Positions 1-64,000 of a stretch of 64,000 nucleotides of DNA are shown in pieces. Both the position numbers and the translations under genes were made by a program. The notes under the pieces are model-generated. The model saw nothing but the letters and a program-made list of their open reading frames with translations. It made no database searches and was not told where the DNA came from. How positions within the stretch are numbered: the stretch's first letter is position 1; each line of letters begins with the position of its first letter. Origin of the DNA: Ptiloglossa arizonensis (lineage: Eukaryota > Arthropoda > Insecta > Hymenoptera > Colletidae); contig NC_135051.1 in NCBI RefSeq assembly GCF_051014685.1, positions 10,249,557 to 10,313,556 on the forward strand, in the 5' to 3' direction.

Positions 1-3000
1 CATGAATTTAGAAGATTTAACCTAAAATGGACTTTTTAGTGTATTACGCGTAAAATATCAGTTGGTCCTCGTTCTATCCTAGATGGTATTTTGATACTAG
101 GATTTGTTGTTGGCAATGAAGAATGCAATCTTTTTAAATGACACCATGAATTCTTGCTAAAAGTTTGCTTTCATTAGTAACAATAACTATAAGTTGTGTT
201 CAATTTATTGCATATTCAATGGATGAATTTTTATATTAAAAAATAATGAATAATGTTATGTATTTTGTTATAAAAATAATGTAATATTTAATATTTTGTG
301 TTAAATTAAATAAGTTGAACAATTATTTCAACAAGAAGTACACATTACTAACCTGTACGAAATACGTTTCAAGTGATTCATCGTGGTTTCCCGTTTAGGA
401 TCGTTTGTAAAAGAATGTCAATTATAAGTTATTTGGTAGTTAATTAAAACGCAATGAAATTAAAAGCCGAGTACACGATGCTGCCTCGTATAACTCCATG
501 TAAATACTTTGCGCGTGAGAATACACTACATCGAGTGAAATTCATGTATTGTTAAACGTATAATCAGCCTAAACGCTTTTGTCGTTTCTACTGGAACATC
601 TGTTCGGTTGCCTACCTGCAGGCTTTGTTTTTTTTTCCTACATATATACAGAGTAGGTTTTAGGAGAAATTAAGAACAAAATTGACATAGTGAACCGTAT
701 AATGGACAACTGAAAATTTCTATTTGCAGTTTCACAAATTTTTGTTTCGTTCAAATCGTAGCTATGCTTAATTTTGTGTATTGCGAAATAAAAACTTACA
801 TCCTTTAAATTTATAATATGGGTTACAACGTGTATGGCTAAATACACTTGTCGCTAGAAAATTACCAAATTGAAGATTAAAATTAATATACTAAACGAAA
901 CAAACTTAAATTTACAATTAGCAGGATATACGTATGATGATTACAATTTTAAGAAAACTCTTAAAAGAATATATTGATTCGATTGTTGATGCCTTCTTCA
1001 GATTAATTACAATCATATTTGGAATGAAAATAAATCATACTCGTGCATTCGTGTTACGTAGAATGACTAATCGAGCATTTTTGCGCATTAAATATTTTTA
1101 GGCAAATTGAAACAATTGAACACTTATATGAAAACTTATAAAATTCTGATGATAAAGGGAATGAAGAATTCATAATTTATGTCCGATTTGTTATTCATTT
1201 GCTACTAAACATCAATATCGATAAAGACAATTACAATTGAATAAATGTTTGACAATCGAACGGTAATTGAAATCGTAACTTGGATTTTTTCTCGTCCTGT
1301 TTTGGTCCTTTTAGTGATGACTCTTGGTGAACAATGTTTCCCTAATCATTACTGTATTATAAATTATTCCAACAATGGTATGTCGCGTTTAAATAAATAA
1401 ACATTTAATAATAATAAATTGACGTGTGAACAATTACGAGCCACAAAACACAACGGAAGAAAGCGATAATTCGTTGTCGGTTATAAAACCGAAGTCGCGT
1501 TAAGAGTGATGCACCATCTTGAGGGAAACATTTTCGACCCCTCATTAAATGGCTCAATGCGTCATTCTCGCCAGTTTTATAATCGAAGAATACTTTTGCA
1601 TCGTGAACTCGTAGGTATATAGAAGCACATGAATATGGCAGCTGCGCAGTCGTATCTACAAGATAAAGATTCATTTCTTTCAGCGCATTTATTGTTTAGC
1701 ATATGAATGGTACAGGAATATGCGTATACGTATATGCACGTGCGTGCGCACACCAAGTGTACCCTTTGGCATATTACAAAGAATTGAATAAAGTTTATAA
1801 GGAAGCCAAAACCAGTCCGCAAAGAGAAGTAGTTCTCTCTTGCCGTGAGAATGCGCGCGCGTGCACGAGCTCGTTCGCGCAACCTTCGGTGATGTAGTTG
1901 TGTGTGCACGTGCACGTAGGACGTGCCCACACACAGCGTGTACATAGGAAAGAAGCCAGGTGTTTTATTTCAAACCGTGGGACTCTTAAAGGGGGATGCT
2001 TGCACCACGTTGTACCACGCGTCTTCTACCTGAGGAATATGAATGAAAAACAGGATTCATGTTCCACCAGGAACGGCCCCATTACTTTTATTGTGTTTTC
2101 TTATTCGATCGAATGTAATGTAACCCCTTGCACGTCGTTCTTCTATGGCTCCTTTCAATAAATTTCGCTTTACTCATCTACTTTTCGAACGCGATAGAAA
2201 AGAATCGGACAATATTTAGATGGAACACTAAGCCACGATACGCGTACGCTTGTATTTCATTCGAAAGGTAAACGAAGATCAAACACCGAACGCCCGTGTG
2301 TATCGCTTCTTCGTATTTTCGACAATAGAAAAATCGAATCTAAAGCGCTGCGAAACTCGTGAAATTCGAACTCTATGAATAAGAAAAGAGAAAAATCTAC
2401 GTCTCGATCTTGTTGCTATAGTTTCATCAGCGACTGCAAGTATATCGACTTTATGTTCCACGAAAAGATATTCCAAGTTTCAATTTAAATTTAAGCAGTG
2501 TTACTTGCGACCGTTACACAGTGTTACTTGCGACCGTTACACAGTGTTACACATGTATGTATATATGTATTTATATACTTGTGTATTTCTTTGATTTCAG
2601 ATATTTTAATTATCATCGATCTGTCACGAGACACTTGATCAAGGATTAACCAGACGTATAACATGCATAAGAATGTGCTAACGCGGACGTGAACTATTCT
2701 TTTTATAAGATTTCCATTTCCAGAGATTATACTAACCGAGAAAATTAATTTTCATTTATACGAAATATTCGTATAACTAAATTACAAATTATTACAACGT
2801 TACTAGATTTTTTACAGGTGGTTACGTTCAAAATGCAATAAATTAAATTTTCTCCTTTATTTCGAAACCCATTCTTTTACAGATTATTTTCAATTCGCAC
2901 ATAGATATTGTTCATAAATCACGCAATATTAATAAAGTGAATATCGCGAAGAAAATATGTACTTAATTTCTTTCTTATTACTAACAATGCGTGCATTTGT

Positions 3001-4495
3001 TTACGTTAATATGCGCAGCGATGTTTCCAACGATTGAATACGCAGTAGATGATAGGTCGAATAGATTCAGCAGGCCGGGACGAGTGCAATTTGATTTTTA
3101 TCTAACACAAATAATGCCCACATCCCAACCTGCCGACATCCTCGATAATTTTTGCAAAAATGGTTCCGTAGCACCGCTGCCTGCCTTCTTTCGTTGACCT
3201 GTTTTTGATCATCGTCCGTTTCTTCTATTTTTGTCGACGAGATACAATGCATTCCGATAGGCCGGGACAAGTGCAATATTGAAGAATTATATCGTCACGA
3301 AACATTGTCACAAATCTCGGCCTACCTTCGATGCAAGTCTTTTCTCGATGGATTTCCTTCCCGCGTCGCGAGGGATTAAAAATTTTGTTCGAATACAACA
3401 ACAAAAAATCCGCTAATCGATCAACTAATAAATTGTTTAATTCAAAAGATCGAAAGATGTGGGCTTCATCGATTGGGATCTTTCGAAATTAATAAAAACT
3501 TGAGAAATTGTATTCTATCGTTTGTGTTAAACGAATTAAAAAAAAAGAACAGAGATTTTACAAAAATTCGGACGATTAATACAGACAAATGTTGATGGGT
3601 TAAACATTTGTTCACGTAATGTGCACGTCCACTAAAATTTGTTCTTTGCTATAAGTACGTACTTTCGTACGCGGTCTCTCTCTCTCGCTCTCTCTCTCTG
3701 ACTTGGTCCTTGGATGATCAGTTTCCGAATCAGAGTTCAATGCGCTTCAAATCACGAATTATAGCCCGAGGTTATCGTAAACCTTACGTAAACAACGATG
3801 TATATAATAGAACCCTAACGTTTCAGCTGATCGCATGAAAAATTCGATGAACTTACATATATAACTGAAAGTCCAATATCGTTATCTAATTAGGCTACGA
3901 TACGTCGTGTGCTAACGTTGTTTCGTACACGAGGTTCGAATCCATCATTGTTTCGTACACAAATTCTGCGAAATAATACTCTCCGACGCAATCCAAATTA
4001 CGCATCACGTAATTTTACGTTGAACACTGTTCGAACCACGAGATGCGTTAATGCCGTTAGAGAGAAAAACATCGAAATTTGCCACGATCTTCTCGAATAA
4101 TCCTCGTAAGTATGTCAGAAACTACAACGTAACGTAATTTTGTGATCGAATAACTATTATTTTTATCGGGTTACTTATCGTTTCTCGATTTCGATGTTTT
4201 TTTAACACAACGTTGATAAAGCGCACAGATTCTATGTTATCCTGTCGATTGAATCGGCACAAAATCGTCGAGCGTACACGCGGTTACACGTTTCAACGAA
4301 ACAAACACGTTACCGGTGTAGTACACCCTAACCCTCAAATTGAAGCGGCGATGTCTTTCGCCGGTTGCCAGTGTTTCTCGCGCCTCTCGACTCTCTTTTG
4401 TCTTCCTCTTTCTTTGTTTTATCTCGGTGTGTTTAATCGTTTAGTTTTGTTGCACCTAGTTGGAAAGTATCGTAGTAACAACATCGTAGGATACC
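1..4495. other. Gene-poor AT-rich region, nothing supportable
   Basis: Open frames here are short, overlap on both strands and lack splice partners, so I call no gene. It holds a CT-rich run near 3677-3698 and a small 23-bp tandem repeat near 2500. It could be intergenic, or an intron or untranslated exon of a gene outside the window; sequence alone does not decide. Confidence 0.5.
2496..2550. repeat. 23-bp tandem repeat, 2.4 copies
   Basis: Two exact copies of a 23-bp unit beginning CAGTGTTACTTGCG, at 2496-2518 and 2519-2541, are followed by a 9-bp partial third copy. Identity between copies is complete, suggesting recent slippage. Confidence 0.9.
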
Positions 4496-4630
4496 ATGCG
4501 ATCCAAATCTTCCTCGTCCACTGCACAACACTATCGACGCGATACTGTCACGACGTGTTCTACGAATGCGATGACGACGTTGAAGCGTGGTGATGACGAC
4601 GGAGATAGCGATTGCGATGGTAATGTCGAT

Positions 4631-5161
4631 GGTGAGGATGGTGGCGATGGTGGCGATGGTGGTGATGGTGACGAAGGTGACGAAGGTGACGAAGGTGACG
4701 AAGGTGACGAAGGTGACGAAGGTGACGAAGGTGACGAAGGTAACGAAGGTGACGAAGGTAACGAAGGTAACGAAGGTGACGAAGGTGACGAAGGTAACGA
4801 AGGTAACGAAGGTAACGATGGTAACGATGGTAACGATGGTGACGATGGTGACGATGGTGACGATGGTGACGATGGTGACGATGGTGACGATGGTGACGAT
4901 GGTGACGATGGTGACGATGGTGACGATGGTGGCGATGGTGGCGATGGTGACGATGGTGACGATGGTGACGATGGTGACGATGGTGACGTTGGTGACGTTG
5001 GTGACGTTGGTGACGTTGGTGACGTTGGTGACGTTGGTGACGTTGGTGACGTTGGTGACGTTGGTGACGTTGGTGACGTTGGTGACGTTGATGACGATGG
5101 TAACGATGGTGACGATGGTGACGATGGTGACGATGGTGACGATGGTGATGATAGTAACGAT
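4631..5161. repeat. 9-bp minisatellite, 59 units
   Basis: The array has period 9 with consensus GGTGACGAT and exactly 59 units. Variants sit in blocks: GGTGACGAA units first (about 4667-4815), then GGTGACGAT, then a run of GGTGACGTT (about 4982-5090), then GGTGACGAT again. A frame starting at ATG 4496 and stopping at 5179 reads through the array as Gly-X-Y-like triplets (GDE, GDD, GDV). Other frames on both strands are also open, because a 9-bp unit preserves any frame, so coding is unproven. A short GATGAAAA repeat follows at about 5165-5190. Confidence 0.95.
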
Positions 5162-5179
5162 GGAAAGATGAAAAGATGA

Positions 5180-8100
5180 AAAGATGAAAAACGAAATACG
5201 TGAATGGAAAAATTGTCGTTTTGTTCGAATCGTGGTTCTCGACGGTAAGGAGTATCGGGCGAGTCTACATAAAACCGTGAAAGACGCGACGACATCCCGC
5301 GCAGGGAGTTCTCGACAAACTGCTGCCCGTGACCAGGTGTCTCGACTTTTTATTCCTTTTGGGCCCCAAGTACATAAAAGCCCCCGGCTATATAGGTGCC
5401 CCTTAGGTCGGATGGTGGGGGCTTATTCTTATTTAACAGCAACGAAGCAGGAACACCAGCAACAACCAACTTTGAAGTCTCCCTCCTTTTTCTCGTTCAT
5501 CCTTTTTTTCGGTCCTTCTCTATTCTGTCTATCTTTCTCCGTCGACTTCTACCTCCGATTCTTCTAACTTCCTCCGCTTTTCATTCGTGCAGCCGTCCCT
5601 TTCTTACACTTTATGCTCTTTCTTCGTTTTTCTCCCTATGCCGCTGTGTGATGCAGATCTACTAGCAAAGCCCGCCAAAATTGTATCAGCTGTCCTGAAT
5701 TTTGCTCCGCCTGTCAAGTTTGTGACGTATAGCGCTCTTCTCGTTCTTCTGTCTCCTTGTCAAGTAAGTATTCCATGGGAGAAAAAAGGGTCAGTCGAAT
5801 TTTACAATAGCAAGGCTATTACAATCGATGCAGTGACACTTTCTGAACTCGTTTTTCAAATATTATTGCGAAATTTTCACGTTAGTCGTTGAAAACCTAC
5901 TATGACCCAATTTTTCGTTTCAACGAATGAATTCCTTGTTACATTTCGAGATTTGGTACATTAAGAACGATCGTCGAATCGTGACAACGTAAAATACTTA
6001 CGATACACCAATCGATAAAAATGTATCGATAGTTACGAATCGAGCAATATCTTTCCGAATTGCATCGTGCTTCATAGAACTGGGTCGTTTTTCTCGATTA
6101 TACGAAATTGTGATATATTGCGTAACCGTTAAGATCCATCTCGAGTAAATCATGATTCACGCAACGACTATGATGTAGGTATCCGCGATAAGTGTGAAAT
6201 TTTTCCAACCGTTCGACAAAGCAGTCGGTAGATTCATATGTGCGCATTTTCACCTGGCACAGCTGAACCTTAAGTTCAGCACGTGCTTCTGTCATCGTAC
6301 TGTAACTGATTCGCTGGATCGAACCATGTGTCGAGATGAAAACGGTGCGAAAATGAAAACAAGTGTATTAGAATATTACGTTCGTTCGAAAAACTTCGAT
6401 AATATACTCGCGACAAATCTTCTTTCGCGCGCAATAGGTATTTTTTCGAGAAATAACTTTCGCAAAGATTGTCAAACGTCGAATCAATTTGCGCATTGAG
6501 CAACACACAACAGTTTCGATTTATTCGAGCATTGTTTTTAACACTGTTTAAACTAAACGCGTTACGACTCGTTGAAAAAAGTGTTAGCTCGGGTGTTATT
6601 CTTTTCGTAAATGCTGACACACACACACACACACATATATATCCGGAGGAAGAAGGAAAATTGAAAACAGAGAGTGATTGAGAACCACTTGTAGGAGGAC
6701 AGCTGCGCTGTGAGCGCATCTGCTGTCGGTTGCGCGGGCACGCGCGCTTATATATCCTTATTTCTACGTACACGGGTCGAACGCATACGATACTCCAATA
6801 CAATCTCCTCTGTTCTCCTTATTTCCACCATGCTGTTCCATCCTTTTTTCGCTCGTCCTTTTCTTTTCCCTTTCCGTCTTTATTTTTGTCCGAACGTTCG
6901 CTCCCCCTCCCCTCTGCTTCACCGTCCGTTCGTCCATCCGTCCCTCCTCCCGGGTCCTCTCTCTCCCTATCCCTCGTTCGTTTCAGTTAGTTTCTTTTTT
7001 CTCACCCCTCGAACTGCGACATCGCAGCGTTCGAATCCCGTTTTCAACATACCTCCTAGCAAACGCGTCTTCCCGTTGTATTGGGGGTTGACGGACCGTC
7101 ATCTTCCCTTTAATACCGTCCAGAACGAGGATTTACAATCCGTGAGAGAGAGGGTCTACCCATGTTTATGGTATACACTATGGCTGTCTGGTTTCGAAAG
7201 CCCCGTGCACCTAGTTCATAATGCCTACAGGGCTTATAGGAACGGCAGGGCAGGGCAGGGCAGGGCTTTCTACGGTGCGCGTAGCGAAGTGTGCGATGCA
7301 GCTTGCCAGCCGGTACCGTGTACCGCGGCACCCGAAAATTTTCTTTGTCCTTATTGTCCGGAGCATTTTCACTGTACGAGTTTACGAGCCCGTGCTTCCT
7401 AGAAAATTATCGATTTTCTCCGCTGAGGGTTTTTCCATCTGCCTTCCCTGTTCCGTTCATTTCCTTTCTTCTTTCGCTCTTATTCATTCTTTCTTACGAA
7501 TACACTCCACTCGAGATTTTAAGTTCGGACTCTTTGTCTCTTTACATACCTGCTCTCATTGAAACGAACTGACTCAATCGCGATCGTCGCTTCACGTAAA
7601 ATTCTTCAGAAATGTATATTTTCGCATTTACTTTTCGAAAGTAACAGAATATCCATGGAAATTTCAGACCATTTTCTCTTCCAGCGACATTTGCTTTGTA
7701 CTCGATCGCGCGGTGTGGTTTAGTAAAAGTAATACATTGAAAATATTAACCGAGAAGAAATTCTTATGTTTTCAGTCTGTATGTACCGGTACAAATATTG
7801 GCGTATTAGTTCAAAATTAATCAAACTTATCAACTGTTCAATTGTGAAAGATTATAATTCTGTTTTTCCCCTTGCATTGTTTTTATCAGCTTTTCACGAG
7901 AAACAAAGTCTCGAAGTACATCGACAAATGCCAACAAATGGAATGGCATCAATGTGCTGCATGCCCTTTACACCGTAGGGCCCAGATGGCAAGCGTTGAA
8001 TCCCTTACTTAAATTTTAACCATGATATAATGCTGCTGGTTTTCGGCCCACCTGTTCTATGCGTAGATGAGAGATATTCCTAACATTCCTTAAAATTCTA

Positions 8101-9409
8101 TAAAGTATTTACTCTTACGATAAAGTAATGTGAAAGAAGTGTGCCGCTTTCCATGGAATTTCTATACTCGTCGTGGTTGTTTTCATTCCAAAAGTGTCTA
8201 TCTACATTTATTGATAACTAACTGTAACGCAAATTCAATCGTACGTTCTAATAACAGTAGAAATTTTTATTTCATGTATCTATTGTTATTAATTTATTCT
8301 TAATCGTATTCGCATGATAAGGATCAAAAAGCTGATGTCTGGTCTTTGTGATTTATTTCCACGGAACTTGGATTAGAAAAAACGCTATTGAAAGACTGCA
8401 CGTTAAAAAACGGTCGTCCCAGGCGACGTTACACTTTGGGACGGGTTTCAAAAGATCTTTGTTCCCGTCGAGGAAGTGGATCCGTGGTCGAATGCAAACG
8501 TGTTTGTATCCCGTGTATACGGATCTTTATTCGTGTGCAACCGGAAGTTAAACATACATAATGTTTCTGGGTGCGCCTGTTTGTGCTATTTTTCGCTTCA
8601 CTGACAAATAAAAACAATGTAATGATTAATCAAGATGCAATGCCTGTACATGTAAACACAACGTTTTACTACACCTTCATCAGAGTACATATATTCCATA
8701 TTTTCTTCAATTTACGATCTTGCACCTTCAATGTTCAGATTTAGATTAGTTCGAAGGGTTATAATCTGAAACTCATTAATGTGGATTGATTTTATATGCG
8801 AAGTAAAGCGTTTGTATCGTATCGCGGAGATCGATATATTAAATATCTATTTTATCGATAAAAAAAAAATTTGTATAGTGTCTTTGACGGGCAGAAGTCA
8901 CAAAGAAAATTCTCTCTCTTTTTTTTTTTATACTTTACGAATACTTTAGTTTAGAATATACGAAAGATAGAATCACTTACAATCTACTACGGATAATACA
9001 GCTAGCGTGAATCCGATTCATGTCGATAATGTTTACGCTAATGGTAAAACAGATTTCTTTCTTGTCAATTGTGAGGATAGTAGATAAGAAATTTCTAAAT
9101 TAGGTCACGAAATGTGTGTTTACGATGGAGGAAGTAGAAAGTATTCCCGTTAAATTGTATTTTACGTCTTCAAAGGAAACACCTTGTCTTACGAGAGTTA
9201 TGTCATGTGCAAAGAATTAAAGTGAAATTATTGAAGTATCAATTATACGTTACAATTACACTCAACACTTGAACAAATGTATAATTTAATTTAAAATTCG
9301 ATCAGTGATCGATGAAAATTATTTTAATTTTAAAAATTTGATACAGTTATTGTATAACTCGATACTCATATTAAATGCTTTTCTTTTTACAAAGCATACA
9401 AGTATTACT
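5180..9409. other. Non-coding stretch upstream of MFSD10
   Basis: This stretch is more GC- and CpG-rich between about 5.2 and 7.4 kb, with pyrimidine-rich tracts (5480-5640, 6780-7000), a CA microsatellite at about 6618-6635 and a GGCAG repeat near 7241-7265. No frame has coding character or a recognisable domain. It may contain a promoter or untranslated exon, but nothing specific can be pointed to. Confidence 0.4.
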
Positions 9410-11212
9410 ATGGCCAAAATAAAAGACAATACCGTTCAAGTAGTATTTATTTCTTTACTTCTGGATCTTTTAGCATTTACCGTGATATTACCATTATTAC
9501 CATCTTTATTAGATTATTATAAGGATATAGAACATAATGAAGGCTTATATTTTAAAATCTTACACTACATACAACATGCAAGAAAACTGTTCGATGCTCC
9601 TGATAAAGTCAGTACAGTGCTGTATGGAGGTTAGTCTTTCTTTTTCTTTTCTTTTTATATTAAATTTTAATTTATAAATACAAATATAGATAACTTATTT
9701 AATTTATAGGCTTCCTTGGTTCTATGTATTCCTTTCTACAATTTTTGGGTTCACCAATTGTAGGAGCATTATCCGATATTTATGGAAGAAAACCATTGAT
9801 GTTATTTTGTTTAACAGGAATTACATTGTCTTACTTATTATGGGCAGTTTCTTTTAATTTTACTATATTCGTACTAGCAAGATTCATTGGAGGTATTAGT
9901 AAAGGAAATATTAGTTTATCGATAGCAATTATCACAGATGTTACATCGCCAAAAACAAGAGGAAAAGCAATGGTATAACTCAAAGAAATTGTTGAAAGAA
10001 ATAATTCACAGATGAAATGTTTGTAAACAAGGATATAGATTAGAATTTTTAAAATTTTTAGGCACTTGTTGGTATTGCTTTTTCCATAGGTTTTGTTTTG
10101 GGTCCAATGATAGGAGCATTTTTTGCTTGGACTTCAACCAATAATAGGGAAGGGACTTGGTACATAATACCTGCTATATTTGCTCTTTCTCTAGCAGCAA
10201 GCGATTTATGTTTCATTATCTGCACTTTGAAAGAATCTTTACCATCAAATTGTAGAGCAAAGAATCTCAAGACTGGTATATCTGGAGCTATTGCTTATAT
10301 CAATCCTGTAGACTTATTCCAGTTTAATGGAGTATCTGGCTTAAATTTGCAAGGTAATTTTTTGTTTTTCAAATTGTTATATTATAAATTCTATAAACAT
10401 TAATGATCTTCGTTGATAATTTTATCATTGTTTTAGATGAAAAAAGTTTAAGAACACTAGGTTGTGCATATTTTATGTATTTATTCATTTATAGTGGTTT
10501 GGAATTTACATTAACATTCCTGACTCATTATCTATTTGAATTTACAAGTATGCAACAAGGATGGATGTTTTTAGGAATTGGGTTGGTTATGGCAATTTTG
10601 CAAGGAAGTTGGGTACGAACAATTCCACCTAATAAAACAAAGTCTGCGGCAGAATTGGTACATATTTTCAAAAATTAAGGCAAAGATTTATACATTCATT
10701 AACTTCCTTCCTGCTACATGGCATAAATATTTTAGGGCTTATGGTTAATAATTCCAGCATTTGTATGTATAGGGATAGCAAAAGACATAATAATATTGTC
10801 CATTGGAATACTCCTTTTTGCAACATGTAAGTATATTGTGATGTAAAGATACATTTTACAATCTAAATATTTACAAAAGTAAAAAGATGTTTTACATTTC
10901 TGGATGTATCATAGCTACCGCCATGGTTGTTACCTGTATGATGACACTCGTAACACGAATTGGACCTGAAAATCAAAAAGGAGTGATAACAGGCGTCTTT
11001 CGATCGCTTGGAGCATTAGCTCGGGCTTGTGGACCTATTATAGCTTCCTCTGGTAAGAACAAAGTATATAAATATTTAATAATCAGTACATTAAAAAATA
11101 ACTATTTATCATTGTAGCATTTTGGTGCATTGGCAGTAAGATAACATATCTTATAGGTGCTATATTTCTTGTATTTCCGCCCCTCATTCTTCAAAGTATA
11201 AAGTCACTTTAA
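9410..11212 (+). CDS. MFSD10: MFSD10-like major facilitator transporter
   Basis: Seven exons join in frame on GT-AG sites: 9410-9629, 9710-9972, 10062-10353, 10437-10657, 10736-10826, 10915-11052 and 11118-11212, giving 439 aa, close to the usual length of this family. The start MAKIKDN is the first ATG before a long hydrophobic N-terminal segment. The loop after the second membrane segment carries the MFS signature GALSDIYGRKP, and a matching LARFIGG motif follows. A conserved late stretch, TRIGPENQKGVITG, and SLGALARACGP are typical of the tetracycline-resistance-like MFSD10 (Drosophila rtet) branch. It is expected to be a multi-pass membrane transporter for organic ions; the substrate cannot be read from sequence. 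A polyadenylation signal AATAAA lies at 11224, 12 bases after the stop. Confidence 0.88.
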
Positions 11213-11223
11213 ACAAGAGAATT

Positions 11224-11229
11224 AATAAA
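11224..11229 (+). terminator. Poly(A) signal of the MFSD10-like gene
   Basis: A canonical AATAAA lies 12 bp downstream of the stop codon. No competing hexamer lies closer to the stop. Confidence 0.6.
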
Positions 11230-11939
11230 ATTCCACTTGAAAATGTTATATTTCTATAAATATTTACATGTTTAAACAGTATTTTTATAAATATAACGAT
11301 TGTAAGATTTTTTATAAGGTATTTTACAGATTGTTTAAAAAATAGTCTTCACATATTTATTATATTAAAGACAAAATAATATATTTTGAATTCTATAATA
11401 TAATTGTGTATTTTGAACCTTTACTATGAACCTTTAATATGAACCTTTTTGTTTTACCTCCCTTAATTCCTTGGTAAAACACTCCTGGTAATATGTATGT
11501 ATGTATGTATGTATGTAACTAAATTATACTTTCAATTGTAGCTGTAGCATTTATTCTTGCATAAAAAGTACATTCAAAGCAGTAAGAATACCTTGTATAA
11601 TATAAAGGAAATTCAAACATCTATTCAATTTAATCAGAATAAGGTTATTAAATTCATTATATTAGCGTTGATACATTGTTTTTTTATTCCGTGTTATTTG
11701 CCCGAAAAAAACCGAATACGATAATTATAATAAAGATTATCAGTTCGTCGATTATCAATTCTCTATAGTGTGTATAAAATACGATCGTTATATAATGATA
11801 ACATGGGTGTGGTTAATCATATCATACATCGAATGCAAATAGAGCTAAAATAAACACGATCAATTTCTACAAAAATGTTCATCATGTATGAATTAAAATG
11901 TATCGTTATAATTCCATACACTACGTTCTTGTAGAAAAT

Positions 11940-12267
11940 CACAAATTTGCGCAAGCGTGGTTAACGTTTGGTCACGTGATGTACCCTCTCTTCTTTGCAC
12001 CGCGCCATTTACGGTAAGAAATTCTCGGAATTTCTGGTCCGCGGCACTCCGTCGTGCACCGTCGTCGTCCGTGCTGATGGGAGTAACACAGAAGCGGGAA
12101 AGTTATTGATAATTCTGACATATATAATTATTGTACGGTAGACTAATTTTGATCGGTACAAAGGTCAGGTCTCAAGCAAATTGAGCCGAACATTAGGAAA
12201 GAGAAAGATAGGCAGCGGTATCCTACAGCACAGATCCTAGTTGCTTCCGTCTTCGGACTAGCAGCAG
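11940..12267 (+). promoter_or_regulatory. CpG-rich promoter and non-coding first exon of STAT
   Basis: A locally CpG-rich block (about 11945-12075, with repeated CGTCG) stands out from AT-rich surroundings. It is followed by a segment that ends in a good donor, GCAGCAG|GTGAGT, at 12267/12268. The STAT start codon lies in the next exon, which opens at 12836 after a TTTTAG acceptor, so this is inferred to be the 5' UTR exon. The transcription start is not defined. Confidence 0.5.
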
Positions 12268-12862
12268 GTGAGTTTAAGCAATTCTTTGAGCGAACATCTT
12301 TTCCTTTCGCCCCTCTCGCTTATCTATTTACGCGTTACTCCGATACGTCACGTTCTGTTATCTCTAATTTTTTATGTCGTATTTATTACGCCGAAGGTGT
12401 TCCAAGTGCCGAGTTATTCAGAACATTTGAATTTGCTGTAATCTTTTTAGTAACTTAAAATATTAGTCACTGTAGATAATTTCTAGTTTGTTTGAATTTC
12501 TCAAGCATCTATCCACATGCTTTCCATTCATTGTATAGAGCGTTTGTTCGATTTGTTGAACCCTACTGTATACGTTCCACAATTTTTTATACAAAAATAT
12601 AAGCAAAATTGTCCAAGATTTGATTCTTTATGTATTGAATATAAAAATAAAGGCCCCTAGTGCTTTGTTCATTTGTGGTTATATATGACTTTTTAATTGT
12701 ATGTTATCATAGTCATCACTGAAGATACTTATTCTTATGTGTATATTTTCTAAATTTGAGACAGAAACTGCAAAGACTTGATAATAGATGATGCACAATA
12801 ACAATATTTTTGAAAACGTGTAAAACTTGTTTTAGGGTAAAGGATTTACATTAAGTATCAAA

Positions 12863-15800
12863 ATGTCACTGTGGGCAAAAGCGCAACAATTGCCACAAGA
12901 TGCATTGCAACAAGTACGTTCAGTTTACGGAGAACATTTTCCAATAGAGGTTAGACATTTTTTGTCCACTTGGATTGAAGAAAAAATGTGGTAAGATATC
13001 TGTAAATTTATCCTTAATAGTATTTTATTTAGTGTTTTTAGATCTTTTAGTGTAATATTTATCTTATAGGACCGACATAGAACCTGAAAATCCACAACAC
13101 GAGCAGTATATAGCTAATCTTGTTATATCTCTGATACAAGAATTGGAGTCCAAAGCAGCCTCCTTAAATACTGACGATATGTTTCTCACAAAGTTAAAAT
13201 TAATCGAAGCGGCGAAAAATTTTCGAGTAAGTTCTTCAACTAAATATTAATACATACTTTTTAAAAATGTAACGTACACGTACGTTTTCTTTTGTAACAC
13301 AGCAAAGATACACTCATAATCCAACAACATTATTTAGAATAATTAGACACTGTCTAGCAACAGAAATGAAGTTAGTAGCTCAAGTAGAAAATTTGGGAGG
13401 TGGTTTAATGAGTATGGCAGGCGGGAAGGTAGGATTGATCAGCGATGCTGTTGCTGAAATAGCACAACACGTTGAATCTTTACGACGTAGAACACAAGAA
13501 GCCGGGGAAGATTTACGAAAAATGGAGCAAGAACAAGAAGCATTTGCAATTAGTTATCACGAGTGTACCAAATTAAATGCGCATCTTCAACATCTCGCGA
13601 CACAGCCACAGAATCAGCAAAATTTGGACTTGGAAAAAAAAATCAGGAGGTAACTAAAAGCTTTCGGTTGTTTAAAGCGAAAATATTTATTTAGCTGCTT
13701 TTATCAACATTAATAATGATATTGCTATTTTGTTACAGACAAAAAGAACAACAAGAACAATTATTAAATCATAAAGTGGCTGGTTTAATGCAGTTACGTT
13801 TGACATTAGCTGACAAACTGAAAGATACAATCACTAGATTAAACAGTTTGCAATCCAGAGTTTTGGACGATGAACTTATTAGGTAAATTTTCTGTTGACT
13901 TTGACTCTTTTGTTTAATGATTTCGAATATTTTTTAACCGCGAATGTTTTTGTTTCAAAGATGGAAAAGAGTACAACAATTAGCCGGAAACGGTGCACCA
14001 TTTAACAGTAATTTGGACTCTATTCAAGAGTGGTGTGAAAGTTTGGCTGAATTAATTTGGCTCAATCGTCAACAAATCAAAGAAGCAGACCGTTTAAAAC
14101 AAAAATTTGCACTCGAACCACCAGGAATGCAAGATATTCTTCCCACGTTAAATTCACAGATTACACGGCTTCTTAGTTCGCTAGTTACTAGCACATTTAT
14201 CATAGAAAAGCAACCACCGCAAGTAATGAAGACTAATACTCGTTTTACAAGTACGGTACGTCTTCTAGTAGGTGGACAATTAAATGTTCATATGAATCCA
14301 CCTCATGTAAAAGTAAGCATTATTAGCGAAGCTCAAGCAAATGGTATGTTAAAGAGCGATAAAATGGCTAAAAGTGTGGAAGCTAGCGGTGAAATTCTGA
14401 ATAATTCAGGAACAATGGAATATCATCAGGTAAGAAATACTATACAGTTAGCGAGTTGTTTGAAAACATGGTTATTTGAAATATCTCGACACATATATAA
14501 ATGTGACGTTACTTCTTAGGCGACAAGACAACTTTCTGTAAGCTATCGTAACATGCAATTAAAGAAGATCAAAAGGGCGGAGAAAAAAGGAACAGAGTCT
14601 GTTATGGATGAAAAATTTTCGCTTCTCTTTCAGTCGCAATTTAGCGTTGGAGGAGGCGAATTAGTATTCCAGGTGTGGACGTTAAGTTTACCAGTTGTGG
14701 TGATTGTACACGGAAATCAGGAACCACACGCGTGGGCTACGGTTACGTGGGACAACGCTTTCGCTGAACCTGGAAGAGTACCATTTGCAGTACCCGATAA
14801 AGTTCCATGGGGCCAAGTAGCTGAAGCATTAAACGTTAAATTTAGATCTGCGACAGGTCGTTTGTTAACAGAAGATAATCTACGATTTCTCGCGGAGAAA
14901 GCGTTTCGCGGTGGAAACGCCGGTGGACAAGACTATTCTGGTTTACTATTAAGCTGGGCACAGTTTTGCAAGGAGCCATTACCCGAAAGAAATTTCACGT
15001 TCTGGGAATGGTTTTACGCCGTGATGAAGTTAACCAGAGAGCACCTGCGAGGACCATGGGTCGACGGTTACATACTGGGATTTGTGAGAAAGAAACAAGC
15101 TGAGGAAATGCTGGCAAATTGTGCATCAGGAACATTCCTAATGCGTTTCTCAGATTCCGAGCTCGGTGGTGTTACTATCGCATGGGTTGGAGGTAAAAAT
15201 TGTTATCTTTTTTCTTTTCTTGTTCGTATTCTAGTTTCACTATTTCGTGTTTAATTCTATCGATGCACGACTATTTCGTACTAAACATTTTGTAGATCAA
15301 ACGGAAGTGTTTATGTTACAACCGTTCACGAGCAAAGATTTTGCGATTCGCAGTTTGGCGGATCGTGTGTTCGATTTGCAACACTTACTTTACCTCTACC
15401 CAGACCTGTCGAAAGATCAAGCATTTTCCAAATATTACACACCATTCACAGGTAAATATTTCTCTCGTCTTATACTTTTGCTCGTTCAGGCGATACTTGG
15501 AACTTGAATTATGGACAATGTATTTTGTCGTAGAAAATCAATCTACGTCGACGAATGGATATGTGAAACCTTTGTTAGTAACGCACGTACCTGGTTGGGG
15601 CGGGCCGGTTATTGGTGGTCAGACACCATCACACTCTTCTGTAGTCGGGGTAGGAAGTAGTGGTCAGAGTGGTCTAGGTGGTAGTTATCCTGCAACGCCG
15701 TCCACCATGTTCCAAGCGCACAGTCCTGACCCGTCCGTAACACGCGATACTCCATCGGTGGCTTCCAGGTCAGTCCCCTGGATCTAAAATATCAATCGTA

Positions 15801-17171
15801 TTTCATTTATTTACTAATAGAATAAGCCTGCCATAGATATTTCATACGAGATATGCAAAGATTCTCCTTTCGCTTTTGTACAAGTACGTACTTACAAAAT
15901 TGAGCCGGATGCTCAAGTTTTCCAGTGAGTAGTGTATCGTTTCCGGTGACTGCAAAGATTACTTTGTAAATTTAATTAAGCTATCGCATTATTTATTTAA
16001 ATACCTTCGAGTCGATAGGTAAATTTTCAGTGCAAGCAGACAATAATAATACGCGTGGATTCGTCAAAAGGCAGAAACAAAACATTCCTACAACAATCCG
16101 TAATGCTTTGCATGTCTTTTATATTCTATCTGTGCAGATAATGTCAGTATTGTTTTTTATGTTCTCCTTTTGCGAATCTCTAGAAAATATTTACAATGAT
16201 ATTATAGTTTCACACGTTTTGTAAACTTTTCTTATGGAATTTTGAAATTTTTACACCGTTGTATCGTGAAATGAAAGTGTAAGTAATATTAAGTCGTGTT
16301 AAGCGATTCTGTCCGTAATTAAGGGAACAACTCCAACCATATATTAAAGAGTACTGGGTGCATGGTGGCAATTTTCGTGAAGTCGAGTAGCATCGAAATA
16401 CACGTATCTTCGAGAATACCTTGTCACGTATATGAAACTAATATAAAATGACTAGTCTCTTGATTTCATTTTCATTTTCATTTACTTTTTTTTTTCTTCT
16501 TCCTCCACATCAAATTGGTCTCAATGTCACCCAACACTCTGTTCCAACATTATAATTATTTATCAGTAAGTATATGTGTGTGTGCGCACGCACGCACGCA
16601 CACACACGCACACGCACACATTTTTGTAAAAAATATTATGCATTGAGTGGCATTGTTACGAAGTACGAGTTACCGAATGATGTCATTATCAAAGCTCCGA
16701 GAAGGTCCTCTGTACGATAGTTTTAGACGAGTTAACATAGAATTGTACGCATGCCAGTAACGAGGTGCTATAGTACGGTCTAGTTGCATAATGTTTTAGA
16801 TTTTTTTTTCGCTAAATTGCAGCGAAATCTGTTTAACGGATAAGGTAAACGACGAATGGAGGATCTTCGGACGCGAGAGGAGCAATTTGATCGTAGATCG
16901 ATTTGCCTGTTTTCTTCCCCATCTTTTTCTTTTGTAATTCATAGTGTTTAGTTTTGTAGCATGAATGGGGAACACAAAAGAGGTTGGTTAAGCGAAACAA
17001 TAGTTCGTACCTTCTTCCGAGACTGCCAAATTTTGTACGTGTGTTTTTTTCTCAGCGACACGGCTTATCCATGGCTTTTTAAAAGAACAAAAAAAATAAC
17101 GATCAGACGATTCGAGCATGAAAAGCTCCTGCTTTGCTCATTATATTGTACGTGTATAAAAACTGTGTGTG

Positions 17172-17207
<36 letters not shown>

Positions 17208-18123
17208 AGTGTATGAAAATTGAATTACACGCTATTCGATAGTTGAACGAGCTGCATAACGCGAATCCTCGTATGTGCGAAAAGTACACTGCTTAATACG
17301 AGATTCCGAGAAACGGAAGGGCAAAGGCCTGGAGCAAGCCGGTACAACCACACAACGGAAAATTGAACGCTTGATAGGCTACTACTGAGAAAACGCAGCT
17401 CCAATCACGATGCAATATTAGTTAACACAAACTCTACTGGCAAATTAACGTACACGTTTACGTAGAGATCCTGTTACCGGTCTACGGCACTACACCTGTT
17501 CAGAGATCAGAGTCATACGACACGCGTTAGAAAAAAATGAACAAAATTGGGTTATTTTAATACTCGAGTGACCGATTTTGATTGGGTTGGGGATTCATTT
17601 TGTGGTTGTTTGTACGTCCCTTGCCGTGTTGTACCGGCTATCCGGCTACTCGGTCACACGTTTTTTTTTCCTTTTTCATTTTCTTTTTTTATTCTTTCGA
17701 TAAAATGACACATCTTCTCGGTAATCGTGTTCGATCGTCCGAACGTAATTGGAAAATTAAAAAAAAAAAATGGCAGAAATTGATAAGCAAAAAGAGATAA
17801 GATGCAACGCGTAAAAACAGAGAGAATCGGTCGCGCATCGATTACGCATCGGTCACGTTGCACCGTGCCCGATTTATTTGGAATTAGTACACGAGACTGT
17901 TGTCTATTGCTATGCCAGTGATTGGGGTTGTGTTTTGATTTGTGGTAGCTACGCTCCGGGCCTTGGCCAGTCAAGCGTTGGGCGAGCAAACACGGACATG
18001 GACTATGTGGATCTGATGAGTCACAGTGAGCTGCCCCCGATCGACGAAAATATCGACTTGGAACACCTTAACGGCTTTAGCTTCTCCGAGTTCATACAAT
18101 CGTACAACACTAAGCCGCAGTAG
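12863..18123 (+). CDS. Stat92E: STAT transcription factor (Stat92E/STAT5 type)
   Basis: Nine coding exons join in frame: 12863-12990, 13070-13226, 13303-13649, 13739-13882, 13961-14429, 14520-15192, 15296-15451, 15534-15768 and 17949-18123 (827 aa). Domain order is the STAT one. The N-domain starts [16 protein letters not shown] coiled coil follows at about 130-315, then the DNA-binding domain and linker. The SH2 domain has [14 protein letters not shown] with phosphate-binding Arg at residue 624. The JAK-target tyrosine is residue 701 in NGYVKP. The C-terminal tail is acidic ([11 protein letters not shown]) and ends in TKPQ. In JAK-STAT signalling this cytoplasmic protein dimerises after tyrosine phosphorylation and enters the nucleus. 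A 2.2-kb last intron separates the tail. Reading through the donor at 15769 instead gives a stop at 15785, a possible tail-less isoform. Confidence 0.97.
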
Positions 18124-18425
18124 GTATGTTGGAACGATTCGCGGTATACATAATTCTTGTTTGTATCTATCTCTTTGTGTCGATTGATCGCCTTCGTCTT
18201 TTTCTTCTTCTCGATCTGCGTCGATTTTCAAACGTACGTAACGAAACGGACGTCTATTCGTATTTATTGTTGTTCAATAAGGGGGAGGGATGTAAAAAAG
18301 AAAAGAAAATGATCGTCCCGTCGTCATTGATTTACCCAAAACACGTTTATACACACACACACACATACACTTGTTCTTAGTTGTATTCGTGTACGACGGA
18401 AGCGCGAAGGAATATCTTTTTATTA

Positions 18426-18503
18426 CAATCGTATAAGTGCAATATATATGTGTATATATATGCTATATATATATATCTCTCTCTCTCTCGTATAAGTGCA
18501 ATA

Positions 18504-18535
<32 letters not shown>

Positions 18536-18537
18536 GT
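18426..18537. repeat. AT/CT microsatellite with a duplicated 22-bp leader
   Basis: The leader CGTATAAGTGCAATATATAT occurs at about 18430 and again at about 18489, each time followed by an alternating AT tract. A CT run separates the two. It looks like a local tandem duplication of about 59 bp. Confidence 0.8.
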
Positions 18538-20616
18538 ATAATCATTCAAGGCGATTACCATCGATTCCAGTTACTTTTGCAAACGATCGAAACGAAAAGT
18601 CGCACGAATATTTACATACATGTGTACGCAGGGTGTCTCAGAATCTAACAGCTCGTCGGTGCCCCGGTATATTCTATGACTAGAAATAATGAAAAAAAGT
18701 CCTGTAAATATAATTGAATAAACGTTCAGTAAAAAAGTTATAACGACAAGCATAGAATTACAACGAACTTCCTCGTAGAACATTGTAGAATATAAATGAA
18801 TCGACGATACTTGTGTAGTGTATTTATGCGTACCACCTTTGGCGATGTTGAGTTGTAAACAACGCGCATAAACAGATTACACAAGTACCATCGACTTGTT
18901 CTTGCGCACGTACCAAGAGGAAATTCATTACGATTTCGTACTTTTGTTATCATAACTTTTCAACGAAGCGTTTATACGACTATATTTATAAGATTTTTTT
19001 TCATGTTTCTGCTCATAGAATGTACCATTAAATTCTGGAACACACTATACATTACCAACTACTTGTTACTCAGTTGCGACGCACGTTTATGCGTGTACCG
19101 CAATCGACACGCGTGCGCGCCCCCGTCGATATATTGAGAGAGAGAGAGAGAGAGAGAGAAATTTAGTTTCTTGTTTTCATTGCGAAATACTTGTTACGTC
19201 GGATGTACAACGATAGTTTCAAGACGTTTAATCGAACCGAAACCGACGATATTGGAGTCCGAGTGAAATCATTTGTAGGATCTACCAAATCGTGTTTCTA
19301 GTTAGTTTTACGTTCTATCACGAGGCTCTTTTGCGAGATGTTTTTTTTTTTAGTTTTATCCAATATTTCTCAGCACATTGTATTGTAACTTTTCGAAACG
19401 TTCAATCTTTTTAGTTCGAGTCATACTACGTCTTGTAAGGAAAAAGGTAAACGATACTACGATATAGAAAGGTTTAAGATTATGTGCAATTACAGAATAC
19501 AAAAAAAAAACCACGTAGTTACTTTGGTAAAAGTTAACTTGTGTATTGTCACACGGCACACTTTTAGATATTCGATCATTTTGTACAAAAAAAGTTGAAA
19601 TGATTTTATAGGTAATATTAAGTGACCTTTGCATTTTGTTTCATTCTTAATCGGTACGTTTCGATGATGGTCAAAACGGTTTATTTATGCACACTGAAGC
19701 TTTCAGTTTCTTGAAAGAAAATAAAGAAAAGAACATCGATAACGATTAAGGTAGTAAGATCTAGAAATGTCGGGTGATATACTAGAATCGGTATAATAAG
19801 ATGTACAACACGTAAATAGGGACAATCATTTCCGTCTAGTTTTGTAAATAGCGAAATTACAGGAAATAGAAGTTGTTAATTTATCAATCGGAAAATATGA
19901 GGGATTTGTGCAACACTACGGATAGAGTGCAACGTTGTGTAATTTGCGTGACCTAACACGTGCCTTATGATCTTTAAATCTGTGGTTATAATATTTTTTG
20001 AAGATACTTACATGCAAATTTACATGTACATTTGGTAAAATTCTTTCTTTTCGTGGAAGGATTCGAGTTACCGATAGAAATGCGAACACCGATTGGCGCT
20101 CGGTTTTAAATATCATTCTTGTAGAATGTTTTCGATACACGAGGATGCATACTGCTTTTAACGCAATATAATAAAAATACAAATAAAAGAATTAGCAAAT
20201 TGAAAGGAGAGGCATTTTTGCCGGAAGCGTTAATCCTAAGCGTATGAAACTTTTATCGACAGTTCGAATAGACAAACTACTCTAATTGACGTTCCATCTC
20301 CTGTGGTATATTTACTATTAACAAAAAAAGGAAAAGGAAAATGGAAAATTATCAATTATTGTGCATACATAAAATATTGATGTACGATAAGTTTTGTCTT
20401 GAATAGAATTACACACATCGTTATCCCATTATATTTACTATATAATATATGTACTTATGTATGTATGTAATAAGCTAAATCTCCGAAGAGTGTACGTTAA
20501 TATTGTCTATTGATCTTTTTATCAAAGATTAGAGTTTATTTTATTATTGAGAACAATTTTACTATTTGTAAAAGATAAAATGTGTATTATTCATCATCCT
20601 GTATACAATAATAGTA

Positions 20617-20617
20617 C

Positions 20618-20699
<82 letters not shown>

Positions 20700-20761
20700 A
20701 ATAATAATAATAATCGTAATCATAATCATAATAATAATTATCATTATTATTATTATTATTA
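20617..20761. repeat. Compound AAT / GAT / ATT trinucleotide repeat
   Basis: Runs of AAT (about 20620-20660), GAT (about 20661-20699) and AAT again are followed by ATT at the end. Coding-looking frames here are only homopolymers of Asn, Asp or Ile from the repeat. Confidence 0.9.
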
Positions 20762-21046
20762 CAAGTGCAAAATAAGACCCGTTCGTATATTAACGTACCC
20801 GTACAACAAAATATCTTTGAAATTCGATTTTCGAATTATACTTGCGCCGCCGTCATCTTCCGTTCACGCTTGGACGATTAAACATAATTTGTTTTAGCTT
20901 TCGCTTGTACATACGGTAGAAATAGGTATTCTCTCTTCTTTAATTCCGTTCTGAACCGAGGAATTGCGGAGAAATTTTGTAATTCACTTGTGTCGCTTGT
21001 AATGTTCGCAAATGTTATCATTCGATGCGAATAAAAAAATGTTGTT

Positions 21047-21388
21047 TTAAAGTTTGCAATTTGTCAGCTCCTTCGGTGGTGTCTCTATTTCCGTGAGCAG
21101 ACAGACATCGTTCGAGAGCGGGCAATCACAGTCTTCGGGCTCGTCCATCTCCTCGTAATGTCCCGGCGCAGGATAGCTAGCTTGATAAATGGTGTTGGAG
21201 CACATGGGATTCGTGGGCGGTTGGTATTTACTTTTAACCGCCCATGGTACACGTTCTTTGGGAATCGGTGTCCACGGTTGATACGACAACTTGCTCACGC
21301 TCTCGAAATCAATCTTAGGCAGCAATCTGTAAAATGTATTTATTTCTCTGAGTGTTCGAACAATAAACGTATTTAGTATAGATGCGTT

Positions 21389-21426
<38 letters not shown>

Positions 21427-23274
21427 CAGATGTTCCGATAGATGGAATAACATAGAGGAAGAGAATAAAAAGGGTTGAAACGAAAAGAATTGTAATCTGC
21501 AGTTTTACGTTTATTATTGCCCGTTTTACACGTTTACCTGGTATATTGAACGATAGGTTTGAAACTTTGAACGCATTCTATCGATCCCGGTCTCGCGTAA
21601 GACAATCTCGTTGTAGTTTTGTCGTCCATCGGTGTCTCGGGGTTTCGAATGTTGTCGCAGGGGTAAATGAGATCGGGTCTGGTCGATGTTTTCGGCGCAA
21701 AGTCGCAACGATTGGTGGTCTCCGATTGCACGGGGCCGGCTTCCACCGTAGGTCTGCTTCGTGGCACGATCGGGAAACGTTTCTCGCTTCGAACCGGTTG
21801 ATAACTGAGCTAGAAAACAATCTCACCGATTAAAGGGACAATATCGCCGAATCGTAGGATCGGTGCCGCAAGCGTAACGCAATTGGTAGAAGAGATACGG
21901 TCCTTGAGAAACTCGTCCCCTCGTAGGTTGAAAATTGCGAAATTATTCACATTTCTCCGTGATCGATCCATTCACGAGTTGTTCACCCGTAAGCTCCTCC
22001 ACCGAGCGCACGTACTTTGTTGGTGGTCTCTCCCGATATTGCACCGTCCGGTTTCGAGATACTGTTACAGGGAACGAACGGTTCGACGCGTTCGACGTTG
22101 CACGACTCCTGATAGCTTTCCTTGTAAACAGTTTTCCCGGCGAATTCGCCGCCGTGAGGAAGTATGTCGGTGGCAACCGGTTTGATGGGTTTCTCCGTGC
22201 ACGATTCGTCGGATTTCCGAAAACTCTCCGAGTACGTTGTCCTTCCGCACATCGCAACGTCCGGGGGCCTTTAAACACGCGTTCTCGTTACCACAGTCAT
22301 CGGCCCATTGACGCGTTCGAATCCGCGTTGAGTCGCGATACCTGTACGTCGGTCTCAGCTGCCACGGGCGCGTTTCTTTTTCTGGAACGTTGCAAGGCCG
22401 ATAGCTTAACTTTTGAGTAGTGTCGTGATGTATCGGTTCGCTCGGTGGACGATAAACACTGATCGGTTTGAAGTTGGTCAACGGCTCCGTGGGCCCTGGA
22501 TCCACGTAAGAGAGCTTCGCGGTCGTATCTGCGTCCAATTTACCGACGCTCAATCGAATTTGCCCACAAGGCATTATCGCTTCCGGTTTCTCGACGTGTT
22601 TGCGCGCGTAATCTTGGCGAACGGTAGTGACGCTTTCTATGCGACCCGATCCGATCGTTCGTCTGATCGCCCAAGTAAATAAAAATGATTCTTCGTTCCT
22701 CGGTTGTTATACGATTTAGCCAGCGTAACGAAAATTAAAGTTAATCCATTACCTTTGCGTCGGTAGAATCGGTTTCGCTTTAGGGATCCGTCCGACTGGC
22801 TTGTAACTTAATTTGCTCGTCGTCTCGTCGGAAAATTTACCTTCGAATTTACAGAGAGCCGGAGTCGGACGAACGGGTTCGGATCGACATTTTCCATGGT
22901 CCACGTTCAAATACGACAAGTGGTACGTAGTATTACCCTCGAGCCTCTTTGACGGCGGGCAATACGTTTTTTCCGGAGCGAACGATTTAACTCGCGACGG
23001 TTGCACGTATTTCTTCGTCGACTGTACACGTTCGGGACACAATACAAATATACATATACATATATATGTAAGCCAGCGCGCAACGTCTGCGAACCTTAAT
23101 CAAAATTCTTTCAACTCGTTATACCAATGAATATTTATGCGATAAGAAGGATTTTAAAGAATCGTAATTTGAAAAGGAATGGATCGTTACTCTAACGTTA
23201 CACGGGTTTCCTAACGGCTTATAACACGGTAACGGAGTTCGCCTCTGCTTAGTGGTAATCTCCACCACTTCCAT
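21047..23274 (-). CDS. SAXO-like stabilizer of axonemal microtubules
   Basis: Six exons join in frame on the minus strand: 23274-23191, 23021-22753, 22662-22342, 22268-22016, 21809-21538 and 21326-21047 (492 aa from the ATG at 23274). About ten copies of a short microtubule-binding (Mn-type) motif recur: NTTYHLSY, ETTSKLSY, DTTAKLSY, DTTQKLSY, RTTYSESF, KTVYKESY, ETTNKLSY, TTTRLSYA, ESVSKLSY and NTIYQASY. Between them lie Pro- and Lys-rich spacers such as KPIKPV and FKPISVYRPP. This is the architecture of the SAXO/FAM154 family, which binds stable microtubules of cilia, centrioles and sperm tails. The intron at 22269-22341 is only 73 bp; reading through it shifts the frame and breaks the repeat pattern. 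A further upstream exon is possible, since the family's Cys-rich N-terminus is not seen. Confidence 0.8.
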
Positions 23275-24512
23275 GTTATTATTCTTATATTCGGCACGAT
23301 TATTTATATCCGAAGTAAACGATGTAAATGCGCCGTTGCCCTTGTTGACAAATCGAAATAGAAAAGGTGACACAATATAAAATACAATGATACAAAACGA
23401 TTACGATTGCAACTTGCAAGTGTCCGCTTCTGTGTTACATTTTGTGACTTGAATGAAATTTGAAATTTAACAAGGTCGTATCCTCGAAGTTAGTTTCAAA
23501 CCGATGTTGTTTCAATAAAAACAAAGTACGAGCTATGATAAAATCGATCGCAACGACGATCAATTACAAAATTTAAATGTTCCGTGTACTCCGTATCGTA
23601 AAAGCATGAAAAGATTTTGTTGTTCAGTTTCATAAATTAAAGTCCTCGAAGAAAACTATAATAGAAAATTTTTTCTTAGCTACTAATAGAAAATTTATTT
23701 TCTCATAAATTTTTGTTAAAAATATATTATGATTCCATAGAACGTTTATTTTCAACAATAAGAATATGGCCTTTATATCTATTATGTAGATCACAGTTAA
23801 TTTTTAAGGTTCGACAGATCTTCCTTCTCAACAGCATCTAGCGAAAATATGTAAATTAATAATGTGCTCGATTCGTAAACACGAACGAGCGCGAGATGTT
23901 GATGTTTATACAGAAGACGCAAAAAATATACAATACGAATATGTAATTACTCGCGTTTCGTTATAGGGGTATTGTTTATACGTAAACATAAAACGTTACC
24001 TATAATATATTCGTTCGTCACTTTCCTTATTTTTCTTTTCCACACGAAGCATATCGAAAATCTTTTTTTAACATTATATATATTTACTGTATACAATATA
24101 ATCATAATACGATCGATGTTTATATTCAAAATAAAAGAAAATATTTTAAGTATGAGATAAATTAAACATGGTCTTCAGATAAATCTACGAAGAGTAGATT
24201 AGAAACTAGTGTTTCAAAAAGAGGTAGTAATTGTAGAATATAATTAAAAGAGAGACGAAACAAATAATAAAATGACGTTTGCGATATACTGAAGAGTTCT
24301 TTTTTTTTTATCTTTTCTTTTCCCAATCGACCCACAGGATTGACGTTTTTTCAAACATTCAAAAATCATTTGTTCAGCACCAAGAGAAGAAAGGACTTTT
24401 GTTCTGGAAGCGCTGTGTAAACGTGTCAGAAAATGAAAATAATCTTGGTGCTTCGTTTCCTTTGGCCCTGTACAAAAATGGTAAGATCGCATGTTTACGC
24501 TTGATCTGTAAA
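23275..24512. other. Spacer between the SAXO-like and PI4K type II genes
   Basis: Very AT-rich, with no coding frame I can support. It separates two minus-strand genes and probably contains the SAXO-like promoter and the PI4K 3' UTR. Confidence 0.5.
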
Positions 24513-26270
<1,758 letters not shown>

Positions 26271-27501
26271 CACAACCGAATCTGCTGATTGGCAGATTCT
26301 TTGGCTTAACCAATCGTACAGATGATTCTCAACGAGAATAATTCTATCTGTCTCTCAACATTACTCTACCATTTCCTGTCAATGACTCACCTAATCCAAC
26401 TCGTATCTCCCAAGTATTTTCACCATTACGAATTCTGATATAATCATTCCATCATTAAAGCAGACATCACTGTCATTTATAAAGAATCCATTAATTCATG
26501 AGAATAATCATCAAATAAGGGAATGTTTTTACAGTAGGTAGAGACACTGTTTAACCAAGTAATCGAACTACAATTCGTCATTCCAGCAGACGATATCAGC
26601 TGATAAGATTAACGCCATACTTAATTTTCACTATCCGTTTTATGCACTTATACGTATATGGACCTACCTTTCTTTCATTTGTATGTCAATATAAAGAGCA
26701 CATGTTTAATTGCGTAGGTATATTTACTTTACATTTTATTGCTCTCAATAAATATATTCATTAAATGCACGCCAATAAGATGGCGCAAAGATAATAAAAT
26801 TGATTCAAATTTAATTATTTTCAACAATGCATTTCATTTGCAAAAAACTTGTTTAATGTTCGCTTCTGTGGAGGATTCGTAATTATTGACAAAAAATTAT
26901 ATAAATATGTTTATACTTTTCGTAGAAATTTAGTATGGAGATGACCCAACCAATCAGCGTGAAGAACATACTATCGAATCATGAATATGAGAACGAAAAC
27001 AATGAGGAAGATAACATTGTGGTAATCACGTGTAATAAATATATCGCAGTTGTGCGTGGTATCCGTAGCCGGGTATGTTGATCGTTTCTCCAAGTAGCCG
27101 TTGGATCTTCTTGAACCTCGCTCGGTTAACAATTTATTTTTTTATAATTAGTTGTGATATACCTTACGCGCGATTATTTAAATGTCTTCTATAATTTAAT
27201 AATCCAAGCACATCTTACGTGGAATTTCATGTCTTTATTACTTTGTTGTTTGTCTCTATTACAACTGCCGGCTAATTATTTACGATCGATCGATATATAA
27301 TTTTTAGATTTCATTGTAACGATAAATTTAATTAACTTATTTATTTAATATATTCAAGCACTGATGTATTTACATCTTAAACTAAACAGTTTATGTACAT
27401 ACATAAATGTATATTTAAGTAAATGTAAAATAAGGAAAACAAATTGTACGTAGAATTTTTAATACTAATTTTTCGAAGAATAAAACCTATTCTCGCGATT
27501 A
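26271..27501. promoter_or_regulatory. Head-to-head spacer between PI4K type II and EXD2
   Basis: The two genes diverge from this 1.23-kb AT-rich segment, so it should contain both promoters. A 48-codon frame at 26935-27081 (+), beginning MEMTQPISVKN, has a donor-like GGTATGTT at its end. It could lie in an EXD2 5' leader. No core promoter element is distinctive. Confidence 0.35.
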
Positions 27502-30087
27502 ATGCATCCTGCAAGGAACGATATGTTTCTCGTATGTGTAAGCGTGGGCCTTGTATTGTTGGCTTCGAAGTATCGCAAGAATGTACTCCAAAGCGTTAAA
27601 CACATTTGTGAAACTATAAAGAATAAAAGTTATAAGGAGAGCGATGACAAGAAAAGAGATCTCAAAATAACATTAGACAAAATTATTTTGGCAGATACTC
27701 CAGAAAAATGTGATTATGCCATTCAATGTATTCGCTGGTAAGTTATAAAGAGGGTTACACCTTGATACCATTCTATGTTATATTTATTATGTTTCTCAAG
27801 TACACGATAATGCCATGTTGACATTTTTTGTATATTGTATGTCTATCTATGAACTCTTGGAACATTAATCGTGTTTATATTTTTTCCATTCAAGTAATTC
27901 TTATGTCGGTATTTGTACAGACAACTCTTTTGTTAAGAAATTTCAATATCAGAAATAATAGTCAATTATTAAATTGATCTTAGCGTTTCAAGATTTCGAA
28001 TAAGAACAAATAATTACAAGCATGAAAGGATCGTTTTATGCTTTGTATCATGAAATTGTATTGTTTACTTGAACATTTCTAAGTAAATATGTTTTATGTT
28101 AAAGCAACTTATCTAACGATATATTGGGTTTCGACTGTGAATGGGTTAACGAAGGACCTGTTTCTCTACTCCAACTTGCTACTTGTAACGGAGTATGTGG
28201 CTTGTTTCACATTGGCAAAATTGGATATGTTCCTCACAAATTAAAGGTATAATGCTTTTAACATAATTACAAAGGACATAATACACGATACATTGGAAAT
28301 ATAAAGCAAAAAATATTGTTTTAGGAACTATTAGCTAGTAAACGCATTCTTAAAGTTGGAGTTGCTTCGTACGAAGATGGACAAAAAATAGCGGCAGATT
28401 ACGGCTGTAAAGTTTGCGGTACACTTGATTTAAGGACATTGGCAGAACGCGCGAATTTACCAAGTCCAAAAAGTTTAGCTGCAATGAGTTTGCAATATTT
28501 AGGATTAGAAATGGATAAACTAGTAGAAGTAAGGTGCGGCAATTGGAATGCTGGCACTCTTACTGACGAACAAGTAGCATATGCTGCTTGTGATGCAATT
28601 GCGTCTGTTCTTATTTATGACCAGGTAGAAAAAAATACCTGATTTTCATCATTATTCTAAGAATTTCTATAGGAGATATGTTAATCATCAATTGAATTAC
28701 TTTGTATTTTTTTTAGATCGTGCAAAGGATAAGAGAAAAGTATTCTTTATGGGAAAACTTTGTAAATTATATAAAAAGTATATGTAATAAAAATTTGAAT
28801 ATGCAATTTCATTGTTTACCAAGTGGTATAATTGATACGAGGTAATAAAGAGTTCTTTATATTAAAAATGATTTTTTATTTTCTATACAAATTGGTCTTG
28901 ACACATAGAAAATTATTTAACTTAAATTATCTGTTTAAGGTTCAAGGCTCAACAGTCACACACAACTATTAATCAAAAAAACACTAAAATCAATAATCTG
29001 GACAAATTTACACGAGATTTTAAGAAAAACAACAATATTATATATAAAATAAACATACCTATAAGAAATAAACCATTATATCATAACTGTTATTTACAAG
29101 CACCAGATGGAGATATATTGTGTACATGTAATCGTAAGAAAGCAGAATGGTACATTACCAAAGGTTTAGGGGAAATGATCGACAAAGAACCGTTCACTGT
29201 GAGATTAAAATTTGAGCCGTCTGGACGTGCTTTGGGAGAGGTTGGACAATATTACACACAAATTAAAGTCAATCAATGCGTAGTGTGTGGAGATTCAGAG
29301 AAATTTATTAGAAAAAATGTTGTACCTAGAGAATATCGTAAATACTTTCCGTGTAAGTTATAAAGCTAACATATTACAGAGCACGTAATAGTATTTAAAG
29401 AATGATACTTATTTTTCAGTGGTGATGAAAACACATCAGTCACACGATGTATTACTATTATGTCCATCATGTCATGAAATAAGCAAACGTCATGATCTGC
29501 AGCTCAGAAGAAAGCTAGCAGACATGTCTGATGCACCTTTAGCTGGCCCAATAACACACATACGTAATAAATATGTAAATAATTGGCAGAAATTACATTC
29601 AGCTGTTAAAGCATTGAGAGAAAAAACAACTTTACCTGATTTACGTCGCAAGGAATTAGAACACTATATTTTAAAATGTACAGGTCAACAACAAGTTACA
29701 TCATTTTTCCTAGATGTACTGAGTAAGGAATTAAAAACTGCTATGATTTCAATGACTAATCTAGATAAATCTAAATGTCAACCTCATGGTTTGAAGGTAT
29801 GTACAAGTAGATTAAAAAAAAAAGAAAGGATAATTTAAGAGAAATTTAAAAATATATTCACACATTCTTTTTTGTAGGTGGTTCAATATTTTCAAAGAAA
29901 GGAAGGTGGACTGGTAGAATTGGAGCGCATGTGGAGGGAACACTTCCTTTTGAATATGAATCCAAAGTATTTGCCAAATCTGTGGTCCATTCGTCACAAT
30001 CAGGAAAGATTAACCATTCATCAATCACAGAATAGAATTAAGCCAGAAGATGCAAAGGTAGCTGGTTTGATATATAATGAATTTTAA
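27502..30087 (+). CDS. EXD2: EXD2 exonuclease (3'-5' exonuclease domain protein 2)
   Basis: Seven exons join in frame: 27502-27737, 28105-28246, 28325-28624, 28717-28841, 28940-29352, 29420-29796 and 29878-30087 (600 aa; human EXD2 is about 620). A single N-terminal hydrophobic segment (FLVCVSVGLVLLASKY) fits the mitochondrial outer-membrane anchor described for EXD2. The DEDDy exonuclease fold follows: motif I FDCEWV with D89 and E91, motif II around GTLDLRTLAE, motif III with Tyr212 and Asp216 in YAACDA. The C-terminal half has two CxxC pairs, CVVC and CPSCH, consistent with the zinc/HNH-like module. The family has roles in double-strand-break resection and mitochondrial translation. AATAAA at 30372 may be its poly(A) signal. 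The gene converges on PAM16. Confidence 0.95.
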
Positions 30088-30545
30088 GTATTATATTATA
30101 TTTAAAAGGACTCGTATAAGAGCGAGTACTTGTACTAAAAGACTGTCACATGAACCTATATGCTCTTAAGAACATTTATTTATTTATTTGTTTGTTTATT
30201 GATTTATTTATTTATTTTATTTATACACACGCACCCACATATTTACGCGCGCACGCGTTTCAATGTTTTTTCATTCTCCACCTTTTGTTTCCCTTTCCAA
30301 AAGTCGGATTCATCGATTCACAGTCGATATAAACACTACAATACGTAAGACAAAGGCTTGCATGTTATTCAAATAAAGTATCTTTCAGTTTAATATTTTG
30401 ACCAGTAACAAACTACACTCGTGGCAATCTTGATCAATTGCGCACTTCATCTTATTTATTTATAATTAAAATATAGGTCACTAGATGCATACATACTGAC
30501 ACTGATGTACAAATTAAATTTTGACTACAAAAACATTAACTAAAA
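30088..30545. other. 3' UTRs between convergent EXD2 and PAM16
   Basis: AT-rich, with TTTA-type short repeats (about 30175-30222) and a plus-strand AATAAA at 30372. A TTTATT near 30455 serves the opposite strand. No coding frame is supported. Confidence 0.5.
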
Positions 30546-30935
30546 TCATTTAGCAGTATCTTGTCGCGTGGATTTTGATTTAGATGCAGAAACATTTTTT
30601 AGTTCTTCATCGATACGTTCTTTAGCACGTACTACTTTCGATTGAATATAAAAAGAACCACCTTTAGATCTGTCATTAACTTCCATGAGATACTTATAAT
30701 TACGCTCAATAGCTTCTGTTTGATCCAATCGTTCAACATTCAGGATATGTAATGCTTCCGTTAAAGATATTCCAGTCTTAACATTAGCTGCTACATGTTC
30801 CGCACCAATTGTACCACCGCCTGCTCTGCGTGCAGCTTCTCGACTTGCTGCGATTTCTTGTCGCAATGCTCGTGCAAATGCTTTGCCGACAACACGCGTG
30901 CCCACAATAACTATTTGCATCAAGTATTTCGCCAT
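30546..30935 (-). CDS. blp: PAM16/TIM16 (Magmas, black pearl)
   Basis: A single-exon reading frame of 129 aa starts at the ATG of MAKYLMQIVIVG. The N-terminal hydrophobic segment is followed by GKAFARALRQEI and the degenerate J-like domain with ISLTEALHILNVE; this domain lacks the HPD tripeptide, as expected for PAM16. The protein sits on the matrix face of the mitochondrial inner membrane and pairs with PAM18 to regulate mtHsp70 at the TIM23 import motor. Length and sequence match the family (125 aa in human). The C-terminus is Lys/Ser-rich. Its upstream flank ends about 140 bp before the start of the tandem duplication. Confidence 0.95.
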   Translation of the reverse strand: MAKYLMQIVIVGTRVVGKAFARALRQEIAASREAARRAGGGTIGAEHVAANVKTGISLTEALHILNVERLDQTEAIERNYKYLMEVNDRSKGGSFYIQSKVVRAKERIDEELKNVSASKSKSTRQDTAK

Positions 30936-31663
30936 AACCTCTTCTTTTAGGTTGGAAATGATTTTCAGAACCGTTCTTGATGTACTCTTAATCTATAAGT
31001 GTGTTAATTCTTAAAATGTGCTTTATTTTCACAGAATTTGGTTTTTAAAATTTTCAAATGATGACACTACTAACCTCGAAACTTCATAAAAGTTTTTTCG
31101 TACAATGTGTTACTTGTGCTTTTGGCATGTCCGGACACGTTCGTATAGAAAATACATTTAAAGGGTATTCATGAACCGAGTCTTCATTATAAAAATAAAT
31201 ATACTTATACGTAATATAAAGTTTCAAAAACTGTTGCAATACGATGTAAGTTCATTTATTGGAAATTTAATTTTCTAAATTGAAATAAACATATAATTAT
31301 ACATTTGTAAAAATAATTATTATGTATAATAAGTCAACGTGTTATTTATGTCGATGATGAAATTTCGTTAGAAAAACGGTAATAACGATTATTAATATCC
31401 GATTGTAAGTAATACTTCGTCAATTATTTATACTTAAAATTTTTAATTATATTCATTTTACGCGAGTGCGTTTGCTCACTTTTTTTATTTGATAAAAATA
31501 CGTTAGGTTAAAATCGTTGCATCCAGTTGAAAATCTTTAATTAAATTTTAATCCAGTTAGAAACTCGCACAGCTTTTGTAAGTGGAATTTCGACTAGAAC
31601 GCACACAAGATAAAAGTCGCCTAAGGCGCGTGCGTCAAATATAGCAAATAAAGATAGGAGGAC

Positions 31664-31812
31664 ATGGCTACCCTTTCCCGCCTAACATTACAAAACTCAA
31701 TCCAAACCGGAAATTTTCTCAATCGACCAATAGTTTTGCCGATCAACCTTGAACTTGAACTTGAACTTGAATTTAACGCGAAGGGCTTCAATAAAGTTTG
31801 TAAACCGTTTAT
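31664..31812 (+). CDS. Small frame ending in a strong splice donor (unit A), function unknown
   Basis: The frame begins MATLSRLTLQNSIQTG, a basic, hydroxylated N-terminus reminiscent of a mitochondrial presequence, and ends at KPFM followed by a textbook donor GTAAGT at 31813. The two units differ by a 6-bp indel in a CTTGAA hexamer inside the frame (4 versus 3 units), which keeps phase, and by a 3-bp indel just upstream of the ATG. A nearby AG at about 31861 would give a 48-bp intron and a very short second exon. The opposite strand is also open, so coding is uncertain. Confidence 0.25.
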
Positions 31813-32183
31813 GGTAAGTTCCAACTTCTTAATGGGCAAAAATCCCAACTACCCTTGAATAGTCCGATATTCTTCTTCAACATCCATAACCTAATAAAAA
31901 TGGCATTTGAAACAACGATAATTAAAATTAACCCGACCAAGGTCGGAAAATCGTATAGGATGTACCGATAGAGGTGCCAGTATAATAAAATAAAATGAAC
32001 TGCATTCGAATATACACTCCTAAATGTTGATATTACATGTTTACAAAAATCACCAATTGAATCATCGTAATTCTTAGTTTCATTAATAAATAACTTTATA
32101 TTTATACTTTGTTGGTCAAATTTAGTATGAAGTGAAATAGTATCTGTCTCTTTGAACTTTTTCCCAAAATGGAATAGAAACAC
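31809..32183 (-). pseudogene. Seipin-like C-terminal fragment, unit A
   Basis: A 124-codon minus-strand frame without an ATG lies about 40 bp beyond the FNTB stop. It contains VYSNAVHF, then YRYILYDFPTLVG and a hydrophobic segment ending NAIFIRLWML. This resembles the end of seipin (BSCL2), where an RYLLYNFP-like motif precedes the second membrane helix. The N-terminal half of seipin is absent. The frame is conserved without amino-acid change in unit B. It may be a decayed fragment in the FNTB 3' UTR, or a terminal exon whose partners I could not find. Confidence 0.3.
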
Positions 32184-32223
32184 TTGTTACTCTATTAATG
32201 CATTTCAAGTATCAAATACACGT

Positions 32224-33616
32224 TCAGTCAGGTATTGGCAGTCCATTAAAGTATTCCAAAGCATTGATCGCAGAAGGAAGTACTAGGTTATACGCAGGAT
32301 GAATTACTTCTAACCAATTCGTGGTAGGAGGTCCAATATGCCAATCCCATGGAGAATTTTGTGCAACTGACAATCCACTAAGTACATAAAATGATTAGTT
32401 ATTCAGTACTAGATTGTTAGCACGTTCTTGAAATCCACCTTCCAAGCGCATTTGTCTATTTACTAGCCACCTCTAAAAGCAAATGCAAATGCAAATGAAA
32501 ATGGAAAGAAACTTTTTAATGTATACTAGAAAATTCAAAGAGACTGTATGTACCAGTAACGAATTCCAACGACAGAAATCGGTTTTTCCAAGAAGATCAA
32601 GTGCTGCCATCCCACTATATGTATACACCCCATGAGCTTCCATGCCAGGACAACTTCCAAAACCACCCTCCCATGTTTGGCATTTAGCTATCCACTTCTT
32701 TGTTCCTTTGAATAAATCAGGAGTATATATATTAGTCAACCTTGCTACAGCGATTGCATAATGTGCTCCTCTTATGTCTACTTCTCCATCACATTGCAAA
32801 CGAAAAGATCCATCCTCTCCACGTAAAGATACTAAAAAGCGTTTAAGTGCTCGTCTAGAATCAATGTACATATAATTTTTTACACGGTATATCATAATAT
32901 TAAACTTTAACTTCAATAATCATGCACATTGTAATTGTATAATTTGTATATACCTTCTAATTACTTGATACGCATTATAAGAGCCAATGATACATAATGC
33001 CTTTACTGCTGCGTACGTAGAAGGTAAGCGAGGATATTGCCCTGGACCATCCCCAAATCCTCCTTCTGATGACTGACATTTGGCCAAAAGATCAACAATT
33101 TTAGAACTGTTCTAAAGGCATTCTTAACAATTCAACGGAATGTAAAATCCAATAACATAACTCTGGTCTGCTGCTGTCTAAACACTGAATGGCAAAATAA
33201 CATACCCATAATGTAAGAAATAAAAGTAAAAGTACAAATTGATAGGAAAAATGATAAAGCCCTTTAAGAGCACTTACATCCTGAATTTAAGTAAGGTTGG
33301 TCAAAGATTTTTTTAACATTGCTATATGTTTTTGTCTCATTAAAGTGGGTTCAATGTCTAATTCGTACACCTTAAGTATAAAATCTTCCCTACGAGCCTA
33401 TAATCGAAAAGTTTGTATATATAAGTAGATGATAAGATAAAAACTACACGTATATATCGGTTATTTCTATTGACATGGAAAACATACCTGTCTGATCGAT
33501 GTTACGGTCTCTACACCTTCATCATTTTGCTGCTGTTCTACTATTTCAGCGTAACTTCTAACGTGAGGTTCATCGAGTTGATTGGGTTCTTCATCATCAA
33601 CCATTAGATTCCACAT
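32224..33616 (-). pseudogene. FNTB: Broken FNTB copy (unit A)
   Basis: This is the duplicate of the farnesyltransferase beta gene in unit B. Exon 1 is identical to B. Exon 2 has an in-frame stop (TAA for the CAA before the conserved IHD, near 33290). Exon 3 carries an 8-bp deletion that shifts the frame, near 33105-33115. About 266 bp spanning most of exon 5, the following intron and the start of exon 6 is replaced by a 13-bp filler near 32384-32398. That loss removes the zinc ligands corresponding to Asp297 and Cys299 (VDSCYSFW) and His362 (YHTCY). The remaining exons keep their splice sites. Substitutions relative to B cluster in exons and alter amino acids. No active enzyme can be made. 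Confidence 0.93.
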
Positions 33617-33872
33617 AATGTATTGAACAGACGAAGACGTATTAACACTCGGTAGAACCAAATTATGTGTTTGAAGTGGAGAAGAAAGTGAACAAGAAAT
33701 TGAGTGAGTTATTACAATCACTATATCACAATCATGTTGAATATACAATAATTACTTTACGATTAATAGCACGTTAAACTTCTCTAACATTAACTAATTA
33801 AAACTTGTGCTAGACACACTTGCAAATGATTAAAAACTGTGCGTGGAAAGCTTTAGTTATTTAACTTGTCGT
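33617..33872. promoter_or_regulatory. Divergent promoter between FNTB and the unknown gene (unit A)
   Basis: The FNTB start (minus strand, 33616) and the unknown gene's first ATG (plus, 33873) are about 256 bp apart and head-to-head. The spacer is identical in unit B by eye, so both copies inherited the same regulatory DNA. No TATA box is obvious. Confidence 0.5.
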
Positions 33873-35551
33873 ATGGTGGTGCGTACGTTCCTAGTTGCGT
33901 TTACCTACTAAAACATTTCTTTCGTCTGTGACTTTATTTTCAGAAGGTGGACAGAAGGTATTTTAATGTACGAATTTTTTGTAATTGTCCTAAAATGTAT
34001 ATTAAAACAATTGATAATTTTGTACCAAAAACTTTTATTCTTAATACGTTTTACGGTGAAGAGACTTGTTTCTGTTGGAACGAGGACAAGCTTGTAATAT
34101 TTTCATACAAGAACAATGATTCCGTGTTCGTTAACACTATAACAGCACCAGCTCCGATAAAAAATATACAATTTTTCGGTGGTCGGGCTTTTCTCATTTG
34201 TATTCCGCAAGGGATATACAAACTTCGGAGAAATCGAAAATTCGCTGTTTTAAATACAAGTGCAATCGAAATGGGTACTACTTTTTATGAAGTATTGACA
34301 CCAAAGAATAAGTATCTCTATTTATACAATAAGCAAAACTTGACAAGTAAACAATTGTTTCAATTTTCTTCAGAGGAAAGTGATTCTCATGTATTATGTG
34401 TTTATCCAGTAAATTCAGAAAATGCTACGGAACAATTTATAAAAATTTTGACGAAAACAGATTCTACGGTAGAAAATTTATGCGTAATTGCAATTGGAAA
34501 GAGAGTTCTAACATTACTAAACAATATTGTTCGAATAATATACAATAGTATTTATTCTATCAGAGATATTATACCTGTTCGAACATATCTTAAGGTTGAT
34601 GCATTGCTGTTGGTCACTGATGCAGATATTATTCTAATGCATGCAAAAGACAATGAACTTGTTTTTGAAAACATTCCTTTAGGAACAAATGTACAAACTA
34701 TTTGTGCTAGTTTTAGCGACTTCAGTAAAGATACATTGTTGTTTGTTTATTCCGCCGAATCTAAATTATATTATGGACAAAAACAGTTATCAGAGGATAA
34801 TATTCTTCAAACGAGAGTCGAAGATAAAAACTTTCTTTGTTTGCAATGTTACGATTCCAAAACAATTGTAGGCCTGACCACGGATAAACAACTAGTAGAA
34901 TTTTCTATGGACACAGTAGGAAAGATGTTATCGACGAAAAATGATGCTCTTATTAATCTTTCTTTCGACATGTTGAAAGGTACCGACCTTATAATGGACA
35001 GGATTTATAAAGGGGCCGAAGAACTAGATAGATTGAATAAAGTATTAATAATTGAAAAAGATAAATTAAAAAGAATAAATTTATACGCTCATAAACATAA
35101 AGAAAAATTTCGTCCAAAAATAATTGTACATAAAACTGCTAACGGATCACTCTTAAGCGCAAGTTTTGGCAATAAGCTACCAAAGGACAGTTGGATTGTT
35201 TTTAATTTGAAATCGGAATGTCAGAATATATTCTGTATAAAGAAAGTAGTAGACGAGGAAACTTTAGTCGATATTTCTATATCCGAAGGTTGGCCAGCAA
35301 ACTCGCTGCAAATTGCAATTGATTTAATTACTTTGAAAGACGATAGATATTCCTGGTGTCTCATAAGGAATTATGTAACTGATCCTCTCTACGAGGAAAA
35401 GAAAAGAAAAATGATATTTATAAATGCAGGTTTCGTAAAGGCTAGAATCGCGACACTCGAAAGTTTTCTAAGAGAAGGGAACATCGATATGAAAGAGTTA
35501 TCCAAAATTAGAAAATGTGTAAGAGAATTTACCAAGACGCCCAAGTTATAG
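33873..35551 (+). CDS. Unknown protein, beta-propeller/coiled-coil type (unit A)
   Basis: The main exon is open from an acceptor TTATTTTCAG at 33943 to the stop at 35551. A start at ATG 33873 with a 65-bp intron (33879-33943; branch-like CTACTAAAAC) joins in phase and gives MVKVDRRYFNVRIFCNCP and 537 aa. Without splicing, the first in-frame ATG is 33995 (518 aa). Residues 1-340 are short beta-strand segments (CFCWNEDKLVIFSY; LLLVTDADIILMH), as in a propeller. A helical Lys/Glu-rich stretch follows (AEELDRLNKVLIIEKDKLKR), then a beta-rich domain (LPKDSWIVFNLK) and a basic end. The order recalls FANCB/FAAP100 of the Fanconi core complex, but I cannot prove homology. It is divergent from FNTB. 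AATAAA lies near 35589. Confidence 0.85.
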
Positions 35552-35785
35552 TTGGTAGTTGGTTAAAAAAATAATATATACTCTACGTAAATAAATGTAG
35601 TCGTATTTGATTAAAAAGAAATTGTACTCTTGTTAAATGTAATACATATTTATAAAATTTTGTACTATATTTTGTATTATTTTCTATTGTCTAATGAAAT
35701 ATACAATTGTAAATGAAAACAATAATTTAAAGAAACAAAAAAGAAAAGAAAAAGGTTCGAACATGTTGATCGATATTTCGCTAAT

Positions 35786-37237
35786 TCATAATTTCTCCGA
35801 GCTAGGTACTTCGACAATGCTACCTATGCTGCAGCTAGAGCTTTTCTTTGAATGTTTCTGATTCCTCGAACTACTTGGTGTCCTAACAGTGCCCAACCGA
35901 GTCTGAAACGCTTCCAACGATTTCGGGTTTTTCTTGGATCCGACGCGTTCCATATTTCTGGCATTGCTATCGAGACCGCGTCGCCAGAGTTTGGCAAAAC
36001 AGACGCGAAAGTTTTCCGAGAAAACGCCGTAAAGCAGGGGATTGACCACGGTGTTGAATTGTGCGACGATCAGAGTCCAAACGAAATGATGCGATCTCAG
36101 AAAGAAATTCGTATCCTCGGTAGGCCTTCTGCCGTCTATGTAGATCAATATCATCACCGTGGTGATGGGAAGCCACATTACAAGGACTGCTACCACATTC
36201 AACAGCAAAATTCGTACGACTCGAAGATGCTTGTGTAGTCGTATCTCCTCGTGTTGGGAGAGGCTACCAGTACGGCCCTGTCGACCAGTCACCGACGCAG
36301 CTGACAACTTCCTTCCCGCCCAGGGTAACAACGTACCGACCACCGATAGTTCAGAGTCTCTTCTACCTGTTACACCGTTCTCCAACCCCTGGATGCATAT
36401 ATTACATACGTATATTTATCGTGTATATTTAAAAATAGAAAACCACGATACATACACGATTAATTATAAAATACAATCAAGTTTGATAATGTCCGCACGC
36501 GAGAGAAAATGTTAAAAAGTGTTTACATCTCCACTTTAATTTACAGTCTACTAGCTCTCCTGTCATCACAATAGCGACAATGCGCGCGATGGAAGTTAGC
36601 AGTCTGTAAACTAGAGTGGGAATGTAAACACTTGTTAACCTTCTTGTGAACGGACAATGAACGAAGATGAATAATATACGCGTATATTTAGAAAATATGC
36701 ATTATTATAAATGAATTACTTGCGCAACGCACGGAACAGCCCATCTGCTTCGCGAGTCGAGAATTTTTTGAAAGATCCGCTGATAATGATAGACCAGAAG
36801 AGCCATGGGTAGGAGACAAGTCAGGACGATGATCGGTACCGTAAAGCACAACGAGACGTTCACGATTTTGCTTCGTGGGAAGACCAAAGTGCAGATCGTC
36901 AACTCGTTCCTGATATCCTGCGTATTTTAACGAAGATTAAGGAGGCGCTCCGGCCAAAGTATTGCATTTATTATTTGTATTGTTACCGATCGAAACGGTA
37001 CAAAGTAATTTATTTTGTTATCGATATCTTTTTAACGAAGACGGTTTGTAATACCTTCGGCTTAAACCAAAATACGACAGGTAGGAAAACGAAAGCCGCG
37101 ATGATCCATGTGACAAGACTAGCCGCTAGAACTCTGGGCTTCGTTAAGGCACTTCTATAAGGAGCTATTGCCAAGCATCGATGTCTGTCCATCGATATAA
37201 ACGTCAATGTCCATAAGAGCACAAAGCCGCAGACAAA
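35786..37237 (-). pseudogene. 5'-truncated class A GPCR copy (unit A)
   Basis: Three exons are present: 37237-37055 (rest of TM3, MDRHRCLAIAP, TM4), 36917-36720 (TM5) and 36388-35786 (TM6, TM7 with NPLLYG, cytoplasmic tail ending VPSSEKL). They are open and differ from unit B at only two residues that I can see (Lys/Arg after SALT; Ser/Gly in the tail). The exons for the N-terminus, TM1, TM2 and the first part of TM3 lie outside the duplicated segment, so no full receptor can be made from this copy alone. It could act only as an alternative downstream cassette for the exons at 47138 and 46000, or be a dying remnant. Confidence 0.85.
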
Positions 37238-37731
37238 CTATAAGGAGTAAAAGCCACCAGGTAAATGTACATTTTCAACGATTGCTCGTTGCTTTACTAT
37301 TCCTTAATTTCCTGCAAAACCAACGTAAAAATGAGAATAATATTATGTTGCGCCCGTTGCGCCCGTTCACCATTTAAATTGTGAATCGTCGATAATTTTT
37401 AATTGATTTAACTATTTTAGTATATTATTACAACTTTAATTATAGGAAGCCAAATTATACATCGTGAAGAGGCGACGAGCCGAAAAAGACCACTCGGCGA
37501 TCTCAAATTCTGTTACTCGTGAGGAAGAATCGTGCCACGGAACGTATCGAAAGGAGCATCGTATTTATAGGTCCACCCTTCTTGGGTGATTACGGCCTTG
37601 ATCCGTGAACGAGGAAGGTTTATCGAATGACAACAACTTGTCCTATTATCGTGCACACGTGGTGTTTTGCTCTCGTTCTAATTAAAACGATCATATTTTA
37701 TTAAAAGTTCGAACGAAGCCAAAGTAAACTG

Positions 37732-37788
37732 AATAATAATAATAATAATAATAACAATAGTAACAACAATAGTAACAACAATAGTAAC

Positions 37789-37826
<38 letters not shown>

Positions 37827-37905
37827 TAATAATAATAATAACAATAATAATAATAATAACAATAATAATAATAATAACAATAATAATAATAATAACAACA
37901 ACAAC

Positions 37906-37970
<65 letters not shown>
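37732..37970. repeat. AAT/AAC trinucleotide array, unit A (239 bp)
   Basis: Interrupted AAT repeats with AAC and AGT variants lie in the intron upstream of the truncated GPCR exons. The homologous array in unit B is 146 bp and differently interrupted, so the arrays have changed length since duplication. Confidence 0.95.
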
Positions 37971-38897
37971 GTACGATATAGAGAAGTATCTTCGCCCGTT
38001 GAAATTACCATAAGATCCATGTACAGAACAAGGATTAGCTTGAGAGAGTTATCGACCTTCGCCCAACGGGCTACAGATTCATTTTGACCTGTGTAAATGT
38101 CCGCGTCACGATACTCGAACGAAAAAGAACCGATCAAATTCTGCTTTTCGGTTAGAACGGACCCCGTTATTCGTTAATTAAAGAACGCCAATTATGAACG
38201 CAGATATAAATGAAAGTGAAAATGAAATTAAGAATTTATTACATCCAATAACGTGATCGATAGATTGAAATGAGAGTTTGTAAATTTCAGATGACTGGCC
38301 AGAGTGTGAACCTCGAAACATCATAATAGTTTTTTCGTACAATGTGTTACTTGTGCTTTTGGCATGTCCGGACACGTTCGTATAGAAAATACATTTAAAG
38401 GGTATTCATGAACCGAGTCTTCATTATAAAAATAAATATACTTATACGTAATATAAAGTTTCAAAAACTGTTGCAATACGATGTAAGTTCATTTATTGGA
38501 AATTTAATTTTCTAAATTGAAATAAACATATAATTATACATTTGTAAAAATAATTATTATGTATAATAAGTCAACGTGTTATTTATGTCGATGATGAAAT
38601 TTCGTTAGAAAAACGGTAATAACGATTATTAATATCCGATTGTAAGTAATACTTCGTCAATTATTTATACTTAAAATTTTTAATTATATTCATTTTACGC
38701 GAGTGTGTTTGCTCACTTTTTTTATTCGATAAAAATACGTTAGGTTAAAATCGTTGCATCCAGTTGAAAATCTTTAATTAAATTTTAATCCAGTTAGAAA
38801 ATCGCACAGCTTTTGTAAGTGGAATTTCGACTAGAACGCACACAAGATAAAAGTCGCCTAAGGCGCGTGCGTCAAATATAGCAAATAAAGATAGGAC

Positions 38898-39040
38898 ATG
38901 GCTACCCTTTCCCGCCTAACATTACAAAACTCAATCCAAACCGGAAATTTTCTCAATCGACCAATAGTTTTGCCGATCAACCTTGAACTTGAACTTGAAT
39001 TTAACGCGAAGGGCTTCAATAAAGTTTGTAAACCGTTTAT
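38898..39040 (+). CDS. Small frame ending in a strong splice donor (unit B), function unknown
   Basis: Counterpart of the frame at 31664 with one fewer Leu-Glu pair (6-bp indel). It begins MATLSRLTLQ and ends at KPFM before GTAAGT. Retention of frame in both copies is suggestive only, since the copies are very similar. Confidence 0.25.
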
Positions 39041-39411
39041 GGTAAGTTCCAACTTCTTAATGGGCAAAAATCCCAACTACCCTTGAATAGTCCGATATTC
39101 TTCTTCAACATCCATAACCTAATAAAAATGGCATTTGAAACAACGATAATTAAGATTAACCCGACCAAGGTCGGAAAATCGTATAGGATGTACCGATAGA
39201 GGTGCCAGTATAATAAAATAAAATGAACTGCATTCGAATATACACTCCTAAATGTTGATATTACATGTTTACAAAAATCACCAATTGAATCATCGTAATT
39301 CTTAGTTTCATTAATAAATAACTTTATATTTATACTTTGTTGGTCAAATTTAGTATGAAGTGAAATAGTATCTGTCTCTTTGAACTTTTTCCCAAAATGG
39401 AATAGAAACAC
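39037..39411 (-). pseudogene. Seipin-like C-terminal fragment, unit B
   Basis: Same 124-codon frame as in unit A, beginning about 40 bp after the intact FNTB stop on the same strand. It has no ATG start. It carries the YRYILYDFP motif and one membrane-spanning segment. It probably lies within the FNTB 3' UTR. Confidence 0.3.
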
Positions 39412-39451
39412 TTGTTACTCTATTAATGCATTTCAAGTATCAAATACACGT

Positions 39452-41108
39452 TCAGTCAGGTATTGGCAGTCCATTAAAGTATTCCAAAGCATTGATCGCA
39501 GAAAGAAGTACTAGGTTATACGCAGGATGAATTACTGCTAACAAATTCGTGGTACGAGATCCAATAACCAATGGCTCTGGAGAATTTTGTGCAACTGACA
39601 ATCCACTAAGTGCATAACATGTATGATACATATCCATATATCTACAACAAACATAAAAGCTTATAGCAGTTTTGTTATATTTTGTACTGCAGTGGTAATA
39701 GTAGTGTTACATGCCTTTCAGGCTTATCCAAAAGGCCACCATTATGATGCTGGCAACAAACTAGTAAATATTCTTGTACAGCTTCTTGATTGAACAACCA
39801 ATAATTGGAATTGTACACCTTTCCTTCTTTTCTTAAAAATGCATGAATTAATGCAAAAGTTCCGCCTAGCCAAAATGAATAGCAACTATCTACTAGTTTG
39901 TTAGGACGTCCTTGAAATCCACCTTCCAAGCGCATTTGTCTATTTACTATCCACCTCTAAAAGCAAATGCAAATGCAAATGAAAATGGAAAGAAACTTTT
40001 TAATGTATACTAGAAAATTCAAAGAGACTGTATGTACCAGTAACGAATTCAAACGACAGAAATCGGTTTTTCCAAGAAGTTCAAGTGCTGCTATCCCACA
40101 ATATGCATATCCCCCATGAGCTTCCATGCCAGGACAACCTCCAAAACCACCCTCCCATGTTTGGCATTTAGCTATCCAATTCTCTGTTCCTTTGAATATT
40201 TCAGGAGTATATATATTAGTCAACTTTGCTACAGCGATTGCACAATATGCTCCTCTTATGTCTACTTCTCCATCACAGTGCAAACGAAAAGATCCATCCT
40301 CTCCATGTAAAGATGATAAAAAGCGTTTAAGTGTTTTTCTAGAATCAATGTACATATAATTTTTTACACGGTATATCATAATATTAAACTTTAACTTCAA
40401 TAATCATGCACATTGTAATTGTATAATTTGTATATACCTATTAATTACTCGATACGCTTTACAAGTGCCAATGGTACATAATGCATTTACTGCTGCGTAC
40501 GTAGAAGCTAAGTGAGGATATTGCCCTGGACCTCCCCCAAATCCTCCTTCTGGTGACTGACATTTGGCCAAAAAACCAGTAATTTTAGAATAATAAAAAT
40601 CTTCTAAACGCTCTTCTAACAATTCAAGGGAATGTAAAATCCAATAACATAACCATGGTCTGCTGCTGTCTAAACACTTAATAGCAAAATAACATACCCA
40701 TAATGTAAGAAATAAAAGTAAAAGTACAAATTGATAGGAGAAATGATAAAGCCCTTTAAGAGCACTTACATCGTGAATTTGAGTAAGGTTGGTCAAAGAT
40801 TTTTTTAACATTGCTATATGTTTTTGTCTCATTAAAGTGGGTTCATTGTTTAATTTGTACAACTTAAGTATACAATCTTCCGTACGACCCTATAATCGAA
40901 AAGTTTGTATATATAAGTAGATGATAAGATAAAAACTACACGTATATATCGGTTATTCCTATTTACATGGAAAACATACCTGTCTGATCGATGTTACGGT
41001 CTCTACACCTTCATCATTTTGCTGCTGTTCTACTATTTCAGCGTAACTTCTAACGTGAGGTTCATCGAGTTGATTGGGTTCTTCATCATCAACCATTAGA
41101 TTCCACAT
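39452..41108 (-). CDS. FNTB: Protein farnesyltransferase subunit beta
   Basis: Six exons join in frame: 41108-40980, 40889-40770, 40676-40438, 40338-40038, 39956-39715 and 39641-39452 (406 aa from MWNLMVDDEE; a later in-frame ATG is at 41096). The prenyltransferase alpha-alpha barrel repeats are clear: QSPEGGFGGGPGQYPHL, DGSFRLHCDGEVDIRGAYC, CPGMEAHGGY and LEGGFQGRPNKLVDSCYSFW. Zinc ligands are the Asp and Cys of VDSCYSFW and the His of MYHTCY; the substrate-binding Arg of DIRGAYC and His of EAHGGY are kept. With the alpha subunit it transfers farnesyl to CaaX cysteines in the cytosol. Intron 5 must use a GC donor (GAAAG|GCATGT) to keep the frame into YHTCY. It diverges from the unknown gene. 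Confidence 0.95.
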
Positions 41109-41364
41109 AATGTATTGAACAGACGAAGACGTATTAACACTCGGTAGAACCAAATTATGTGTTTGAAGTGGAGAAGAAAGTGAACAAGAAATTGAGTGAG
41201 TTATTACAATCACTATATCACAATCATGTTGAATATACAATAATTACTTTACGATTAATAGCACGTTAAACTTCTCTAACATTAACTAATTAAAACTTGT
41301 GCTAGACACACTTGCAAATGATTAAAAACTGTGCGTGGAAAGCTTTAGTTATTTAACTTGTCGT
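41109..41364. promoter_or_regulatory. Divergent promoter between FNTB and the unknown gene (unit B)
   Basis: Counterpart of 33617-33872. Apparently identical in sequence, it serves FNTB to the left and the unknown gene to the right. Confidence 0.5.
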
Positions 41365-43043
41365 ATGGTGGTGCGTACGTTCCTAGTTGCGTTTACCTAC
41401 TAAAACATTTCTTTCGTCTGTGACTTTATTTTCAGAAGGTGGACAGAAGGTATTTTAATGTACGAATTTTTTGTAATTGTCCTAAAATGTATATTAAAAC
41501 AATTGATAATTTTGTACCAAAAACTTTTATTCTTAATACGTTTTACGGTGAAGAGACTTGTTTCTGTTGGAACGAGGACAAGCTTGTAATATTTTCATAC
41601 AAGAACAATGATTCCGTGTTCGTTAACACTATAACAGCACCAGCTCCGATAAAAAATATACAATTTTTCGGTGGTCGGGCTTTTCTCATTTGTATTCCGC
41701 AAGGGATATACAAACTTCGGAGAAATCGAAAATTCGCTGTTTTAAATACAAGTGCAATCGAAATGGGTACTACTTTTTATGAAGTATTGACACCAAAGAA
41801 TAAGTATCTCTATTTATACAATAAGCAAAACTTGACAAGTAAACAATTGTTTCAATTTTCTTCAGAGGAAAGTGATTCTCATGTATTATGTGTTTATCCA
41901 GTAAATTCAGAAAATGCTACGGAACAATTTATAAAAACTTTGACGAAAACAGATTCTACGGTAGAAAATTTATGCGTAATTGCAATTGGAAAGAGAGTTC
42001 TAACATTACTAAACAATATTGTTCGAATAATATACAATAGTGTTTATTCTATTAGCGATATTATACCTGTTCGAACATATCTTAAGGTTGATGCATTGCT
42101 GTTGGTCACTGATGCAGATATTATTCTAATGCATGCAAAAGACAATGAACTTGTTTTTGAAAACATTCCTATAGGAACAAATGTACAAACTATTTGTGCT
42201 AGTTTTAGCGACTTCAGTAAAGATACATTGTTGTTTGTTTATTCCGCCGAATCTAAATTATATTATGGACAAAAACAGTTATCAGAGGATAATATTCTTC
42301 AAACGAGAGTCGAAGATAAAAACTTTCTTTGTTTGCAATGTTACGATTCCAAAACAATTGTAGGCCTGACCACGGATAAACAACTAGTAGAATTTTCTAT
42401 GGACACAGTAGAAAAGATGTTATCGACGAAAAATGATACTCTTATTAGTCTTTCTTGCGACATGTTGAAAGGTACCGACCTTATAATGGACAGGATTTAT
42501 AAAGGGGCCGAAGAACTAGATAGATTGAATAAAGTATTAATAATTGAAAAAGATAAATTAAAAAGAATAAATTTGTACGCTCATAAACATAAAGAAAAAT
42601 TTCGTCCAAAAATAATTGTACATAAAACTGCTAACGGATCACTCTTAAGCGCAAGTTTTGGCAATAAGCTACCAAAGGACAGTTGGATTGTTTTTAATTT
42701 GAAATCGGAATGTCAGAATATATTCTGTATAAAGAAAGTAGTAGACGAGGAAACTTTAGTCGATATTTCTATATCCGAAGGTTGGCCAGCAAACTCGCTG
42801 CAAATTGCAATTGATTTAATTACTTTGAAAGACGATAGATATTTCTGGTGTCTCATAAGGAATTATGTAACTGATCCTCTCCACGAGAAAAAGAAAAGAA
42901 AAATGATATTTATAAATGCAGGTTTCGTAAAGGCTAGAATCGCGACACTCGAAAGTTTTCTAAGAGAAGGGAACATCGATATGAAAGAGTTATCCAAAAT
43001 TAGAAAATGTGTAAGAGAATTTACCAAGACGCCCAAGTTATAG
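41365..43043 (+). CDS. Unknown protein, beta-propeller/coiled-coil type (unit B)
   Basis: This is the full-length second copy of the gene at 33873, with the same 65-bp intron option (41371-41435) and the same alternatives for the start (ATG 41365 spliced, or ATG 41487 unspliced). By eye the proteins differ at 11 of about 537 residues (for example Ile/Thr in KxLTKTDS, Arg/Ser in YSIxDII, Gly/Glu in TVxKML, Phe/Cys in SLSxDM, Tyr/His in DPLxE). Only about two silent differences are visible. No stop or frameshift separates the copies, so both could be expressed. Domain layout and doubts about identity are as for unit A. Confidence 0.85.
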
Positions 43044-43277
43044 TTGGTAGTTGGTTAAAAAAATAATATATACTCTACGTAAATAAATGTAGTCGTATTT
43101 GATTAAAAAGAAATTGTACTCTTGTTAAATGTAATACATATTTATAAAATTTTGTACTATATTTTGTATTATTTTCTATTGTCTAATGAAATATACAATT
43201 GTAAATGAAAACAATAATTTAAAGAAACAAAAAAGAAAAGAAAAAGGTTCGAACATGTTGATCGATATTTCGCTAAT

Positions 43278-45334
43278 TCATAATTTCTCCGAGCTAGGTA
43301 CTTCGACAATGCTACCTATGCTGCAGCTAGAGCTTTTCTTTGAATGTTTCTGATTCCTCGAACTACTTGGTGTCCTAACAGTGCCCAACCGAGTCTGAAA
43401 CGCTTCCAACGATTTCGGGTTTTTCTTGGATCCGACGCGTTCCATATTTCTGGCATTGCCATCGAGACCGCGTCGCCAGAGTTTGGCAAAACAGACGCGA
43501 AAGTTTTCCGAGAAAACGCCGTAAAGCAGGGGATTGACCACGGTGTTGAATTGTGCGACGATCAGAGTCCAAACGAAATGATGCGATCTCAGAAAGAAAT
43601 TCGTATCCTCGGTAGGCCTTCTGCCGTCTATGTAGATCAATATCATCACCGTGGTGATGGGAAGCCACATTACAAGGACTGCTACCACATTCAACAGCAA
43701 AATTCGTACGACTCGAAGATGCTTGTGTAGTCGTATCTCCTCGTGTTGGGAGAGGCTACCAGTACGGCCCTGTCGACCAGTCACCGACGCAGCTGACAAC
43801 TTCCTTCCCGCCCAGGGTAACAACGTACCGACCACCGATAGTTCAGAGTCTCTTCTACCTGTTACACCGTTCTCCAACCCCTGGATGCATATATTACATA
43901 CGTATATTTATCGTGTATATTTAAAAATAGAAAACCACGATACATACACGGTTAATTATAAAATACAATCAAGTTTGATAATGTCCGCACGCGAGAGAAA
44001 ATGTTAAAAAGTGTTTACATCTCCACTTTAATTTACAGTCTACTAGCTCTCCTGTCATCACAATAGCGACAATGCGCGCGATGGAAGTTAGCAGTCTGTA
44101 AACTAGAGTGGGAATGTAAACACTTGTTAACCTTCTTGTGAACGGACAATGAACGAAGATGAATAATATACGCGTATATTTAGAAAATATGTATTATTAT
44201 AAATGAATTACTTGCGCAACGCACGGAACAGCCCATCTGCTTCGCGAGTCGAGAATTTTTTGAAAGATCCGCTGATAATGATAGACCAGAAGAGCCATGG
44301 GTAGGAGACAAGTCAGGACGATGATCGGTACCGTAAAGCACAACGAGACGTTCACGATTTTGCTTCGTGGGAAGACCAAAGTGCAGATCGTCAACTCGTT
44401 CCTGATATCCTGCGTATTTTAACGAAGATTAAGGAGGCGCTCCGGCCAAAATATTGCATTTATTATTTGTATTGTTACCGATCGAAACGGTACAAAGTAA
44501 TTTATTTTGTTATCGATATCTTTTTAACGAAGACGGTTTGTAATACCTTCGGCTTAAACCAAAATACGACAGGTAGGAAAACGAAAGCCGCGATGATCCA
44601 TGTGACAAGACTAGCCGCTAGAACTCTGGGCCTCGTTAAGGCACTTCTATAAGGAGCTATTGCCAAGCATCGATGTCTGTCCATCGATATAAACGTCAAT
44701 GTCCATAAGAGCACAAAGCCGCAGACAAACTATAAGGAGTAAAAGCCACCAGGTAAATGTACATTTTCAATGACTGCTCGTTGCTTTACTATTCCTTAAT
44801 TTCCTGCAAAACCAACGTAAAAATGAGAATAATATTATGTTGCGCCCGTTGCGCCCGTTCACCATTTAAATTGTGAATCGTCGATAATTTTTAATTGATT
44901 TAACTATTTTAGTATATTATTACAACTTTAATTATAGGAAGCCAAATTATACATCGTGAAGAGGCGACGAGCCGAAAAAGACCACTCGGCGATCTCAAAT
45001 TCTGTTACTCGTGAGGAAGAATCGTGCCACGGAACGTATCGAAAGGAGCATCGTATTTATAGGTCCACCCTTCTTGGGTGATTACGGCCTTGATCCGTGA
45101 ACGAGGAAGGTTTATCGAATGACAACAACTCGTCCTATTATCGTGCACACGTGGTGTTTTGCTCTCGCTCTAATTAAAACGATCGTATTTTATTAAAAGT
45201 TCGAACGAAGCCAAAGTAAACTGAATAATAATAATAATAACAATAACAATAACAACAACAATAGTAACAACAATAGTAACAATAACAGCAATAATAATAA
45301 TAACAATAATAATAATAATAATAACAATAACAAC

Positions 45335-45370
<36 letters not shown>

Positions 45371-47138
45371 TACGATATAGAGAAGTATCTTCGCCCGTTG
45401 AAATTACCATAAGATCCATGTACAGAACAAGGATTAGCTTGAGAGAGTTATCGACCTTCGCCCAACGGGCTACAGATTCATTTTGACCTGTGTAAATGTC
45501 CGCGTCACGATACTCGAACGAAAAAGAACCGATCAAATTCTGCTTTTCGGTTAGAACGGACCCCGTTATTCGTTAATTAAATAAGGCCAATTATGAACGC
45601 AGATATAAATGAAAGTGAAAATGAAATTAAGAATTTATTACATCCAATAATGCGATCGATAGATTGAAATGAGAATTTGTAAATTTCAGATGACTGGCCA
45701 GAGTGTGAACCCCATCGTTCCTGAATTGGGGGAAGAAAATTTTCTCGGCGAATCGGAGCTCTTGGATCTTACCTGGGAGTAGGGTAGCAATCTACAGATC
45801 GTCTCCCCGAGTCGCCAAGATTGCGTCAATCTTGTGTAAGCGATCGCTGGCACACCAACGGTGAACAAGAGATCTGCTGCGGCCAAGTTCACCAGGCACA
45901 AGTTCGTGGGCGTTCTCATCTCCTTGTACCTGAGCACGCAGCCAGCTATACCCAAATTGGCGCCAACCGCCAGCACGAAACTAACGGCCAATATCACCAC
46001 CTGTGAGCACGTGATGCCCTTCTATGAATTCAAAGAATTGAAATTGAAGTCACTCGTTCCCTATCCACCGTGGGAAAAAAACGACCGCGACGTTCGCGTG
46101 CTCGTGCAAGCTCATTCGAGGAACCAAAAAAAAAACTAGGACGCACTTGCGGCGCATTGTTCGCGCTTCTCTAATGAGACACAAGTTTTCGGGCGATGCC
46201 GTTGCTAATTAATAGCTCCGCGCACGGGACGCGACAGTTATACAACGCGATAAAATAATAATCACCGATGCGGATGAGCCTCCGGGCGGAGGGGTGGGTG
46301 GGGAGAACCTTCGAAAAATCGATTTTCCTTTATTTCATTTTCTCAGAGCATACGCCACCAAAAGTATCCCCGCCAAAGAATATCGCCGGATTTGCAAAAT
46401 TAACGATCTTACGAGCGTTTAAAAAGATTGCAGGTGCTTCTTGTTTTGTTCGATGAGTCGTAGGGGCAATGTGTAAGGTAGTACGAGTACGTTGAGAAAG
46501 CTCAGGGAAAGAGAAATGCGAGCGAGCGAGCAAGAGAGAATTTTTTTCGAATCTTCGGCACGCGTGTATTTATCTTCCGCATTATCATTTTTTAAAATCA
46601 CCCTAAAGATTTAAACGAAACGAAACAAAACAAAACGAAAAATAGTCTAAATTCGAGGTACTGTGAAATCTTTAATTTTCAATAATTTTTAAAAATTTTA
46701 GCTACGGTTATACCCATGTTCCCACCTAGTAAAATGGTTTTTGAATGTTTGATTTCAGGCAAGCAGAACGGCCGAAATTGTGGCAACCGTGAAGGCGCTT
46801 TGAACGAACGGGACTCTACTAAGGTGGTCGTAACTTCTGTAATTTTGATTATTTTTACATGAAAAATATTTGGGTATACTTTTGAAATATCGAGGCAATA
46901 GATTCGTGCAAACCCGATGCGAAAATGGGTTGCGGTTCTGCTTGAAAGAATCTCAAACAGCAGCTGGAGATGCATTGCGGCCCGGACTAGAGTATACCCT
47001 CTAAAAATGATTTCACTAGAAAAATCTTGATACCTCGACGGCGCTGGCTCCTTGTCGATTTCCGAGCTGGCTGTAGTATGTGAAATAATATCGTGGTCCC
47101 CATTCCTCGTCCTCGCCCCAAAGATACGAGGAATTCAT
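43278..47138 (-). CDS. Class A (rhodopsin-like) GPCR, orphan peptide-receptor type
   Basis: Five exons join in phase 0: 47138-47034, 46000-45773, 44729-44547, 44409-44212 and 43880-43278 (438 aa). The 35-codon first exon, missed by length-limited searches, reads MNSSYLWGEDEEWG and ends SAVE before GTATCA. It supplies an N-glycosylation site (NSS) and runs directly into TM1 (VVILAVSFVLAVGANLG). TM2 has NLAAADLL with the conserved Asp. The TM3 Cys is in ETICRLLPYS and the DRY-equivalent is MDRHRC. TM6 has WLPITTV and TM7 NTVVNPLLYG. The tail is Ser/Lys-rich. The ligand is not identifiable; I did not recognise a named family. The intron between exons 2 and 3 contains the right breakpoint of the duplication. 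Confidence 0.87.
45224..45369. repeat. AAT/AAC trinucleotide array, unit B (146 bp)
   Basis: Homologue of 37732-37970, located in GPCR intron 2. The pattern of AAC interruptions differs from unit A. Confidence 0.95.
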
Positions 47139-49240
47139 CTTCGAATCGTCGACGTTCCACTATCGCGCGAAGGACGAGCTAGATTCGCGATCGAGATCCT
47201 TGCGCTTCGCCGGCTTCATCGTCGATCGTTTTTCCAAAGCGATCGACGTGCCTCGACTGTGCTTTATAATCGAGTTCCCGTACGTTCCGTTTATTACAGT
47301 ACCATTTTAACGTTCCTCGTCCCGCGAGAATGTCGCTCGTGCGGCGTACGACATTTTTAGCGGCCTTTTATATTGACGCTATCCGCCGCGCTGTATCCGG
47401 TTGATAGGACTTATCGAGTCTGTAACAGGCGGAATCACTTAATGCAATTTAACTTCTGGACGTACAACTCGCGGTCTATTAGAGTCGGTTACGGTATCGA
47501 TCGTGATCGTTTTATGATCTGTATCGCGCCTAATGATACCCGCGATACGTTTACCGGAGGTAGCAGGTAGAATTTGAGAAAAAAAATCTTTTACCACGGA
47601 CACCCTACTAATAGTACAGCATATAGGTGTGACAATTGTAACCGAAAACTTTTTCTACTACACATCTGTGTCGTGCTCTACAATTTGTCCACGAGGAACA
47701 AGGTTGAGCGAATTGTTATTATTTCGCTTAATAAATGCACGTAGACTGTATCCACAATACGATGGCATATACGAGTACTACAAGTAGCGCAAATACGTAG
47801 CTGTAATTGTTTATATGTTAAAAATTATTGAGTATTCTGCACGCTATCGTATATAGTTTATAGAACGAGGGATCGTACGTTGCTCCGTTACGGCAATCGT
47901 TTCGTCGAACACGAGTTCAAAAGTTTCGAACACGGGGAACTCGAAATCAATCCCTGAGAATCGGTGTGATACAATTTTTTTGGGAGAGCAAGTAGCTAGA
48001 TCGATTTCGAGTGCCAATTAACGTAGCCGAGATTCCTCGATAGAGACGAACGATGCGAAACGAGAGATAAGGGTAGTATTTTTATCATCCGTGTTCGGTT
48101 CTCGCTCATTTGTTCGTTCAACCTTAGCCGTACGCAATGGATATCGTCCGTCACGGGCTACCCTTGGTTCTTGTAGCCGAGAGTTCTATTATCCGAACAG
48201 CTTCCACGTTTCTCTTTTAATTCGAATTCTCAGAACGAAGGGATTTTAAACGAACCACTTGAAAATGTTTCTTCGAATCGATAACGAATAGTTTTTCTTT
48301 ACTTGTTCGCGTGAACGAGTCCCCTTTGTCCCCTTGCCGCCTATTTTTAACAGCGGCCGGTAGACAGAATAGTAATTTGAGCTTGGAAAACATTTACGGA
48401 ATGTTTACACCTCGAAGAAGATTAAACCGCGTTCGTTAGATTTAAAAAAAGCGATGAAACGTTCCACTCTTGGCGCGTGGTGGTCGAATCGTGAACGAGT
48501 TTACGCGGAACCGCGGTTATATAGTGTTCCTTTGCAAATTGTCGTTTTCTTCGGGCCGACGCATACACAGGATGTATTTGCTTCCTCGCAAACAACGAAC
48601 CCGACGTTTACGCGTGTAAACTCGCTCGAAGATTTATGATCCACCGGGGGAGCACTCGCTCGATCGCTCTTTCTTCGATTCTGGTCAATTTGCCGATTCC
48701 ACCGTGACGGCGGCCATTTACATTTTCTTTGTTCGACGATACATCCGTATCCACCCACTTCCACTGTAAAGGTACCAGCTACTCTACCAATGTTTCTGTC
48801 TTCTAATTTGTGAAAGTTAATTGTACACCCAAAAACAATGAACAATTCGTATATTTTCATCAAAAAGTTACAAAGTACCATACTATATTTATACATTATA
48901 TTAGTATACTGTGTGTCCTGTAATGCATGTACGATCAAAAACAATGGAAAAGAGTTCGTGTAACCGTGTGCCTTATTTGTCCTTGTTTATGAGATACAAC
49001 GGATTTTGTGTCGTTCGGAATGACAACTTTGTGCTTCTAGGAATGTTAAATATAGCGATTTCTAGAGTATGAACAAAATTTGTAGATTTCTCGTTCACGA
49101 GGTGCCCTCTGTTCATGAAATTTCTTAAATATCCTTTATTTCACGAACGAAGACAAACAGGACACTTTTCATTGTTCAAGATCAACTGCCAAAGTACGGG
49201 ATACCCTCTACATTAATTGAATTTTCAAATTCCGTGATCG

Positions 49241-49273
49241 ATGGTGCGTGCGTGCGTGCGTGCGTGCGTGCGT
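49241..49273. repeat. GTGC tetranucleotide repeat
   Basis: About eight units of GTGC in tandem. A similar GTGC array occurs at 17167-17206 in STAT intron 9. Confidence 0.9.
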
Positions 49274-52200
49274 ACTTACTATCGAGTTCGTGTTTACCCG
49301 TGCGGAGAATGAAAAACAAAATCACCAATAAAACAATAATGACCCCGGGAGGAGAAAGGATAAGGGTGGAGGCGGCGGTGGTTTAATAAAAATGACACCT
49401 GACAAATCGAATCGTGGACAAAAATAGGATCGAGGGGATAATCGATTTTTTTGTTTTCATACACACACAGAGAGAGAGAGAGGCACGCACGGATATTTAT
49501 AAGACCGGCGGAACATCGATATTGTTTGTACCGAAAAATAGAGGAGATCGAGGTTGAATTTCGCGTCAACGAAGGAACTGAAATATCCTAATGATCGAAG
49601 GGAGCGGCTTTTACCCCCACAAAGAGAGAAATTTCTCGTTCGTTTCGTGCAATTACCGCGCGGTGAGTTTCTCGTCTTATTCTCAAAGAACTTTTGTCCG
49701 CGTACACGAAAGTAAGTACGATTAGTTTTTTTCCTTTCTTTTTATTCCGTGTCGCGGCCACGAGGGTTAAGAACGCGCAATCTTGAACGAGCGTTCTGTT
49801 ACGTCGCTGAATCTAGTTCTTGGCTTAATAAATGATTTTATTGAGGTTCATTCGTGTAACGTTATCGTCATACCAACCCAGATCTTAGGAATCAAAAATA
49901 GTCGTGTTTCAATTATTTCCCATAGCCGTCGCAATGAATCGTTCGTTTCCTTTCCTCTGTTATCGCTAAAAAACGACCCTAATATGTATATCCCTTCAAT
50001 TTTCCGTTTATGTCGCATTATGCATTTTACTCGATATGGTTCGTCCCGCAACACGATCGACGATTTACTTTTACACAGATTACTTGAAAAGACGGCCAAA
50101 ACTGTTTAACACATGCATTCTTCGTGGTGATAAAATGTATAAATTTATTTATTTAAACGTAACGTCACACTTTTATTAAAAACTTTTTCATAAAGCGTAA
50201 AAGTATACGTGGAATTATAGAAAATAATTGTACGCTTATTTTTACAATGAGAAAGATGTTACGTTTTAAAAACGCAAATGAAACACACGTACCTTTAAAA
50301 CGGTGCGTGAATCCAATATTATTCAAACACAGATAACCGTGAATATTATATACAATGAAATTTTAGTTTTAAATACCGACACGCGCCGTTAAACCGTTTT
50401 CAATACACTGAGAAAAGAAAGGAAAGAAACAAATTTAAACGTTTCGTAGAAATTATTTTGTAGTAGCGCAGCGTGTACAAGTACCGCGAACTTGCGCGAA
50501 TTTGCGAATAATGCATCCGACGCCTGCAGATGCTACCCGCTAACTGACAGCATCGCGCAACCATCATCTATCGGGAGTCGTGTTCCAGTCGGTTCACTGC
50601 GCGCTTTGTTCTGCGCAGTTTCAAAAATTTTCTGACAGTTTCTTAAAAAACATGTGAATATACTGTACATATAGTTTACGAGGATACAAAATCAATTTTC
50701 TCTTGTACGTAGATTTGTGTGGGAACTTGTATCGCGCATTTTGATTTTATTTTTTGAACGTAATCACCTGGTTTCGAGTTGTATCGCGTATTCGAGGACG
50801 CTCTGTACGAAACCTCGTACTATATGTAAATCGTTCAAACGATCAACGTAGCGAAGAAACAAAAATTAATAGCTATATTACAAGAAAAGTGATCGATTCG
50901 TTCATTTCTTTTGTAAATATCTTATTTCAAATCAAGGAACCGGTGTACACATACGATAAAAGAGGTGCAACTCGAAGACCATCTACCAGAGGGGAACTTG
51001 AATGGTCGTAACGAATTGTCGACAGTCTTGGAACGCAGGAGGGTCCGTTTTATACAGGGTGTTCGCGTTCCTATTATTCAATAATTTTCCTTTCAATCAA
51101 TTATCTCGAAGAAAGAGATAGTAAGAAAGAATTTAATTATTTTTCTTTTTTTATAAGGGATTCGATGATTGAAATTAATGTTCTCGAAATGTGCTATTCG
51201 GGGAGTCGTTTTTACACGATCTAAACAAAACCACGGTTTACCATTGTAAAAAAAATAGAAAGGTAGAAGATCTTTCTGATCCAAAATTTATTATAAATAT
51301 TCAAACATCGTGTAAGCATTTATGTTCCTTGTAAAATATGGTGAAACACTTGCCCTCTTCCGTTCCTTTCCTACATTGTTCATTTTTAGGAGAAATTCGA
51401 TGTACGAATAATATAAACACCTTGTATACGCAAGGGTGAGCGTTGTTCTCTCCCGCGAGGGGTGCAGCTCGTAAATAAATTCAACTGTGCAGAAATGGAA
51501 GACTGTTCTTTTGTGCTCGTAATACCGCTTATGTCGAAAGTGTTAAGTTTAAACGATCGTTAAACTTGATCGTTATTCGATGGTACGATAGATTTTACAC
51601 GATACGGGAGAAATTTCTAAATAAGAATTTTAATAGGTTTCTTTTATTTTTAATAAATCGGACCGCATTTAAAACAGGCCAATAGATATTACACACAGAT
51701 GTGACAGATTGGAAGTCAGTTTCATTGTTCGAAAACAAAAATACTACAACTTTGAAAACGAAATTGTACTTTTATTTTTGTATATAGTAATACATTGTTA
51801 TATGGATATATTTGACTCTTTTCGAATGTATATTTTTTATCGACATACATCGACTCTACAGTAACGATAATACAGAATTAATATATTATATGATTTTGTT
51901 GAAAGTATGTACAGTAGTTTCGCTGCTTTACACCAATACCGAAGATGTTAATCTTTTAGTATGCATGTTTTCATTCGAATAAATTTTAATATATCAAAAA
52001 AGAGTATACATTATGGAAAATGAAGCAATATCTTCGATCACAGTTTTCATGAAATTTAATTACTATTGCCAAATATTATATTGATGTAAGCAGTACGGAG
52101 CACTACTTTCGTTTACAGGCACGCTGTTATACGTTAGTCGATCAATTATCACATTACAAATGTTAGATAATGTGTATCTCTCTTTTACCGTTGTTTCTTT

Positions 52201-52715
52201 TCTTACAATTTCCTCTACAAGTTAAAACATTGATTATAAAGCCGACTTAAGACTTTTATGAACGTAAGAATAACGACATAGTGTTAATAACATCTATAGT
52301 TTCTATGAAAAATTATAAGTATCAATGAATCCCAACAGGTGTAATAAATGGTTTTTAAAACAAATAACTTTCATTGTAACTTTACAACAAAAAGATGATC
52401 AACGATAATGATAAAGTAAACTACGTAAAAATAATAAATGCTACAGAATACACGATATGTATCTATTGTATTGTGCATGTACGTATTGCAGTTTAAAATT
52501 AAACATCGTTTAAATATGCTGACATTAATCGTTCACTTTTTGGAATATATCTATAGAATATCGTAAATATACTATGTTAAAAAGAATATATTTTAAAGCT
52601 ATATCATACATTATTTCATATATACGAAAACATTCCACAAAGCTACAAGACACATGCAAACAATATGTCTACATAAAATCGTTCAACTTTCACTCTCTCT
52701 CTCTCTGCCTGTCTG

Positions 52716-52847
<132 letters not shown>

Positions 52848-53672
52848 CGATTTTGTACAATTTGCGCTAATATAAAATTGATATATTTCTTTGTAAGATA
52901 TCAGCAAGCATACACAGAATTCGATAATTTAAAATTGAGTTTTCGTTCAAGTTGTTTTGAACAACTAATACTCTTGTAGCATTAGCAATCAGTTTCGAAT
53001 TTTCAATTTGTTCTCTAAAATTTATGTAAAACAAACATTGAAACAACAATTAGTAAGTATAAAAAATATGGCAGTAACAGTCTAACTATTAAATTTTAAG
53101 TGAAAATAAAAATAGATCGCGATGATTGAAATGAGAAACTGTATATCTCGCCGTTATTCTAATGATCCTGTATGTTGAACTTGTTCTATATTTCTTACGT
53201 TAAGTACGCTAGACGATTATTATTTCAGTAAAAAATCTGACGATACGTTCCATTTTTGTCTTATTTCTTTACTTCGCAAATTTAACAGCTTATTAGATAA
53301 TTATTATCTCTTTATTAGGGATAATTCAAAATTCAAGGAGATTTCTATTCGTACTTACTTAAACTATTTTCAACTTAGGATATGTACAAATGCTGACCGT
53401 CAGTTTGTATTGGCAAATTATTTGTGTTTCATACGATAGGAAAAGAAAAGCCCAAGGTAGGCATGTATGATTAGAGTATCGAATTTCTTGAAATTTATCA
53501 AATTCCTTTCCGGGGATTGTTCGTGTTATAACTTAATATCTCATTCATAATACATGACTGTATTCTTATATTACACTGTGCACCAGTATATTTTCTACGT
53601 TATAATAAATACCATGTATTGTATGAAAGCGTACGACAAATGAATATCCGTTTTGCTTTAAAAATATTTAAA

Positions 53673-53729
53673 TCAGTAATATCGTAATATCGTAATATCG
53701 TAATATCGTAATATTGTAATATCGTAATA
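53673..53729. repeat. AATATCGT octamer repeat
   Basis: About seven tandem copies of an 8-bp unit, AATATCGT, the sixth with a T in place of C. Confidence 0.9.
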
Positions 53730-54892
53730 ACGCGAGTGAATTGAAATTAATGTACATTTTACATTTATTATTGAAATTATACTCATTTTCTATTAAAGTG
53801 CATTTCATAGTAGACGATTAAACACAGTTCTACTATTTTTTAAGGCACTGAATAAAAATATAATGAACTATCGTATTTATATACCGAGAATCTTCTTACA
53901 ATTGATTGCAAAGATGCGGGATTTATTCGTTATTTCTATTCACACTATTCACATTTGTATCAGGGATACGATACAAGAAAATCAAGATTACTGAACGAAA
54001 AAAATATCTCAAAGCTCTTCCTCCTTGGTGTATTTATAGAGTGGACTAAATAATGCGTTTAAACGCTCTTTTGAAAACGTTTCTCTCAATTTGTACTCAC
54101 TTTTACTAAATATTCAATATGCTTTTTCTGATCGAATACATTCTTTGTTCCTACGCAGTAAATGAAGTTACAACGCCTTAACGATATTCGCTCGGTATTC
54201 ATTGTTTCAAATCCTATCGGAATGTGTTTCGTTCCTTAAAGAACATAAAAACACAAAGAACGTTCATATGTAACCGCCATAAAATGTCATTTAAATGACA
54301 GATATTTTAATGTTAAAAATGAAATACACATTTCAAAGTTTCGCTTTTCAAAAAAAGTGCATGGCAAAATGATATTTACAGGTGTTAAATAGAAACTGTT
54401 GAAAAATATCTGTGCATTTTACGGTCAATATTAGAAGATGAACTTTTCTATGACAGTGAAAATATACAATTTCAATGAGCGTTTCGCTCCTTATAAGACA
54501 AACTATTATGCTTCACAAAACGGCACTCAAACAGAAATAAGACATTCATTGAATGAAAAGACGTTTGAGTTTTGGTTACGTATTATGTTGCTTACATTGA
54601 CTATGAGAAGAATTGAATGCGTATGAGAACGTCTGTAAATTTGGCAATCTTCCCTGAGCGTACTAACTTCATAGAACTAGGATATCGCGGACAGTCTCTG
54701 AGCTATTCAAAACTCAAAACTCCCACGATCGGCTATCGATTTGTTTCGCGATAAATATTTAAGTAATTTGTTAAGTACATAATGCCATGATAGCATTGTT
54801 TGTCATAGAGGTTTTTCCTGCTCTTCGTTGTTTGATACCTGCAAGTCCAATAGCGTCGACGTGGTCAGTCATCATCGACTATTCCCCGAACG

Positions 54893-60468
<5,576 letters not shown>

Positions 60469-61835
60469 GCGACAAGTGCACCATGACAACTTCACATGAT
60501 AGTGCTGTATTTATAATCTCGCGTTCTAATAACTGCGCCTGCGTATTACCTCAAATGCATCTTTTCCATTATTCGTAAGACATGTTATCATTCTCTCTGG
60601 AAGTGGGGAAAATATGACTCAAATTCGTACATGCATTAACAATTCATCAATGTTAAAAATTTGTTAATGTCGATATGTTAAACTACTAAAATTCTTTCCT
60701 ACAAGAAATTGCAATATTTATATCGACAATATGAAGTTGCTAGTAATTCGTACCGTAACCAAAAAAAGAACGATTGTTGAATAAAAAATATGGATTTATG
60801 ATAAAAGAAATGTTGATCTCGAAGTGTTCTCAAAAACGTCTAAGCATTAAAAATTTAATAATGCCATTTGAATCACCTGTAAAAATTATGAAAGACATGC
60901 TTCACCTTTTTTTTTTAATTACTTGTCTACAAGATATTTCGTTGTATCAACACGAATAGAACACTGTATACATTGGTGTATGCAATATATGTTCCTGTTT
61001 ATAAACATTGACAGAAATATAAATTGTTGTCTAGCATTTGTATTGCATTATCCATGAGAAATTATGAATGTTTTCTCCAGTTATAAAAAAAGTCATATTT
61101 AACGTTCCGGTAGACATTGCAGACTCTTTTCTTCTGCTCTCGCCAATCGTGCTCTATGATCGGATTTATCATTTACATCGGAGAAAGCACGAGATGCAGG
61201 AGCAGAAACAACCAAAAAGAAACAAAAGTACCCTTTTTATTTCAAAACCAACCTCACCACGTCAAGAATGACGAATAAACTAGGTCTCTAGTTCCTGTCC
61301 TAGACGTGTGGGTGTAAAGAATTTGTTTAACATTTATATTTATACGAAATAAAATATAGCGAATGCTGTGAAAATCAAAGACCTCTATCGGTATGGTAAC
61401 AAACTACTGACAGACTACTCATCCAAGATCATTAAATATAAAACTACAAACAACTGATATATCAGAACAGTTAACATTTGTGAAACTGTAATACTACCAA
61501 TCAGAAGTCGAAACGTGTTTGCATATTTAATAGTAAGCGTGTCCGAATTCCCTACACACAGTTGGTAACATAACCGTTCATTTTAGGCGGGAATTGTTGC
61601 GCGTGTGCAATATATAGTTAATTTCCAATAAGTGTATAAAAAATTGTGAATATTTGGCATTACTTTAAAATTATACGCCACCTAATTTTACTTTATTTCC
61701 GCCTTACGTAATTTTTAGTTGGTTAGTTCCATAAATATCTTTTAATTGAAAAAAACTACGCAGGTTGTAATGTATTAATATTGTATTAAAGTAAAATAGG
61801 TATATTTTTCTAATATTCTAGACACATTCACAATA
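60469..61835. promoter_or_regulatory. Head-to-head spacer between CNNM and CENP-N-like genes
   Basis: This 1.37-kb AT-rich segment should hold both promoters. A 67-codon frame at 61068-61271 (+) begins MFSPVIKKVIF, but has no recognisable content or splice partner and is left uncalled. Confidence 0.35.
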
Positions 61836-63181
61836 ATGGAACAAAAAATCATCAATATTATTAAAAGATTTAAGTTTGAAGACTTAGAATCAGCGGTAAT
61901 GCCTTCTTTTCCTGAAATATCATGGACAGATGTAAAATTCACACTAGTTAGAAATCGCAAAAGTTTTACATCAGTAAATGCAGCTCAAATTATCATGAAA
62001 GCAGTAGTTGTAAGTTTTACATGGAAATATGATAGAATTATATATATATATATATATATGTATGTATACATTTACACACACACATAAATATTGTTTATTC
62101 TTATAGCAAGCAAAACTTCAAAATAAAGATTTAAAGGAACGTTTCTCGACATTGAATTTAATTGGTAATATCTATTTCTTATTATTTCTTTTTATTTACT
62201 TGTAGATTGATAATAATATTTAAATATTTCAGACCTTAGTTGGCATAGTAAACGTAAGATATGGTATGGTTACACATTAATAGATTATAATAAATCTGCA
62301 GATCAACCCACAATTAGAACATTACAATATTCTATGAAAAGATATTTTGATTCAGTAAATGTGAAATTAATCGTGAAAACAAACATACATGATGATATTT
62401 TGTTTATTTCTCTGACAACAAAGAATATAAGAAACAAGAAAAAGAGGTCAGACGTATATCCTCTTTATATTGCTTTATTCCCAGGTCAAGAAAATTTTTT
62501 TATAAGCAAAAAAAATGTTCCGCAAGATATAACGGATGCATTAGTAACTTGTATGGGATCTAAGGGAAGTAAAATGCTGAAATTAAAAGGAAGACATCTT
62601 AAATCGTTAAATGAAATGTGTTGGAGACGGAAAGGACACATATTAAATTGTGAAAGTATTAATGAAATTCTGCAGTATAGAGATGCTAGTCCTGTGAGAA
62701 AGTAATATTTACCTTAAATATTTCTAAGAAAATGGTTTCTAAACATTTTTTTGTAAAAAGGGGATAATACTTATTGTATTATGTATTTTGTATATTTTTT
62801 AGGAGTACAGGTACAGACTATATGCAATGTAAACAACGAAAAAAGTATGCGGAAAAGTGTTTTGGTGATAAACCTCCTACTTTGGAATCACTTGTTATGA
62901 GTGCATCAAACATACCATGGGTACACAGTGATATATCGAAAGCACTACCAAATGAAAAGATCAGTGTAACGTGAGTACAGTTCTTATATTTTCAGAATAA
63001 GTATAATATGATATAATACTCTTAATTCTACATATATTTCAGATGGGAGTTTCGTAGTCACAATATTACTACATTTTTAACAAAATTAATAGAGCAACAA
63101 GTACTTGTTACACCAGTACCAAAATATATATCAGATTTCATGGTATCAGGTAAAAATCAACTTATACTTCAAAACAATTAA
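61836..63181 (+). CDS. CENPN: CENP-N-like inner kinetochore protein (Chl4 family)
   Basis: Five exons join in frame: 61836-62009, 62107-62164, 62233-62701, 62803-62970 and 63043-63181 (335 aa; human CENP-N is 339). The N-terminal third is helical (pyrin-like in CENP-N), with KIWYGYTLIDY ahead of a core. The central block RTLQYSMKRYFDSVNVKLIV followed by YPLYIALFPGQENFFISKK matches the CENP-N/Chl4 core. It is followed by DALVTCMGSKGSKMLKLKGR, whose LKGRHLKSL parallels the region contacting CENP-A nucleosomes in vertebrates. Later, KCFGDKPPTLESLVM resembles the TFGDYPQP segment. CENP-N with CENP-L recruits the constitutive centromere network. The last exon ends four residues after VSGKNQLIL. 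AATAAA lies at 63468. Assignment rests on motif pattern and length. Confidence 0.75.
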
Positions 63182-64000
63182 CAATTATGTTCATATAGTA
63201 TGATATTGATATGTAATTACTATTGACGGAACACTATTATTTTAAGTGCCAAATGTGAAAAATTGTTACTATTGCTATGTTGTTTTATTGAAATCAGTCA
63301 GAACTAGTTATATTATTTGTGCAATTTTTTCCATCAGACTGATTTGTAAACATTAGTATAAAACTTAAGATTTTTCTTTTATAAGATTTATCGTACTTTA
63401 ACATTATGTTTAATTCTTATAAATGATATGTAAAAAAATGTTTGTTGTGTTCTAACTTGGTACATTAAATAAAAAGTAATGTGTTCCATACACCTAGTTC
63501 CAAGAATTAGTGCTAAATTAGAAGTAAATGTTCAGTTTGATTCTATCTCCTCTTCTTCTTAGTCCGTGTTTTGGTTTCTCATATTTTATAGCGAATTATT
63601 CAATTCACTACACATAAGTAGGTTAGCTCTTCTATATTAGACATTCTGAAAGGTCCAAACCATTCCATAGTGCAATCAATAAAATAATAAACTTATGCAC
63701 CAATGTTGTACAGCTTTTAAGTGTCTTAACATATGAGATCAGTATTAGTATTAAAGATTTTCATTTTGAAACTTATAACTTTCTTCTAGAAGGGTAAGAG
63801 TGTACATAACCAGGTGTATATTACAACTAATATAGAACTTCAAAATTATACAAAAAGATGTATATATAATCATAAAGTTTATATTTTTACTTTAATAAAT
63901 AAAAGAACATGCATATAATTTAATAAAAGTTTTGTTATAAAATAATATTTTTTGAATAAAGTAATATAATTTCATTTTAATTGAAAGATTCAACTCCGTT
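63182..64000. other. 3' flank of the CENP-N-like gene
   Basis: AT-rich, with no supportable frame. AATAAA at 63468-63473 is a candidate poly(A) signal for the upstream gene. Nothing else recognised up to the window edge. Confidence 0.5.

What the first reader, a model, noticed from the sequence alone, without database searches (positions are those of the whole stretch)
32224..40889. FNTB duplicates diverge only in exons 2-6, and only at amino-acid-changing positions
Comparing unit A (32224-33400) with unit B (39452-40889) codon by codon, I count about 62 differing codons in exons 2-6 and find none that is silent. Many need two or three base changes (Trp/Glu, Val/His, Pro/Asp, Ser/Val). The short introns between these exons, exon 1, and the flanks are identical or nearly so (0-2 differences each). 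Under neutral decay of a pseudogene roughly a quarter of the changes should be silent and introns should diverge equally; gene conversion cannot homogenise silent sites inside exons alone. This looks like intense diversifying selection on one copy before it broke, or an unknown exon-directed process. An assembly or editing artefact must also be excluded.
Basis: seen in the sequence. Interest (0 to 1): 0.87.

Follow-up and report, generated by a model that had tools for sequence, protein, structure and literature searches.

The report
Duplicated bee enzyme with replacement-only divergence
A bee carries a broken second copy of a standard enzyme gene that differs from the working copy almost only where the protein changes, a pattern usually left by strong selection and rarely this extreme.

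Summary
Confirmed. Copy B encodes the annotated farnesyltransferase beta subunit (FNTB) of the bee Ptiloglossa arizonensis at 100% identity. A 7.2-kb tandem duplication with 4-bp microhomology at its junction carries copy A (broken) and copy B (intact). In exons 2-6, 65 of 297 comparable codons differ and 0 are silent; 61 if four codons at a deletion junction are set aside. Random change would leave about 15-19 silent codons; 0 of 20,000 simulations left none. Path-averaged pN/pS is about 8 (3.9-43). In-gene introns differ at 5 of 363 positions, exon 1 at none, the rest of the unit at 0.61%. Homologs place most changes on A but about 7-10 on B. A's replacements avoid conserved sites weakly at most (P 0.05); 13 of 79 nearly invariant positions are hit. 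Neutral decay is rejected. Gene conversion filtered by selection on B fits only rarely, and only with tracts of about 6 bp or less. Best reading: a burst of replacement-favouring selection on the extra copy, later broken. Its cause is unknown; an artefact is not excluded, since no reads or outgroup DNA were available.

The parts
31072..38308 (.). Unit 1 of the tandem duplication (holds FNTB copy A)
   Evidence: Direct repeat, period about 7237; AACC at its start, at the junction and after unit 2
38309..45707 (.). Unit 2 of the tandem duplication (holds FNTB copy B)
   Evidence: outside FNTB exons 2-6 (with their introns) and the microsatellite the units differ at 35 of 5757 positions
33488..33616 (-). 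FNTB copy A, exon 1: identical to B
33278..33397 (-). FNTB copy A, exon 2: 9 replacement codons including a premature TAA (codon 80, 33287-33289)
32954..33184 (-). FNTB copy A, exon 3: 19 replacement codons and an 8-bp deletion (frameshift)
32554..32854 (-). FNTB copy A, exon 4: 19 replacement codons, no stop in B's frame
32390..32472 (-). FNTB copy A, remnant of exon 5: 8 replacement codons, 4 of them at the deletion edge (zinc-ligand codons 286 and 288 lost, TAA at codon 289, 32395-32397); then a net deletion of 256 bp taking the rest of exon 5, intron 5 and the start of exon 6
   Evidence: a filler of 17 nt at the edge is possible, no template found in the window
32224..32389 (-). FNTB copy A, remnant of exon 6: 10 replacement codons
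40980..41108 (-). FNTB copy B, exon 1
   Evidence: joined exons give 406 residues, 100% identical to the NCBI protein of Ptiloglossa arizonensis
40770..40889 (-). FNTB copy B, exon 2
40438..40676 (-). FNTB copy B, exon 3
40038..40338 (-). FNTB copy B, exon 4
39715..39956 (-). FNTB copy B, exon 5 (followed by a GC donor)
39452..39641 (-). FNTB copy B, exon 6
33995..35551 (+). Head-to-head neighbour gene in unit 1, 518 aa, named only 'uncharacterized' or 'hypothetical' in relatives
   Evidence: (no Pfam family)
41487..43043 (+). Neighbour gene in unit 2: 13 codons differ from unit 1, of which 11 replacement and 2 silent

Best explanation
A 7.2-kb stretch with FNTB, its head-to-head neighbour and a GPCR-like gene was duplicated in tandem in the Ptiloglossa lineage (shown), with 4-bp microhomology at the junction (shown; that it caused the event is inferred). 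The extra FNTB copy A, still read in frame, then took amino-acid replacements far faster than neutral sites changed, through selection favouring change in its protein (inferred). The working copy B took a smaller number (from comparison with homologs). Ordinary gene conversion probably kept exon 1 and the shared promoter alike (inferred). Copy A was then disabled by a stop codon, an 8-bp deletion and a 256-bp net deletion across exons 5 and 6 (shown; that this came last is inferred). What A was selected for is unknown. A conflict or dosage role, or a new role that needs no prenyltransferase activity, fits better than a changed enzyme, because catalytic residues are among those replaced.
For: 65 of 297 codons differ, 0 silent. 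Path-averaged pN/pS 8.2 without the junction codons, bootstrap 3.9-43; pS interval 0.25-2.7%, in line with 0.61% for the rest of the unit, so silent sites fit a recent duplication and only replacements are in excess (Nd 71.5 over 683 sites). Changes run up to exon edges (codons 44, 162, 164) and all but stop in introns: Fisher P 5e-8 against in-gene introns (entered by hand as 5 of 361; one search counts 5 of 363), 8e-30 against all non-exonic positions. In exon 3 the replacements beyond the frameshift still respect the original frame, so most came before it. Stops among A's changes: 1 outside the junction against 4.2-5.7 expected, P 0.02-0.07, and conserved positions are hit somewhat less than others (P 0.05), so A was probably still translated. 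In the protein tree A has branch 0.301 and B 0.033. FNTB is fast in other bees too: Colletes stem 0.356, and the two Colletes proteins are 77% identical over the 297 compared columns.
Against: A's replacements track conservation only weakly. 13 of 79 nearly invariant positions and 22 of 88 variable ones were hit, junction left out (Fisher P 0.19). Mann-Whitney P is 0.30 with the junction codons against all other sites, 0.05 without them against unchanged sites, and 0.0009 for all 65 changed codons, B's own changes included, with 19 homologs. Single-base replacements have mean BLOSUM62 -0.24 (49 codons), random ones -0.55 (no test made), so they are milder than random rather than radical. Selection that favours change at so many sites of a conserved fold is not a standard adaptive pattern. 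A carries several disabling lesions although silent sites show little elapsed time. B is the best hit to A (120 of 366 hits listed), so no other species is seen to share A. No expression data.
Confidence: 0.45

Rival explanations
1. Long-dead copy plus very short-patch gene conversion. A has been a pseudogene for a long time and collects changes at all sites. Tiny patches pass from A to B (or mismatches are repaired one by one), and selection on B rejects every patch that alters its protein. Silent and intronic differences are thereby erased and harmful replacements remain.
For: A's changes depend weakly on conservation while B's lie only at variable sites (10 of 10 below 0.70 top-residue frequency), as for a dead copy next to a constrained gene. 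B has about a fifth as many changes as A (10 against 53). 938 bp around exon 1 have no difference (P 0.004 at 0.58%; stretch picked after seeing it). A Logan protein of the neighbour gene is a mosaic of both units, which hints at exchange. A review passage says conversion tracts can be as short as a few nucleotides (PMC3924837, passages seen).
Against: Simulation with one-way A-to-B transfer, the most favourable case, 60 runs each: mean silent differences left are 37 at tract 300, 26 at 100, 15 at 30, 7.9 at 12, 4.4 at 6, 2.9 at 3 and 2.4 at 2; runs with none are 0 of 60 at 12 or more, 1 of 60 at 6, 3 of 60 at 3, 7 of 60 at 2. Adding back-transfer at tract 12 (10 runs each) left 8.3, 7.1 and 2.7 silent differences at 99%, 95% and 80% A-to-B, the last with only 12 intolerable replacements kept instead of about 70. 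Silent sites within identical runs of 15 bp or less: 72, expected differences 5.4 if 7.5% (my assumption) had changed, P 0.004. The model predicts A's changes enriched at conserved sites; they are, if anything, depleted there. In the honey bee, non-crossover conversion is described as rare (PMC4305242, passages seen).
Confidence: 0.15
2. Artefact: the A exons in the assembly are not a real sequence (mis-assembly, over-polishing, or a sequence altered by hand or program).
For: The pattern is codon-aware and otherwise close to random, which is odd for nature. No reads or read depth were available. None of the 120 listed hits (of 366) to the read-through of A is A itself, though a broken gene with introns would hardly be listed.
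Against: Assemblers and polishers do not know codons (general knowledge). A agrees with Hylaeus against B at 7 of 61 sites (random codons and residues: mean 1.9, P 0.001; same codons with random residues: mean 3.4, P 0.04), so A seems to hold ancestral information. The stretch is identical in the stored assembly, though this is not independent of the window. A recent odorant-receptor-like pair in the same assembly (L015/L019) shows silent changes in all five open stretches listed.
Confidence: 0.2
3. Ordinary neutral decay of a duplicated pseudogene.
For: A is broken: stop, frameshift, exon deletion.
Against: Silent changes 3 of 81 by path averaging against 22% expected, P 3e-6; in-gene introns at 5 of 363 and the rest of the unit at 0.61% against 81 of 891 in exons 2-6.
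Confidence: 0.02
4. Selection maintaining two different functions against ongoing conversion, as in the primate red and green opsins, producing a divergence peak over exons.
For: Low divergence in introns and flanks with a peak in exons. A review describes this for opsin exon 5 (PMC3924837, passages seen).
Against: Such peaks should carry linked silent and intronic differences. Here introns 3 and 4 have none, although they lie between diverged exons.
Confidence: 0.08

Closest known systems
NPIP/morpheus gene family of apes
   Same: Duplicates with an excess of replacement changes in certain exons; [quoted passage not shown]
   Different: NPIP copies are described as keeping an open reading frame and form a large family. 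Here one copy of a conserved enzyme is broken and conserved residues are hit.
Snake three-finger toxin genes (accelerated segment switch in exons, ASSET)
   Same: Introns of paralogs stay alike while exon segments differ (PMC2474615, passages seen).
   Different: There whole short segments are exchanged and the cysteine positions are kept. Here single codons scattered over five exons change, conserved ones included.
CYP21A2 and its pseudogene CYP21A1P
   Same: Functional gene and duplicated pseudogene with pseudogene-to-gene conversion and weak purifying selection on the gene (PMC3843699, passages seen).
   Different: There intron 2 follows divergent evolution. Here introns and silent sites are almost identical while 65 of 297 codons differ.
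Protein farnesyltransferase beta subunit (FNTB)
   Same: B is a full member: Pfam PF00432 at 5e-109, best solved matches are farnesyltransferase beta chains.
   Different: A has lost two zinc-ligand codons and several recalled substrate-pocket residues, and its frame is broken.

Membership tests
FNTB (copy B) | Prenyltransferase alpha-alpha toroid over most of the protein | tested here: met
   PF00432 residues 62-387 of 406, E 5.2e-109; farnesyltransferase beta chains of solved structures E about 1e-140 (that these are rat and human is recalled)
FNTB (copy B) | Zinc ligands Asp, Cys, His (rat D297, C299, H362; numbering recalled) | tested here: met
   B has D286, C288 and the MYHT stretch in the alignment; that these bind zinc is recalled
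FNTB (copy A) | Intact frame with catalytic residues | tested here: not met
   TAA at codon 80, 8-bp deletion, 256-bp net deletion, D286 and C288 lost; 10 of 18 active-site positions changed, 7 of 15 without the junction (the list was recalled after I had seen the changes)
Positively selected recent duplicate | dN/dS above 1 | tested here: met
   pN/pS 8.2, bootstrap 3.9-43, by Nei-Gojobori counting; no likelihood model was run
Positively selected recent duplicate | Silent and non-coding divergence alike | tested here: met
   pS interval 0.25-2.7%, rest of the unit 0.61%
Positively selected recent duplicate | Selected copy makes a protein | tested here: not met
   Frame broken at present; whether it was open during the burst is inferred from the stop deficit
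Neutral pseudogene | Silent share of changes as expected at random; introns diverge like exons | tested here: not met
Divergence peak under gene conversion | Linked silent or intronic sites raised around the selected sites | tested here: not met
   0 silent codons; introns 3 and 4 identical
Divergence peak under gene conversion | Paralogs exchange sequence in the population | tested here: inconclusive
   P0168 is a mosaic of the neighbour-gene copies, but it may be a chimera of read assembly

The most novel reading that the evidence does not exclude
Dead copy and working copy exchange DNA in patches of only a few bases, filtered by selection on the working protein. All silent and non-coding differences are continually erased while amino-acid differences pile up: a codon-resolved record of which residues the enzyme cannot lose.
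Probability: 0.12. Interest if true: 0.85.

Novelty: new variant of a known kind. Interest (0 to 1): 0.6.

Why it matters
If real, this is a very strong replacement-only signal in a duplicated gene pair, and it lies in a conserved enzyme rather than in a venom, immune or reproductive gene. Either the extra farnesyltransferase subunit was under intense selection in this bee, or gene and pseudogene exchange DNA at a resolution not normally assumed. Both can be tested by sequencing one 7-kb locus in a few related bees.

Tried and rejected
Neutral decay: rejected by silent counts and by intron and flank divergence. A third diverged donor copy: DNA of window 31100-34000 finds only the two units in the genome (the search skips common words, so this is not proof). 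The prenyltransferase search gave 8 matches: one at A, one at B, and six on contigs C3 and C13, which I took for other family members without checking. A donor would also bring silent changes. Ordinary-tract conversion: rejected by simulation (one search lumped silent with tolerated changes and was replaced by it). Templated filler at the deletion: longest match elsewhere in the window 10 bases. An alternative frame that would make A functional: only reasoned from the exon reading, no test run. Transversion excess in exons (35:39 transitions to transversions without the junction, against 26:9): noted but not used, because replacements are transversion-rich by nature and the second sample is small. 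Indel deficit in exons: one search printed 3 flank indels and P 0.048, but one of them is an edge effect of my segment; with 2, about 4 would be expected and 2 are seen, so it is not used. Polarity differs a little with the homologs used: B's residue commoner at 47, A's at 13, tie 5 with 19 homologs; 53, 10 and 2 with 100. Control pairs came from 30 loci of 134 receptor matches. Pairs gave silent:replacement 2:5 (L015/L019), 2:5 (L016/L017), 1:18 (L017/L020) and 1:24 (L016/L020) over short stretches that may run into introns or be misaligned; the last two look replacement-rich, and I do not rest on any of them. In one search, L015/L019 gave 6:10, 3:17, 5:18, 5:13 and 4:26 in open stretches of 60 codons or more that may partly be non-coding, and L016/L017 gave 8:7. 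Rfam scan of the window: 0 matches. Literature, held library only, listings seen: farnesyltransferase + positive selection + bees, 3 papers, none on this by title and abstract start; farnesyltransferase + beta subunit + duplication + Hymenoptera, 0; Ptiloglossa + genome assembly, 1, on microbiomes; Colletes gigas + positively selected + genome, 1, on sawfly gene families.
Full report
WHAT IS THERE. The window is part of contig C4 of an assembly of about 1.0 Gb. Copy B of the gene gives a 406-residue protein that is 100% identical to the NCBI 'farnesyl transferase beta subunit [Ptiloglossa arizonensis]', on a contig of 28,629,554 bases, the length of C4. The locus is a tandem duplication, 31072-38308 and 38309-45707. 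The bases AACC stand at the start of unit 1, at the junction and just after unit 2, as expected for one duplication with microhomology. Each unit holds FNTB (minus strand), a head-to-head gene of 518 codons (plus strand) and a GPCR-like stretch (Pfam 7tm_1 for unit 1; the same ORF in unit 2). A search with the FNTB half of unit 1 finds only these two places in the genome.

THE OBSERVATION. I defined B's six exons from splice sites and frame (exon 4 was corrected by one base between the two calls, and the donor after exon 5 is GC). Of 297 codons of exons 2-6 that can be compared, 65 differ and 0 are silent; 66 codons were left out because A has a gap. The 81 base changes fall 30/36/15 on codon positions. 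In 20,000 simulations with kappa 2 the mean number of silent codons was 16.8 and the minimum 4; with kappa 1 and 4 (4,000 runs each) zero also never occurred. Counting by mutational paths, a few silent steps hide in multiply changed codons: Sd 3.0, Nd 78.0, dS 0.015, dN 0.122; without the four junction codons Sd 2.5, Nd 71.5. pN/pS without the junction is 8.2 with bootstrap limits 3.9 and 43. Non-exonic positions differ at 11 of 1887 in and around the gene. The rest of the unit, exon 1 and intron 1 included, differs at 35 of 5757. The four introns that can be compared differ at 2 of 90, 3 of 93, 0 of 99 and 0 of 81; the last two lie between strongly diverged exons.

WHICH COPY CHANGED. Against 100 homologs B's residue is the commoner at 53 of 65 sites, A's at 10, equal at 2; with 19 homologs 47, 13 and 5. 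Against Hylaeus, the nearest bee in the tree (support 84), A matches and B does not at 7 of 61 sites (C49F, C155Y, R159Q, H174R, E366W, S372P, L390P, written B to A). Random codons with random replacements give 1.9 on average (P 0.001); random residues at the same codons give 3.4 (P 0.04). So most change is on A, but B changed too, and A seems to keep ancestral residues. This matters for the artefact question: a sequence derived from B by random editing would rarely recover that many Hylaeus residues.

WHAT KIND OF CHANGES. B's own changes lie only at variable positions. A's lie in every class: from variable to nearly invariant 22 of 88, 6 of 45, 6 of 41, 3 of 41 and 16 of 82. Tests of whether they avoid conserved sites give P 0.30 (junction included, against all other sites), P 0.05 (junction left out, against unchanged sites, means 0.63 and 0.73), Fisher 0.19 for nearly invariant against variable, and P 0.0009 when B's changes are counted too, with 19 homologs. 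The avoidance is thus weak at most. Of 18 active-site positions that I recall from the rat enzyme (offset of 11 read; list drawn up after seeing the changes), 10 are changed in A; without the junction 7 of 15, P 0.02. The stop at codon 80, the frameshift in exon 3 and the net deletion of 256 bp across exons 5 and 6 make A a pseudogene now. Because replacements beyond the frameshift still respect the old frame, most must precede it. Outside the junction there is 1 stop among the changes where 4.2-5.7 are expected (P 0.02-0.07), which suggests that A was translated while it changed.

EXPLANATIONS WEIGHED. Something that knows codons shaped this difference. Natural selection on A's protein does so directly, and then silent divergence should be close to flank divergence, as found. 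The weak point is that A's replacements look little constrained, so a plausible target of selection is missing. Selection on B can also act as a codon filter if A donates DNA to B by conversion, but ordinary tracts drag silent and replacement sites together. I simulated the most favourable one-way version: at mean tract 30, 100 and 300 bp, 15, 26 and 37 silent differences remain; none remained in 1 of 60 runs at 6 bp, 3 of 60 at 3 bp and 7 of 60 at 2 bp. It also predicts that A's differences gather at conserved positions, which they do not. An artefact remains possible because no reads could be seen. Against it stand the phylogenetic signal and the silent changes in another recent gene pair of the same assembly (L015/L019; one pair, from 30 of 134 receptor matches).

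SURROUNDINGS. FNTB is a fast gene in several bees: the Colletes stem has length 0.356 and the two Colletes proteins share 77% of the 297 compared columns. The neighbour gene has 11 replacement and 2 silent codon differences between units, which at 13 differences is compatible with neutrality; by eye, homologs place changes on both copies. A Logan protein (P0168) matches unit 1 at 9 of the 11 differing residues and unit 2 at residues 186 and 190. That may be a conversion tract or an assembly chimera.

KNOWN PARALLELS. NPIP/morpheus is described as among the most extreme positive selection on record (PMC7419210, passages). [quoted passage not shown] Opsin exon 5 shows a divergence peak under conversion (PMC3924837, passages). 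As far as the passages show, none combines a conserved enzyme, replacement-only change, weak regard for conservation and a broken copy. My searches for this gene or species found nothing on it in the held library, which lacks most subscription journals.

VERDICT. Replacement-favouring selection on a young extra copy is the best single account (0.45), but it does not explain everything, and reads plus one related bee would decide.

Noticed in passing
33473-34445: Nearly 1 kb around exon 1 and the shared promoter of unit 1 is identical to unit 2 (P 0.004 for 938 bp of it at the flank rate, picked after seeing it), suggesting a recent conversion tract.
   Followed up: partly
33995-35551 and 41487-43043: 518-aa protein without a Pfam family, seen in bees, wasps and ants, duplicated with 11 replacement and 2 silent codon differences. 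A Logan relative, P0168, is a mosaic of the two copies.
   Followed up: partly
not in the window: P0043 and P0048: FNTB of Colletes latitarsis and C. gigas is fast: 60% and 58% identical to B, 77% to each other over the compared columns, with changes in stretches that are constant in the other 14 of the 16 proteins shown (such as HLG for HLA).
   Followed up: no
39709-39714: B's intron 5 appears to start with a GC donor (AAAG/GCATGT), judged from the frame only.
   Followed up: no
37732-37971: Long TAA-type microsatellite in each unit, about 93 bp longer in unit 1.
   Followed up: no
4496-5295: Long triplet-type repeat open in three listed frames on both strands.
   Followed up: no
13944-15254: Open stretches that look like STAT-family exons (recalled resemblance; one search lists only the ORFs).
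   Followed up: no
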